A stretch of DNA of 64,000 bases from Siphonodentalium dalli (taxonomy: Eukaryota; Mollusca; Scaphopoda; Gadilida; Siphonodentaliidae), in contig CP136069.1 in assembly GCA_032622095.1 (NCBI GenBank), positions 203,530,690 to 203,594,689 on the forward strand, read 5' to 3'. Numbering within the stretch: position 1 is the first letter of the stretch; the number at the start of each line of letters is the position of its first letter. The notes beneath the pieces were generated by a model that made no database searches, was not told the DNA's origin, and worked only from the letters and a program-made list of their open reading frames with translations. The position numbers were made by a program, and so were the translations under genes. This document shows, piece after piece, positions 1 to 64,000 of this stretch.

Positions 1-2965
1 ATGTGGCTGACATTACGACGCATCCATGCCTATATATGTGGCGGACATTACGACGCATCCATGCCTATATATGTGGCGGACATTACGAAGCATCCATGCC
101 TATATATGTGGCGGACATTACGAAGCATCCATGCCTATATATGTGGCGGACATTACGACGCATCCATGCCTATATATGTGGCGGACATTACGAAGCATCC
201 ATGCCTATATATGTGGCGGACATTACAAAGAATCCATGCCTATATATGTGGCGGACATTACAAAGAATCCATGCCTATATATGTGGCTGACATTACGACG
301 CATCCATGCCTATATATGTGGCGGACATTACAAAGAATCCATGCCTATATATGTGGCGGACATTACGACGCATCCATGCCTATATATGTGGCGGACATTA
401 CGACGCGTCCATGCCTATATATGTGGCGGACATTACGACGCATCCATGCCTATATATGTGGCGGACATTACGAAGCATCCATGCCTATATATGTGGCTGA
501 CATTACGACGCATCCATGCCTATATATGTGGCGGACATTACAAAGAATTCATGCCTATATATGTGGCGGACATTACGACGCATCCATGCCTATATATGTG
601 GCGGACATTACGAAGCATCCATGCCTATATATGTGGCGGACATTACAAAGAATCCATGCCTATATACGTGGCGGACATTACGACGCATCCATGCCTATTT
701 ATGTGGCGGACATTACGACGCATCCATGCCTATATATGTGGCGGACATAACGAAGCATCCATGCCTATATATGTGGCGGACATTACGAAGCATCCATGCC
801 TATATATGTGGCGGACATTACGAAGCATCCATGCCTATATATGTGGCGGACATTACGACGCATCCATGCCTATATATGTGGCGGACATTACGACGCATCC
901 ATGACTATATTTGTGGCGGACATTACGAAGCATCCATGCCTATATATGTGGCGGACATTACGAAGCATCCATGCCTATATATGTGGCGGACATTACGAAG
1001 CATCCATGCCTATATATGTGGCGGACATTACGACGCATCCATGCCTATATATGTGGCGGACATTACGAAGCATCCATGCCTATATATGTGGCGGACATTA
1101 CGAAGCATCCATGCCTATATATGTGGCGGACATTACGAAGCATCCATGCCTATATATGTCGCGGACATTACGAAGCATCCATGCCTATATATGTGGTGGA
1201 CATTACGACGCATCCATGCCTATATATGTGGCTGACATTACGACGCATCCATGCCTATATATGTGGCGGACATTACGAAGCATCCATGCCTATATATGTG
1301 GCGGATATTACGACGCATCCATGCCTATATATGTGGTGGACATTACGACGCATCCATGCCTATATATGTGGCGGACATTACGAAGCATCCATGCCTATAT
1401 ATGTGGCGGACATTACGAAGCATCCATGCCTATATATGTGGCGGACATTACGAAGCATCCATGCCTATATATGTAGTGGACATTACGACGCATCCATGCC
1501 TATATATGTGGCGGACATTACGACGCGTCCATGCCTATATATGTGGCGGACATTACGACGCATCCATGCCTATATATGTGGCGGACATTACGAAGCATCC
1601 ATGCCTATATATGTGGCTGACATTACGACGCATCCATGCCTATATATGTGGCGGACATTACAAAGAATCCATGCCTATATATGTGGCGGACATTACGAAG
1701 CATCCATGCCTATATATGTGGCGGACATTTCGAAGCATCCATGCCTATATATGTGGCGGACATTACGAAGCATCCATTACTATGTATGTGGCGGACATTA
1801 CGACGCATCCATGCCTATGTATGTGGCGGACATTACGAAGCATCCATGCTATATATGTGGCGGACATTACGAAGCATCCATGCCTATATATGTGGCGGAC
1901 ATTACAAAGAATCCATGCCTATATATGTGGCGGACATTTCGAAGCATCCATGCCTATATATGTGGCGGACATTACGAAGCATCCATTACTATGTATGTGG
2001 CGGACATTACGAAGCATCCATGCTATATATGTGGCGGACATTACGAAGCATCCATGCCTATATATGTGGCGGATATTACGACGCATCCAAGCCTATATAT
2101 GTGGCGGACATTACGAAGCATCCATTACTATGTATGTGGCGGACATTACGAAGCATCCATTACTATGTATGTGGCGGACATTACGAAGCATCCATGCTAT
2201 ATATGTGGCGGACATTACGAAGCATCCATGCCTATATATGTGGTGGATATTACGACGCATCCATGCCTATATATGTGGCGGATATTACGAAGCATCCATG
2301 CTTATATATGTGGCGGACATTACGACGCATCCATGCCTATATATGTGGCGGACATTACGACGCATCCATGTCTATATATGTGGCGGACATTACGACGCTA
2401 CGACGCATCCATGCCTATATATGTGGCGGACATTACGACGCATCCATGCCTATATATATGGCGGACATTACGACGCTACCATGCCTATATATGTGGCAGA
2501 CATTACGAAGCATCCATGCCTATATATGTGGCGGACATTACGACGCATCCATGTCTATATATGTGGCGGACATTACGACTCATCCATGCCTATATATGTG
2601 GCGGACATTACGAAGCATCCATGCCTATATATGTGGCGGACATAACGACGCATCCATGACTATATATGTGGCGGACATTACGACGCATCCATGCCTATAT
2701 ATGTGGCGGACATTACGAAGCATCCATGCCTATATATGTGGCGGACATTACGAAGCATCCATGTCTATATATGTGGCGGACATTACGACGCATCCATGCC
2801 TATATATGTGGCGGACATTACGACGCATCCATGACTATATATGTGGCGGACATTACGACGCATCCATGCCTATATATGTGGCGGACATTACGACGCATCC
2901 ATGACTATATTTGTGGCGGACATTACGAAGCATCCATTCCTATATATGTGGCGGACATTATGTGA
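1..2965. repeat. 35-bp satellite array, about 84 copies
   Basis: Head-to-tail copies of a 35-bp unit (core TATATATGTGGCGGACATTA, then CGAAG or CGACG and CATCCATGCC) fill the left edge, so the array probably continues outside the window. Copies differ mainly at GAAG/GACG/AAAG and GCGG/GCTG/GTGG. From about 1770 to 2270 a higher-order pattern appears, with a CATTACTATGTATG variant followed by a 34-bp unit lacking one C. The unit has no stop in any plus-strand frame and 35 is not a multiple of 3, so three overlapping frames stay open and every frame reads the same 35-residue cycle. I treat these frames as artefacts. The array ends at a degenerate copy before 2966. Confidence 0.97.
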
Positions 2966-2992
2966 CCCGCCATATCGAATCCAGTCGTAAGT

Positions 2993-3382
2993 CGGGATTT
3001 TTTTTTACCCTGTGCCAATGCATTCTCTTATATATGCGAGTCGACCATAGGTCGCCTCGCATATATAAGAGAATGCATTGGCCTAACAATTTTAATAATT
3101 TTTTCTTGTATTCTTTAACAATTTTATAATTTCACCCATACAGCGCCCCAGACAAACATGAGCAGACGACACTCTTCTATACGCTTCTATATATGTGTGG
3201 GGCTCCCTGCAGGGTAATGGATGTATTTTTATTTTATGTCCTAAAAATTGTAAGAAACATTTATTTAAAAAAAATGATAAAAAATTGTTAGGCCAATGCA
3301 TTCTCTTATATATGCGAGGCGACCTATGGTCGACTCGCATATATAAGAGAATGCATTGGCACAGGGTAAAAAAAAAATCCCG
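2993..3382. mobile_element. MITE with hairpin (palindromic) terminal inverted repeats, copy 1
   Basis: Two hairpins of about 68 bp (3016-3084 and 3293-3361) face each other. Each is nearly self-complementary: CCAATGCATTCTCTTATATA followed by TGCGAG, a short centre, and the reverse complement. The left centre reads TCGACCATAGGTCGC and the right one is its exact inverse, so the whole element is also an inverted repeat. Outer arms CCCTGTG and poly-T/poly-A extend the symmetry to CGGGA and TCCCG. The interior is AT-rich with a unique segment near 3140-3230 and no coding potential. The same hairpin pair recurs at 41578-41867 and 45170-45387. Confidence 0.85.
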
Positions 3383-4274
3383 TAACCCAAGTCTGCTCGT
3401 AAGTAAACCAGCTAGGATGTTGGGATAGAGAGCTGCTGGTTTACGTCCGAGACCGTCTCGATACCTATCCTATGTAACAGGCTTTACGCCCAGACATGGT
3501 GGAGGGATTTATTGTCTATTTTACTAGATGTTACGTAACAAATCAATACATGATGCTATATAATTCGGAAGAGTGACATCTTATGGTCATAATGATGTTT
3601 AATAATCTAACTTTTCATTTTAAATTACGCATATAATAATCCGGTTTATTATGACTAACGTCGATTTGTTCACATTTAAACTGAAAGCCGAAGTGTTCCA
3701 AAGTGTAATCGGCAACGTTCGGCTTCTATTGCAACAATCGAGTACACCCAAAATCGCCCATAAATAAATGAATGCATCCCTTAATTAACAGATTTAGTAC
3801 ACCGTGTGCTGTAAATTTATTCCAACATCCCATCACAATTATGTGTTGTTGTTTTTTTTTATTGTAAGTGGTCCTATAGTGCTTATTAGTTAAACATTTC
3901 TCACACGGAACGGCTCGCGATATATGTAATTTTCAGTTTACAAATTACCGGTATACGTGATAGAATTAATTCAATTTACGACCACGTGATGTTGTTTGTG
4001 TTTACCGTACGAGTGCTACGGCAGAAAACGGCAAGCTCATAAATATTGCTATCTAATGTATGTTCCACATTGAATTACCGCTTTCAATTGGCAACTGTTT
4101 TGTGGTTCAGTTTATTGTCACAATTGTGACATTTGATTACATTTTTGTGGTTTTATGTGAGCTGGTCACTAACGCGTAAAGACTGTAATATATATATAGG
4201 ATGAGTATCCAGACGGTCTCGAACCTAAACCCATATACTAGCCAGCCAGTCTACGTACGAGCATACTTGGACTA
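3383..4274. mobile_element. Old long-TIR DNA transposon remnant, same family as 39298-40463
   Basis: The left end (TAACCCAAGTCTGCTCGTAA) and the inverse of the right end (TAGTCCAAGTATGCTCGTAC) align over about 90 bp, both passing through CGAGACCGTCT. Interior blocks such as the one around 3540-3720 match, in inverse orientation, 40110-40310 of the young copy at 39.3 kb. The termini have diverged and no target duplication is left (3374-3382 and 4275-4283 differ), so this is an old non-autonomous copy. It abuts the hairpin MITE directly. No transposase frame is present. Confidence 0.6.
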
Positions 4275-4335
4275 TATATACAATCTGTACTATATTTTGA
4301 GGCCTTAACATATACATGAGTTCTGTTTGTTTCAG

Positions 4336-4371
4336 GGTAATGACTATGATGACCCACCAGACGACACGTAG
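4336..4371 (+). CDS. Candidate terminal coding exon (acidic C-terminus)
   Basis: A pyrimidine-rich tract ending TTCTGTTTGTTTCAG makes a good 3' splice site at 4335. The phase 0 frame then reads GNDYDDPPDDT and stops at TAG (4369-4371). About 500 bp of non-repetitive sequence follows with an AATAAA at 4844-4849, as expected of a 3' UTR. If real, this is the last exon of a plus-strand gene lying mostly to the left of the satellite. A phase 1 frame is also open (VMTMMTHQTTRSDIQEFYQ, stop at 4393-4395). The exon is too short to identify a family, so this is a splice-signal inference only. Confidence 0.3.
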   Translation, partial: GNDYDDPPDDT

Positions 4372-4860
4372 CGACATCCAGGAGTTTTATCAGTGAATGC
4401 CACACCTATTCTAACGCACATCTGGATGGAAACTTCATGACATAGTTCCGCCCAGCGTAGCAGGGGACAGAACTCTGTCTTGCAGATTTATCTGGGTGGT
4501 GTATGTGCCTGTCCGGCTCATCTCTTTGGAGTGTGATTCTTCCCGGATTCTGTTATTTTATGTGGGGCATAATTATGGAGTTGATCATTTGTTGTGGCCG
4601 TTCAGTGGGACAGACTTTACCAGCGTTTATGCGCGGCATAATGAACTAATCGCTGGTCACTTATATATGACGGATCCACCATTACTTTCACTCTATATAT
4701 GACTCGTGACTGGGCCGAAGAGAGTCTTCATTTCTGACGTTACTCAGATTTAGGGTGGAATGACCAGGGGACGTTTGGAGTTGGATATGAATGTGAAAGA
4801 TTGGATTTCTAATGCACAAACCACTGCATACACAAGCAAAAACAATAAAACGAACTGATG
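4372..4860 (+). other. Possible 3' UTR following the candidate terminal exon
   Basis: This is one of the few stretches here with neither tandem structure nor a copy elsewhere in the window. A polyadenylation signal AATAAA lies at 4844-4849, after a CA-rich run. A 68-codon frame at 4496-4702 has no recognisable content and is not called. Confidence 0.25.
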
Positions 4861-4916
4861 ATGTATATGCTTCAAATCGGACGAAGCATCTTCATATTAG
4901 TCGAAAATATAATGTA

Positions 4917-5172
4917 CCGTAAATATAATGTACCATACCAATTCTCAACTGCTCGTCCATTTAATGTACCATACCAATTCTCAACTGCTCGTCCGTTTAC
5001 TGCTGGTTCATTTCCATATAGCGATGGCGCCCGGTCGTTACGTCCATTACCATAGCCAACGAAGGCGTCCAACCATTACGCACATTCCCATAGCTAACGA
5101 ATGCATCCAATCATTACGCCCATTACCATAGCTAACGAATGCGTCCAATCATTACGTCCATTCCCATAGCTA
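4917..5172. repeat. Two short tandem blocks (about 36 bp x2, then 37 bp x4)
   Basis: ATGTACCATACCAATTCTCA followed by ACTGCTCGTCC occurs twice (4928-5000). Then a 37-bp unit containing CCATAGCTAACGAATGCGTC is repeated about four times to 5172, alternating CATTACCATAG and CATTCCCATAG. Confidence 0.8.
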
Positions 5173-5435
5173 AACTACAACTCTATATATAAAGTATACT
5201 TTCGATTAAATAACGGATTTGTCTGATAGATTTTACAACAATGTACAAGTGAGCAAATTCGGTCTTGGTGAGGTTTGGGGTAACTTTTAAAAATCACTTA
5301 TTCGAAGAAAAATACTCTCTTTAAAATCACTTCTACTGGGGGGGGGGCTTTGTGAAATCACTTCTCCGGAAGAAAACGCTCTTTAAAAATGTTGACAATG
5401 TTAGCGGTGCGGCTCGGATCTCAAGATATGAAGAT
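5173..5435. other. Unassigned spacer with a G9 tract
   Basis: AT-rich sequence with no supported gene. AAATCACTT recurs three times around 5290-5365 beside a G9 tract at 5339-5347, which suggests a decayed local duplication. Confidence 0.4.
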
Positions 5436-6507
5436 CATATAGTGTTAGCGCTGCCAGGGCCTAACATTTTAACAGGTTTATGATGGGAGCGCATAACATT
5501 GTAAGGATCGGGTGTTAGCGCGGCCAGGGCCTATTGCCGCCTAACATTTTAAACAGGTCTATGATGGGAGCGCATAACATTGTAAGGATCGGGTGTTAGC
5601 GTGGCCAGGGCCTAACATTTTAAACAGGTCTATGATGGAAGCGCATAACATTGTAAGGACCGGGTGTTAGCGCGGCCAGGGCCTAACATTTTAAACAGGT
5701 CTATGATGGGAGCGCATAACATTGTATGGACCGGGTGTTAGCGCGGCCAGGGCCTAACATTTTAAACAGATCTATGATGGGAGCGCATAACATTGTATGG
5801 ACCGGGTGTTAACGCGCCCAGGGCCTAACATTTTAAACATATCTATGATGGGAGCGCATAACATTGTATGGACCGTGTGTTAGCGCGGCCAGGGCCTAAC
5901 ATTTTAAACAGGTATATGATGGGGGCGCATAACATTGTATGGACCGGTGTTAGCGCGGCCAGGGTCTAACATTTTAAACAGGTTTACGCTGGTAGCGCAT
6001 TTATAACATTGTATGGACCGTGTGTTAGCGCGGCCAGGGCCTAACATTTTTAACAGGTCTATGATGGTAGCGCATAACATTGTATGGACCGTGTGTTAGC
6101 GCGGCCAGGGCCTAACATTTTAAACAGGTTTATGATGGGAGCGCATAACATTGTAAGGATCGGGTGTTAGCGCGGCCAGTGCCTAACATTTTAAACAGAT
6201 CTATGATGGGAGCGCATAACATTGTATGGACCGGGTGTTAGCGCGGCCAGGGCCTAACATTTTAAACAGGTCTATGATGGGGGCGCATAACATTGTAAGG
6301 ACCGGTGTTAGCGCGGCCAGGGCCTAACATTTTAAACAGGTTTATGATGGGAGCGCATAACATTGTAAGGATCGGGTGTTAGCGCTGCCAGTGCCTAACA
6401 TTTTAACAGGTTTATGATGGGAGCGCATAACATTGTATGGACCGGGTGTTAGCGCGGCCAGTGCCTAACATTTTAAACAGGTCTATGATGGGAGCGCATA
6501 ACATTGT
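5436..6507. repeat. 71-bp tandem array, about 15 copies
   Basis: The unit begins GTGTTAGCGCGGCCAGGGCC and continues TAACATTTTAAACAGGTCTA, TGATGGGAGCGCATAACATT, GTATGGACCGG. Each unit carries an imperfect palindrome, GTTAGCGCGGCCAGGGCCTAAC split around CCAGG. Variants alternate between GTAAGGATCGG and GTATGGACCGG, which indicates spread of sub-families rather than independent point mutation. Confidence 0.95.
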
Positions 6508-7019
6508 TATGACTGGAGAAAATAGACTCTCACTGTTATAAGAACCATATCTACTGGAATACGTCACGTCTTCTGACCGGTCATATGATACCCCCCCCCC
6601 CCCCCGCTGTGTATACAACACACAAACAGTACAGACTTGATGATAGTGTATTTATTAAACTCACACAAACTGTTTTATAAAAAAAAAAGTCATATAAATG
6701 TATCACTTATGTATCCTTTCGCCAATGTTCCCTGTGAGGATGTGAGGTGTATTTATAGATAATGTCCGAGCTGTTGAGATTGGTACCATGCCATCAAAAT
6801 ACATGCAGAGTTCAGCCCCCTACACATGACTTACCGCTGCCAGCACATACACATAATGTCAAAAATCACTCATTTATTTAGTTGAGACTTGTGTAGGTTA
6901 CACTCATTCTGCATTATGCTGAGAAACTGAACTGTCCATATTAATTTGAAAATTGTCTAGATCAAGCCAGAATGAATTGTAACTGACAAAAGACTTCAAT
7001 AAAAAATGATAGATTTAAT
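6508..7019. other. Unassigned region with a C15 tract
   Basis: Non-repetitive AT-rich DNA with a run of about 15 C at 6591-6605 and an A9 tract near 6680. I see no gene and no copy elsewhere in the window. Confidence 0.4.
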
Positions 7020-7325
7020 TAAGATAAAATGGTCGGCCGACCACAGTGTCCCTCGACAACGTGGCAAGTCGATGCCGCTTTGATAAAGAAATTAAAAAAA
7101 ATGTTGAATACGAAAAGGGTTAATAACTCCGTGAACAAAATAATATTTCCGTCATCATACATGTTGCACATCTCCAATATGTGGGTAACAATACTCTTGA
7201 GTTTCAAATATCTACGATCAAAACTGTAGGAGGAGTTGATTACACCATGAAGGTACCCTCATACAGAAAATTATAAAAAATGTTGAAATTTTCTAAGTCG
7301 AAAGGGATTTAATTAAGAAAATACA
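7020..7325 (-). repeat. Dispersed repeat, minus copy of the 43.2-43.7 kb family
   Basis: Read on the minus strand it carries the phrases GAGGGTACCTTCATGGTGTA, ACTCCTCCTACAGTTTTGAT, a TGTGCAACATGT block, TTAACCCTTTTCG and GACTTGCCACG...GGACACTGTGGTC, in the same order as 43490-43740. The frames over it are not genes. Confidence 0.85.
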
Positions 7326-8930
7326 GAGATCATGCATAGCGCAGCGAGAGGACTGAACACTGCTTTGCAACTTGCAATAGCAACATAAATATACCAACGC
7401 AAGTTACAGTCCAAGGGAAACCACTCTGTAATTATGGCGCACGTAACATTCCATAGAGTTATCCACCATATACTTTCTTTTATCCAAACCACAAGGCAGA
7501 GTTCATTCTCCTGTCAACATGGAGCAGCTTGTGGCTAACCTTCCATACGATAACTGGTCATGTTCTCATAAATTGTTAACCCTTGCAATGTTGCTTGACC
7601 GCAGTAATACAGGGAATCAAAGCCGTCGAAGCGGGTTCATGCAAAATAGGATAAAAGTTTCTGTAAAACAGCTATCATAAACAATTGATTACCTGAACAA
7701 ATAGATTAACTTTGTTATTTTCATTATTAAAGATGGATCATCTCTTTAAATAACAAATTTGAAATAGTTGCGTGGGTAAAAAATAATAAATATGAACTGA
7801 AGATCTCTGTCCGGAAAGGCTTCTATCAATTAATATTGATTTTATTTCGAATATTTTATTGGGACCGTTTATTTGTCTATTTTTAGGACAGACCATTCGG
7901 TGATACCATATTGCGATATAGAGCATTAGGCTTTTCATATGGCTATGTACCGAACGTCAAATGTCCCAGATTGATTGGTTGTATTGTTTTATTCATTAGT
8001 TATAAGCGATAATGAGTATAATTAACGTTTATTTGTGACAATATTACACAATAACATTTCTGGTCTCTGTTAACAATATTGTTCGTTAGCTAAACAACCA
8101 CACATTTTTAGACCAGAAAATATGCGAAATAAAATTAATATTAATCGATAGAAGCATTTCCGGACAGTAGTCTTCGATTCATATCTAATATTTTATACCC
8201 CGGTAACTATATAACACATGTTTATAAAGAGATAATCCACCTCTAATACCTCTCCAATAATGAGAATGTGCGTGTCAAAACCATTGTTATGCAAACATGA
8301 CTGTGACAGGGACCAGTAATTACAGATAAATTTAAAAAAACTGGTTTCACGCGCGGAATTTTGTTATTGGAGAACTATCAATAATGAATATAAGAACAAA
8401 GTCGATCTATTTCTCCATGTTCTTCTTAGTGGTTATGTTTTTACAGACATATATATTTCTTGCACATCTACCCACTTCGAATGCCTTGTGTTCCTTTAGC
8501 AGCCACCCATTTTGAAGTATAAACGGATCTAGCCTACGATCATCGAAGCTTATATGGAATGAAACGTTTATAATTGGTAGTCAAGAAGTCTACTTTATAC
8601 TTCATGGCGAGTATCTGTGAAAAAATAAGCAAAAAAGCACCCTTTTTTATTTGTTTTTTACTTCAAATTGTATTGTGTTAACCATTCATATTGTAAGGAC
8701 GTCGAACGTACCATTGTACTATATATTTTTTATTTTCAATACGTGAAACGCTTACAGAAAACATGCACGAAATAGCCAAAATGAACCATGATACATATTT
8801 TATTCCAAAATAAATTTGTATGTCATAAAAAAATATTATCACAGTGTTCGAACAAAAAAGTAACTGTGGAATATTCGTCCTTACATTTCCAAGTTTAATG
8901 TGATCAGACCTGAGAATATGGTGTCTCACA
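7326..8930. other. Unassigned AT-rich region
   Basis: About 1.6 kb with no supported gene, array or terminal-repeat element. Short blocks around 7800-7870 and 8040-8170 (ATTAATATTGATTTTATTTC versus AAAATTAATATTAATCGATA, with CCGGAAAGGCTTCTATC versus GATAGAAGCATTTCCGGAC) are inverted relative to each other, so a decayed inverted-repeat element of about 370 bp may lie at 7800-8175. Confidence 0.35.
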
Positions 8931-8933
8931 TTA

Positions 8934-9092
8934 GCAGAATGAGGTCCCCAGAGGGTGAATTTAATGACGCTACCCCCCCCCCCCCCCGCGGGCAGGGCTA
9001 GCATCATTAGATTCACTCTCTGGGGACATCAGTCACTCTGTTTAGGCTTCGTCTTCTCGGGAAAGTTTATCTTTATTATAAAATTAAGAAGT
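8934..9092. mobile_element. Foldback MITE with CAGAATGAGGTCCCC ends, copy 1
   Basis: GCAGAATGAGGTCCCCAGAG and GGTGAATTTAATGA on the left pair with TCATTAGATTCACTCTCTGG and GGACATCAG on the right. The loop holds C15 and GCGGGCAGGGC. Flanking GAAGACGAAGCCTAAACAGA (minus) matches the outer arm of the copies at 50.6 kb. It is non-coding. Related copies or halves lie at 9262-9302, 50446-50532, 50640-50766 and 53508-53550. Confidence 0.75.
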
Positions 9093-9344
9093 TATTTGGT
9101 TCCTTTACAAAATTTTATTTCCTTTGTTTTTTAGTTTAGTTTCTCTGTATGCCCAAATTGACAGACGACATTTTGCACAATCGAGGTGCCCGATGGGTGC
9201 AAATCACAATATTCACCATCTGGGAATTTAAATCTGAGTCAAGGTCTCCCAGAGAAGATGAGGCATAGCAGAATGAGGTCCCCGTAGGGTGAATTTAGTG
9301 ATAAATATAGAACTCATACTTTCTGTCGTCTGCTTATATTTCCT
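9093..9344. other. Unassigned spacer ending in a half foldback repeat
   Basis: 9093-9240 shows nothing recognisable. 9245-9302 is a single arm of the CAGAATGAGGTCCCC family (GAGAAGATGAGGCATAGCAG, then AATGAGGTCCCCGTAGGGTG), cut off at its centre. Confidence 0.5.
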
Positions 9345-9796
9345 GAACATCCCTCCATGCAGGTGAGGTGGGTTTGTACATCCCTCCATGAAGGTGAGGG
9401 TGGGTTTGAACATCCCTCCATGAAGGTGAGGGTGTGTTTGTACATCCCTCCATGCAGGTGAGGGTGGGTTTGTACATCCCTCCATGCAGGTGAGGGTGTG
9501 TTTGTACATCCCTCCATGCAGGTGAGGGTGGGTTTGTACATCCCTCCATGCAGGTGAGGGTGTGTTTGTACATCCCTCCATGCAGGTGAGGGTGGGTTTG
9601 TACATCCCTCCATGCAGGTGAGGGTGTGTTTGTACATCCCTCCATGCAGGTGAGGGTGGGTTTGTACATCCCTCCATGCAGGTCAGGGTGTGTTTGTACA
9701 TCCCCCCATGCAGGTGAGGGTGGGTTTGTACATCCCTCCATGCAGGTGAGGGTGGGTTTGTACATCCCTCCATGCAGGTGAGGGTGGGTTTGTACT
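9345..9796. repeat. 32-bp minisatellite, about 14 copies
   Basis: The unit CATCCCTCCATGCAGGTGAG plus GGTGGGTTTGTA alternates GGTGGG and GGTGTG, giving a 64-bp dimer over much of the array. 32 is not a multiple of 3 and the unit is stop-free on the minus strand, so three overlapping minus frames of up to 181 codons appear. These are not taken as genes. Confidence 0.93.
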
Positions 9797-9956
9797 TGTC
9801 GTTGATTCGTCAGAATACGAATCCATTATTTATGTTTGTTTTATCGATCAAACTGTTGTTAAATTATTAAAATTTAGTAGCTAAAATAAATGCAAACTCG
9901 TTTTCTATACCGCTGTTATTTGTTTCATTGTATCCCACGGGTCTTCAAACTTGAAC
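9797..9956. other. Short AT-rich spacer
   Basis: A spacer between the 32-bp and 58-bp arrays. Nothing recognised. Confidence 0.5.
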
Positions 9957-12210
9957 GCCGTAGTGATACAGTACCGCCACATCTAAAAATATAAATATAC
10001 TACCAGGGTTACCCGGCGTAGTGATACAGTACCGCCACATCTAAAAATATAAATATACTACCAGGGTTACCCGGCGCAGTGATACAGTACCGCCACATCT
10101 AAAAATATAAATATACTACCAGGGTTACCCGCCGTAGTGATACAGTACCGCCACATCTAAACATATAAATATACTACCAGGGTTACCCGGCGCAGTGATA
10201 CAGTACCGCCACATCTAAAAATATAAATATACTACCAGGGTTACCCGCCGTAGTGATACAGTACCGCCACATCTAAAAATATAAATATACTACCAGGGTT
10301 ACCCGGCGCAGTGATACAGTACCGCCACATCTAAACATATAAATATACTACCAGGGTTACCCGGCGCAGTGATACAGTACCGCCACATCTAAAAATATAA
10401 ATATACTACCAGGGTTACCCGGCGTAGTGATACAGGACCGCCACATCTAAAAATATAAATATACTACCAGGGTTACCCGGCGTAGTGATACAGTACCGCC
10501 ACATCTACAAATATAAATATACTACCAGGGTTACCCGGCGTAGTGATACAGTACCGCCACATCTAAAAATATAAATATACTACCAGGGTTACCCGGCGTA
10601 GTGATACAGTACCGCCACATCTAAAAATATAAATATACTACCAGGGTTACCCGCCGTAGTGATACAGTACCGCCACATCTAAAAATATAAATATACTACC
10701 AGGGTTACCCGGCGTAGTGATACAGGACCGCCACATCTAAAATATAAATATACTACCAGGGTTACCCGGCGTAGTGATACAGTACCGCCACATCTACAAA
10801 TATAAATATACTACCAGGGTTACCCGGCGTAGTGATACAGGACCGCCACATCTAAAAATATAAATATACTACCAGGGTTACCCGGCGTAGTGATACAGTA
10901 CCGCCACATCTACAAATATAAATATACTACCAGGGTTACCCGGCGTAGTGATACAGTACCGCCACATCTAAAAATATAAATATACTACCAGGGTTACCCG
11001 GCGTAGTGATACAGTACCGCCACATCTAAAAATATAAATATACTACCAGGGTTACCCGCCGCAGTGATACAGTACCGCCACATCTAAAAATATAAATATA
11101 CTACCAGGGTTACCCGGCGTAGTGATACAGTACCGCCACATCTAAAAATATAAATATACTACCAGGGTTACCCGCCGTAGTGATACAGTACCGCCACATC
11201 TAAAAATATAAATATACTACCAGGGTTACCCGGCGTAGTGATACAGTACCGCCACATCTAAAAATATAAATATACTACCAGGGTTACCCGCCGTAGTGAT
11301 ACAGTACCGCCACATCTAAAAATATAAATATACTACCAGGGTTACCCGGCGTAGTGATACAGTACCGCCACATCTAAAAATATAAATATACTACCAGGGT
11401 TACCCGGCGTAGTGATACAGTACCGCCACATCTAAAAATATAAATATACTACCAGGGTTACCCGGCGTAGTGATACAGTACCGCCACATCTAAACATATA
11501 AATATACTACCAGGGTTACCCGGCGTAGTGATACAGGACCGCCACATCTAAACATATAAATATACTACCAGGGTTACCCGGCGTAGTGATACAGTACCGC
11601 CACATCTAAAAATATAAATATACTACCAGGGTTACCCGGCGTAGTGATACAGTACCGCCACATCTAAAAATATAAATATACTACCAGGGTTACCCGGCGT
11701 AGTGATACAGTACCGCCACATCTAAAAATATAAATATACTACCAGGGTTACCCGGCGTAGTGATACAGTACCGCCACATCTAAAAATATAAATATACTAC
11801 CAGGGTTACCCGGCGTAGTGATACAGTACCGCCACATCTAAACATATAAATATACTACCAGGGTTACCCGGCGTAGTGATACAGGACCGCCACATCTAAA
11901 CATATAAATATACTACCAGGGTTACCCGGCGTAGTGATACAGTACCGCCACATCTAAAAATATAAATATACTACCAGGGTTACCCGGCGTAGTGATACAG
12001 TACCGCCACATCTAAAAATATAAATATACTACCAGGGTTACCCGGCGTAGTGATACAGTACCGCCACATCTAAAAATATAAATATACTACCAGGGTTACC
12101 CGGCGTAGTGATACAGTACCGCCACATCTAAAAATATAAATATACTACCAGGGTTACCCGGCGTAGTGATACAGTACCGCCACATCTACAAATATAAATA
12201 TACTACCAGG
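9957..12210. repeat. 58-bp satellite array, about 39 copies
   Basis: The unit reads GGCGTAGTGATACAGTACCG, CCACATCTAAAAATATAAAT, ATACTACCAGGGTTACCC. Variation is confined to a few sites: GGCG/GCCG, TAGTG/CAGTG, AGTACC/AGGACC, and AAAAAT/ACATAT/ACAAAT. The low divergence implies recent homogenisation. Blocks carrying the same variant combinations recur (for example near 10420-10560 and 10710-10860). The array is broken at a CCAGG by the TRIM-like element and resumes for a partial unit at 13507. Confidence 0.97.
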
Positions 12211-12421
12211 CGCCATAGTAGTGTTGTGTCTTGGATATGGGACTGCGTTTGTTAACACGACCAATGACTGTCCCCAATATCAACAACCCGTTTTCTAATC
12301 GGACTCTGACTTCTCTCACGGCCACGGATAGTTGCGTGTCACACTTCCGATTTGTTTCACATTAAAGTCTGTTATTCGGTTATCTTGTTGTCTCAATCTG
12401 GTAGTTGTATCTTATCTGGCG
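12211..12421. repeat. 5' LTR (211 bp)
   Basis: Begins CGCCATAGTAGTGTTGTGTC and ends CTTATCTGGCG. An ATTAAA near 12361 could serve as a polyadenylation signal. No clear TATA box is seen. Confidence 0.75.
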
Positions 12422-12438
12422 TGGTAGCAGCATCAACG
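12422..12438 (+). promoter_or_regulatory. Primer-binding-site-like sequence
   Basis: TGGTAGCAGCATCAACG begins at the first base after the 5' LTR. TGG is the expected complement of a tRNA CCA end. I could not assign the tRNA. Confidence 0.5.
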
Positions 12439-13275
12439 AACCGACACCTGCGCCGCGGCTAACGCTACAATCACATCTCGACTTCACGGGGGATTGGTGA
12501 TGACAGGCATTTCCCGCCAAAGATGACCTTCGTAAAAGCTCGTTGCATGGATTCAGACGCCGCGTGAAATTCATCGAACTGTCCACTCAACTGCACGTGG
12601 CAGTTGGGGGTCAGTTTGCACCGTAGTTCAGACTGGGCTCACTGACAGCGAAAGTGTTTGTTAAAAAGACAGTGTTCTAAATACTTCACTTGACTTATCG
12701 GAATGCGACGTGCGTTATATTGATAACTGGTCCGCATTCCGCACATTATATGTTAATCTATTGTTTTAAAATACTGTAAACAGTGCAAATGACGTCTCTA
12801 AATAGTGATTTGATTCCACCTAAGCACCACGTAATCGTATTGTCGCTGAAACCCGCTTTAGTGATTCAACTTTAGTGCAATGTAAGCACCATTGAAGACC
12901 GCAAGTGAACGTTTACCGCGGCATTCGTTGTTTGTAATGTATATGGACAACAGATATAATTATGGGTTTCAACATGACGATAATTTCACGGGTGTAAGCT
13001 GCACGTCGCAAATCACTAAGTGACCATCACCTAACTTTCCATGTGGACATGGCGGATTGTTTCAAGTCGTTGCCCAACGAAATGGTGTAGCCTACGATTC
13101 CAGAATGTCGCGAGAGCGAACACTCATTCTTTTAATGCCAGAGTTGCTGCTGTTTTCACTAACAGTGATTTGTATTTGCATATCAAGGCTGACATTTCTT
13201 GTGATATGTGATTTCACCTATGTACTTAAGGTTATCGTGTAACTGCTACACAGGCATGGTCTGCGGAAATCCGAC

Positions 13276-13289
13276 AGGAGAGAAAAAAG
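13276..13289 (+). promoter_or_regulatory. Polypurine-tract-like sequence
   Basis: AGGAGAGAAAAAAG lies 6 bases before the 3' LTR. The gap is slightly larger than usual. Confidence 0.5.
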
Positions 13290-13295
13290 TGGTTG

Positions 13296-13506
13296 CGCCA
13301 TAGTAGTGTTGTGTCTTGGATATGGGACTGCGTTTGTTAACACGACCAATGACTGTCCTCAATATCAACAACCCGTTTTCTAATCGGACTCTGACTTCTC
13401 TCACGGCCACGGATAGTTGCGTGTCACACTTCCGATTTGTTTCACATTAAAGTCTGTTATTCGGTTATCTTGTTGTCTCAATCTGGTAGTTGTATCCTAT
13501 CTGGCG
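13296..13506. repeat. 3' LTR (211 bp)
   Basis: Same length as the 5' copy. The differences I find are GTCCTCAA versus GTCCCCAA and GTATCCTAT versus GTATCTTAT, which points to a recent insertion. Confidence 0.75.
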
Positions 13507-14195
13507 AGGGTTACCCGGCGTTGCCCAGGTTAAAGTGATGTGAAACCCTCTGCATGCTGTGGATATTTGGTGGGAATAGAGGAATTGTTACACGTATTCA
13601 ACACGTATTGTATATCCAAATAGCATCACAAAACATGATTCTTAAAAATGGATCATAAGTAGTGGCTCAACTTGTCGATTGTCATTTTATTTATCGCGAT
13701 TAATCCGTTCCACCAATAAAGAAGTATTTATTCATTTACAACTGCGTATACGTCAGACATTATAACATGAAACATGAACACCATAAACACGTTAGTTCGC
13801 AAAAATAAAAGACGACAATTAAGTTTTACATATATATATGTATCAATCAATCTAGTGGGTTAGACTAATATTTTGAGGACAACTGGATTTCATATCTCCA
13901 TGAAGATACAGATGTTTTAAAGAAAATCAATGTCCAGGTGCTCCTCTGTTCGTGGCGCTATATATTGACAAAATTCTCAGTTTAAAAGAAATGTTGCTAT
14001 GCACTTATATCAACTACGTGTGCCCGACACAGAGCGAGCTTTTGAGTGGTTTATTGTAAAAACATTTGTGGAAACTATATTGAATGGAACAGACTCAATT
14101 GTTTTATAATATATACATGATCCATTCTAATATGCAATCATCTTACGGTTCGAGGTCTCCCAGTTTGCAAGAATATGTGTATATCTTAAATAGAA
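13507..14195. other. Array remnant and unassigned spacer
   Basis: 13507-13530 continues the 58-bp unit and then diverges (GGCGTTGCCCAGG). The rest is AT-rich with no supported gene. Confidence 0.5.
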
Positions 14196-15735
14196 TGATA
14201 AATAAATGTTTAATGCTTTCTTCTATGTATCAGTTTTGCTATCTCATTATACGTTTTTAACACGCACGATTTGATTTCTCGTATCAATTGAGAAGGACGT
14301 GTATGATTTTGATGGTAATTGGCACTGAACATATTTTTTATCAGTTTTGGTGACCCTCCCGTCCCTATTTCTGACTCAAGCGGCGCCACTTTTGTCATCA
14401 TTAAACCACACACTTAGACTCATTATGGAAATGCAAATATATATATACAATTGGTAAAAATTGGCGAGCATACAAATTCGTATCAAATTTAGGGCCCCCG
14501 TATCTCTCGCCCAAACGGCACCAATTTGGCGTATCTAAACCACACGATTAGATTCCTCGTATCAGTGAGAGGAAAATGTATCAATTTGATGGAAATCGGC
14601 GCTAAACATACTGTTTATCATTTTTGTTGTGTCCCTCTCACACTCTATGCATCCCTGACTCGAATGGCCCCGCTTGTGACATCCTTAAACGATACGATAC
14701 AAATAGACTCCTGATATCATGGAGATGATTATTTATCAGTTTGGTGCTAATCGGCATACCCACCCCATCTCTCACCAAACAGGACCAATATGGCGTAAAT
14801 CACACGATTAAACTCCTCTTATCGTGGATAAGAATGTGTATCACTTTGGTTGAAATTGGCAATAAAATATTGTGTATCAATTTTGGTGTCCCTCTGCCGT
14901 TCAGTGCACCCTGACTCGAATGACGCCACTTTTGACAGATTTAAACCACACCATTAGACTCCTCATACTATGGGGATGATATTATATAGGTGTGGTGGCA
15001 ATCGGCGACTGAACCCGTTCTTATCAAATTTAGTGCCCCCCCACAATCTTTCATCCAACAATTTGGCGCCTTTAAATCACATAATTAGATTCCTTGTATC
15101 ATGGAGACGAATATATATCAATTTGGTGGAAATCGGCGCTAAAATTAGTTTTTATCAATTTTTGTGCCCCTCTCCCCTTCCGTGCATTTCTGACGAGAAC
15201 GCGAACCACATCACCATTAGATGCCCCATATCATGGGAATGATTATATATAAGTTTCGTGATAATCGGCGACAACCAGTTGTTCTGCCCTCCCCATGTTC
15301 TGTCCCTGACAACAACGGCGTCACTTTAGAAAATTCTAACCCACACCATTATCTTTCTCGTAAAAAGTTCCCCCAAGTAGACCCCTTTGGTGCCATCTAG
15401 ATGGCCCATCGGCGCTAAAATTGGTTTTATCAATTTTGGTGCCCCTCTCCTCTCCAGTGCACCCCTGACTCGAACAGCGCCACTTTTGACATATTTAAAC
15501 CACACCATTAGATTCCTTATATCACGGGGATGATTATATAAAAGTTTCGTGGTAATCGGCGAAAAAAAAAAATCTGCCCCTCCCCCTGTTCTGCCCCTGA
15601 CAACAACGGCGTCACTTTAGAATATTCTAACCCGCACCATTATCTTTCTCGTAAAAAGTTACCCCTATAGTAGACCCCGTTGGTGCCATCTAGATGTGAA
15701 GTTCTATATAACACAGACAGACAGACTGACAGACA
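14196..15735. repeat. Diverged tandem repeat of about 170-340 bp, ending in ACAGACAG
   Basis: Phrases recur in a fixed order: TTTAAACCACACCATTAGA, CTC/CCT plus TATCATGG, ATATATCAATTTGGTGGAAA, TCGGCGCTAAAAT, TATCAATTTTGGTGCCCCTC, GTGCACCCCTGACTCGAA, GGCGCCACTTTTGAC. At least six units are visible. The last ends GTTCTATATAACACAGACAG with GACA repeats and TATAGATA. The minus and plus frames across it are degenerate and not genes. Confidence 0.85.
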
Positions 15736-15754
15736 TTCGCAAATATAGATATAG

Positions 15755-15948
15755 ATATATATCTGCGTTTAAACAGGATTAAACGCCAACAATTCGGCGT
15801 TATAACTCGAAATCAAATATTTATCGGCTTTTAAACGCCAACATTCGGCAATATAATGGGAGAAAAAAATATATATATCGGCGTTTAAATGTCCAAATAC
15901 AACGTTATAACTACAAAACAAATATTTATCGGCGTTTAATGGTATACT
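15755..15948. repeat. About 60-bp tandem repeat, 3 copies
   Basis: Each unit contains CGTTTAAACGCCAA or a variant, a CGTTATAAC block, and CAAATATTTATCGGC. Every unit is partly palindromic (GGCGTTTAAACGCC). Confidence 0.8.
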
Positions 15949-16493
15949 CAATCCGATTCGATTGTCCCCATATAATCAGATTGCAACAACAACAACAATT
16001 TTTTTTAGAAAAGCCGCTTCAGTTATCAGAATCGAATAATTGCCCAAAAATAATGCTACCACTGTCAACGGTAGCATAAAATTGACCCAAACGTGTTATT
16101 TATCAACATATTGTTAGACGCAATTGGCCTTATTACCAACAGAAAGTCTCTTGATTTTAGAGTTATCAATCTTCATCGGCAATTTGGTCAGAGACCATCG
16201 GCTCGGCGACTGTTTACTGGGCCACTAGACCATCGGCTCGGCGACTGTTTGCTGGGCCACTAGACCATCGGCTCGGCGACTGTTTGCTGGGCCACTAGAC
16301 CATCGGCTCGGCGACTGTTTGCTGTGCCACTAGACCATCGGCTCGGCGACTGTTTGCTGGGCCACTATATTTCTCGATAATAAATAATAAATGTCCAAAA
16401 TATATATCTAGTAGCTCTGAGCTTTGATATGTTGGTTCCTCAACTCGAATCAAATATTGTTTACCCCCGAATCCAAATAACTATAAATTAGTA
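15936..16493 (+). mobile_element. Dispersed 'GGTACTCAATCCGAT' repeat, copy 1
   Basis: It runs TTAATGGTATACTCAATCCG, an AACAACAACAAC run, GCTTCAGTTATCAGAATCGA, TGTTATTTATCAACATATTG, CTTATTACCAACAGAAAGTC and TTACCCCCGAATCCAAATAA. The same order occurs at 46329-46830. A minus-strand fragment is at 44870-45020 and a new copy starts at 16494. Inside this copy a 35-bp minisatellite expanded that copy 2 lacks. Confidence 0.8.
16192..16366. repeat. 35-bp minisatellite, 5 copies, inside a dispersed repeat
   Basis: The unit AGACCATCGGCTCGGCGACT plus GTTTGCTGGGCCACT is nearly identical across copies. The equivalent segment of the 46.3-kb copy is a single unit (ACCATTGGCTCATCAACTCT plus TTACTGGGCCACC), so the expansion happened after the copies separated. 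Confidence 0.92.
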
Positions 16494-16680
16494 TTAAAGG
16501 TACTCAATCCGATCAGACGGTCAACATACCATCAAGATACTACAACATTTCTTCAAAATACGCTTTAGTTATCACCACCATGTCCAGTTGGGAGTAGCAA
16601 GTTTTTGAGGAGTTTCTGGACACAATGGAACAGGTTGGACATCACAGATGGCATACAATATCGAAGAAGAGAAGACAGCA
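16494..16680 (+). mobile_element. Truncated second copy of the GGTACTCAATCCGAT repeat
   Basis: TTAAAGGTACTCAATCCGAT restarts here, keeps a CTTTAGTTATCA block near 16562, and then loses similarity before the 36-bp array. Confidence 0.6.
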
Positions 16681-17115
16681 CTGGTTCCATCACTCGGCCT
16701 CAGGCCATAGTTCCACGTGGTTGTAGAGCACTGGTTGCATCACTCGGCCTCAGGCCATAGTTCCACGTGGTTCCATCACTCGGCCTCAGGCCATAGTTCC
16801 ACGTGGTTGCATCACTCGGCCTCATGCCATAGTTCCACGTGGTTGCATCACTCGGCCTCAGGCCATAGTTCCACGTGGTTGTAGAGAGCACTGGTTCCAT
16901 CACTCGGCCTCAGGCCATAGTTCCACGTGGTTGCATCACTCGGCCTCAGGCCATAGTTCCACGTGGTTCCATCACTCGGCCTCAGGCCATAGTTCCACGT
17001 GGTTGCATCACTCGGCCTCAGACCATAGTTCCACGTGGTTCCATCACTCGGCCTCAGGCCATAGTTCCACGTGGTTCCATCACTCGGCCTCAGACCATAG
17101 TTCCACGTGGTTGTA
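16681..17115. repeat. 36-bp minisatellite, about 12 copies
   Basis: The unit CATCACTCGGCCTCAGGCCA plus TAGTTCCACGTGGTTC is 36 bp, so both strands keep a 12-residue repeat open (minus TTWNYGLRPSDA, plus ITRPQAIVPRGS). Two copies carry a GTAGAG(AG)CACTGG insert, giving a higher-order pattern. No start, splice or codon evidence supports expression. Confidence 0.92.
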
Positions 17116-17582
17116 GAGAAGATGTTATGGGAGAGGCTCGTGATGGTGTGTCTGGATGTCACATGAGTACAGAGATTTTATGGGAATGGTATGATTCAGG
17201 GTGTGGAGCAATGGTGTCTTTCGTGCATAACATGTGCTGCTTGTAAACCACCAACAGTGAAGGCACAAGTTTCAATTGTCATTTTGGAGACAAAACCACG
17301 CATAATTATATTTATCTTAAATACATTAAACTTTCTTGAACGAACAGAGGCTGCATAAGTGCCCTTTTACCGAAACCTGAACTTTAGATCACAATTAACT
17401 CGGATATAGTGAGTTAACGTGTAATTATCAACATGTAATCACTGAAAATCCAGCCTTGTAAACGTAATTTCTTTGTTTTCGGTGGCACACCGACTGTAAA
17501 ACGCATTCTGAAGACGAACACTGAGTATAAATTGTAACTGTGTTATTCTTCTGTAAAATAGCTGAGGAAATATCCCGAAGTG
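17116..17582. other. Unassigned region
   Basis: No array or recognisable element. The 123-codon plus frame reaching 17246 begins inside the 36-bp array and is discounted. Confidence 0.4.
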
Positions 17583-17607
17583 TATGGAGGGTTATTAGAG
17601 TCACAAT

Positions 17608-18000
17608 CCTAACTTCACATTTTTACTCTAACTTAATATTTTAATTCTTACTTAATATTTTAATTCTAACTTAGCATTTTAATTCTTATATTTTAATTAT
17701 AACTTTACATTTTAATTCTAACTTAACATTTTAATTCTTATATTTTAATTCTAACTTAACATTTCAACTCTAACTTAATCTTTTAATTCTTACTTAATAT
17801 TTTAATTCTAACTAAACATTTTAATTCTTATATTTTAATTCTAACTTTACATTTTAATTCTAACTTGATATTTTAATTATAACTTCATATTTTAATTCTT
17901 ACTTAATATTTTAATTCTTATATTTTAATTCTAACTCTAACTTTATATTTCAATTCTTACTTAATAGTTTCATTTTAATATTTTAAATCTACTACAAAAA
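17608..18000. repeat. AT-rich tandem repeat in the left arm
   Basis: Irregular repeats of about 15-22 bp: TAACTTAATATTTTAATTCT, TAACATTTTAATTCTTATAT. The inverse is found at 22370-22640. Confidence 0.85.
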
Positions 18001-19283
18001 GCTCTAATGTTGGAATTAAAATATTATATTTAAAAAGATGAAATTGAAATGAGCATAAAACGGATCTCAGAAATGAAAGGCAAAAATTAAAACAAACATA
18101 AAATGGATTCTGGAAGTTGTAATTGTGACCCTAATAACGCGCCTACACTTCTATAACAATTATAACGAAAGGCGGCACTGCGATCGGACGGCGGGACATG
18201 ACAATCTGCGGGATGGGATGGAATATGGAATAGAACGACAATCTGCGGAACAGAATTTCAAATTGCGTGTATCTCGAGGAATACAGCACTTAGAGGGCTC
18301 CTTTTGGTGACTAACGAAAGGCCCACATTCGCCCTATCCACACATATTAGCCTCCCACTGACCGGACACCAGCAGTTGCATTATTTGGTCGACAACTGAC
18401 CTAACATGAAATTGTCGAAATCAAGGCCGTGGAACAGCTGTAGAAACGGATTTGTACAGCGATAACGCTATGCCCACAAGCAGACTTGTATTAAAATGAA
18501 GTTTATCATCTATTGCACAGCAAGAGACCGATTAACCCACCCATGCGAGGTGTTATGAAACACGAAAAACTGCGTTCGACGTCAATGTTTAGAATTTAGA
18601 TTTCTCGATGAATACGCTAGCAAACAACAAGTGTTAGGTACCAAATGACACAGTAGAATACTGCACATTCGTTTTTAGCTACAATATGGCTGTTTTAGTA
18701 CGAAATACGAATACTGTAATGGCGAACTCGCAAACACGCGCCGATGAAACAGCTAAAATTAGACTCGATGTTTACAATAACAGGATCGATTTCAGCTGAT
18801 ATATTCCATATAATGGGGCGTATAGTATATCAAAATGTAGGATTAGACGCAGGGAATGTAATTTTGTCCAAATGGGTCCAGTGAAATTGTTGCAGAAATT
18901 CGCTCCAAGAAAGAGCGCTACTTTTTCTCGTAAAAAATAGAATGGCCGACTGAAGCCGTTTTATCGTTCCAACTAAGCCTGTTCTTAGCAGCACTTCATC
19001 AACAAAATACGAATATACACCATGCATGTATCAGAAGACGTATCAAATGTGATTATTTAAGGGCTTTGCGCTCTTCATTTGTTATAATTCGCACTTATTT
19101 TTTATTTCAGTTGTGACTAGCTAAAAGCCCAGATGCCGGAAGCCGGTGTCCGGCGATTACAAGCCAAGTTACAAAATAGATTAACTGGGTTGAACGCACG
19201 AACATGTCAATGGTGAGACTGTTCGAAAGAATATTCAAATAAAATAGGCCTAGTGTTTATAGACTTAAAAACTTATATGTCCG

Positions 19284-19612
19284 CCGGTCATATACGCGGT
19301 GGAGGTTCTCATATTATCTGCCGGTCATACGCGGGGGAGGTTCTCATATATGCACATATTATCCGCCGGTCATACGCGGTGGAGGTTCTCATATTTATAT
19401 TATCCGCGGTCATCTGCGGGGGAGGTTCTCATATTATCCCCGGTCATACAGTGGAAATTCTCATATTAACATATTATCCGCTGGTCATATATATGCTCCC
19501 CCGCGTATGACCGGCGGATAATATGAGAACCTCCCTCGCGTATGACCGGTGGATAATATGAACCTCCACCGCGTATGACCGGCGGATAATATGTTCATAT
19601 GAGAACCTCCCA
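19284..19612. repeat. Central inverted minisatellite of the giant palindrome
   Basis: Copies of GCCGGTCATACGCGGTGGAG plus GTTCTCATATTATCC run forward from 19284 to about 19490. The inverse (CGCGTATGACCGGCGGATAA plus TATGAGAACCTCC) runs from 19499 to 19612, so the loop of the big inverted repeat is itself a foldback of short repeats. Confidence 0.85.
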
Positions 19613-20253
19613 CACATATGTGGAGCGAATTTCTGCAACAATTTCACTGCGTAGTGGACCTATTTGGACAAAATTACATTCCCTGTGTCTAATCCTATAT
19701 TTTGATATACTATACGCCCCTTTATATTGAATATATCAGCTGAAATCGATCCTGTTATTGTAAACATCGAGTCTATTTTTAGCTGTTTTCATCGGCGCGT
19801 GTTTGCGTGTTCGCCATTACATTATTCGTATTAAAACAGCCATATTGTAGCTAGAAACGAATGCGCAATATTCCACTGCGTCATTTGGTACCTAATACTT
19901 GTTGTGTGCTAGCGTATTCAACGAGAAATCTAAATTCTAAACATTGCATGATGTCGAACGTAGTTTTTCGTGTCTCGTGGCACCTTCGCATGGGTGGGTT
20001 AATCGGTCTCTATGTGTGCATAAATCGCAGCTTCGCTCGAAGTAATAGATTTTTGTTGTGCAATATAGATGACAAGAAAACCATCGTCAGAAATGGTAAC
20101 GCCACCAAGATCATATTATTAGCCATAAATATAAATTATAATATAAACTAGCTTTCAAATTTCATGTGGGAAATTTGCACATACTTCCATATATCAAGTT
20201 TTCCCGTTTCTCGTGTTATACATCACATTCTTCAAACTGTCTTCTTTATTACA

Positions 20254-20950
20254 CTAGCTGATGGGCCCGACTTCGTCCGGGCTGTTTCCCATCTGATTTT
20301 CGGCGAACTTGAATTGACTATTTTGAAAGTCAAGGTTAGGTCAGGGTCATGATTTGACCCGTCCAAACCCCCCCCCCCCCCGGAGAAAAGTAACCCTAGG
20401 TAACAAATTTCGTCGAAATCCGTCCGTTTTACCCGACTTGACCTTTAATTGACAATTTTGAAGGTCAAGGTCAGTCGGGGTCATGATTTGACCCGTCTAA
20501 AACAATCCCCCGACAAAAGTACCCATAGGTATCAAATTTCGACGAAATCCATCCGTTTTACCCGATTTGACCTTTGATTGACCATATTGAAGGTCAAGGT
20601 TACGCCAGTGTCACGATTTGACCCGTTCAAAACACTCCCCGGACCAAAGTATCCCTATGTATCAAATTTCGTCGAAATCCGTCCGTTTTACCCAAATTGA
20701 CCTTGCATTGACTGTTTTATAGGTCAAGGTCAGGTCGGAGTCACGATTTGACCCGTCCAAATAAACTCCCCGGACAAAGATGGCCCTAGGTATCAAATTT
20801 CGTCGAAATCCGTCCGTTTTACCCGATTTGACCCTGAATTGACCATTTTGAAGGTCATGGTCACGATTTGATCCGTCCAAAACACTACCCGGACACAAGT
20901 ACCCCTATGTATCAAATTACGTCGAAATCTATGGAAAGCCGAAGGGGACA
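20254..20950 (-). mobile_element. Helitron-like element carrying a 130-bp tandem repeat
   Basis: On the minus strand the 3' end reads AGCCCGGACGAAGTCGGGCC, a strong hairpin, then CATCAGCTAG followed by T. This is the hairpin-CTAG-T layout of Helitron 3' ends and resembles 60865-60888. The body is about five units of 120-134 bp with GTCGAAATCCGTCCGTTTTA, GACCTTTAATTGAC, GGTCAAGGTC and GATTTGACCCGTCCAAA. The C12 tract at 20370-20381 lies in one unit. The 5' end is not certain. No Rep-helicase is present. Confidence 0.55.
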
Positions 20951-21562
20951 TGCATGCTAGTTGCTAATTGCTAGTTATACGACGCACGACTTGACGCGGA
21001 TTTTTAAAAGGTGTTTCGGGGTATTTCAAACTAGGAGATAGAAGTATTCTGCGTTTCAAATGGTGATGAATTATAGTATTTTATTCAAATTTTATGGCAT
21101 AAATTGTTATTAAAACCGTAAATACTATAAAAAAAAATCGATGAGTCGAAAATTAAGTGGGCCTTTAATCAAAGTCACAATTGCAGTTAGGTTCATCTCA
21201 TACTCGTCTATTCAGCGATATTCTGCTGCGCAGTTTGTTATAGCCTCCAGTATTCATTAAGCGGTATAGCCCCACTGTTATAATCCGCCTTTAGCAGGCG
21301 TATTCTTGCCTCTGAGTTTATTGAGATATTACGTCACACGTAATGACATTAAATCGCATGGAAACATAGCAATTGTGTGGGCTGCGTGGCGTGAATATGT
21401 AATGAGAAATAAGGTCATACGTAATGACATTAAACTCAAGAAAACCCGCGAAAACAAAACACAATCACATTTAATGTTTTAAGTTATTTCCTTCATAAAA
21501 AGAATCTTCGTGATAATGAACCCTCTCAATACTTTAGAATATAGAATTAACCTTAAAATAAC

Positions 21563-21692
21563 AAAAAACCTTCGGGATAGAGAACCTTCGGAATAGCGAA
21601 CCTTCGGAATAGTGAACCTTCGGAATAGCGAACATTCAGAGAACCTTCGGAATAGTCGACCTTCGGGATAGCGAACCTTCGGAATAGAGACA
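21563..21692. repeat. 16-bp tandem repeat, about 8 copies
   Basis: The unit CGAACCTTCGGAATAG, with GTGAACC, GAGAACC and GTCGACC variants, is repeated within the insertion of the right arm. Confidence 0.9.
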
Positions 21693-22369
21693 TGTCCCCC
21701 AATTACACCGGTGGCGTAAACACATGTGCTAATCTGTGTCGGACTATCGTGACTCTATCGGTACGGTTTACTCAAGTACGAGAATACAATCACCCATAAT
21801 GCATTCGCCCATTGGTCCACGCGTAAATAAAATTACCAAAATATCTTACACCTGTGGCGTAAATAAACTTCATTTTAATACAAGTCTGCTTGTGTGCATA
21901 GCGTTATCGCTGTAAAAATACATTTCTACAGCTGTTACACGGCCTTGATTTCGACAATTTTATGTTAGGTCAGTTGTCGATCGAATAATGAAACTTCTGC
22001 TGTCAGTTGCGGGGTTAATATGTGTGGGTAGTGCGAATGTTGGCCTTTCGTTAGTCACCAAAAGGAGCCCTCTACGTGCTGTATTCCTCGAGATATCGGC
22101 CGTTACACGCAATTTGAAATTATGTTCCGCAGATTGTCGTTCTATTCCATATTCCATCCCATCCCGCAGATTGTCATGTCCCGCCGTCCGATCGCAGTGC
22201 CGCCTTTCGTTATAATTGTTATAGAAGTGCAGGCGCGTTATTAGGGTCACAATTACAACTTCCAGAATCCATTTCATGTTTGTTTTAATTTTTGCCTTTC
22301 AATTATTCTGAGATCCGTTTTATGCTCATTTCAATTTCATCTTTTTAAATATAATATTTTAATTCCAAC

Positions 22370-22640
22370 ATTAGAGCTTTTTGTAGTAGATTTAAAATAT
22401 TAAAATAAAACTATTAAGTAAGAATTGAAATATAAAGTTAGAGTTAGAATTAAAATATAAGAATTAAAATATTAAGTAAGAATTAAAATATGAAGTTATA
22501 ATTAAAATATCAAGTTAGAGTTAAAATGTTAAGTTAGAATTAAAATATAAGAATTAAAATGTTAAGTTAGAATTAAAATGTTAAGCTAAAATTAAAATAT
22601 AAGAATTAAAATGTTAAGTTAGAATGATTAAAATGTGAAG
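22370..22640. repeat. AT-rich tandem repeat in the right arm
   Basis: GAATTAAAATATTAAGTAAG and GTTAGAATTAAAATATAAG units, inverse of 17608-18000 and somewhat shorter, so the two arms have changed copy number independently. Confidence 0.85.
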
Positions 22641-22672
22641 TTAGGATTGTGACCCTATAATAACCCTCCATA

Positions 22673-23575
22673 GATGTGTGTTGACAATCTGGAGCATTAG
22701 CCTCCTAATCATAATTTATGAGTGTTATGGTTCTATTTGAAGGTAATCACGGCTGTGACGGTTCTTTCCATGATATTTATTCGAACGATTTCTGCACTTT
22801 GGGATCATTTATAAACGTTTTAAACCCAATAATGGTTGCAGCGGATGTTACCTACATAATCCAACAAGTGTATTAAGACATAAGAGTATAACTATATATT
22901 ATAACAGAAGATTAAGTGGCACTACCTTCACGTCGAGTGGCAGATACAACATATTGAAAGTCATGTTGGGTATAGGATCATATATAATCGTGCACGCCCG
23001 CATAATTGACCCAATGAAATTAGACATTTTCTGTCATGATATTCTGTTAATTTAAATGGACATGGCTCAATTCGAGCTTCCAAATTTTGTCTAAGTAATT
23101 TCTAAGGATGTATAAGATTGGTTGCAAATACAAGAAATGTTGATAAGTATATATACCGGCATTTCATGCTCTGAGAAATACATACTGTGGTCAGAGCCCT
23201 TTTCCAACTGTTTACAATTTTTAGTAGAGAAGTGAAACAAGGCTCTTTATTTCTGCCATATCAAGAATAGAATAATACGGAACGCTCTTTTCTGTTCCAT
23301 GTCGTGCAAATGGGTTTTTTTCTGTTTGGAACCCAAACATCGGGTTCAAAGTTGTATTTTTCATGACTCCAATGTGTCTTTCTGTGACATTATTATACTG
23401 CTCATATATATATAGAAAGGTATTTCAAGTGTTTATCGAGCTATTTCTATATCGGGAAAACTTAAAAAAGCGACTATTATTACGCGTATTTTGGAGCGCA
23501 AACCACCAAGTGACTTTAATTGACAAATGAAGGTCTGTGGTTGAAAGTTCCAGGTGGGATATGTGTTAAATTCTA
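22673..23575. other. Unassigned AT-rich region
   Basis: About 0.9 kb with no supported gene or repeat. Confidence 0.4.
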
Positions 23576-23577
23576 GC

Positions 23578-23760
23578 CAGGGTTGGGGCGATTACATGCC
23601 ATGGTAATCGATTAGGATTACAATTACTTTTGATTTACATGATTACGATTATTGATTACATTTTTTTCAATTGTAATTGATTACAATTACAACTACTTTA
23701 GTAAAATGTAACTGATAACTTTTCGATTACATCTAATTACAATTTTTAGTTTCCAACCAT
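23578..23760 (+). mobile_element. hAT-like terminal sequence
   Basis: CCAGGGTTGGGGCGATTACA is followed by dense GATTAC/GTAATC motifs in both orientations (GTAATTGATTACAATTAC). CAGGGTTGGG with short internal repeats is typical of hAT-superfamily termini. The opposite end and an 8-bp duplication were not found, and there is no transposase frame. Confidence 0.45.
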
Positions 23761-25318
23761 TTTGATCCCATAGGAATAAATAATGAAATAAATCAAATTA
23801 AAATATCAAATGTTATTTAATAAAAAAAAAACTATATAATACGTAAACAAGGAACAACTTAACAAATAAAACAAGCAAGCTATAAGCACATAATCTTTTT
23901 ACATTAATTTGCGATGTTTTGTCATGGAGTTGTGCACCAACATATTGGGAATAGACCATGTGTTATGTGTATTTATTTAATTTTATGAAATATAGTTTTC
24001 ATTTCGTTCGAACCATCCAAAATATCATCTAGTGAAATGTTAATACGCTCGTATATGCTTAGCTGCGTATTTGTATATGCATGAAGCTTTTATATAAATA
24101 ACCCAACCAAATTGCACAAGTAAGCTCAAAATAGAGTTAAAACGAACTTAATTACAAACTATATACCGGTACACGGACTGGGTAAATCGACTCGGACTCA
24201 CTTTATCGTTCATATATACTGCCTCAAGGTGAAATGACAAAAAACTGTGGACAAAATGAAATTAAACATGTGTCCACAAGACACCATAAACACCCCCCCC
24301 CCCGGATCCAAATTCAGTTGACCGCCGTCAATTTTGGATCGGGTTGGGTTTGTGGTGACTATTTAATGCGTCTTGGTGGGGGGGGGGTCACCTTACAGCA
24401 CTCTTTGTTTGACCTTAAATTATTAAGGAATCGAGAAATGGCATGGGTCACCTATATGAACCCTTCTACATGTGCGGCGGCCATTTTCGAATAAGGAATG
24501 GAAGTCACGTGGTTCGTATAAGTTTAATACAAGCTGAAAAAAGTCTTCGCAGTTCACATTGACCATTCATGTCAAATTGCATGCTTTGCGTCACAATAAA
24601 GTGAACGATGCTGTTACTACAGTACTGACACATAATTATATATAATAACACACCGAAATTGATCATATATATAGATGGTGTAAATTCAACATAATTGATA
24701 TTTCGTTGTGTTCACTTGGTTATTTTCACGTATCCTTCCAAATAATAGTCATCGTATTTTCCGGTCAGAACCGATTAAATTGGGAGAGAACCGATCGAGA
24801 TATCACAATTCGCAGTTTTCGTCGTTGTTATTACTAGCACAATAGGATTTTCATTATGTTTACATTATTTGGGACCATAGATTATGAGTGGAATGAAAAA
24901 ACTAATCGAATTATCACCTAGATGGCTCAAAGATGGCGTTTTAACTGTCAAAATCTCGCGAATATGTATAATTTGGATCACAAGGAACCGTCACAAATCA
25001 GTCAGGAAGTTGTGTAAATCGGCGATAGAACGACTTCCGATGTAACAGTTCCGACACAGCGATTTTAATGCTCATAATTTAATTCAATTCTTGTTGAGTT
25101 GTAGTCATATTTGTATATGTTTACATACTAAGTGTGATTATCACTAAATCCAGCATTCCGATTACATTGGTCGGCGCCCACGTAACTTGTTGCAGTTATT
25201 TCTCGGTGAACGCGCAACAGCTCATAACTGCAACCCCATAATTACATCGATACGTCATCGATACCGGAAAGAAAAACGCGTAATGTTTTTGGCGCATTTG
25301 GACTCGCGCAGGATTGAC
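23761..25318. other. Unassigned region with C and G tracts
   Basis: No supported gene. A C12 tract lies at about 24293-24304 and a G9 tract near 24379. The 86-codon frame at 24234-24494 crosses both and has no recognisable content. Confidence 0.35.
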
Positions 25319-25894
25319 TTAAAGGGGTACTGTACCCCAATGTTGTTGTTGGTTTCAATAGTCTCTGAGTCGGAGAACAAGGGTAACAATTTTTCCATTA
25401 TTTGAAAGTCTGTTGAGTGCGAAGTAGTGTTACGGATGGCAAATTTACCAGAATGCAAAAATACAAATTGTTGTTGTCGAGTAATTTTATACAGTTTTCA
25501 ACCAAATGTATAAAATAAAAGTTATATTATATGCATACTAGTCCCATATACTCATTTAAGTTATTGTATCGTCACTAGTCAGTGAGTGGCTTGAGTATCA
25601 TCATAATGTTTTAAACGATCGTGGTTTACTAATCCAGTATCCCTCAAATAATTTGATTACGTTTTGTTCACGGAAATTCGTATTTTAATTTACGCCATTT
25701 TATGGCTGGAGTCATAAATTCAATTTAAATTAAATTATTAATTTTTAAATTATTAAATTTTAAGATAGCATATTAACCTGAGCGTTTACAGAATACATCT
25801 TCGACTCAAACTACTTGTGTTTCTATATATTATCGATAATAGATCGTTGTTATCACCGGAAATTTATTGAAAATGGCGTACAGTACCCCTTTAA
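25319..25894. mobile_element. TTAA-bounded MITE with AGGGGTACTGTAC ends
   Basis: The left end TTAAAGGGGTACTGTACCCC and right end GGCGTACAGTACCCCTTTAA give a terminal inverted repeat AGGGGTACTGTA with TTAA on both sides, as produced by piggyBac-type transposition. The interior of about 560 bp is AT-rich and non-coding. The left terminus is itself a small palindrome (GGGGTACTGTACCCC). Confidence 0.7.
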
Positions 25895-26042
25895 ATTAAA
25901 TCATCAGGTTTCAATATAAAGAAATTGTTCCTGTTAACTTTTGCCAAGGGTGCTATGGGATATTTTGGGCTGGTTTTGTCACGATACACTGTTCGATTAA
26001 AATACATTTGCAAAAGTGGCTTTTTCACTAAATGTATATAAA
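25895..26042. other. Short spacer
   Basis: Nothing recognised. Confidence 0.4.
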
Positions 26043-26206
26043 TATAAGGATTAACTGTCATGTGGACTGTTTTTTATGGAGATGTAGCCGTGAGGTAAGT
26101 GGTCATAACTTGTATGTAAAATCGTTCTGGTTTTACACAAGTTATGACCACTTACCTCACGGTTACATCTCCATAAAAACAGTCCACATGACAGTTAATC
26201 CTTATA
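26043..26206. mobile_element. Foldback element, arms about 74-80 bp
   Basis: TATAAGGATTAACTGTCATG, TGGACTGTTTTTTATGGAGA, TGTAGCCGTGAGGTAAGTGG and TCATAACTTGT are mirrored almost perfectly after a loop of about 20 bp around TCGTTCTGG. The TAAGGATTAA end carries a TTAA but no clear target duplication. Transcripts would form a long hairpin. Confidence 0.85.
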
Positions 26207-26920
26207 TGATTGAACATGAGGACCAAACTCCGGGCAGAGGTATCTCCCATCGCTCCGCTGAGATATCACTGTCATAGGGACATTTGGTGAGGATTTCTTA
26301 CGTGTTCTTAGTTCTTATTTTTTAGGATCAGAATTGTCTATCTGGCTCAGTCTATATTGTTCTTATCAGTACCGAAAGAATTATCATCATTGCAAACTTT
26401 TGGTCGTCAAAATAAGATAATAAGTGACTAAATATAGTTCCGACGATATGTTAAAAATAAATGTATCGGTCCGCAAAGTACCATCCTCGTGGCAGTGCTA
26501 TATCGCAGTGCTAACGTGGAGGGCGGTGCATGGAGTTTGCATGAGGACATGTTCAAAATTGATGGCGGAAGGTCATTCTGAACTCCTCGACCTGTGACCT
26601 CTGCGGGCACCGGTTACGGAATCTGACGAGGTTTGCCGAATGGGCGGAAGGTGTGCAAGCGATGTGGGCGTGTCGGGAATTGGGCGAAGTCAGGCGAGCC
26701 TGTTATTGGCGCTGGGAGAGCTGATAACGGAAGCAACCGAGGGAGGCAACTCTAGAAGGCAAGGAAGACAGAAACGAGGGAAAAGGAGAGATTTGAAGCG
26801 ATAAGAAGACGGCTGTACTTGTTTAGAGGGCAAAGGCAAGTCGGGTGAGTTACCAATAGATAAAGTACGTTACGATACTCAATAGCCAGATTGGGCTACA
26901 TTTTTACACGTCTCATTCGA
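26207..26920. other. Unassigned region, locally G-rich
   Basis: About 0.7 kb, noticeably less AT-rich at 26580-26850 than its surroundings (GTGGGCGTGTCGGGAATTGG, GAGGGAGGCAACTCTAGAAG). No open frame, splice pair or repeat supports a call. A non-coding exon or promoter could be hidden here. Confidence 0.3.
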
Positions 26921-27154
26921 TTTTGGCACTAGCACCACAGTCCCTAGCCTAGGAATCACTGTTAGTTGAATAACATTGAATTATTAACATATTATTTAAT
27001 AATATTAAATCAATATATTATAGTTAGTTATTATATTAATATATATACTTATATCTGTATAGTGGAGGTAATATATCTAGATCTATTTGTTATATTTTAA
27101 TCAAATTTAATATTACATGGACAGTGATTCCTAGGACTGTGCTAGCACGAAAAA
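26921..27154. mobile_element. Short TIR element (MITE), about 234 bp
   Basis: The left TTTTGGCACTAGCAC...CAGTCCCTAGCC then TAGGAATCACTGT pairs with the right ACAGTGATTCCTAGGACTGT then GCTAGCACGAAAAA. The interior is very AT-rich (TTATTATATTAATATATATA). The left TIR has a small insertion. Confidence 0.7.
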
Positions 27155-27239
27155 CTTGAAAAAGTAGCAACATAAGTTTTTACATAATTTCATAAACATG
27201 CTTTTTCGTTTTTGAGATTGTTATGTTTACCCATAACAT

Positions 27240-27800
27240 AGTATGGTAAACATAGTGTCGTTGTCCGGATTGACCACTCGTCGTTAGTCCGTCCGTCCGT
27301 CTGTCTGTCTGTAGACACTTTTAAATACGCATGGTGCGATAACTGAAATATTTTCCATCTGATCGGAACCAAATTTGGTATGTGAGTTTCTCGGCCCAAA
27401 ATACAGATCAAGTTCGAATATGGATTTGATCGGAGTATTTTTTACCGAGTTATGGCCCTTTTTCAACTTAGAATTCACGAATTCTATGATACCGGTAACT
27501 AAAAAAAAAGTGATCTGATCAGAACCAAATTTGGTTAATTGGTATGTCAGTTTCTCCACCTAAAATACAGTTCGAATATATGGGTTTGATCAGATTACTT
27601 TTTAATTGAGTTATGGCTCTTTGACAGAATTAATGCATGCTTCGAAGAAATCTACCAGTTTTCATCTGATAGGAACCAAATTTGGTATGTGAGTTTGTCA
27701 ACTCAAAATACAGATCGAGTTTGAATATGGGTCAGATACTGTTTTTTATACCAGAGTTATGGCCCCGTTTTAACTAAGAATTGAACAGATTTGAGATTTG
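27240..27800 (+). repeat. GTCC-led dispersed repeat, three units of about 150 bp
   Basis: A GTCCGTCCGTCTGTCTGTCT run precedes three diverged units with the order GGAACCAAATTTGGTATGTG, AGTTTCTC, AAAATACAGATCAAGTTCGA, ATATGGATTTGATC and GAGTTATGGCCC. Related units occur at 33880-34020, 42215-43080 and 48150-48490. The minus frame with DRQTDGRTD is the translated GTCC tract, not a gene. Confidence 0.85.
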
Positions 27801-28064
27801 CTTACAATATATAACCAGAAGCAGCTTACAATTAATTACCTGTGCTATCAGTGAGAAAGAGACTTGAGTTAACCTCTATTATTGATAATGAAATATGATA
27901 CTCACTGCTGCTAGCCATCTTGTTTATTGCATTTCCATAGTGTGTGGACCCTGTTGGCTCCAGACTCCCACACAGCTCTCTGATTTAGCCTATCAATGCA
28001 GTGTTCAAGTGACATACCTGGTACAGTCTCCTAATTTTATAGAGTTAAAATTGTTAACCCTGGT
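27801..28064. other. Spacer between the GTCC repeat and the LINE 3' end
   Basis: No supported gene. On the minus strand, AAGATGGCTAGCAGCA is followed by GTGAGT (near 27900-27915), a possible short first exon, but nothing else supports it. Confidence 0.3.
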
Positions 28065-28240
28065 CATCTTCTCTTCTCTTTATCTATCCATCCATTTAGG
28101 ATAACCTCTTTCGAGTAAAAACATTGTAGTACATGTATGTACATATGTACAGTAGCTAAATTGATAAAAAATTAGATAAAAGATTCGGAAACGTGCAGGT
28201 CTGACTATCAGTCTATACATAGTTTCGAGTGTGAACATCT

Positions 28241-28900
28241 TCAGCCAAGAGAGAGAGAACGGTATCTTGCACAGTGTAGATGGTAGCACAATATGGTTGA
28301 GTAGTGATAGGCATCACAGACATCAGTCGAAGCCACAGATGAGGAGAAGTCGTCGAACATTGATGGATCTAGAATGTACTGTAGCTTGACTTCCGTTGGT
28401 ATTGAGAAGAAATCAGTGTCAAATATACATTTGTAGCTTTCAGCTAACTTCGGCATAACACGATCACGGACTGGTTGTAGGTATGAACAGGTTAACAGAA
28501 TATGTTGAATAGACTCTTCACCATCATTACATAGCTGACACACAGGAGATGAGTTTGAGTATCGATGTCTATTTACTTCCAAAGAATATGTGTTGGTCAG
28601 AAGACGAAGCTTAGTGGAAAGTTTAAATATACAGCGATGTTGATCAGGATTTACAGTCAGTATTTTGTTGATGACACCAGGTGTGTATGCTCGAGCATTA
28701 AGATACTTGAGAGTGCTGTACAGAGAGGCTTCTTCACAAATGCGATTTTTCCAATATGAGAAAACTGCTTCTTTGACACAGGTTTTCCAAGCATTTTTTG
28801 TTTGTGGTGAAGAAAGTTCATTAAAGATACATGGTAGATTATATTTGTGGAAGAGTGACTTTACTACTACAAACCAGCTGTGACTGGTTTTGTCCTTCAT
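28241..28900 (-). CDS. LINE ORF2, C-terminal part, frameshifted (CCHC finger)
   Basis: This 219-codon frame continues the protein of the upstream ORF2 in another frame. Its own upstream codons read RQLL directly before MKDKTSHSWF, which suits the linker that follows the reverse transcriptase in such elements. Residues about 134-151 form C-x2-C-x8-H-x4-C (CQLCNDGEESIQHILLTC), the nucleic-acid-binding finger commonly found at the end of LINE ORF2. The stop of the preceding frame overlaps its ATG as TGATG (28902-28898). A one-base deletion between KQL and RQL is the simplest explanation. Translational reinitiation on TGATG is a less likely alternative. Confidence 0.75.
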   Translation of the reverse strand: MKDKTSHSWFVVVKSLFHKYNLPCIFNELSSPQTKNAWKTCVKEAVFSYWKNRICEEASLYSTLKYLNARAYTPGVINKILTVNPDQHRCIFKLSTKLRLLTNTYSLEVNRHRYSNSSPVCQLCNDGEESIQHILLTCSYLQPVRDRVMPKLAESYKCIFDTDFFSIPTEVKLQYILDPSMFDDFSSSVASTDVCDAYHYSTILCYHLHCARYRSLSLG

Positions 28901-31647
28901 CAGCAGTTGACGAGCTGTTTTTCAACTGAGGAATCATCTTGGCGACAGACATTGTTGAATAATATAATAATCTTCTTGTCGATTTGTCCTTCAACTGGTA
29001 AAAGTCCAGAAAGAATATACACCACTGGGTCAGCTGTAGACTGAGATAAAGATAGAACCTGTTTAATAAATTTCTTCTGGTACCGGTATAGTTCTAGCTT
29101 GAGAACAGCTTTCTGGTCCACACTAATAACTTCACAACCATATGTGAGAGCAGGAGCCACATATATCTTGTATAGATGAATGCAAGTTCTGGGGTCAAGA
29201 CCGTTGTTACCATGAAGCCCCATAGGCATCAAGCTGTATGCTGTCCGTCTCGCTTTCTTTATATTATTATCGATTGTTTCAGTAACAGTTCTGTTCGAAT
29301 TTGTGGAACGAATTATACCAAGATGAGAGGAAGATTGTACATTTGGCATCTGCACTCCATCCATTAGGAATTTCATATCACTGGTCTGTCGTTTGCCACA
29401 CTGAGAAACTTTAATAATCACACTTTTCTGTGGTTGCAGCATATATCGATGTTCACGACTATATTGATGCGCAATGTTAATGAGAATTTGCAAATCACCT
29501 GGATTTGAGCTGACCAATGCAATGTCGTCGGCACATGCAGTGGCACTAACGTTGATGTTTCCAATCTTAACGCCGAGATCATTGGTGGATAATCTATGTA
29601 GGAGTTCATTTATATAAAGTTTATACAGATCAGCGCTGAGAATTCCTCCTTGTCGAACTCCTTGCAGTATTTCAAAGACTTCAGATTTACATGAGTCCCA
29701 TTTCACAATGGATGAGCAGTTAGAATGAAGGTCATCAATCAACTTCCAATAAATATGGTTAATTGAAGTTAAATATGTTTTTCGAAGAAGCATTTCCTTG
29801 TTAACAACATCGAAGGCAGATTTAGCATCCAAGAGACCAATGTAAACATCACTTTTCAGATCTTGCTGTTCTCGGAGAGCTTCCTCAAGCATGAGGGCAC
29901 TGTTCAGAGGAGAGACATTGGCAGTGAAGCCGCGTTGAATTGGAGCTTGTTCAGGCAAGGTGAATTTTCTGAATTCTTCACGAATAATTACTTCCATTAT
30001 TTTCAGCATGACGGGCAAGACAGTTATTCCTCTATAACTAGAAGCATATGCTTTGTCACCTTTGTTTTTATATACCGGATTCAGAAGACCGGTTTTAAGT
30101 GAGGTTGGAATCTGTCCATCAGATAGAATCACATTGATAATTTGAGTCAGAATTTTAATAAGATTGTCACTTGTATAAACAAAATGTTCCGCAGAGAGTC
30201 CAAATATGTCTTCAGCTTTTCCTTTTTTCAAAGTGGAAATAGCTTTTCTTACTGTAGCGCTATCAACTTGGGTAGAAGTTGTATCCATAGAATTAGCTTT
30301 TATGGCAAGATAGTCTATAATAACATCTTGAAAATGTTTAAAGTCATAGGAGTTATTATCGCTAGGTTGAGCTAGCTGACTGAAGTGTAGTTTCCATCCA
30401 TCAATAACATCCTCATTACAGAAGACCTCATCCCCAACATGAAGATCGGTCAAGAAGACACTTGCTCTACTTCGCTGTCGCTTTACGAGAGAATAGAAGA
30501 GATCCTTGTTGTTTTCGCCAGCTTGCATGATAGAAACTTTCAGATCCTGGTTTTGATGATGTACAGCTTTACGTACCTCAAGTCGGTATTGTCGGCGAGT
30601 TTCATTTCTATGTATACATAGGCTGTCCTCTGGATCAATAGGTCTACCGGCGCGTACCCATTCAGAATGTGCAGCACGATTAACATGGAGAGCCGTAGAA
30701 ATGTTACTATTCCAAACAGACAGTTTTGGCTTGTTTTTATTTACTTTCCTTCCTCGAGATGTCTCTTTCGCAGCTTTACAAAGGATGTCGGACATACATG
30801 TAATGGTACTCATAATATCACTGCTCTGTGTATCCTGCAGAACCCCGATGGACTCCTCAACTTTTTCTGTGTATTGTGCGATATTTACACGTTTCCAATT
30901 TATTTTAGGAATAGGAGTTTTGTTTTTGTTGTCATTGAAGGTATATGAGGTATTACCAGGTATATTAAGGAGAACAGGAACGTGGTCCGAAGTATTCACA
31001 TCAAGATCGAATCGAAGAGACTCCACACAGAGATCCTTAGGATAAAATATGTAATCAATTTCCGAAACTAGTACACCTTTAACATTCATGAAGGTCATTC
31101 CTTTCTTGTTGGTAATCAGACTGTTACCTTCCATTACATCCAGAAGATCTTTGCAACGACGAAGGTCTGGTGATTTATAAATATCAGTATTAAAGTCACC
31201 TCCGACAATGATAGAATGGGTAGTTTTATATTTGATGAATATCTCATTAAGTTGATCAATAACATCCTGGAATTCATTAACTTTATCGTTAGATGTTGTT
31301 GGCATGTACACAGAAACAAGTATTGTTGGTGGTTGAATGAGAAGTTCAATACACTGCACACGGACGCCGCCATCGTTTAAGATTTTTACATACTTATCCC
31401 ATCCAGATTTCCACAGAATAGCCACACCACCATAGCCGCGAGGCATACACGAAGGAAGTAATGGGTCATAGTCATCTACAGCTTTTCCACATCCTAGCAG
31501 CTCATAATTAATTTCATTTAGTAGAAGAAGTTCACAGTTAAATAACCAATGTTCTTGTAACATAAAAAAGTCAACGTCATTAATAAGGTTCTTGAATGTA
31601 TGAGTACAGGTCTTTATGTTCTTACAATTGTAGGTAAGAACATGCAC
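28900..31647 (-). CDS. LINE ORF2: APE endonuclease and reverse transcriptase
   Basis: A 915-codon frame. Residues 1-235 are an exonuclease-endonuclease-phosphatase (APE) domain with N7, the QEHW glutamate E32, GDFN at 150-153, SEIDYIF at 195-201 and SDH at 220-222. This enzyme nicks target DNA for target-primed reverse transcription. Residues about 460-760 are the reverse transcriptase: PVYKNKGD, SYRGI, LLDAKSAFDVV with the first catalytic aspartate, QGVRQGGILS, and CADD at 705-708 in place of the commoner YADD or FADD. The conserved aspartates are all present. The first codon of the marked frame is GTG, and no ATG occurs upstream before a TGA, so the true start is either GTG, an ATG lost by mutation, or a coupled start 6 bases after the ORF1 stop. 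Truncated by the frameshift at its end. Confidence 0.92.
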   Translation of the reverse strand: MHVLTYNCKNIKTCTHTFKNLINDVDFFMLQEHWLFNCELLLLNEINYELLGCGKAVDDYDPLLPSCMPRGYGGVAILWKSGWDKYVKILNDGGVRVQCIELLIQPPTILVSVYMPTTSNDKVNEFQDVIDQLNEIFIKYKTTHSIIVGGDFNTDIYKSPDLRRCKDLLDVMEGNSLITNKKGMTFMNVKGVLVSEIDYIFYPKDLCVESLRFDLDVNTSDHVPVLLNIPGNTSYTFNDNKNKTPIPKINWKRVNIAQYTEKVEESIGVLQDTQSSDIMSTITCMSDILCKAAKETSRGRKVNKNKPKLSVWNSNISTALHVNRAAHSEWVRAGRPIDPEDSLCIHRNETRRQYRLEVRKAVHHQNQDLKVSIMQAGENNKDLFYSLVKRQRSRASVFLTDLHVGDEVFCNEDVIDGWKLHFSQLAQPSDNNSYDFKHFQDVIIDYLAIKANSMDTTSTQVDSATVRKAISTLKKGKAEDIFGLSAEHFVYTSDNLIKILTQIINVILSDGQIPTSLKTGLLNPVYKNKGDKAYASSYRGITVLPVMLKIMEVIIREEFRKFTLPEQAPIQRGFTANVSPLNSALMLEEALREQQDLKSDVYIGLLDAKSAFDVVNKEMLLRKTYLTSINHIYWKLIDDLHSNCSSIVKWDSCKSEVFEILQGVRQGGILSADLYKLYINELLHRLSTNDLGVKIGNINVSATACADDIALVSSNPGDLQILINIAHQYSREHRYMLQPQKSVIIKVSQCGKRQTSDMKFLMDGVQMPNVQSSSHLGIIRSTNSNRTVTETIDNNIKKARRTAYSLMPMGLHGNNGLDPRTCIHLYKIYVAPALTYGCEVISVDQKAVLKLELYRYQKKFIKQVLSLSQSTADPVVYILSGLLPVEGQIDKKIIILFNNVCRQDDSSVEKQLVNC

Positions 31648-31652
31648 ATTTG

Positions 31653-32708
31653 TTACGGAATTGATTTTAGAGTCCTGACCTGTGACAAAAAAGACTGTGA
31701 AGGTACTGGTGATGATTTTGCTTCAGAATAGACATTATCAGCTCTTATACCAGCAGTTGATGATACGGTTGAGATAGAGTCATTCACAGTTGAGGTCGTG
31801 AAACATTTGCCATTCAACTCCAATCCTTCGTGCACTAGATTGGTGCGATTCAGGGGTGAGTTTTGAGTTGGTGGTGGAATATCAAGGCGAAATATTGGGT
31901 AAGGAGATTCCGGATTCTTTTTCATATACACATTGTGGTTTTGATGTTTCGGTTGATGATACAGATTGGCACCACAGAAGTCAGAAACATGTTGTTTATT
32001 GCACTCGGAAACCGGTGGAGTTGCTCCAACACTCATATGAATATTGTCACACGATGCACTTAGAACACACTCAAACTTATCGATGACAGAGTTCATGTGG
32101 TTGTTGATAACACTTTGTAGTCTTTCATGAATAGTATTATTACTGTTATTACCGGGTGACATCGGGGAGATGGTTGGTTGAGTGTCAGCACGAGAGCCTA
32201 GTTTTAACTGCTTTGATAAAATAGCATTAGACTTCTCAAGTTCATTTATCCTCCCTTCTAGTTTCGAGATGTAAGAGCGAAACCATATACGTTCTTGTTC
32301 AAATTCTTCTATTACTTTCTCCTTCACTTTCAGTTCTTCCTCACGTTTCCTCAACTTTGACTCACGAACACGAAGATCCTTAGAGCTGATATCTTTGCTA
32401 TTCACAGTTGTTGTCTGGGTTGAAATTGGTTGAGAGTCAATAACTATACTTTGGGTGGTTAATATTTCAGAGTCCACCACTGGGTGAAAATCATCAACAA
32501 CATCACTCGTTGGCGTTGTTTGCTTTGTTTCGCATAAGCGAGAATGACAGTTAACACAAAACGTCTTATCACCATCCACGTTGAATAAACATTGTTGATG
32601 GAGGGTGTCCAGGCATTCACTGCAACTGCCTTCGTCGCCAGGGTTGATTCTGTTGTTACATGTTGGACAGACAGTGTCAGTAATCTTGTCACACTCCTCA
32701 TTGAAAAG
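31653..32708 (-). pseudogene. LINE ORF1, part 2: second PHD-like finger and coiled coil
   Basis: The same frame as the ORF1 part upstream, after the TGA at 32711-32709. It opens LFNEECDKITDTV and shows a second C4HC3 finger: CPTC, a C-x2-C pair (SCSEC), TLHQQC, then CVNC. The first start-like codon (GTG at 32579) lies inside this finger, so the part only makes sense as a continuation of part 1. A Lys/Glu-rich coiled coil (about residues 68-125 counted from 32579; RKREEELKVKEKVIEE) probably drives ORF1 multimerisation, followed by a Pro/Ser/Asn-rich tail. It ends TAA, with ORF2 starting 6 bases later. Known ORF1 proteins bind the element RNA; that role is inferred. Confidence 0.75.
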
Positions 32709-33692
32709 TCATGCAGCTAACGATGTACATGATGGCGATACCAATGAGATAGAGTTAGACAACGAGATTAACTGTTCTGCTTGTGAAGTGGGAATGGTGT
32801 CACACAGTTTAGGCGGTACACATATTTCTGCAGAATATGAGCAACATTTCTTACATTTATAGTGAGGTATAACAGTAGGATCTTCGACTGCAGCACGTTC
32901 ACTTTCAGAGAGGCCTTCACAGTGATAGTGAATCCAGTCCTGACACGATTCACACTGAACAGCGAGAGTCTTAACCTTTCGCTTACATTTTTGGCATTTT
33001 ACCACAGCAGATGTCATTGCGGGTTGCACACTAGAAGATGATTTTGTTGAAACAGTTGATATAGTCGTTGACACAGGTGCTACGATAGATTTAGTAAGCA
33101 CGTTGACAGAAGGCGAATCAACAGATGATTTAATGTGTGCACGAATTAATGCTAGCTGGTCTCTGAGACGCTTGTTGAGGTATGAGAGGTCAGTTTTTTC
33201 TCCATTTAGAATAGTCACGCACATGATGTCGTGGATATCAGAAATATCTTCATCTAGGAATTTGGCAATATTAGGGCCATTCACCAGGAAGGAACATTGG
33301 GTGTAATAAATGTTCATAGTGTACATGGGTGCGCCTTTTTTTGAAACCCGAATCACATTAGTAACAAGTTTATCACAGTTGTCATCATCACGAAGAATTA
33401 CGGCTTTACCTTTATCAGCAGGATATGCATTGAATAGATGTTTTGCAGCTCTCACCATCACTTCAAATGAGACAGCATCAGCATTCGCAACAAGACCACC
33501 TTTAGTCAGTTTATACTCAACAGCTGTTTTTCTCTTTGTCGCTTTAATCTTCTTTGCAATAGTTTTATTTATATTCAGAATGAAGTCTTTTTTCCGCACA
33601 TTGGCATTACTGATGTTATTAAGTGCAGTGTCCTTGTAGCACACCACTTCAAATTTAGAACATAAACATAACCATTTGATTGAGTTTAACAA
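32709..33692 (-). CDS. LINE ORF1, part 1: PHD-finger protein ending at an internal TGA
   Basis: A 327-codon frame. Residues about 100-170 contain KGAPMYTMNIYYTQCSFLVN and an IHDIM segment, which I recognise as a pattern near the N-terminus of PHD-containing LINE proteins in marine invertebrates. Residues about 232-283 form a C4HC3 PHD-like finger: CQKC, QCESC, WIHYHC and CKKC. The stop TGA is followed in frame by part 2, so it is most likely a nonsense mutation in a single longer ORF1. TGA followed by C is also the leakiest stop context, so read-through cannot be excluded. The first 15 residues are encoded by a 78-bp sequence that recurs at 34119-34196. Confidence 0.8.
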   Translation of the reverse strand: MLNSIKWLCLCSKFEVVCYKDTALNNISNANVRKKDFILNINKTIAKKIKATKRKTAVEYKLTKGGLVANADAVSFEVMVRAAKHLFNAYPADKGKAVILRDDDNCDKLVTNVIRVSKKGAPMYTMNIYYTQCSFLVNGPNIAKFLDEDISDIHDIMCVTILNGEKTDLSYLNKRLRDQLALIRAHIKSSVDSPSVNVLTKSIVAPVSTTISTVSTKSSSSVQPAMTSAVVKCQKCKRKVKTLAVQCESCQDWIHYHCEGLSESERAAVEDPTVIPHYKCKKCCSYSAEICVPPKLCDTIPTSQAEQLISLSNSISLVSPSCTSLAA

Positions 33693-34200
33693 CTTAGAAT
33701 TGGTCTAAGTTATAAAATTTGACTTTGAAATTTTTTTATGCTTTTGTATATTTTTCATATAGACTAGTCATTCTCCTATTATATCCCCTTCACATGTATA
33801 GTACGGTACCGGTATGGACTTTTGTAGTTAAAATGAACTCTTCTCAACATTCCTGTTACTTTAGTAGATAATATCTTTCATCTGATATATCTCATTTTAT
33901 AGAGATGTATGTAAATTTGGTATGTGAGTTTCTCAGCCCAAAATACAGATAGAGTTCGAATTTGGGTTTGATCCATTTTTTAAAACAGAGTTATGGCTTA
34001 TGGATTTTCGCGTCGAGACTGAAAATAGCTGATCACTAAATATTGCGAAGGTATGGGTTAAGCATCTGCCGATCTTGATCGCCTTCTCGTTTTGAAATAT
34101 TTTGCATATTGTAGAAATTTAGAACATAAACATAACCATTTGATTGAGTTTAACAACTTAGAATTGGTCTAAGTTATAAAATTTGACTTTGAAAAAATTT
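33651..34200. repeat. 78-bp direct repeat (33651-33728 and 34119-34196) at the LINE 5' end
   Basis: AAATTTAGAACATAAACATA, ACCATTTGATTGAGTTTAAC, AACTTAGAATTGGTCTAAGT and TATAAAATTTGACTTTGAAA occur twice, 468 bp apart, almost identically. The ORF1 ATG lies inside the inner copy. Between them are 33729-33880 (no match found) and one GTCC-family unit (33880-34020). This may be a duplicated LINE 5' UTR or a second, 5'-truncated insertion. Confidence 0.8.
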
Positions 34201-34307
34201 AAGTTTTAAGACATGAGAAATTCATATTTCGAGAAATGCTCCAAAGTCGAACCCATGATATAGCACACACCAAGATTTATTCAGTTAGGTAATATTGTGT
34301 CCTTGTC
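34201..34307. other. Short spacer
   Basis: Nothing recognised. Confidence 0.4.
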
Positions 34308-34961
34308 TTAGGTGACACTCCACAGTTTCGAATGATCAGTAGGGGTGATTTTATAGATATAAAGTGCTAGTGGTTTCTGGCACCATTCATGTGGTATGTA
34401 TATTGAGACAAGGTGGGATATGAATTTGTGTAATTTTAGAAGGTGTTCTAGACTGATGAAAAAATTAAGTGCAAGTGACCTTGACCCCACCCATAGACAG
34501 CAGTAGCGTTTTCTGCGAAACAGTGGCTCTAGATACTGGGTCAATTTTTTAGCACCCAAAATTTGTCATTTGCATTAAAAATTGATTTTCTGGAAAATTT
34601 AACGGCGAAAGTTTGAAATTTTTTCACATTGATGTTGGAAGCCAGAGGCCTTTAAACCAACATAGGTGACCATGCTTGAAAAAATCTGGTATTCGTGCCT
34701 CTTGGGTATGGAAATGCAATATTTTGGTCATTTTTGGAATAAAAATCACTTTTTCGATCAAAAGATCAAGGGCCATAACTCTTGATAGCCCATATATTAT
34801 GGAAATTATGTATCAAATTCTGAATGCCTATTCTGTACTAATTTCAGGCATATATATATTGTCTATATGGTTTGGGATCATAATCCAGATAAATTTCAAT
34901 GAATCTATGGGCCCCCTATTTCTGGGCCCATACCTGTTGAAACTGTGGAGTGTCACCTTAA
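34308..34961. mobile_element. TTAA-type MITE with AGGTGACACTCCACAG ends
   Basis: The left TTAGGTGACACTCCACAGTT and the inverse of the right end TTAAGGTGACACTCCACAGT form a TIR of about 20 bp. The right flank has TTAA and the left TTAG, so one target copy has mutated. The interior is 610 bp, non-coding, with a GACCTTGACCCC motif. Probably a piggyBac-type non-autonomous element. Confidence 0.65.
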
Positions 34962-36243
34962 AGACCAGCAAATAGCACCATTACATCTGTCAACTTGACA
35001 AATATTTACATTGAAAATCATTTTTAGCAAATCTGCTCAGTTAGAAGGAACATTTTATGTTAAATACACCATTCTTCTATGGATATTCCAATACAGGTGG
35101 CCTTTAGACATATAAATTGGTGGGGATATGGAGTCTAGGAGCAGTGGGGGGGGGGGGGGGGGGGGTGGTGGTGGTGGTTCATGTGTATTGTTATTGATGA
35201 TTTTTTAGATGATGGGTACTTCTTCATGACATCATGCTCCTTGAATCTTAGCTGAAAAGGCTGACATTGACATTACATAGTTTACTAAAAGATTAGATAT
35301 TCAGTATTTCTTATTCACAAGTATGAAATATAATAATTCAGGTTTCCCTGGACATATTTCACTTGACAACATATTGTTCATGTGATGTCATAACCTTGTA
35401 TAGCTTTCCCTTAATGCTAAATAAGACTTGGAATTGTTTAACCCATGGTTTTGGGAGAGTATTAAAGATAGTTGTTGCATGAAATATTATGTTTTATTTT
35501 GATATCTGAGGAAGATATGCATCTCATAATATATTTTATACAACATTTTAGCATTTCAGACCTTTTTCAAGCTATAAATGATGGTTGAATATATATATTT
35601 TGTCACTACGTCAAGCATAACGTCATTGGGTTCTGAAAGACCCAAAAGAGGTGAAATCATGGGGGTGCATGTAAATCCCCACCCAATCTTGCTGCCTGTG
35701 ATTGCAATAACGCATGGGGTGTAATATATCATTTTAAGCGGTATAATGCAGAGAATATGGAGGTGTGGTCCATATTAATGATTAGTGAAATTGCATTCCC
35801 CTTACTTAAGGTTATATTCTGTTTAAATATTATGAAATTGATGGAATTGATGGTCAGTAATGAATGTGCCATCCACTGCCATGAGGGGCAAGTGACGGTC
35901 TGCTTATTATGTTATCCCGATAACATTCAGTCACATGACAGTGTGCACAGTGAGTGCACCCAACTGATTTTCAATAATCTGTACCATCACTACTATACTT
36001 TTACACATCACAGCTTTAAATGAGATTATTGTACATATATTTAATATACACCACAGTATAAACTATAATATATAGAAAGTTAGAAACCAATTTTACTTAT
36101 GTTATACATACAGTTTATATACACATAATGTTATACTATTTTGTGTAAACATTGCACTTTCAACATGTATATGAATGCTATCAAAATAAAATATAATCTA
36201 ACACCTGTAGCGATCAGCTGTTTTGACATATATTGTTAATTTT
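34962..36243. other. Unassigned region with a G20 tract
   Basis: No supported gene. A run of 20 G at 35146-35165 is followed by a short GGT/GTG repeat. An 88-codon frame at 35757-36023 has several Cys and His residues (CAIHCHEG, VTVCLLC) but does not fit a zinc-finger pattern well and lacks splice or start support. Confidence 0.35.
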
Positions 36244-36560
36244 CAATTAATATATATATACCTTTATTTCCTCCGCAAACGGAGAGTTTAACCATTATAC
36301 ATCATACACAAGATTAGTGTTTCAACATATAGGCGACAAAAATAAACATCAATGTATCACATGGTTTTATACACAAAATATGCGCGATACAAATTCAATG
36401 AGGTATATGCATTACACCTGTAGGCCTCGTGTAATTATGATTTCAACTGGATAATTATACGAGTATCTGTCGTATGGAGATATCATGTTTAGCTAGATGC
36501 CACTCTGACTAAATACAAATTATTTATGTATATATTGTTTTCTGTCTTCGAGCAGAGCGG
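36244..36560 (-). mobile_element. LINE 3'-end fragment (minus strand)
   Basis: On the minus strand the sequence ends CTCCGTTTGCGGAGGAAATA then AAGGTATATATATA: a small hairpin, an AATAAAG and an AT tail. A similar end (CTCTCCGTGAATGGAGGACA then ATAAAGATATATATT) is at 48535-48590. Two loci ending alike suggest a dispersed retroelement 3' end. No coding part is recognised. Confidence 0.4.
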
Positions 36561-37380
36561 TTCGTGAGCTGTTTGCAGGTGATCCATTTAGTCGATAGAT
36601 TCTAGCCAGATCAGATCCGTATACATGTTCCACAATTTTAATGAATTGCAGACAAGAAACAAGGTCAATTGCTTAATATCATTTACGAGGTCCCGAATGG
36701 GTGGCGGGATGCATGCAAGAAATATCATCAACTGATCTATGGGGCTCAAGTTGTCAATATATAAGAAACATGGTATACCGAAATTCTCTATGACGTTGAA
36801 CCATATTTCGATTCTTGTTTCGGCCCCTATAATTTTTGTTCAACCATTACTCTAATTCCGCATAAACCTGGAGAGCCTGTTACTGCGCGACAGGTAGATT
36901 ATTTTTTTCCTGTCTAAAACATAAGTTTTTATCCAGCGTTTCTCGTTATTCGACCAATTACTGTGTCCGACTAATTTTCGAAAAATTTGTTAATCAGGTT
37001 TTAATTGATCGCGGTGGTTTATTTGAGCACCAAACAGTTTTTATCCAGCGTTTCTCGTTATTCGACCAATTACTGTGTCCAACTAATTTTCAAAAAAAAT
37101 TCCAGGATCTGTATGTTTGGCTATTCATAACACTGAATTTAATGGCTATATTCATTCTGATGACCTCACAAATATTATAACCATGGCATCGCTGAGAACT
37201 GTGCTGGTATTGAATACATTATGCACATTAGTCACCACTAGTACCGGTGGTTTATGACATACTTTTCATATTAAGATAACAATTACATCAGCGGATGCTT
37301 CAAACAACCAGCGACAGCAGTTAACCCGCACACAGCCAATAGACCATATTACAGAATACTTCCATTGATGTTATTAATAT
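36561..37380. other. Unassigned region with a 56-bp duplication
   Basis: AGTTTTTATCCAGCGTTTCT, CGTTATTCGACCAATTACTG and TGTCCGACTAATTTTC occur at 36928-36983 and again at 37039-37094. Nothing else is recognised. Confidence 0.5.
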
Positions 37381-37465
37381 TAGGTCCGATTAATCGATTA
37401 TAATCGATTAATCGATTATAGTCGATTTTTGAGGACCGATTATCGATTTATAAAAATAAATAATC
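37381..37465. repeat. ATCGATTA-rich palindromic patch, possible hAT-like end
   Basis: GGTCCGATTAATCGATTATA, ATCGATTAATCGATTATAGT, then GACCGATTATCGATTTAT. Repeated ATCGATTA in both orientations resembles sub-terminal regions of hAT elements. No second end was found. Confidence 0.3.
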
Positions 37466-37654
37466 GTGGCACCTCTACAAGGGATGTGACTATGATGTGA
37501 TGTTTGGTCACTATTAGTGTTGATTTGTCTTCTGATGAAAGTAGAGAGCATTTAGAATCTTCTTCTACAGGTCGGGTCTACATCCAGAGCATCTATAACC
37601 AGAATTGGTTCCTGCACTGAAATATCTACAGTCCAGATACAGATCCAATACCAG

Positions 37655-38028
37655 CTTTATACGGTACTCATTACATTATATAGCTTGTTTCATCTATCAT
37701 ACTCATACTTTATACGGTACTCATTACATTTATATATAGCTTGTTTCATCTATCATACTCATACTTTATACGGTACTCCTTACATTATATAGCTTGTTTC
37801 ATCTATCATATTCATACTTTATACGGTACTCATTACATTATATAGCTTGTTTCATCTATCATATTCATACTTTATACGGTACTCATTACATTATATAGCT
37901 TGTTTCATCTATCATACTTTATACGGTACTCATTACATTATATAGGTTGTTTCGTCTATCATACTCATACTTTATACGGTACTCATTACATTATATAGCT
38001 TGTTTCATCTATCATACTCATACTACAG
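37655..38028. repeat. 55-bp tandem array, about 7 copies
   Basis: The unit CTTTATACGGTACTCATTAC, ATTATATAGCTTGTTTCATC, TATCATACTCATA shows small indels (one unit lacks CATACTCATA, one has an extra TATA). Confidence 0.92.
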
Positions 38029-38215
38029 TACTAGCCTGATTGAGCTACATGTACATTTTTATTGGCATTTACACACCTCTGTCAATTTTCGACAGTAGCA
38101 CGAAAAAGCGCAATAGGAATTGACTTTCATTAGTTGGTATCACTATCACATCTACAAAGAAATAATAAACTCAATGACTCGCCACATCTTATGTGCAATT
38201 AACAATGTTTTAATT
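38029..38215. other. Spacer
   Basis: Nothing recognised apart from AAATTGACAG-like matches to common AT-rich sequence. Confidence 0.35.
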
Positions 38216-38332
38216 AACCCTTTAACGACAGGAGCTGTGCTGGTGCAGCATTAAATACCCATGCCAGTGGATTCTCTTATATATGTGAGTCTCCTATAGG
38301 AGCCTCGCATGTATAAGAGAATGCACTGGCTT
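38216..38332. mobile_element. Degenerate single hairpin of the hairpin-ended MITE family
   Basis: TTAACCCTTTAACGACAG, similar to the TTAACCCTTTACCCAACA end at 41.4 and 45.0 kb, is followed by a hairpin CCAGTGGATTCTCTTATATA...TATAAGAGAATGCACTGG (38265-38330) with several changes relative to the others. Only one hairpin and one end are visible, so this is a solo or decayed copy. Confidence 0.6.
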
Positions 38333-39288
38333 ACAAGGTCAATGTAAATATTGGTAGTGCCAAAGAAAAAAATACTGTTTCCGCACATCGACGGACCCTA
38401 ATAATAACCGCCGACCCTAAACTTTTTATTGATATTTTTAGAAAAAAGCTAATTATTTTTTTTTTTTTACTGTTTTTACAACCAATGCTCATTAACACAT
38501 CATTTCTAAAATATCCCTGTGAAAAGTGATCATGAAGTGATAGCTGTCTCAAAAGTGAAATATGGGTTGTGGACTGATGGGCATTATTTTTGTGATTTTA
38601 ATTTCCTGAGTGGATCTCAGGCCTGCTTTATGCCTTGTTTGGGAACTATGGAACATAGGAACACTATCAACAGACATGGTGGGTGTGTATCTGTATATAA
38701 AAAGATGTTACAGGGGTGCAGCTACTAGAACCTCTGTCAAATGGAATGCACTATTACAAGTAGACATCCAGGTACTGATATGGCAGGTCATGCTCATGGA
38801 TATGCCTTCCATAGTTTATGATACCGTGTACAGCATACATCTGAGTCCTGAAATCCTTGGAATACAGTCATAGTCAATGGTGACTATCAAATTAATAAAC
38901 ACTATTATATGCGTGTAGAGTAGTCGAGTAGTGTATCTTCAGTAGAAATTATTCATTTTAGATCTTAGATGACGAACATGTCACGTGTTACTCTAAGTGA
39001 TATATAGTTTCGATTTTCGTTTAACATAAAATTGAGAACGAAGTCAGTCGCCAAACGTTTGACTGTTAACTCTGTCTTGGTTCTTTTTTTCATTTTCGAA
39101 AACCACTCATCTTTTATGACAAATAAGTGAACAATAATCAGAATGATATCAGATAGTCAGCTACTAGTATGATTTTTCGTCATCCAGTTCTTGTCCCGAT
39201 TCGATTCGGATTCCATATCGATGTCAACATCAGACATTCGATTCGGTTGCCAAATTTCAGAATTGCCGGGCCCTAATGTATATAGCTC
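38333..39288. other. Unassigned region
   Basis: About 0.95 kb without a repeat match in the window. Two overlapping plus frames (38519-38728, 38610-38873) show no recognisable content or splice support. Confidence 0.35.
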
Positions 39289-40472
39289 GTTGTGTGTTAG
39301 TCCAAGTCTTCTTGTACTAAAACCAGCTAAGATATTGGGATGGCGATGCTGGCGTTTAGTCCAAGCCCGCCCTATATGCTCGCTTATGACACGGCTTAAG
39401 CGTTAGTGACCCGCTCAAATAAAACCACAATTATATGAAATAAAATATCACAATTGCGACAATAAACGGATATTTTCCGCAGAAGACATGCTATTTTATC
39501 TGAAACCCACATCAGTTGTGAATTTAAAACGGTAATTTAATGCGAAAAGAGACATTTACCTCAATGTTTACAATTTTTTAAAAGTATGCGAACTCGGTTG
39601 ACCTCGCGAACTGTGTTCGGCATTTTCCGTTGAAAATATTCCGTAGATTTTGGACAACAACGCAAATTACGATGAATTCTCCATTGTAATCGTAATTATG
39701 TGTGTCAATAAATAAAATAATAAATATATTAATTAAACATTGGAGATATAAATGTAATACACTAAATAAATGAACCTTAAGTTTGAAAAGTCCCACTAAA
39801 ACGGCAGAACTATATTTCGAAACTGTGTGATTCGGTTCTCCGATTATTTTATCAACACAGATGTCAAAATGCACACCACGCGCATGGCAAGTCAGACACA
39901 AGAGATCTAATTTGCTCCAATTTTGACAAGTTGCTTGCGATAATTGTCAACAAAACTACCGTTCTGATCCTCCATTATGTCATTAAGTTTTTAGTGCGGG
40001 AATTGTTCTGAAAGCACATAGAAAACTGGACTTTCGGGCGATCGGTTTTCGCCATTTTTGTTCGGAAAACCCGCGCTATATATAGAAACGGAAAGTAGAA
40101 TTCCCAGAACAAACAGCGGATTATGCCGAACTTATTCGGACCACTTCGGCTTTCGGTTAAAACGTAAACAAACAGAGAAACAAATCGATGTTTGTGGCAA
40201 TCAACCGGAATATTCTATGTGTAATTTAACATTAAAGTTAGATTATTATACACCATTATGACCATTAGATGTAAGCCTTTCCGATGTATATAGCATCATG
40301 TATTGATTTGCTAGGTAAATCGAGTAAAATACACCACAAATTCCCGCCACAGATCGTGGGCGTAACTCATGTGGTAGGATTGGTATGCAAGCGGGCTTGG
40401 ACTAAACGCCAGCATCGCCATCCCAATATCTTAGCTGGTTTTAGTACAAGAAGACTTGGACTAGTTGTGTGT
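39289..40472. mobile_element. Young Mutator-like non-autonomous element (73-bp TIR, 9-bp TSD)
   Basis: The ends TAGTCCAAGTCTTCTTGTAC...AGTCCAAGCCCGC (39298-39370) and their perfect inverse (40391-40463) form 73-bp TIRs with no mismatch that I can see. They are flanked by GTTGTGTGT on both sides (39289-39297 and 40464-40472), a 9-bp target duplication, which is the length typical of the Mutator superfamily. The 1.02-kb interior codes for nothing recognisable. AGTCCAAG occurs twice within each TIR. The perfect ends imply very recent transposition and an active partner elsewhere in the genome (inference). Confidence 0.85.
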
Positions 40473-40867
40473 CTGACCTGTTCCACGTGGTTCCAATCAA
40501 GAATTGTCTGAGGATAGAATGATTTTCGATATTCTATGCGCTTGGCCTTAATCAGTTTGTACAGTTTAGAGTTGATACACTCAACATTTTACTGAAAGTT
40601 ATTGGCACGGAGTCCATTAAATTTTTTAGCCTTAATTTTTTCTACCACTCTGAAATATGCCATTATATCATGGGAAAACCAGTGTCTGCCGATAGCTGAT
40701 TGTAAAAATATAGTAATTATAAAAACGTATTTAGGAAGTGATAGTCCTGATAGCGGTATATGATTCTTGTTGTAATCAAATATTTAGAGTTAACTCCCTT
40801 GCAGTAGCTATCCCATTAGCAACATGTATTAGCACGTGATTTACATGTACCGGCATGCAAATGTATA
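40473..40867. other. Unassigned spacer
   Basis: No feature recognised. Confidence 0.4.
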
Positions 40868-40989
40868 TACAGTAATGCCCGAGAACTTTCCGATGAATGG
40901 CAACAAGCCATATTTCCAACTACTAGTAAATCCTGAAAAGTTACCCGTAATTCTGCTGTGGTTTATAAGTCGATTACTTAGAGCATTAG
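40868..40989. mobile_element. Partial Tc1-like foldback element (one arm)
   Basis: TACAGTAATGCCC is followed directly by GAACTTTCCGATGAATGGCA, ACAAGCCATATTTCC and CTGAAAAGTTACCCGTAATT, then GAGCATTA. This is the right arm of the element seen complete at 58375-58591, with most of the left arm deleted. Confidence 0.75.
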
Positions 40990-41124
40990 AACGTGATTTT
41001 CATGTACCAGCATGTAAATCTATATATACAATATTCTATGGACATTTCAAACTGAATTACATGTATTAATAATGATCATTGATATCAGCTAAGCCGCTAA
41101 AGATACTTCATTGTTATTCAACAG

Positions 41125-41263
41125 GGGAATCTGATTGGATGTGAAATGTGAACTACTGGTGCAGTCATGACCGATCAAAGGATCTTCACAGCATGGTGTT
41201 GCATTGTTGTTTTGCCACTCTTAACAGCATCTCAAGGATATGATCTTTCTGATGTCCAAATAT
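41125..41263 (+). CDS. Host gene exon 1: 5' UTR and signal peptide
   Basis: After a possible acceptor (TGTTATTCAACAG, ending 41124), ATG at 41167 opens a frame of 32 codons plus one base, ending at a good donor (ATAT then GTAAGC, 41264). An in-frame TGA lies 18 bases before the ATG, which fixes the start. The product begins MTDQRIFTAWCCIVVLPLLT then ASQGYDLSDVQI: a short polar stretch, a hydrophobic core at residues 6-21 and a small-residue site near 22-24, a classic signal peptide. The exon ends in phase 1, and exon 2 starts with the two bases needed. The protein is predicted to be secreted or a type I membrane protein. 41125-41166 is taken as 5' UTR; an upstream non-coding exon may exist. 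Confidence 0.6.
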
Positions 41264-41425
41264 GTAAGCAGCTGTCAGACAAATAATTATTAGGCCTAAA
41301 AAAAGACCTTTGTTTCGCTAACATGCATTAACAGACTGAAAAAATAGATAGGTACATGTAGGTGGATAAACAAAAATTCTCCAAATATTTCAAGAATATA
41401 ATGTGATGTTGCCAACTCACAATGT
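41264..41425 (+). other. Start of intron 1
   Basis: Unique intronic sequence between the exon 1 donor and the first TTAA element. Confidence 0.4.
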
Positions 41426-41894
41426 TTAACCCTTTACCCAACAAACCGGCCAAAAACGCCCAAATAAAGCTTCAACAGCCTAAAATATCTTCGGTCTGTC
41501 TCAATAACACCATACAAATATGGATATCATTGAAACCGGTTCATTGACCACATTGTGATGGTTGCAGTTATGCCCTGTGCCAATGCATTCTCTTATATAT
41601 GCGAGTCGACCATAGGTCGCCTCGCATATAAGAGAATGCATTGGCCTAAAAAAATTCTTTAAAATTTTAAAACACTTTTTACCATTTTTTCTTACATTCT
41701 TAAACAATTTTATAATTTTTTCTCACATTTTTGAACAATTTGTATAATATTTTTCAACATTCTTTGACAATTTTATAATTTTTAATATGTGTTAAGCCAA
41801 TGCATTCTCTTATATATGCGAGGCGACCTATGGTCGACTCGCATATATAAGAGAATGCATTGGCACAGGGCCGTTCTGTTGGGTAAAGGGTTAA
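41426..41894. mobile_element. TTAA-bounded MITE with hairpin termini, copy 2
   Basis: TTAACCCTTTACCCAACA at the left and TGTTGGGTAAAGGGTTAA at the right give 14-bp TIRs (CCCTTTACCCAACA) between TTAA sites, as for piggyBac-type elements. Inside are two hairpins of about 68 bp (41578-41647 and 41792-41867) in opposite orientation, separated by an AT-rich spacer with repeated CTTACATTCTT...CAATTTTATAA. Left of the first hairpin lies a specific region (GCTTCAACAGCCTAAAATAT) shared with 45017-45416. The left hairpin has lost two bases (GCATATAAG). Confidence 0.88.
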
Positions 41895-42049
41895 TCCTTT
41901 CTATACTAAATGAACTTTCCTATTCAGTTAACAAAATCTTGGATTGGTCTACTATTCATCTGGAGTTTTTTTTTCAGGAAAAAATAAGCAGACAACAGAT
42001 ACATTGTAATAGTTCTCATAATACACGTGCAGAATAAGTTCTATTTATT

Positions 42050-42135
42050 GGAGGGAAATGTTCAGATAATAAGTTCAACAAACGATTTTATTATCCCATG
42101 GTCATTTATTGAACTTAATATCTGAACATTTCCTA
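42050..42135. repeat. Small inverted repeat
   Basis: GGAAATGTTCAGATAATAAG then TTCAACAAA is mirrored by TTGAACTTAATATCTGAACA then TTTCC. Confidence 0.75.
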
Positions 42136-42159
42136 AGGGATATCTTTTATGTAAACTTT

Positions 42160-43134
42160 TTTATACGCCCTTTTGAAAAAAAGGCCGTATTATAGTATTG
42201 GTCTGTCCGTCCGGGCGGGCGTCCGGGCGGGCGTCCGTCCGTTAACCTGTTGTCCGGATGATAACTTTAGTTAGAGTGAACCAAAATTAAATTTGGTATG
42301 TGGGTTTATTAGCCGAAAAGTAAGTTCAAGTTCGAATTTGGGTTCCGCCCGCCAATTTTCACCGGAGTTATGCCCCTTATTTAACGTTTTTTGACTTAGA
42401 AAATCCTTGAAATTTGTTGTCCGGATGATAACTTTAGTATAGTTTATCGGAATGAATCCAAATTTGGTATATTACTTTCTCCCACCAAAACACAGGTCAA
42501 GTTCGAACTTGGGTTCTGTCCGACCATTTTTGGCAGAGTTATGCCCCTTTTTCGACTCAGAAAATTCAGTTTTTCTTATGTTTTTTGGTTTCCGGATGAT
42601 AACTCGATTTTGGAATGTTTATACGCAAAACCCGTATTTTTGTGGATTACATATATCGAAATACAGCTCAAGTCCGAATTTCGTTTTAATCCGATAATTT
42701 TTGCGAGAGTTATGGCCCCTTTTTTGACGTTATTTGACTTAGAAAATCCATGAAATTTGTTGTCCGGATGATAACTTTAGTTAGAGTGAACCGATTTCAA
42801 TCAAATTTGGTATGTGGGTTTATTAGGAGAAAAGACAGCTCAAGTTCGAATTTGGGTTCCGTCCGCCAATTTTCACCGGAGTTATGCCCCTTATTTGACG
42901 TAATTTGACTTGGAAAATCCCTGAAATTTGTTGTCCGCATGATAACTTTACTAGAGCTTATCGGATTCAATGATAATTTGGTATATTACTTTCTCCCACC
43001 AAAACACAGGTCAAGTTCAAATTTGAGTTCCGTCTGCCAATTTTTACCAGAGTTATGTCCCTTTTTTACCAGTTTCCGCCGACCCAAGAGAGGGCGTATA
43101 TTGCACGCCCAGCGTAGCTCTTGTTTCTCCTGAC
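42160..43134 (+). repeat. GTCC-led dispersed repeat, about five units
   Basis: The start ATACGCCCTTTTG...GGCCGTATTATAG and a GTCCGGGCGGGC run are followed by units of about 170-180 bp with TTGTTGTCCGGATGATAACT, AAATTTGGTATGTGGGTTTA, AAGTTCGAATTTGGGTTCCG and GAGTTATGCCCCTTATTT. It ends GAGGGCGTATATTGCACGCC. The plus frames over it are not genes. Confidence 0.88.
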
Positions 43135-43198
43135 TTAAAGGCCCACTTAATTTTCGAACCACCAGATCACATTATATACAACTTATTCCATATTATTG

Positions 43199-43740
43199 TC
43201 CCCCGAAAAAATTATTTTCGGGGGACTATAGAAACAGGGTCCGTCCGTTCGTCCGTCCATTCGTCCGTCCGTCCATTCGTCCGTCCGTTTGTCCGTCCGT
43301 CACACTTTTGAGTACCTTCATGGTGTAATCATCTCCTCCTACAGATTTCATCCCAGAGATTTGAAACTTCAGAATATTGTTGCCCATATATTAAAGATGT
43401 GCTACATGTATATAGATGACGGAAAAATTATTTTTTGACAGAGTTATTAACCCTTTTCGACTTAGAAAACATTTTTTATAATTTTCTGTATGAGGGTACC
43501 TTCATGGTGTAATCAACTCCTCCTACAGTTTTGATTGTAGATATTTGAAACTTCAGAGTATTGTTATCCACATATTGTAGATGTGCAACATGTATATAGA
43601 CGACGGAAAAATTATTTTTTTAGTGAGTTATTAACCCTTTTCGACTTAGAAAATTTCAAAGTTTAAAAAAATTTCTTTAACAAAGCGGCATCGACTTGCC
43701 ACTTTTTCGGGGGACACTGTGGTCAGCTGACCTTTTATAT
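43199..43740 (+). repeat. CCCCCGAAAAA dispersed repeat with GTCC tract
   Basis: The hairpin TCCCCCGAAAAAATTATTTT then CGGGGGA starts it. A GTCCGTCC/GTCCATTC tract follows, then two units of about 180 bp (ACCTTCATGGTGTAATCA, CTCCTCCTACAG, GACGGAAAAATTATTTTT, TTAACCCTTTTCGACTTAGA), and the end GGGGGACACTGTGGTC. An inverse copy is at 7020-7325. Confidence 0.85.
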
Positions 43741-43773
43741 TCCATTTGAAAGAGGAAGCTTTATATTATGAAC

Positions 43774-44151
43774 TTACCTGGTCTTATAGACAACTTACCT
43801 GGTCTTATAGACAACTTACCTGGTCTTATAAACAACTTACCTGGTCTTATAGACAACTTACCTGGTCTTATAGACAACTTACCTGGTCTTATACACAACT
43901 TACCTGGTCTTATAGACAACTTACCTGGTCTTATAGATAACTTACCTGGTCTTATAAACAACTTACCTGGTATTATAGACAACTTACCTGGTATTATAGA
44001 CAACTTACCTGGTCTTATAGACAACTTACCTGGTCTTATAGACAACTTACCTGGTCTTATAGACAACTTACCTGGTCTTATAAACAACTTACCTGGTCTT
44101 ATAGACAACTTACCTGGTCTTATAAACAACTTACCTGGTCTTATAAACTGG
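43774..44151. repeat. 21-bp array, 18 copies, matching the U1 snRNA 5' end
   Basis: The unit AACTTACCTGGTCTTATAGAC occurs 18 times with few changes (AGAC/AAAC/ACAC, GTCTT/GTATT). 21 is a multiple of 3, so both strands stay open (plus NLPGLID, minus RPGKLSI), but nothing suggests translation. Every unit holds ACTTACCTGG, identical to ten bases at the 5' end of U1 snRNA. The opposite strand therefore holds CCAGGTAAGT, the consensus 5' splice site, 18 times. It lies in intron 1 of the host gene on the U1-like strand. Confidence 0.96.
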
Positions 44152-44428
44152 GAACATGTTTTTGTCAATGCACCAAGTTCACCAACGTGTCATGTTTTTT
44201 ATTTTGATCTGGTCTAATATTGTCTACGGAAGGGGAATAACTCTTATTGGTGAATTATGATGCATTCTGGGGTGAGTATTAATGGGGGAAATTTTGGTGT
44301 GAATCTGAGAATCTCCAGTAGCATATACATATTTTTGCTTCCTCTTCCAAATGGTATATAAATATTTATAATATGGAATATGTTGTATATCAAGTGATCT
44401 GGGGATTTGAAATTAATTGGGCCATTAA

Positions 44429-44869
44429 CCATCAAATTACATTTCAATGACCCATTAATCAGTCTATTTTTATCAAATTTTGAGTAATTCTTGACTTATA
44501 TTAATTCTGTTATTGGATATTTTCTGTTGAGTATAATAGGAGATGGCCCCATAAATGGCTGGATTTAGGTAGAGTGTCCCTTTATTAATATTGAACTATC
44601 TTTGCATTTATGTTATCTTAATTATATGTTTTAGGGGACAGAACTTGTTCTCTAAAGTCAAATTAATATATTTGGTTGGTAGATCTATAGTTTGGTCATC
44701 ATTATCATTTTCAACGATATCAAATAATTTACCAGCTATGGAAAACAGTCGATGAGAAGACTTCTCTGACCAAATTGCGGATGAAGGTGGATAACACTAA
44801 AATCAAGTGGCTTTTTTGTGTCAGATATTTGACAAACCTGCAAAATTTAAATGTTGACAAATAACAGGT
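44429..44869. other. Unassigned intronic sequence
   Basis: No repeat or gene recognised. Confidence 0.35.
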
Positions 44870-45020
44870 TTTGGGCAATTGTATACTATAGTTGACTGTG
44901 GTTAGCATTATTTTTGGGCAATTACTTAGTTATGATAACTGAAGCGGCATTTCAAAAAAAAAAAATTATTGTTGGAATCTGATGATATGGGGACCATCGA
45001 ATTGGATTGAGTACCTTTAA
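44870..45020 (-). mobile_element. Fragment of the GGTACTCAATCCGAT repeat, minus strand
   Basis: On the minus strand: TTAAAGGTACTCAATCCAAT, GGTCCCCATATCATCAGATT, GCTTCAGTTATCATAACTAA and AATAATGCTAACCACAGTCA. It ends in the TTAA (45017-45020) that is also the left TTAA of the next MITE. Confidence 0.75.
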
Positions 45021-45416
45021 CCCTTTACCCAACAAACCGGCCAAAACCGGCCAAATAAAGCTTCAACAGCCTAAAATATCTTCGGTCTGTCTCAATAGAA
45101 CCATACAAATATGGATATCATTGGAACCGGCTCCTTGACCACATTGTGATAGTTACAGTTATGCCCTGTGCCAATGCATTCTCTTATATATGCGAGTCGA
45201 CCATAGGTCGCCTCACATATATAAGAGAATGCATTGGCCTAAAAAAAATCTTTTTTTAACACTTTTTACCATTTTTTCTTACAATCTTTAACAATTTTAT
45301 AATTTTTAATGTGTTAAGCCAATGCATTCTCTTATATATGCGAGGCGACCTATGGTCGACTCGCATATATAAGAGAATGCATTGGCACAGGGCCCTTCTG
45401 TTGGGTAAAGGGTTAA
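45017..45416. mobile_element. TTAA-bounded MITE with hairpin termini, copy 3
   Basis: Same ends (TTAACCCTTTACCCAACA...TGTTGGGTAAAGGGTTAA) and left specific region as 41426-41894. Hairpins lie at 45170-45238 and 45318-45387. The inter-hairpin spacer is about 80 bp against about 145 bp in copy 2, through loss of CTTACATTCTT-like units. The left and right hairpin centres keep the same TCGACCATAGGTCGC and GCGACCTATGGTCGA asymmetry. Confidence 0.88.
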
Positions 45417-45484
45417 AGAAATAAGTCAACAGTGTACACATTTCTCTACTCTAACAAAAATTCCATTGGCTCTGCCTCATGTCA

Positions 45485-45857
45485 ACTGAGGACCTACATG
45501 TACGTAACAGTACGTTCACTTAAGACCTACATGTACGTAACAGTACGTTCACTTAAGACCTACATGTACGTAACAGTACGTTCACTTAAGACCTACATGT
45601 ACGTAACAGTACGTTCACTGAAGACCTACATGTACGTAACAGTACGTTCACTTAAGACCTACATGTACGTAACAGTACGTTCACTGAAGACCTACATGTA
45701 CGTAACAGTACGTTCACTTAAGACCTACATGTACGTAACAGTACGTTCACTTAAGACCTACATGTACGTAACAGTACGTTCACTTAAGACCTACATGTAC
45801 CTAACAGTACGTTCACTTAAGACCTACATGTACGTAACAGTACGTTCACTTAAGCTT
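45485..45857. repeat. 33-bp minisatellite, about 11 copies
   Basis: The unit GACCTACATGTACGTAACAG plus TACGTTCACTTAA, with ACTTAAG/ACTGAAG variants. 33 bp keeps an 11-residue repeat open (TVRSLKTYMYV). Each unit carries ACATGT and GTACGTAACAGTACGT self-complementary motifs. Intronic and not taken as coding. Confidence 0.95.
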
Positions 45858-45870
45858 ATTGACAGTTTCA

Positions 45871-46332
45871 TTAAAGATCCACTTAATTTTCGGGTTACCA
45901 ACTATTTTTTTTTATAGTGCCTTGATAGGCAATTCTAATAACAATCTATACCATAACATAGAATTAAAATACTATAATTCATCACCATTTGAAACATATG
46001 TGTCTCAGAAGATGTCCATAGAGAAATAGAAAACAGCGGAAATCATAGAAAGATCCCCCCTGTTATGGCTCCCAGAATGCAACATAATTCAAACTAAAAA
46101 TGTATTTTAAATGGAAGGGGAATAACTCTATCTTTAAATTATAGAGTTATTTCCCATCCATTGAAAATAATAGACTTTGTGTAGGAACTTCAGCAAGATA
46201 AGAGATCTTTTTCTCAACAAAAACAATACATTCACAGCTTATTACATCGAGTAAGTTGAAAATGCAATGTTATGGAGCTTTGGAGCATTTATATAATGTG
46301 ATCTGGGGGTTCAATAATTAAGTTGGTCTTTA
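45871..46332. mobile_element. TTAA-bounded MITE (AAAGRYCMACTTAATT ends)
   Basis: The left TTAAAGATCCACTTAATTTT and the inverse right TTAAAGACCAACTTAATTAT, both flanked by TTAA. It contains a hairpin GGAAGGGGAATAACTCTA...TAGAGTTATTTCCCATCC at 46111-46158. The right TTAA (46329-46332) is shared with the next element. Related to 43135-44428 and, inverted, to 21035-21170. Confidence 0.75.
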
Positions 46333-46835
46333 AAGGTACTCAATACAATTTGATGGTCTCCATATAATCAATCATATTCCAACAACAGCAGTTTTAGAAA
46401 TGCTGCTTCAGTTATCAGAATTGATTAATTGCACACAAATAATGCTAACCAGTAACCACAGTAACCACAGTAACCACAGTAACCACAGACTGTCATAATG
46501 CTAACCAGTAACCACAGACTGTCAACTTAATGCTAACCAGTAACCACAGACTGTCAACTTTGCCCGAAACTTGTTATTTATCAACATGTTGTTCGACGAA
46601 ATTGGGCCTTATTACCAACAGAAAGTCTCTTGATTTTAGAGTTATTCATCTTCATCCGCAATTTGGTCCAATACCATTGGCTCATCAACTCTTTACTGGG
46701 CCACCAACAATTCTCGATGATAAAAAATAATAGATGTCAAAAATTTATATCTAATAACTCTGAGCTTTGAAAGGTGGGTTCCTCGACTCGAGTCAAATAA
46801 ATTTTACCCCCGAATCCAAATAAATAGTAATTGAC
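46329..46835 (+). mobile_element. Dispersed GGTACTCAAT repeat, copy 2, with its own minisatellite
   Basis: The same order of blocks as 15936-16493 (TTAAAGGTACTCAATACAAT, GCTTCAGTTATCAGAATTGA, CTTATTACCAACAGAAAGTC, CCCCCGAATCCAAATAA). Here the expansion is at another site: AATGCTAACCAGTAACCACA then GACTGTCA and GTAACCACA repeats at 46441-46560, where copy 1 has a single AATGCTACCACTGTCAACGG. Confidence 0.85.
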
Positions 46836-47255
46836 GGGCGCTTAATGATAAGCCTTAATCGGATTATGCATCTGTAAGGAAAACTTTATACTTAATAATT
46901 TAAGGTTGTACACTAAACACATATTGTCTTAATTAAGTAAATATCATATTTTCGATTATTATTACACTATGTATTACATATCACTATTATTCTCATTATT
47001 AGTATCTCATAGACGTGCCAAGAACTCTAGTCAGTTATCATGGTATGCTGACTACTGGGGCCAAGTCTAACTTAATCAAGGCTATTATAGCTACTAGATA
47101 GCCTATTATACAAACACAAAATCCAATCCCTAAAAGTTAAACACATTTAAGTTTTCGTGTTTGTAACCTTTTTCACTAAATCATACTTATTTACATAAAC
47201 TTTTTCAAGCTACATGTAGGCCATAACAGTGAAAACACTAATTCCACTACATGCC
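46836..47255. other. Unassigned intronic sequence
   Basis: No feature recognised. Confidence 0.35.
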
Positions 47256-47372
47256 CAGTAATGCTCTAATTAATCGACCCCTTAACCACAGCAGAATTAT
47301 GGGTAACTTTTCAGGATTTAGTCGGAAATATGGCTTGTTGCCATTCATCCGAAAGCTCTCGGGGAGTTTTAA
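47256..47372. mobile_element. Partial Tc1-like foldback element (left arm)
   Basis: CAGTAATGCTCTAATTAATC, CCTTAACCACAGCAGAATTA, TGGGTAACTTTTCAGGATTT, AGTCGGAAATATGGCTTGTT and GCCATTCATCCGAAAGCTCT, then the match stops at the centre. Compare 58375-58591. Confidence 0.78.
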
Positions 47373-47796
47373 TCTAAAAATTCAGGTTAACGATTTGCTT
47401 CACATAAATTGTGCACTTCATATATACTAGTATATTGTTTTCATATTATCACAAAAGACCTGTTATACTATAAACATGTATCATACAATGAAACTAACTT
47501 TTGCAGTCTATACTCTCATATTTATCAACTTTATAAGCCAATATAATCGAATAATTATCTACCTTGAGTACGTTCCAACCGTGCACATTAGAAGCTGAAC
47601 ATACATGTAGAATGCTAATATCTTGTTTCCATTCAAGCACATTTTAGAACAATCGAGAAACCCATGCTGAATCTAGTCAATATCAATCAACGCTTATCAC
47701 ACGTGAACCATGATATCAATCAATGCTTATCACATGTGAACCATGATCACCAATCACCCAGATATCCCCCATCGATTTAACCCCCATTGTTTTCCA
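47373..47796. other. Unassigned intronic sequence with a 33-bp duplication
   Basis: ATATCAATCAACGCTTATCA then CACGTGAACCATG (47677-47710) is repeated as ATATCAATCAATGCTTATCA then CATGTGAACCATG (47711-47745). Nothing else is recognised. Confidence 0.5.
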
Positions 47797-48026
47797 TTAA
47801 ACCGTTCAGTGCCAAGTCCGATTTTTGTATCAAACCATATTTCCTTGATCATTTTTCAAACTTATTGATTATAATAATGTGATACATGTACATTGATGGA
47901 AAGAGCTCAAAGAGCTCAAAGAGCTCTTTTCATCAATGTGTCACATTATTATAATCAATAAATTCGAAAAATGATCAAGGAAATATGGGTTGATACAAAA
48001 ATCAGACTTGGCACTGAAAGGGTTAA
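47797..48026. mobile_element. TTAA-bounded foldback MITE
   Basis: The left TTAAACCGTTCAGTGCCAAG and inverse right TTAACCCTTTCAGTGCCAAG begin arms of about 100 bp (TTTTTGTATCAAACCATATT, TCCTTGATCATTTTTC, TTGATTATAATAATGTGA) around a loop of AAAGAGCTC repeats. TTAA flanks both ends. The ends share TTAACCCTTT with the hairpin-ended family, which suggests a common mobilising enzyme. Confidence 0.85.
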
Positions 48027-48135
48027 CACCCTTATCTCCAAATAATGTTATTTATATGTTTGTTATATCACTTTGTAACCTTTACCCACTGAGGGCCTTT
48101 ATTGGTAAATAAATATATTCTATTCTATTCTGTAT
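48027..48135 (+). mobile_element. LINE 3'-end fragment with ATTCT tail
   Basis: CCACTGAGGGCCTTTATTGG then TAAATAAATATATTCTATTCTATTCTG split by short spacers. A TAAATAAA followed by (ATTCT)n is the usual form of CR1-like 3' tails. Too short to classify further. Confidence 0.4.
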
Positions 48136-48530
48136 GACTGTCTGCTTGTCTGCATGTCTGTCCATCTGTTGTCCAGAGGATAACTTGAATAATATTATAC
48201 AGAATTTGATTGGTACATGTACAAATGTATGTGTCCTTCATATGATAAAGTCCCGATCAAGTTCAAATTTGGACACGGTCTGAGACCGACCATTTATGGT
48301 GGAGTTATGCCCCTTTTTGACTTAGAATTTGCTCTTTATTTTGTTCTGATGATGACTAAAGTTAGTATTATCCAATAGCTTTAAAATTTAATAAGTGGAT
48401 TAATCACATGAAAATACAGGTAGAGCTCAAATTTGGGTTCGTTTCGACCATTTCTCATGGAGTTTAGCCTCTTTTTCAACTTAGAATTTGCCAATTATTA
48501 TCCTGGTATCAAGTAAAATATGTTAACAAC
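48136..48530 (+). repeat. Dispersed repeat of the GTCC family, two units
   Basis: CTGTCTGCTTGTCTGCATGT then TTGTCCAGAGGATAACTTGA, GATCAAGTTCAAATTTGGAC, GAGTTATGCCCCTTTTTGAC and TTAGAATTTGC, then a second diverged unit. Confidence 0.8.
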
Positions 48531-48534
48531 ATAA

Positions 48535-49230
48535 TATATATCTTTATTGTCCTCCATTCACGGAGAGATATATACAGACAATTGAGGTTCACAAAGTTTT
48601 AACGTACATGTACATGTACATGTATATACAAAGCATGTAGTTCACAATTATGAAAGCAATGAGAACAAAAAGACAAACAAACTCCAATGTTGTATAATTA
48701 TATATTGCAACAACATAGTTACAATGTCCTTAGACCCGTTGTTGGGCTTGCACTCGACCCACATACCCACATATCAACGAACACCATGTATTCCTAGAGA
48801 AATACATCTACGTTCAACGAATCGACGGTGGCCCTCGATTCACAACACATAGAATGTATGTGAACCAATAACCAACGTCATTGTTATATCAAAATCAATC
48901 AATGATCGTGGGCCAACTCAGCATAACAGTATATACACACATGATGATATGAACATAAATACTTGTTTACATATGTAAGTAATGTTCTGTCCTCTACATG
49001 TACCCGACTAATGTGTTGAATGTCTGCCACAAGCGTTCTGATGCTTTAACAAAGAAACGAATGAACTGGTTGTGTTTTTCAACATAAGCCAGAGAACCTG
49101 GTGACGGACAACCAAAGGACGTGGCAACAGTTGAAAGCAAAGTTTGATTCAATTATTGTGTTCAGAATCAAATTTTTCATTTCTAAAAAAGCCACCGGTC
49201 AAATAAGGACTTTCTGGGGAACTTGGTGCC
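48535..49230 (-). mobile_element. Probable LINE 3' fragment, minus strand
   Basis: The minus strand ends CTCCGTGAATGGAGGACAAT then AAAGATATATATT, like 36244-36300. About 450 bases further 5', a short frame of about 47 codons ends EKHNQFIRFFVKASERLWQT then FNTLVGYM and a TAG near 49000. No splice acceptor precedes it. It may be the C-terminus of a retroelement ORF or a decayed host exon. I do not recognise the protein. Confidence 0.35.
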
Positions 49231-49264
49231 TATCAGCCTTTTTTGAGCAGCACAAATCAATAAT

Positions 49265-49940
49265 GATGTAAATTAAACCAAGATTGATGTAAATTAAACA
49301 TATAAACCTATACTGATGTAAATTAAACAAATAATGATGTAAATTAAATCATTAATCATGTAAATGAGAACAATAATCATGTAAATTAAACCAATAACAT
49401 GTAAATTAAACCAGTAATTATATAAATGAGAGCAATAATCATGTAAATTAAACCAGTATTAATGATGTAAATTAAATCATTAATCATGTAAATGACAACA
49501 ATGAGAATGTAAATTAAACCAGTATTAATGATGTAAATTAAATCATTAATCATGTAAATGAGAACAATGGGCATGTAAATTAAACCAATAATGATGTAAA
49601 TTAAATCATTAATCATGTAAATGAGAACAATAATCATGTAAATTAAACCAATAACATGTAAATTAAACCAGTAATGATATAAATGAGAGCAATAATCATG
49701 TAAATGAAACCAGTAATGATGTGAATTAATTCAGTAATCATGTAAATGAGAACAATGAGCATGTAAATTAAACCAGTAATGATTTAAATTAAATCATTAA
49801 TCATGTAAATGAGAATAATGGGCATGTAAATTAAACCAGTAATCATGTAAATTAAATCAGTAATCATGTAAATGAGAATAATTGGCATGTAAATTAAACC
49901 AATAATGATGTATATTAAACCAATAATGATGTAAATTAGT
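49265..49940. repeat. AT-rich 20-21-bp tandem array
   Basis: Units such as AATCATGTAAATTAAACCAG, AATGATGTAAATTAAATCAT and AATCATGTAAATGAGAACAA alternate in a roughly 62-bp higher-order cycle, about 32 units in all. The minus-strand LIYMIND frame is a by-product. The array stops 50 bp before the exon 2 acceptor, so it forms the end of intron 1. Confidence 0.92.
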
Positions 49941-49990
49941 TACTGTAATTGTTACTAAGCTCCACTAATATTCATGTCGATATTCTTCAG

Positions 49991-50217
49991 ATTTCATGGA
50001 CATCTGTGACGGGACGAAACAGAGGTCCCTAACGGAACAGCGGATGTGGATTGTCTCAGCTAATGAGAAAACGCCGAAAATTTGCCTAAGAAAATTCATA
50101 ACAACAGAACCTGGAATCTGCGTCAATATCCTCACTATCAGGGGGCGTCCTGATGTCGGGAAGGCATGGGAGGCACCATCATGCCCATTTGATCTCTCCA
50201 TATTGCATAAGAGTGTG
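49991..50217 (+). CDS. Host gene exon 2: cysteine-bearing extracellular segment
   Basis: The acceptor is CATGTCGATATTCTTCAG with a plausible branch point ACTAAT about 25 bases upstream. The first two bases (AT) complete the codon begun by T at the end of exon 1 (TAT, Tyr). 75 codons follow, starting FMDICDGTKQRSLTEQRMWI and including KICLRKFITT, GICVNILTI and APSCPFDLSILHKSV. The exon ends phase 0 at a donor GTG then GTAAGC. Four cysteines and alternating hydrophobic strands suggest a beta-rich, disulphide-bonded domain, possibly a divergent CUB-like fold completed by exon 3; the family is not certain. The last 71 bp belong to a tandem triplication that also copies the splice site, so a shorter real exon is possible. 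Confidence 0.55.
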
Positions 50218-50360
50218 GTAAGCATGTCCGGAAGGCATGGGAGGCACCATCATGCCCATTTGATCTGTCCATATTGCATAAGAGTGTGGTAAGCATGTCC
50301 GGAAGGCATGGGAGACACCATCATGCCCATTTGATCTGTCCATATTGCATAAGAGTGTGA
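50147..50360 (+). repeat. 71-bp triplication spanning the exon 2 donor site
   Basis: GGAAGGCATGGGAGGCACCA, TCATGCCCATTTGATCTSTC and CATATTGCATAAGAGTGTG occur three times, exactly 71 bp apart. The boundary after GAGTGTG reads GTAAGC (50218), GTAAGC (50289) and ATAAGC (50360), so two intact donors and one broken donor lie in a row. Units two and three are nearly identical. Confidence 0.93.
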
Positions 50361-50445
50361 TAAGCTTAGCTTCATCATCGGGGTGATGATCTGTATGTTT
50401 TTCATGGCCAATCCTGAGTTGAGTGTGGCTGTCATTTGCATAATG
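50361..50445. other. Intron 2, short unique segment
   Basis: Nothing recognised. Confidence 0.35.
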
Positions 50446-50535
50446 AGCTTCACAGAGGGTGAATTTAGTGATGCTATCCCGCATGGCAGGCTAACATCAC
50501 TAAATTCACCCTCTGGGAACCTCACTCTGCATAGC
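50446..50535. mobile_element. Foldback MITE of the CAGAATGAGGTCCCC family, copy 2
   Basis: AGGGTGAATTTAGTGATGCT on the left pairs with ACATCACTAAATTCACCCTC then TGGGAACCTCACTCTG on the right, around CCCGCATGGCAGG. The left outer arm is truncated. Confidence 0.75.
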
Positions 50536-50766
50536 CTCATCTGCTATTGGAGACATAAACTCCTGCCAATTTGGATATATAGAGAAACTAATCTAAAAAG
50601 AAATAGAATCTATGTGAAGTAGTTCTATAGAAATTTGATAATAAAGAAACTTTCCAGAGAAGATGAGGCCTAAGCAGAATGAGGTACCCATATGGTGAAT
50701 TTAGTGATGTTAGCCCACTATGTGGGATAGCGTCACTAAATTCACCCTCTGGGGACCTCATTCTGT
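50536..50766. mobile_element. Foldback MITE of the CAGAATGAGGTCCCC family, copy 3
   Basis: GATAATAAAGAAACTTTCCA, GAGAAGATGAGGCCTAAGCA, GAATGAGGTACCCATATGGT and GAATTTAGTGATGTTAGCCC pair with GGGATAGCGTCACTAAATTC then ACCCTCTGGGGACCTCATTC. The outer GAGAAGATGAGGC block also flanks the copies near 9.0-9.3 kb. Confidence 0.75.
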
Positions 50767-50883
50767 AAATGACAGGCACCTTATGCTCAGGGTTCATGCT
50801 AGCCACTTCTGAATTTTTTGGGAATTTTTTCCGAAACTTTAGCCAAATTAAAATACCAAAATATGGGATCATGAAGAAACAAG
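50767..50883. other. Spacer with a GCTCAGGGTTCATGCTAGCC fragment
   Basis: GGTTCATGCTAGCCACTTCT with AAATTTTTTGG resembles pieces near 53400-53500 (inverse) and 59400-59470, a further low-complexity dispersed repeat. Confidence 0.35.
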
Positions 50884-51865
50884 AAAAATGCCCAAAAATA
50901 TAAAGAAACACAAACAAAAATATAAAGAAACACGCACAAAAATAGAAAGAAACATGCACAAAAATATAAAGAAACATGCACAAAAATATAAAGAAACACT
51001 CACAAAAATATAAAGAAACACGCACAAAAATATAAAGAAACATGCACAAAAATATAAAGAAACACGCACAAAAATATAAAGAAACATGCACAAAAATATA
51101 AAGAAACACTCACAAAAATATAAAGAAACACGCACAAAAATATAAAGAAACACGCACTAAAAAAATATAAAGAAACACGCACAAAAATATAAAGAAACAC
51201 GCCCAAAAATATAAAGAAACACACACAAAAATATAAAGAAACACAAACAAAAATATAAAGAAACACGCACAAAACTATAAAGAAACACGCACAAAAATAT
51301 AAAGAAACACAGACAAAAATATAAAGAAACACAAACAAAAATATAAAATAAACACGCACAAAAATATAAAGAAACACAAACAAAAATATAAAGAAACACG
51401 CACAAAAATATAAAGAAACACAGACAAAAATATAAAGAAACATTCACAAAAATAGAAAGAACCACAAACAAAAATATAAAGAAACACAGACAAAAATATA
51501 AAGACACACTCACAAAAATATAAAGAAACGCGCACAAAATTATAAAGAAACAATCACAAAAATATAAAGAAACACAAACAAAAATATAAAGAAACACGCA
51601 CAAAAATATAAAGAAACATGCACAAAAATATAAAGAAACACAAACAAAAATATAAAATAAACACAGACAAAAATATAAAGAAACACGCACAAAAATATAA
51701 AGAAACAGACAAAAATATAAAGAATATATTCACAAAAATAGAAAGAACCACAAACAAAAATATAAAGAAACACAGACAAAAATATAAAGAAACATTCACA
51801 AAAATATAAAGAAACACAAACAAAAATATAAAGAAACACGAAAAAAAATATAAAGAAACATGCAA
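50884..51865. repeat. 22-bp minisatellite, about 44 copies
   Basis: The unit CACAAAAATATAAAGAAACA plus CG, with CGC/ATG/AAA/CAG/ACT variants. Purine-rich on the plus strand and stop-free on the minus strand in all frames, giving overlapping hydrophobic frames (FLYIFVRVSLYF) of up to 177 codons. In intron 2 and not taken as coding. Confidence 0.95.
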
Positions 51866-52040
51866 CACACAGGTATGATTCGATTCGATTTCGTCAATTC
51901 GATTTCGTCGATTCGATCAAAATCTCCAACTCACAATACCCTAGTTCTAGAAGCTATTCATAATTGTTTTGATAAAAGCATGTGTGACTTTTACACACAT
52001 GGGGAGTAAATGCTGATTTTCCAAGAGATCTGATGATTAG
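51866..52040. other. Short GATTCGATTTCG repeat and spacer
   Basis: ATTCGATTTCGTCAATTCGA and similar repeats at 51883-51925. The rest is unassigned. Confidence 0.5.
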
Positions 52041-52970
52041 GGTTGGGCGGTATTGACGTTTTAAAAAAACGCGATTTGTCCAATATAACACCTCGATATA
52101 TGGTTTTATTGAATATTATTTGACTATTGAAAAATACCACGTAAAATCAAATGTTAAATGAGAAACATAACACTCTGGGTTTTCGTTATAAGCGATGTAA
52201 AATTGTACACACTATCGTCAGGCAGTAAATGCGCCCATTCTATAAAGTTCCTGCCTTCTGGAATACGCAACAACATTGAGTGAATTACAGACTCAAGTTA
52301 TCCTGATTACTCCATTGTTTACATATCAGCACGCAATGCACATTCCCGTTACATCATAGCTAAGCACATGCTCATAGGTTGATAGAGGACCCAGTAGAAT
52401 TGGGCCAAGATGGTTCATTCTGGGCTGTCTGCAGTTTATCACACACAATGAATTACGGAACATTTTTAATTAACTTTGAACACGGGAAAAATAATTATAA
52501 TTAATCATTGAACAATATTGCAAATCGTGAGTTTCTTATCCATATTCTTGGCAAGGAACACTAATATGTCAACTCTAGACGGATTGAGACATGTTAGTTT
52601 CCTGAGTCAAGTTTTAAGATATAATTGAATGACAAATACCGCCGAGTCGTGAGGCGGAAAGTTTGGACGAAGTATCGCGCGTGATGTTACACCGCTACCA
52701 AGTTGGATTCGGAAGAAGATACTCCATCGCTCCACTTCAGCCCAAAATACAACCGTTGCACCATTGGTTACAATAAAAGACAATGGAGACTTGGGAGCAA
52801 CCGATAAAGGCTGCTTTCAATCAGCGGTCTGCTAAAATATTCAACTCAGTATTGGATTGTAATTTGAAACTGTCTTTTAAGGTGATAAAATTGCAGTTGC
52901 GATATATTGAATTTTTATTTTACACACGGTTTCAATACGGTTTTTCTTTTTCAAACCGACTATAGTCAAT
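52041..52970. mobile_element. Possible hAT-like non-autonomous element
   Basis: TTAGGGTTGGGCGGTATTGA near 52040 resembles a hAT terminus and is followed by CGATATATGG. Near 52900-52970 the inverse (AGTCGGTTTGAAAAAGAAAA, ACCGTATTGAAACCGTG, ATTCAATATATCGCAACTG) could be the other end. The termini are diverged and no duplication was found, so this is tentative. Confidence 0.35.
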
Positions 52971-52974
52971 ATAT

Positions 52975-53388
52975 TGACTACTGATGATGATTTAAGAGGT
53001 TACCATGGAGATCTAATGATAATTTGAGAGGTTACCATGGATATCTGATGATGATTTAAGAGGTTACCATGGAGATCTAATGATAATTTGAGAGGTTACC
53101 ATGAATATCTGATGATAATTTAAGAGGTCACCATGGAGATCTGATGATAATTTGAGAGGTTACCATGGAGATCTGATGATAATTTGAGAGGTTACCATGG
53201 AGATCTGAATCATCTGATGATAATTTGAGAGGTTACCATGTAGATATGATGATAATTTGAGAGTTTACCAAGGAGATCTGATGATAATTTGAGAGGTTAC
53301 CATGGAGATCTGATGATAATTTGAGAGGTTACCATGGAGATCTGATGATAATTTGAGAGGTTACCATGGAGATCTGATGATAACAAGA
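52975..53388. repeat. 32-bp minisatellite, about 13 copies
   Basis: The unit GAGGTTACCATGGAGATCTG plus ATGATAATTTGA, with early units alternating GGATATC and GGAGATC and one 40-bp unit near 53205. Confidence 0.93.
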
Positions 53389-54057
53389 GAGGTGATTGCT
53401 GACTATAATTTTTAAAGTCTTTAAAATTTTTGGCCAAATGAAATTTCTTTGGCCATTTCCCCAAAAATGGCAATTTGACAGCCAAAACCCTGTTCATGTC
53501 TGACATTTGCAGAATGAGGTCCTCAAGAGGGTGAATTTAGTGACTACCCTGCACAGCAAAATAAATAGATTTCAAAAATCAAAATCTAATAGTTCTGAGC
53601 TTTGATGGCTGGGTTCCTTGACTTAAGAAGTTGTTGGCTTTGGTTGAGACTGGGGATCTTTCATAAGTTTTAATTTCTAGTTGAGTCCAACTCAGTGCAA
53701 TTTTTTATGTAAAAATGAAGTCAGGGCTCTAATTCTCCAGGTCAAGGTCACCATTGTTCACTCAGTGTGTGAAATAAGCATACAGTTATCTAATCAGAAA
53801 CCTTCTGTTATAATCAGTTCAAAGCATTTGCTGAACAAAACACTGCTAATTAAATTGGTCATTTCCATGTTTTCTGTCTTAACTATACATTTATTATGTC
53901 TTAATATACCATGTTTTAATTACTATTATACATCTATTTATTTATATTTTATTTGCTACTTTATTGAATAATGTTTAGTTAATCAATAATGAGTTGTTTG
54001 GGCTTCAACAGCTCTCAGTAACGATGGCAATACATTTCGATCTTAGTGCTATTTTCT
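53389..54057. other. Mosaic of repeat fragments and unassigned sequence
   Basis: 53410-53490 holds TTTGGCCAAATGAAATTTC (shared with 59430-59490). 53508-53550 is one arm of the CAGAATGAGG family. 53570-53630 matches the CTCTGAGCTTTGA block of the GGTACTC repeat. The rest, including a 96-codon frame at 53681, is unassigned. Confidence 0.5.
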
Positions 54058-57000
54058 ATAAACCGAAACACCTCTCTAAACCGAACAGAAGGGCCGGTCT
54101 GAACACCTCTCTAAACCGAACAGAAGGGCCGGTCTGAACACCTCTCTAAACCGAACAGAAGGGCCGGTCTGAACACCTCTCTAAACTGAACAGAAGGGCC
54201 GGTCTGAACACTTCTCTAAACCGAACAGAAGAGCCGGTCTGAACACCTCTCTAAACTGAACAGAAGGGCCGGTCTGAACACCTCTCTAAACCGAACAGAA
54301 GGGCTGGTCTAAACACCTCTCTAAACTGAACAGAAGGGCCGGTCTGAACACCTCTCTAAACCGAACAGAAGGGCCGGTCTGAACACCTCTCTAAACTGAA
54401 CAGAAGGGTCGGTCTGAACACCTCTCTAAACCGAACAGAAGGGCCGGTCTGAACACCTCTCTAAACTGAACAGAAGGGCCGGTCTGAACACCTCTCTAAA
54501 CCGAACAGAAGGGCCGGTCTGAACACCTCTCTAAACTGAACAGAAGGGCCGGTCTGAACACCTCTCTAAACCGAACAGAAGGGCCGGTCTGAACACCTCT
54601 CTAAACTGAACAGAAGGGCCGGTCTGAACACTTCTCTAAACCGAACAGAAGAGCCGGTCTGAACACCTCTCTAAACTGAACAGAAGGGCCGGTCTGAACA
54701 CCTCTCTAAACCGAACAGAAGGGCCGGTCTGAACACCTCTCTAAACTGAACAGAAGGGCCGGTCTGAACACCTCTCTAAACCGAACAGAAGGGCTGGTCT
54801 AAACACCTCTCTAAACTGAACAGAAGGGCCGGTCTGAACACCTCTCTAAACTGAACAGAAGGGCCGGTCTGAACACCTCTCTAAACCGAACAGAAGGGCC
54901 GGTCTGAACACCTCTCTAAACCGAACAGAAGGGCCGGTCTGAACACCTCTCTAAACCGAACAGAAGGGCCGGTCTGAACACCTCTCTAAACCGAACAGAA
55001 GGGCCGGTCTGAACACCTCTCTAAACTGAACAGTAGGGCCGGTCTGAACACCTCTCTAAACCGAACAGAAGGGCCGGTCTGAACACCTCTCTAAACTGAA
55101 CAGAAGGGCCGGTCTGAACACCTCTCTAAACCGAACAGAAGGGCCGGTCTGAACACCTCTCTAAACTGAACAGAAGGGCCGGTCTGAACACCTCTCTAAA
55201 CTGAACAGAAGGGCCGGTCTGAACACCTCTCTAAACCGAACAGAAGGGCCGGTCTGAACACCTCTAAACCGAACAGAAGGGCCGGTCTGAACACCTCTCT
55301 AAACTGAACAGAAGGGCCGGTCTGAACACCTCTCTAAACCGAACAGAAGGGCCGGTCTGAACACCTCTCTAAACCGAACAGAAGGGTCGGTCTGAACACC
55401 TCTCTAAACCGAACAGAAGGGCCGGTCTGAACACTTCTCTAAACCGAACAGAAGGGCCGGTCTGAACACCTCTCTATACTGAACAGAAGGGCCGGTCTGA
55501 ACACCTCTCTAAACCGAACAGAAGGGCCGGTCTGAACACCTCTCTAAACCGAACAGAAGGGCCGGTCTGAACACCTCTCTAAACCGAACAGAAGGGCCGG
55601 TCTAAATACCTCTCTAAACTGAACAGAAGGGCCGGTCTGAACACCTCTCTAAACTGAACAGAAGGGCCGGTCTGAACACCTCTCTAAACCGAACAGAAGG
55701 GCCGGTCTGAACACCTCTCTAAACTGAACAGAAGGGTCGGTCTGAACACCTCTCTAAACCGAACAGAAGGGCCGGTCTGAACACCTCTCTAAACTGAACA
55801 GAAGGGCCGGTCTGAACACTTCTCTAAACCGAACAGAAGAGCCGGTCTGAACACCTCTCTAAACTGAACAGAAGGGCCGGTCTGAACACCTCTCTAAACC
55901 GAACAGAAGGGCCGGTCTGAACACCTCTCTAAACCGAACAGAAGGGCCGTTCTGAACACCTCTCTAAACTGAACAGAAGGGCCGGTCTGAACACCTCTCT
56001 AAACCGAACAGAAGGGCCGGTCTGAACACCTCTCTAAACTGAACAGAAGGGCCGGTCTGAACACCTCTCTAAACTGAACAGAAGGGCCGGTCTGAACACC
56101 TCTCTAAACTGAACAGAAGGGCCGGTCTGAACACCGCTCTAAACTGAACACCTCTCTAAACTGAACAGAAGGGCCGGTCTGAACACCTCTCTAAACTGAA
56201 CAGAAGCGCCGGTCTGAACACCTCTCTAAACTGAACAGAAGGGTCGGTCTGAACACCTCTCTAAACCGAACAGAAGGGCCGGTCTGAACACCTCTCTAAA
56301 CTGAACAGAAGGGCCGGTCTGAACACCTCTCTAAACTGAACAGAAGGGCCGGTCTGAACACCTCTCTAAACTGAACAGAAGGGCCGGTCTGAACACCTCT
56401 CTAAACTGAACAGAAGCGCCGGTCTGAACACCTCTCTAAACTGAACAGAAGGGCCGGTCTGAACACCTCTCTAAACTGAACAGAAGGGCCGGTCTGAACA
56501 CCTCTCTAAACCGAACAGAAGGGCCGGTCTGAACACCTCTCTAAACTGAACAGAAGGGCCGGTCTGAACACCTCTCTAAACTGAACAGAAGGGCCGGTCT
56601 GAACACCTCTCTAAACTGAACAGAAGGGCCGGTCTGAACACCTCTCTAAACCGAACAGAAGGGCCGGTCTGAACACCTCTAAACCGAACAGAAGGGCCGG
56701 TCTGAACACCTCTCTAAACTGAACAGAAGGGCCGGTCTGAACACCTCTCTAAACTGAACAGAAGGGCCGGTCTGAACACCTCTCTAAACTGAACAGAAGG
56801 GCCGGTCTGAACACCTCTCTAAACTGAACAGAAGGGCCGGTCTGAACTCCTCTCTAAACCGAACAGAAGGGCCGGTCTGAACACCTCTCTAAACTGAACA
56901 GAAGGGCCGGTCTGAACACCTCTCTAAACTGAACAGAAGCGCCGGTCTGAACACCTCTCTAAACTGAACAGAAGGGCCGGTCTGAACACCTCTAAACCGA

Positions 57001-57255
57001 ACAGAAGGGCCGGTCTGAACACCTCTCTAAACTGAACAGAAGGGCCGGTCTGAACACCTCTCTAAACTGAACAGAAGCGCCGGTCTGAACACCTCTCTAA
57101 ACTGAACAGAAGGGCCGGTCTGAACACCTCTCTAAACCGAACAGAAGGGCCGGTCTGAACACCTCTCTAAACTGAACAGAAGGGCCGGTCTGAACAACTC
57201 TCTAAACTGAACAGAAGGGCCGGTCTGAACACCTCTCTAAACTGAACAGAATGGC
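54058..57255. repeat. 35-bp satellite, about 91 copies
   Basis: The unit CACCTCTCTAAACCGAACAG plus AAGGGCCGGTCTGAA comes in two main forms, AAACCGAAC and AAACTGAAC, often alternating so that a 70-bp dimer dominates parts of the array. Rarer marks (CACTTCTC with AGAGCCGG, GGGTCGG, AAGCGCC, and CCTCTAAACC lacking TCT) recur in blocks, showing segmental amplification. The final unit decays into GTCCAATGGGTGTTCAGTTT. Most frames contain stops. It lies within intron 2 of the host gene. Confidence 0.97.
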
Positions 57256-57527
57256 TGGTCCAATGGGTGTTCAGTTTGGAGAGGTTTTACTGCATTTCAA
57301 GGCTTGAATAATTTGAACCGTGAAACTGATGGACTACCAGTATATCAATGATCCTTATATATACCTTGTTTCATGTATCATCTCTTCTGAGTGCTGAGTC
57401 GTATTTGGCATCTAATTCCATTTCTATGTTAGACACTACACCATAAGTTAAAACCATAATTTAAAATTTTTATTATGACAGGCATTATTATATACACTAT
57501 TAATCACACATCTTCATTACCTACTTC
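57256..57527. other. Unassigned intronic spacer
   Basis: No feature recognised. Confidence 0.4.
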
Positions 57528-57532
57528 ATTAT

Positions 57533-57570
<38 letters not shown>

Positions 57571-58280
57571 CAACGAAGTTAGGGGGGTATACTGGAGTCA
57601 GCTTGTCCGTCCGTCCGTCCGTGGACACAAATTTGTCCGGAGTTTTTCTCAGCTGTTTTTGATCAATTTCCGTGAAACTTGGCACAGGCATCAACCACCA
57701 TGGGAACCTGTGCACCTGCGATTATGACGTCTGTCAGACTTTTTTTGTTGGAGTTATTCCCCCTTTTTTGACTTAGAAATTTTTTGCAACATGTATAATT
57801 TTGTCCGAGCTTTTATTCCTACATTTCTAGGTCAATTTTTTTTAACTTGGCACAGACATTTAGTACCATGGGAACCTGTGCACCTGCGATTATGATGTCT
57901 GTCTGGCATTTTTTGGTGGAGTTATTCCCCTTTTTTGACTTAGACATTTTTTTGCAACATGCATAATTTTGTCCGAGCTTTTATTTCTACATTATTAGGT
58001 CAATGTTTTTTAATCTTGGCACTGATATTTAGTACCATGAGAACCTGTGCACCTGCGATTATGATGTCTGTCCGACTTTTTTTGTGGAGTTATTCCCCTT
58101 TTTTTACTTAGAAATTTTTGCAAAATGCATAATTTTGTCCGAGCTTTTATTCCTACATTTTTCGGTCAATAGGTTTAAGATTAGGGTTAGGTTTGTGCAC
58201 CTGCAATGGGAACTGTTATTTTATTATTTTAACTAAATGTTTACTGACATGTGAAACATCTTAGTATTTTAAAAACACGG
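57528..58280 (+). mobile_element. TACCCCCC-ended dispersed repeat with C36 tract
   Basis: ATTATACC then 36 C (57534-57569), GCAACGAAGTTAGGGGGGTA and a GTCCGTCC tract. Four units of about 150-175 bp follow (GTGAAACTTGGCACAGGCAT, CCATGGGAACCTGTGCACCT, GCGATTATGACGTCTGTC, GAGTTATTCCCC, TTTGACTTAGAAATTTTT). It ends ACACGGGGGGTATCC. TACCCCC at the start and GGGGGTA at the end make a short terminal inverted repeat. Confidence 0.8.
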
Positions 58281-58374
58281 GGGGTATCCTTAGTCCCATT
58301 GGGACAGTCACACCTCTAGTTATCTTCTGCCTGCTATCACACTTCCACCTTTCTCGTCCCTGCACTAGCATAAC
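58281..58374. other. Spacer
   Basis: Nothing recognised. Confidence 0.4.
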
Positions 58375-58591
58375 TACAGTAATGCTCTAATTAATCGACT
58401 CCTTAACTACAGCAGAATTATGGGTAACTTTTCAGGATTTAGTCGGAAATATGGCTTGTTGCCATTCATCGGAAAGCTCTCGGCGAGAGCTTTCCAATGA
58501 ATGGCAACAAGCCATATTTCCGACTAAATCCTGAAAAGTTACCCATAATTCTGCTGTAGTTAAGGAGTCGATTAATTAGAGCATTACTGTA
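58375..58591. mobile_element. Tc1-like foldback MITE, complete copy
   Basis: TA, then CAGTAATGCTCTAATTAATC, CCTTAACTACAGCAGAATTA, TGGGTAACTTTTCAGGATTT, AGTCGGAAATATGGCTTGTT and GCCATTCATCGGAAAGCTCT, then the near-perfect inverse to GCATTACTG and TA. Arms are about 105 bp with almost no loop. CAGT ends and a TA target fit the Tc1/mariner group. Non-coding. Confidence 0.88.
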
Positions 58592-58807
58592 ACTTCCCAA
58601 CATTTAAAAGAAAATACAGAAAAATATTCAAATTCCCGTCTCTTTACCCTGCAACTGTCTGAATTGAAACTCAGGTAACATTTCTAGAGGAAAGTATTTT
58701 TAGAAAAGCCATAGGCTTATGGCTGTTATCCAATCCTCATTTGAACTATTGTTTTTGCTATATGTATAATTGTCAATGTGATTTTCTGTTCTTCCTTTCA
58801 AATAAAT
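58592..58807. other. Spacer between two foldback copies
   Basis: Unassigned intronic sequence. Confidence 0.4.
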
Positions 58808-59023
58808 ACAGTGATGCCCTAAGTAATTGACTCTTCAACCACAGCAGAATTATGGGTAACTTTTCAGGATTTAGTCGGAAATATGGCATGTTGCCATTCA
58901 TCGGAAAGCTCTCACTGAGAGCTTTCCAATGAATGGCAACAAGACATATTTCCGACTAAATCCTGAAAAGTTACCCATAATTCTCTTGTGGTTAAGGAGT
59001 CGATTACTTAGGGCATTACTGTA
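58808..59023. mobile_element. Tc1-like foldback MITE, second copy beside exon 3
   Basis: TA, CAGTGATGCCCTAAGTAATT, then the same arm (GGGTAACTTTTCAGGATTTA, CATTCATCGGAAAGCTCTCA) and its inverse to GGGCATTACTG and TA. Slightly more diverged than the first copy. Its end is 42 bp before the exon 3 acceptor. Confidence 0.88.
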
Positions 59024-59065
59024 TTGTTTACACTAACTATTGGATTCAATAATATTCTATTCCAG

Positions 59066-59297
59066 GTTCAAGATATTTACTCCTGTGATCCGCCATGGAT
59101 CGACGGTGGAGTTGATTGGTCCCGCTGTTATAACCATAATATATCCATAGAGATAAACAAACATGTGTTGAAAACTACAGAGAACTTCTATCTTAGAATA
59201 ACTGTTGCTTCTATACGACATAAACAGCACGGAGATAAACAGAACGGCAGCACAATAACTGCTACTTCTACTACAACAACCACAACGCCAAAATCAT
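59066..59297 (+). CDS. Host gene exon 3: extracellular segment and Thr-rich linker
   Basis: The acceptor ATTCTATTCCAG is preceded by a CACTAACT branch point about 29 bases upstream. The exon starts in phase 0, which matches the end of exon 2. It encodes 77 codons plus one base: VQDIYSCDPPWIDGGVDWSR, CYNHNISIEINKHVLKTTEN, FYLRITVASIRHKQHGDKQN, GSTITATSTTTTTTPKS. The donor is TCAT then GTAAGT. Two cysteines join the four of exon 2, and NIS and NGS are potential N-glycosylation sites. The run of threonines looks like an O-glycosylated stalk, so a membrane anchor or further domains should follow. The next exon must begin with two bases completing a codon (phase 1); none is recognised before the right edge. 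Resemblance of exons 2-3 to a CUB domain is only suggestive. Confidence 0.6.
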
Positions 59298-59591
59298 GTA
59301 AGTTCAGCAATGAGTATGAGGCCAAATATAAAAACATAACGCGTTCTCGGGCACCTCTCTCATCACTAAAAAATATTTGATCAAAATTCACATAAACGCA
59401 GTGTTCATGCTGGGTGGAAAACTATTTTGGCCAAATGAATTTTTTTTTTGCCAAATTATAAAAACTTTGGCCAAATTAATTTTGGTCAAATTAAAAACGG
59501 TTGGACCAAATCCTCATTTTCTGTTTTAATTTATTTGTTATCAGGATAAAACCATGATTTAAACAACATGAAAACAACTTTAAGAACCTAA
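59298..59591 (+). other. Intron 3 start with TTTGGCCAAA fragments
   Basis: Contains repeated TTTGGCCAAATTAATTTTGG-type phrases shared with 53410-53490. No exon is recognised. Confidence 0.4.
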
Positions 59592-60357
59592 TCTATCTAC
59601 TATATAATTTGAGACTTCCGTATATGTGTGTGTATATATGTGGGTACTTCATAGAATCGAAAACGCGTGGACAGATTGAGCTCAAATTTCGTATATAAGT
59701 GTAAAATCCCACGGACACCGTCGGGGTCGCATTTTGGAGAAGCTCAGAGCACCTCTTCTCCCTTCCCAATCATCAAAATCACCGCAAACGCCACTTCGGG
59801 GGTTAAGGCATCAACGATCTTTATATTGACCTTATTCGGAGGTGTTAAGGGTTAACTCTCTTTATTGCAATGGACGTAGCTAAACGACTGACCCCATGCG
59901 TCCGAAATACGGATGCGCGACGAAATGCAATTATCTTGATTAAAAAGGCAGAATTGATCTAAGCAGCGTTTGTTTACAATTCAACGCAACGCTATCGCTC
60001 GAAATATTATGCAGACAGATTTCACGACGGGATTAATTGACTGTCCGCTCTTTTCGGGGAGACGGGTACCATGAATTAACTCATTGAAAAACAAAGAATG
60101 CGTTGTCTGTCGTTCCTAGGAAGGGGGGATTTCATCGGGTCAATTAGATTAAATAAATAGGTCAATTAGAATAAAAATTAAATAAATATTAACAAATTCA
60201 AAAAAACATCAATTAAAATTAAAAAACATTAAATTAATATTAAAAAATAAAAAAATAAAAATTGAAAAAAATTGAAAAAAAATATAAATAAAAATAAATA
60301 AATAAAAAAAATGTCATGTTTCTGACCAACCACACCAGTGGCGGGCTATCCTGCTAG
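59592..60357 (+). mobile_element. Helitron-like unit 1
   Basis: It starts with TC (TCTATCTACTATATAATTTG) after an A and ends with a small hairpin region CCAGTGGCGGGC, TATCCTG, then CTAG followed by T: the termini expected of Helitrons. The interior has GATTGAGCTCAAATTTCGTA, AAAATCACCGCAAACGCCAC, GGGGGTTAAGGCATCAACGA and an A-rich tract at 60160-60310, all without Rep-helicase coding. A related 5' half is at 63212. Confidence 0.65.
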
Positions 60358-60888
60358 TCTATCTCATATATATTTTGAAGACCTCTGTTTGTATGTCTGT
60401 ATGTTTGTCTGTATGTCATTTATACAAATCTACGATTCTCGACCGATCGGGACGAAACTTGGTACGTGTGTGTAGTTTGACCAGGCGGTCGACGTTGTCG
60501 TATTGGCGAGCCCGTGCGGCGCCCGCTTCGCGCATGCGCAGACCAGATCTTTGAAACGGGTGGAGCTATCGACTTGAAATTTGCTATGTGAATGTATCTT
60601 GCCCCGGATGCGAATTTTATCGGGTCGCCGAGCCCGTGCGACGCCAGCTTCGCGCATGCGCAGACGAGATCTCGGAAACAGGTGGAGCTATCGACTTGAA
60701 ATTTGGTATGTGAATGTATCTTGGCCCGGATACGAATTTTATCGGGTCGCCGAGCCCGTGCGACGCCAGCTTCGCGTCTTACTTGAAATTTGGTTTTTGA
60801 ATAGCCCGGCCAACGTCGGGCTGGGTAGAGCTATCGACTTGAAATTTGGTTTTTGAATAGCCCGGACAACGTCGGGCTCATCGGCTAG
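60358..60888 (+). mobile_element. Helitron-like unit 2
   Basis: It begins TCTATCTCATATATATTTTG immediately after the CTAG of unit 1 and ends AGCCCGGACAACGTCGGGCT, a strong hairpin, then CATCGGCTAG before T. The interior contains about 2.5 tandem units of about 125 bp (GAGCCCGTGCGACGCCAGCT, CTATCGACTTGAAATTTGGT). It is much richer in GC than its neighbours. Confidence 0.65.
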
Positions 60889-63211
60889 TCTATCTATACT
60901 ATATATTTTGAGACTTTCGTATATATATGTGTATATATGTACTTCATAGAATCCAAAAGGCGTGTAAAGATTGAGCTCAAACTTCCTATGTAAGTGTCAA
61001 ATCCCACCGACACGACCGTGGTCGCGGTTTAGAGAAGCTCAGAGCACCCGTTCTCCAATCTCAAATCACCGCAAAGGCACGGCGTGGGTTAATCAAGTGA
61101 TTATTTAATGAGCGTTTGTTTTTGACGCATCTCTATAAAGAGCGTCTGTTTGCCATTCAACGTTATTTGCATCTGCAGAGAGATATACGGAACATACATT
61201 AAATTTAAAAAAACATTTGTTTCTGACCAACCCTGCGAGCACGGATGGCGCGCTTTGTTTTTACAGTATATAGTTATATACCGAAATCATCCCAGATAAT
61301 CACGAATATAGCATCAGATTTCTCCCCAGATATACCGTTATAAAGCTACTGGAATCTGCCAATCTACGGGAAATTCCAGGGAATGCCGATTGAGCTCAAA
61401 CTTGCTACCCACGGGAAGTGTCATATATATGAGTGTGTCCTTTATAGACTCGAACCGATTGAGCTCAAACTTGCTAAATAAGAAAATAGCCCCCAAGCCG
61501 TAAATATCAACAACAACGATATTACTAAATACACGTTTTCGGCAATGTGAGAGTTTTCGGGGAGCCATGATGCCAACAACAATGACCCGAAGCCCTGAAT
61601 GCCAACAACAACCACATCGCGATCCAAGAGGAGTAACTCTACATTTTTTTATATCTGTATATGTATATCTTTATATCCATATTCACTTTAAACTGCTAAA
61701 CCCGTTGAGCCAAAACTTGCTAATACCTCGCAAAATATAGAATTTACATTTTCTGATGTATACATTTTTTGTTACGGCTGAAAATCTTAGTCTATTTCCG
61801 AAACATTCAGATTTTAAAGTCTAAACTTACACACCACAATTCCTGCTAACTGACGCAGCTATATGCCAGTGCCCCAAACCGTGAACGCCAACGACATTGT
61901 TGGCGAGAAAATAGCCCCCAAGCCGTAAATATCAACAACAACGACATTGTTGGCGAGAAAATAATTAGTTAAAATTATTAAATACACGTTTTCGGCAATG
62001 TGAGATTGTTTCTGGGAGCTGTGATGCCAACATCAACGACCCGAAGCCCTGAATGCCAACAACGACGACATCATCGGATCAGGTTTTTTAAGTGCAATCC
62101 TATTTTCCCTTTTCGTCAATGTGAGATTTTTCGGGGAGCCGTGATGCCAACAACAACGACCCGAAGCCCTGAATGCCAACAACAACCACATCGCGATCCA
62201 AGAGGAGTAACTCTACATTTTTTTATATCTGTATATGTATATTTTTATATCCATATTCACTTCAAACTGCTAAACCCGTTGAGCCAAAACTTGCTAACAC
62301 CTCGCAAAATATAGCATTTACATTTTCTGATGTATACATTTTTTGTTACGGCTGAAAATCTTAGTCTATTTCCGAAACATTAAGATTTTAAAGTCTAAAC
62401 TTACACACCACAATTCGTGCTAACTGACGCAGCTATATGCCAGTGCCCCAAACCGTGAACGCCAACGACATTGTTGGCGCGAAAATAGCCCCCAAGCCGT
62501 AAATATCAACAACAACGACATTGTTGGCGAGAAAATAATTAGTTAAAATTATTAAATACACGTTTTCGGCAATGTGAGATTTTTCGGGGAGCCGTGATGC
62601 CAACTACAACGACCCGAAGCCCTGAATGCCAACAACAACGACATCATCGGGTCAGTTTTTTAAGTGCAATCCTATTTTCCCTTTTCGTCAATGTGAGATT
62701 TTTCGGGGAGCCGTGATGCCAACAACAACGACCCGAAGCCCTGAATGCCAACAACAACCACATCATCGGGTCAGTTTTTTAAGTGAATCCAAGGCACTGC
62801 GATACGTCCCGAATCTGACGGGACTTCCACTGCCCAAAACCGTGAATGCCAACGACATTGTTGGCGAGAAAAATAGCCCCCAAGCCATAAATATCAACAA
62901 CAACGACATTATTGGCGAGAAAATAATTAGTTAAAATTACTAAATACACGCAATCCTATTTTCCCTATACGGCAATGTGAGATTTTTCGGGTAGCCCCGA
63001 GCCGTGATGCCAACAACAACGACACGAAGCCCTGAATGCCAACAACAACGACATCATCGGGTCAGTTTTTTCCGCCCGATGTACCTTAAATAATACCTCT
63101 TTTAGGGAGGGTACAATAATTTCTCTTAAAAAGGCACGATTAACTCATTGAAAAGCGAAAAAAACTGTCATGTTTCTGACCAACGCCGCCAGTGGCGGGC
63201 TAACCTGCTAG
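60889..63211 (+). mobile_element. Helitron-like unit 3 with a 575-bp internal duplication
   Basis: It begins TCTATCTATACTATATATTT directly after the CTAG of unit 2 and ends CCGCCAGTGGCGGGCTAACC then TGCTAG before T, with the hairpin CCGCC/GGCGG nine bases from CTAG. Inside, a block of about 575 bp starting ACAACCACATCGCGATCCAA is present at about 61610 and 62180. Shorter blocks (GATGCCAACAACAACGACCC, GAAGCCCTGAATGCC, GACATTGTTGGCGAGAAAAT) repeat many times. No protein is encoded. Confidence 0.6.
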
Positions 63212-64000
63212 TACTATATATTTTTAGACTTCCGTATATATATATGTATGTGTGTGTGTGTGGGTACTTTATAGAATCGAAAACAACTGGTTGGATCGAG
63301 CTCAAACTTCGTATATAAGGGTAAAATCCCACGGGGATCGTCCACGTAGCATTTTGGACAAGCTCTGAGCACTGAGTCTCCACTCCCAATCATCAAAATC
63401 ACCGCAAACGCCACTTCGGGGGTTAAGGCATCAACGATCTTTATATTGACCATATACGGAGTTGTTAATGACGAACGCTCTTTATTGCAATCGACATAGC
63501 TAAACGACTACCCCCAAGCAAACTTCGTATATAAGGGTAAAAACCCATGGGTATCGTCCAAGTCGCATTTTGGACAAGTTCAGAGCACCGCTTCTCCCTT
63601 CCCAATCATCAAAATCACCGCGAACGACACTTCGGGGGTTAAGGCATCAACGATCTTTATATTGACCGTATTTGGAGTCGTTAACCGACAAATGCTCTTT
63701 ATTGCCATCGACGTTGCTAAACGGTTAACCATGCGTACGAAACTACGGACGCAAAACGTGAAATGCATTTATCTCGATTAAAAAGGCAGAAATTAACGTG
63801 TTGTGTTATGTCTGTCGTTCCTAGGAACGTGGGAAATTTTCAATCATACCTCTTTTAGGGACGGGTACTGCGTGTTGTGTGAAAAAAAAAAATGCGTGTT
63901 GTGTGATTCTTATGTCTGTCGTTCCTAGGCACGGGGGAAATTTTCATCGGGTCACTTTTTCTGCCCGATGTACCTTAAATCATACCTCTTTCAGGGACGA
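63212..64000 (+). mobile_element. Helitron-like unit 4, cut by the window edge
   Basis: TACTATATATTTTTAGACTT follows the CTAG of unit 3. The body repeats the unit 1 content twice (CGTATATAAGGGTAAAATCC at 63310 and again at 63525; TTCGGGGGTTAAGGCATCAA at 63415 and 63632). CTGCCCGATGTACCTTAAAT near 63960 also occurs near 63075. Its 3' end lies outside the window. Confidence 0.55.

Follow-up and report, generated by a model that had tools for sequence, protein, structure and literature searches.

Tandem-duplicated, lineage-restricted families of secreted or receptor ectodomains are a general kind of invertebrate gene family. The locus described here, gene A, lies in a window (the whole stretch of DNA that was analysed) of 64,000 nt. 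It and its relatives resemble those families in having a leader exon, symmetric module exons and Thr-rich linkers, in occurring as tandem and partial copies, and in the fast exon change of one pair; they differ in that the module is without a Pfam-A or solved-structure match by sequence. The family defined by exons 2 and 3 does not constitute a new type of system.

The CUB domain (PF00431) is also an extracellular module, of ∼110 aa as against ∼130–140 aa here. The spacing of its four cysteines is similar to that in part of the family copies, and the family motif CPY/CPF-x-L resembles CUB C-x-YD-x-L. It differs from the family module, however, in having four cysteines rather than six, and the two share no detectable profile similarity and no Pfam CUB match. 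Borders of phase 1 at both ends are general among extracellular modules and therefore do not single out CUB.

Exons and joined product of gene A

The coordinates of all features are collected in Table 1. For all three exons, positions, AG/GT borders and phases were re-read from the sequence and agree with those claimed in the first-pass annotation. The ATG of exon 1 is preceded by an in-frame stop codon (TGA), and the leader that follows, annotated earlier as a signal peptide, was also called signal-peptide-like by eye. Exon 2 follows an acceptor reading cag/AT, completes the split codon with two bases and ends at a gtaagc donor; for exon 3 the acceptor is cag/GTT and the donor gtaagt. Joined in frame, exons 1, 2 and 3 encode 185 aa with exon-end phases of 1, 0 and 1, and the mature part of this product contains the six cysteines and the Thr-rich end that had been described. 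A single spliced product, as originally proposed, is supported both by this join and by paralogous exons having the same order and phases. Branch-point-like motifs had also been noted near exons 2 and 3. These are visible, but they carry no evidential weight because aligned non-coding DNA is ∼93% identical between gene A and its neighbor, gene B, in any case.

Table 1. Positions of exons, duplicated segment and repeats, numbered from the first nucleotide of the window
Feature	Position	Strand	Description
A/B shared segment	37477..59330	+	Gapped, with insertions; from upstream region to 33 nt past exon 3; B counterpart C9:203635012-203648152
Exon 1	41167..41263	+	97 nt; start codon (ATG), signal-peptide-like stretch, beginning of mature part; phase 1 end, donor gtaagc
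Exon 2	49991..50217	+	227 nt; first half of module, with 4 Cys; enters in phase 1, leaves in phase 0
71-bp unit, 3 copies	50153..50365	+	3′ end of exon 2 plus donor, repeated into intron 2
35/70-bp minisatellite	54067..57260	.	Intron 2; ∼96% identity with copy in B
Exon 3	59066..59297	+	232 nt; second half of module, with 2 Cys, plus Thr-rich linker; enters in phase 0, leaves in phase 1

Related exon pairs in the genome

At least 10 pairs of exons related to exons 2 and 3 are present in the genome, distributed over four contigs and constant in order and strand. This comparative evidence supports the exons most strongly. An AG/AT acceptor and a phase-0 GT donor were found in all 10 exon 2 copies read. 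For exon 3, 9 of the 10 copies read are open with a phase-1 donor and one is broken, and the six cysteines are kept in every intact pair (9/9). Nine of the 10 pairs show the features that define the family: six cysteines, a Thr-rich end, and phases running 1-0 in exon 2 and 0-1 in exon 3. The broken copy (C3:22.602M), located upstream of a fuller one at 22.628M, lacks an exon 4 match of its own and carries a TAG and a frameshift in exon 3. Exons 2 and 3 together form one symmetric module (phase 1 to phase 1) with a phase-0 intron inside it and six conserved cysteines.

Because the paralogues repeat the order, borders and phases of the exons, these are more than chance. Nothing was found in favor of the explanation that open frames and splice sites both arose by accident. 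It is vanishingly improbable, given that borders and phases are conserved across ten paralogous pairs, and chance ORFs were rejected on this basis. Judged by their sequences, the three exons of gene A look genuine and fall within a small family of animal genes.

A fourth exon in most family members

In 7 of 10 family copies, exon 3 is followed on the same strand by a fourth exon that opens a second module (base-level reading was made for 4 of the 7). This exon is homologous to exon 2, as judged by hhalign (82%, E = 1e-5) and by HMM cross-hits. The locus had been described as a three-exon gene. The three exons stand, but that description is incomplete; the claim that they make up the gene is not supported, given the fourth exon in 7 of 10 copies and the failure to find one for gene A.

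Downstream regions were compared by tblastn among seven and then six copies, together with HMM searches; the six-copy tblastn left out queries that matched the minus strand or matched their own region more than once. Only exon 4 and apparent repeats were recovered. No exon 5, transmembrane segment or stop codon was found in any copy, with 6–25 kb past exon 4 covered in six of them. The transmembrane exon anticipated downstream in the first-pass annotation was thus not found by this approach, which is indirect in that it depends on conservation between the downstream regions of family copies. One downstream matching pair, B 121513-121881 and C3d, looked like a dispersed repeat on inspection by eye.

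Tandem duplication of genes A and B

Gene B is a tandem paralogue located ∼60 kb downstream of gene A on the same strand, in which the three exons recur with order and phases unchanged. Its exon 1 encodes 34 aa versus 32 in A, the two differing by one in-frame 6-nt indel, and exon 1 relatives turned up in A and B alone. The duplication stops 33 bases beyond exon 3, and exon 4 lies outside the A copy; no exon 4 for A was found in the 48 kb between A and B. Gene A has the appearance of a partial duplicate of the 5′ end, seemingly the front part of the tandem duplication.

This layout also bears on whether A and B are one transcription unit, in which exons 1–3 of A would serve as an alternative 5′ cassette spliced onto exon 4 of B, or onto exon 2 of B to give an extra module. 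Gene A is upstream of B on the same strand, its exon 3 ends in phase 1 where exons 2 and 4 of B, with junction positions C9:203640330 and C9:203649959, both start in phase 1, and no exon 4 closer to A was found. However, a junction of ∼50–60 kb would be needed and the leader exon of B would have to be skipped, and we consider this arrangement quite unlikely. The A/B layout provides a clean test of 5′ partial duplicates as alternative cassettes.

Divergence and constraint

All eight coding indels between A and B in the nucleotide alignment are multiples of three, versus 4 of 21 non-coding indels in 13 blocks (Fisher p = 1e-4). As far as sequence comparison can tell, the reading frame of gene A is kept. 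Exons 2 and 3 have diverged between the two genes more than non-coding DNA has: exon 2 differs at 23% of sites and the aligned non-coding blocks at 7%. This roughly threefold difference makes fast exon evolution directly testable. Amino-acid differences were polarized by the majority of six other members, which assigned 17 as derived in A and 15 as derived in B, with 12 left unassigned. The A/B value for dN/dS is 0.92, which would fit weak constraint as well; values for 11 other family pairs (both exons, silent distance < 0.9) range from 0.11 to 0.78. Diversifying selection as a rule for the family was considered and found no support, as the pair C3:22.829M/23.126M gives a dN/dS of 0.11, and C1/C9:204M gives 1.15 for exon 2 yet 0.78 for both exons.

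A serious but lesser possibility is that gene A became a pseudogene recently, being a 5′ copy truncated before its 3′ exons that has lost its protein and has yet to show breakage. The dN/dS of 0.92, the failure to find exon 4 for A and the visible breakage of the comparable copy at C3:22.602M are all in keeping with such decay. Against it, the coding indels are without exception in frame, A retains all six cysteines and all exon borders, changes are not concentrated in A, and exons 2 and 3 have changed more than, rather than equally to, non-coding DNA. Note that the chance of finding no stop codon in A under neutrality is ∼0.23, assuming 35 substitutions, which is not small.

We consider it probable, though well short of certain, that all three exons are genuinely coding and that gene A, a member of an animal family of at least 10, most likely makes protein. 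Retention of the reading frame is the reason for expecting protein from gene A.

Comparison with CUB and other library entries

The first-pass annotation offered CUB-like as a guess. Profile tests lend it no support, and only the spacing of cysteines is similar. Pfam CUB was absent among the families listed by hmmscan for the product of the joined A exons (E up to 1), and among those listed for 8 A3 members and 13 A6 half-module sequences (E up to 10), with the HMMER filters discarding most matches above ∼0.1. By hhalign, family profiles gave 0.2%, 0.5% and 0.1% against CUB, and CUB–CUB positive controls gave 97.5% and 100%. Column-shuffled CUB profiles reached the real score in 22/60 (A3) and 57/60 (A6) trials in local mode, and in 44/60 (A3) and 22/60 (A6) in global mode.

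It nevertheless deserves weighing, as a rather doubtful option, that the module could be a CUB domain that has diverged and carries one additional disulphide. When the third cysteine is ignored, 5 of 9 intact pairs have spacings of 27, 26–28 and 24–25, near the ∼26, 27 and 22 of aligned CUB domains. The resemblance of CPY/CPF-x-L to the CUB motif points the same way, as does the best alignment of exon 4 with CUB, which is in register at the second cysteine but scores only 0.5%. The Pfam CUB model also matches 144 places elsewhere in this genome, in which CUB exons are numerous. The other four intact pairs are spaced differently, however (26-33-18 in A itself, 25-27-18 in B and 29-27-20 in two), the members scanned have no Pfam CUB match, and the profile–profile scores are no better than those of shuffled CUB despite the strong positive controls.

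By sequence, the family members scanned matched neither a Pfam-A family nor a solved structure. Candidates discarded as below cut-off or chance-like include Haemocyan_bet_s (E = 0.17–0.19), Hmr1_E-cad-like (0.06–0.08), DUF6259 (0.07–0.09), Barwin (0.07) and others; DUF3439 (0.003) and Beta-sand_DEX1 (0.014), both on the C1 copy of exon 3, Thr-rich end included; and, in the PDB, influenza haemagglutinin (E ≥ 0.36), rhodniin (0.51), ZIC3 (0.74) and IL-18 receptor accessory protein (E = 5). The locus adds a family of probably secreted modules absent from the libraries searched, and illustrates that raw sequence can reveal a gene that long-ORF scans and Pfam-A miss, with paralogues then confirming it.

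Predicted product

In gene A, exon 1 supplies a signal-peptide-like leader, and exons 2 and 3 encode one six-cysteine module followed by a Thr-rich linker. A second module is begun by the exon 2-homologous exon in the 7 of 10 members that have it. Gene A itself sits in the tandem-duplicated segment shared with gene B, which ends just past exon 3. The product would be secreted or would form the extracellular part of a membrane protein, with predicted disulphide-bonded modules separated by Thr-rich, probably glycosylated linkers, and would bind a putative ligand outside the cell. Gene A may end within intron 3, giving a short secreted one-module form, or may be spliced over 60 kb to the phase-compatible exon 4 of B. 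Going by its sequence, the gene A product is probably a secreted six-cysteine protein.

A bolder proposal, which we regard as highly unlikely, is that this six-cysteine ectodomain family, new to domain libraries, is a recognition system in which tandem 5′ cassettes of exons 1–3 outpace their introns in diversification and are joined by alternative splicing to shared modules downstream. If true, the recognition might be of self versus non-self, of gametes, or immune.

Repeats at exon 2 and in intron 2

The introns had been described as filled with repeats, which is borne out, for example, by the 71-bp units and 35/70-bp minisatellite of intron 2. Splicing at the second donor of the 71-bp unit would add 71 nt and shift the frame. 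Across the family, 5 of 10 copies repeat at least 33 nt of their own exon 2 tail no more than 206 nt from the donor, and such a repeat occurs in 0 of 10 upstream flanks.

Exon structure and family copies

The three exons assigned to gene A in the first-pass annotation were confirmed by re-reading the sequence, as was their joined product of 185 residues, in which a signal-peptide-like leader (judged by eye) is followed by a six-cysteine region and then by a Thr-rich end. A TGA lies in frame 5' of the exon 1 ATG, and beyond exon 3 the frame stays open for 27 codons before a stop. Exons 1, 2 and 3 end in phases 1, 0 and 1, respectively; because both outer borders are in phase 1, exons 2 and 3 make up one symmetric module.

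The window corresponds to C9:203530690-203594689 in a genome of 2.23 Gb and 9 contigs. Searches of this genome with A, then with other members, yielded at least 10 exon 2/exon 3 pairs on contigs C1, C2, C3 and C9, a count that is a lower bound. In each of the 10, exon 2 precedes exon 3 on the same strand. A protein search located B, a tandem paralogue downstream of A, and found no relatives of exon 1 outside A and B. With exon ends fixed by eye on alignments, all 10 copies of exon 2 have an AG/AT acceptor and a phase-0 GT donor. Exon 3 has an AG acceptor in all 10 and is open with a phase-1 donor in nine; in the C3:22.602M copy it is broken by one TAG and one frameshift. The six cysteines are retained in all nine intact pairs. 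Because borders, phases and cysteines are conserved among copies, the family exons, those of gene A included, are regarded as real.

Exons 2 and 3 differ very little between two copies ∼300 kb apart, C3:22.829M and C3:23.126M, which suggests a recent segmental duplication.

Locations of exons, repeats and the mobile element (plain positions are window coordinates)
Feature	Location	Strand	Basis
Gene A exon 1	41167-41263	+	re-reading of sequence
Gene A exon 2	49991-50217	+	re-reading of sequence
Gene A exon 3	59066-59297	+	re-reading of sequence
Gene B exon 1	C9:203638669	same as gene A	protein search of genome
Gene B exon 2	C9:203640341	same as gene A	protein search of genome
Gene B exon 3	C9:203647909	same as gene A	protein search of genome
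Exon 4	gene B	same as its exon 3	genome searches
Exon 4	C9:204.30M	same as its exon 3	genome searches
Exon 4	C1:141.19M	same as its exon 3	genome searches
Exon 4	C3 22.64M, 22.75M, 22.82M, 23.12M	same as each exon 3	genome searches
71-bp unit, 3 copies	50153-50365		
35/70-bp minisatellite	54067-57260		
LINE-type retroelement	28906-33704	minus	ORF domain matches

Exon 4 and domain comparisons

When translated DNA 3' of exon 3 was compared, a conserved exon 4 was first seen in 4 of 7 copies; genome searches placed it at 7 sites, each 3' of an exon 3. Base-level reading of four copies showed a phase-1 start and a phase-0 end for exon 4, as in exon 2, and profile comparison with exon 2 gave 82% probability (E 1e-5). 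Since exon 4 is homologous to exon 2, the fuller genes carry a second module. In six copies, 6 to 25 kb of sequence 3' of exon 4 was searched for a matching exon 5 and for a membrane anchor, and neither turned up. The family product would most likely be a secreted or membrane-attached protein of disulphide-bonded binding modules with Thr-rich linkers between them. Distant exon 4 relatives at C1:202226733 (E 2.3e-4, with the C-C-C-CPY pattern) and C1:266566523 (E 0.0046) hint at a wider superfamily.

The earlier guess that the protein is CUB-like was not supported as membership. In profile searches, no Pfam-A family was above cut-off for family sequences, and solved structures gave no match at E below 0.36. 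hhalign was run against nine CUB (PF00431) domains, six of them taken from solved structures and three from this genome. The module scored 0.2%, exon 4 0.5% and the combined first halves 0.1%, whereas CUB–CUB positive controls gave 97.5% and 100%. The module and combined first halves scored no better than shuffled columns. The sole resemblance is cysteine spacing, in only part of the copies, and a CUB-like fold for the module should be considered a lead. Note that on contig C7 CUB-domain exons form two large clusters that face each other, one on the plus strand (9.69-9.93M) and one on the minus strand (10.56-10.74M), possibly an inverted duplication.

Gene A as a probable partial copy

DNA common to A and B extends, with gaps and insertions, from window position 37477 to 59330, stopping 33 bases 3' of exon 3, and no exon 4 for A was found across the 48 kb separating the genes. 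Gene A looks like a partial copy. The broken C3:22.602M copy is arranged in the same way, upstream of a fuller copy at 22.628M, and no exon 4 of its own was matched; for the C2 copy, none was detected in genome searches or in 9.7 kb read 3' of exon 3. Most likely, gene A either encodes a one-module secreted form ending within intron 3, or donates exons 1 to 3 to B, in which exon 2 and exon 4 both have a phase compatible with gene A exon 3.

Divergence between A and B

Thirteen homologous non-coding blocks differ at 150 of 2077 sites (7.2%), a rate biased towards conserved sequence by picking blocks for alignability, with a few overlapping slightly. Relative to this rate, differences are not raised in exon 1 (9/97, p = 0.42), strongly raised in exon 2 (47/203, p = 2e-11) and weakly raised in exon 3 (24/211, p = 0.04). 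All 8 coding indels have lengths divisible by three, compared with 4 of the 21 non-coding indels (p = 1e-4). One block (47796-48026) is not collinear in B and probably represents a repeat; subtracting it leaves 137/1861 differing non-coding sites and 2/19 non-coding indels divisible by three, so the conclusion holds. Were A unconstrained beside a constrained B, excess change in A would be expected; taking the simple majority among six other members as ancestral, 17 amino-acid differences are derived in A, 15 in B and 12 are undecided, so no such excess is seen.

dN/dS for A/B over exons 2 and 3 is 0.92. Exon 2 also shows an excess of silent differences (11/41 sites, p = 1.5e-4), so protein selection alone does not account for its divergence, and another copy may have exchanged sequence with it locally. 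Other pairs lack the A/B pattern: among the 11 listed with both exons, dN/dS ranges from 0.11 to 0.78, with C3:22.829M/23.126M at 0.11.

Repeats and mobile element

The main ORF of the LINE-type element (∼939 aa) has endonuclease and reverse transcriptase domains; an upstream ORF has a PHD finger barely above cut-off, and a third, between the two, gave no domain match. The long minisatellite is ∼96% identical to its counterpart in B. The 71-bp unit repeats the exon 2 tail and splice donor of A into intron 2, and its second donor, if used, would shift the frame. No copy (0/10) repeats its exon 2 tail in 1.4 kb of upstream flank; five of 10 do so, over at least 33 nt, within 206 nt of the donor.
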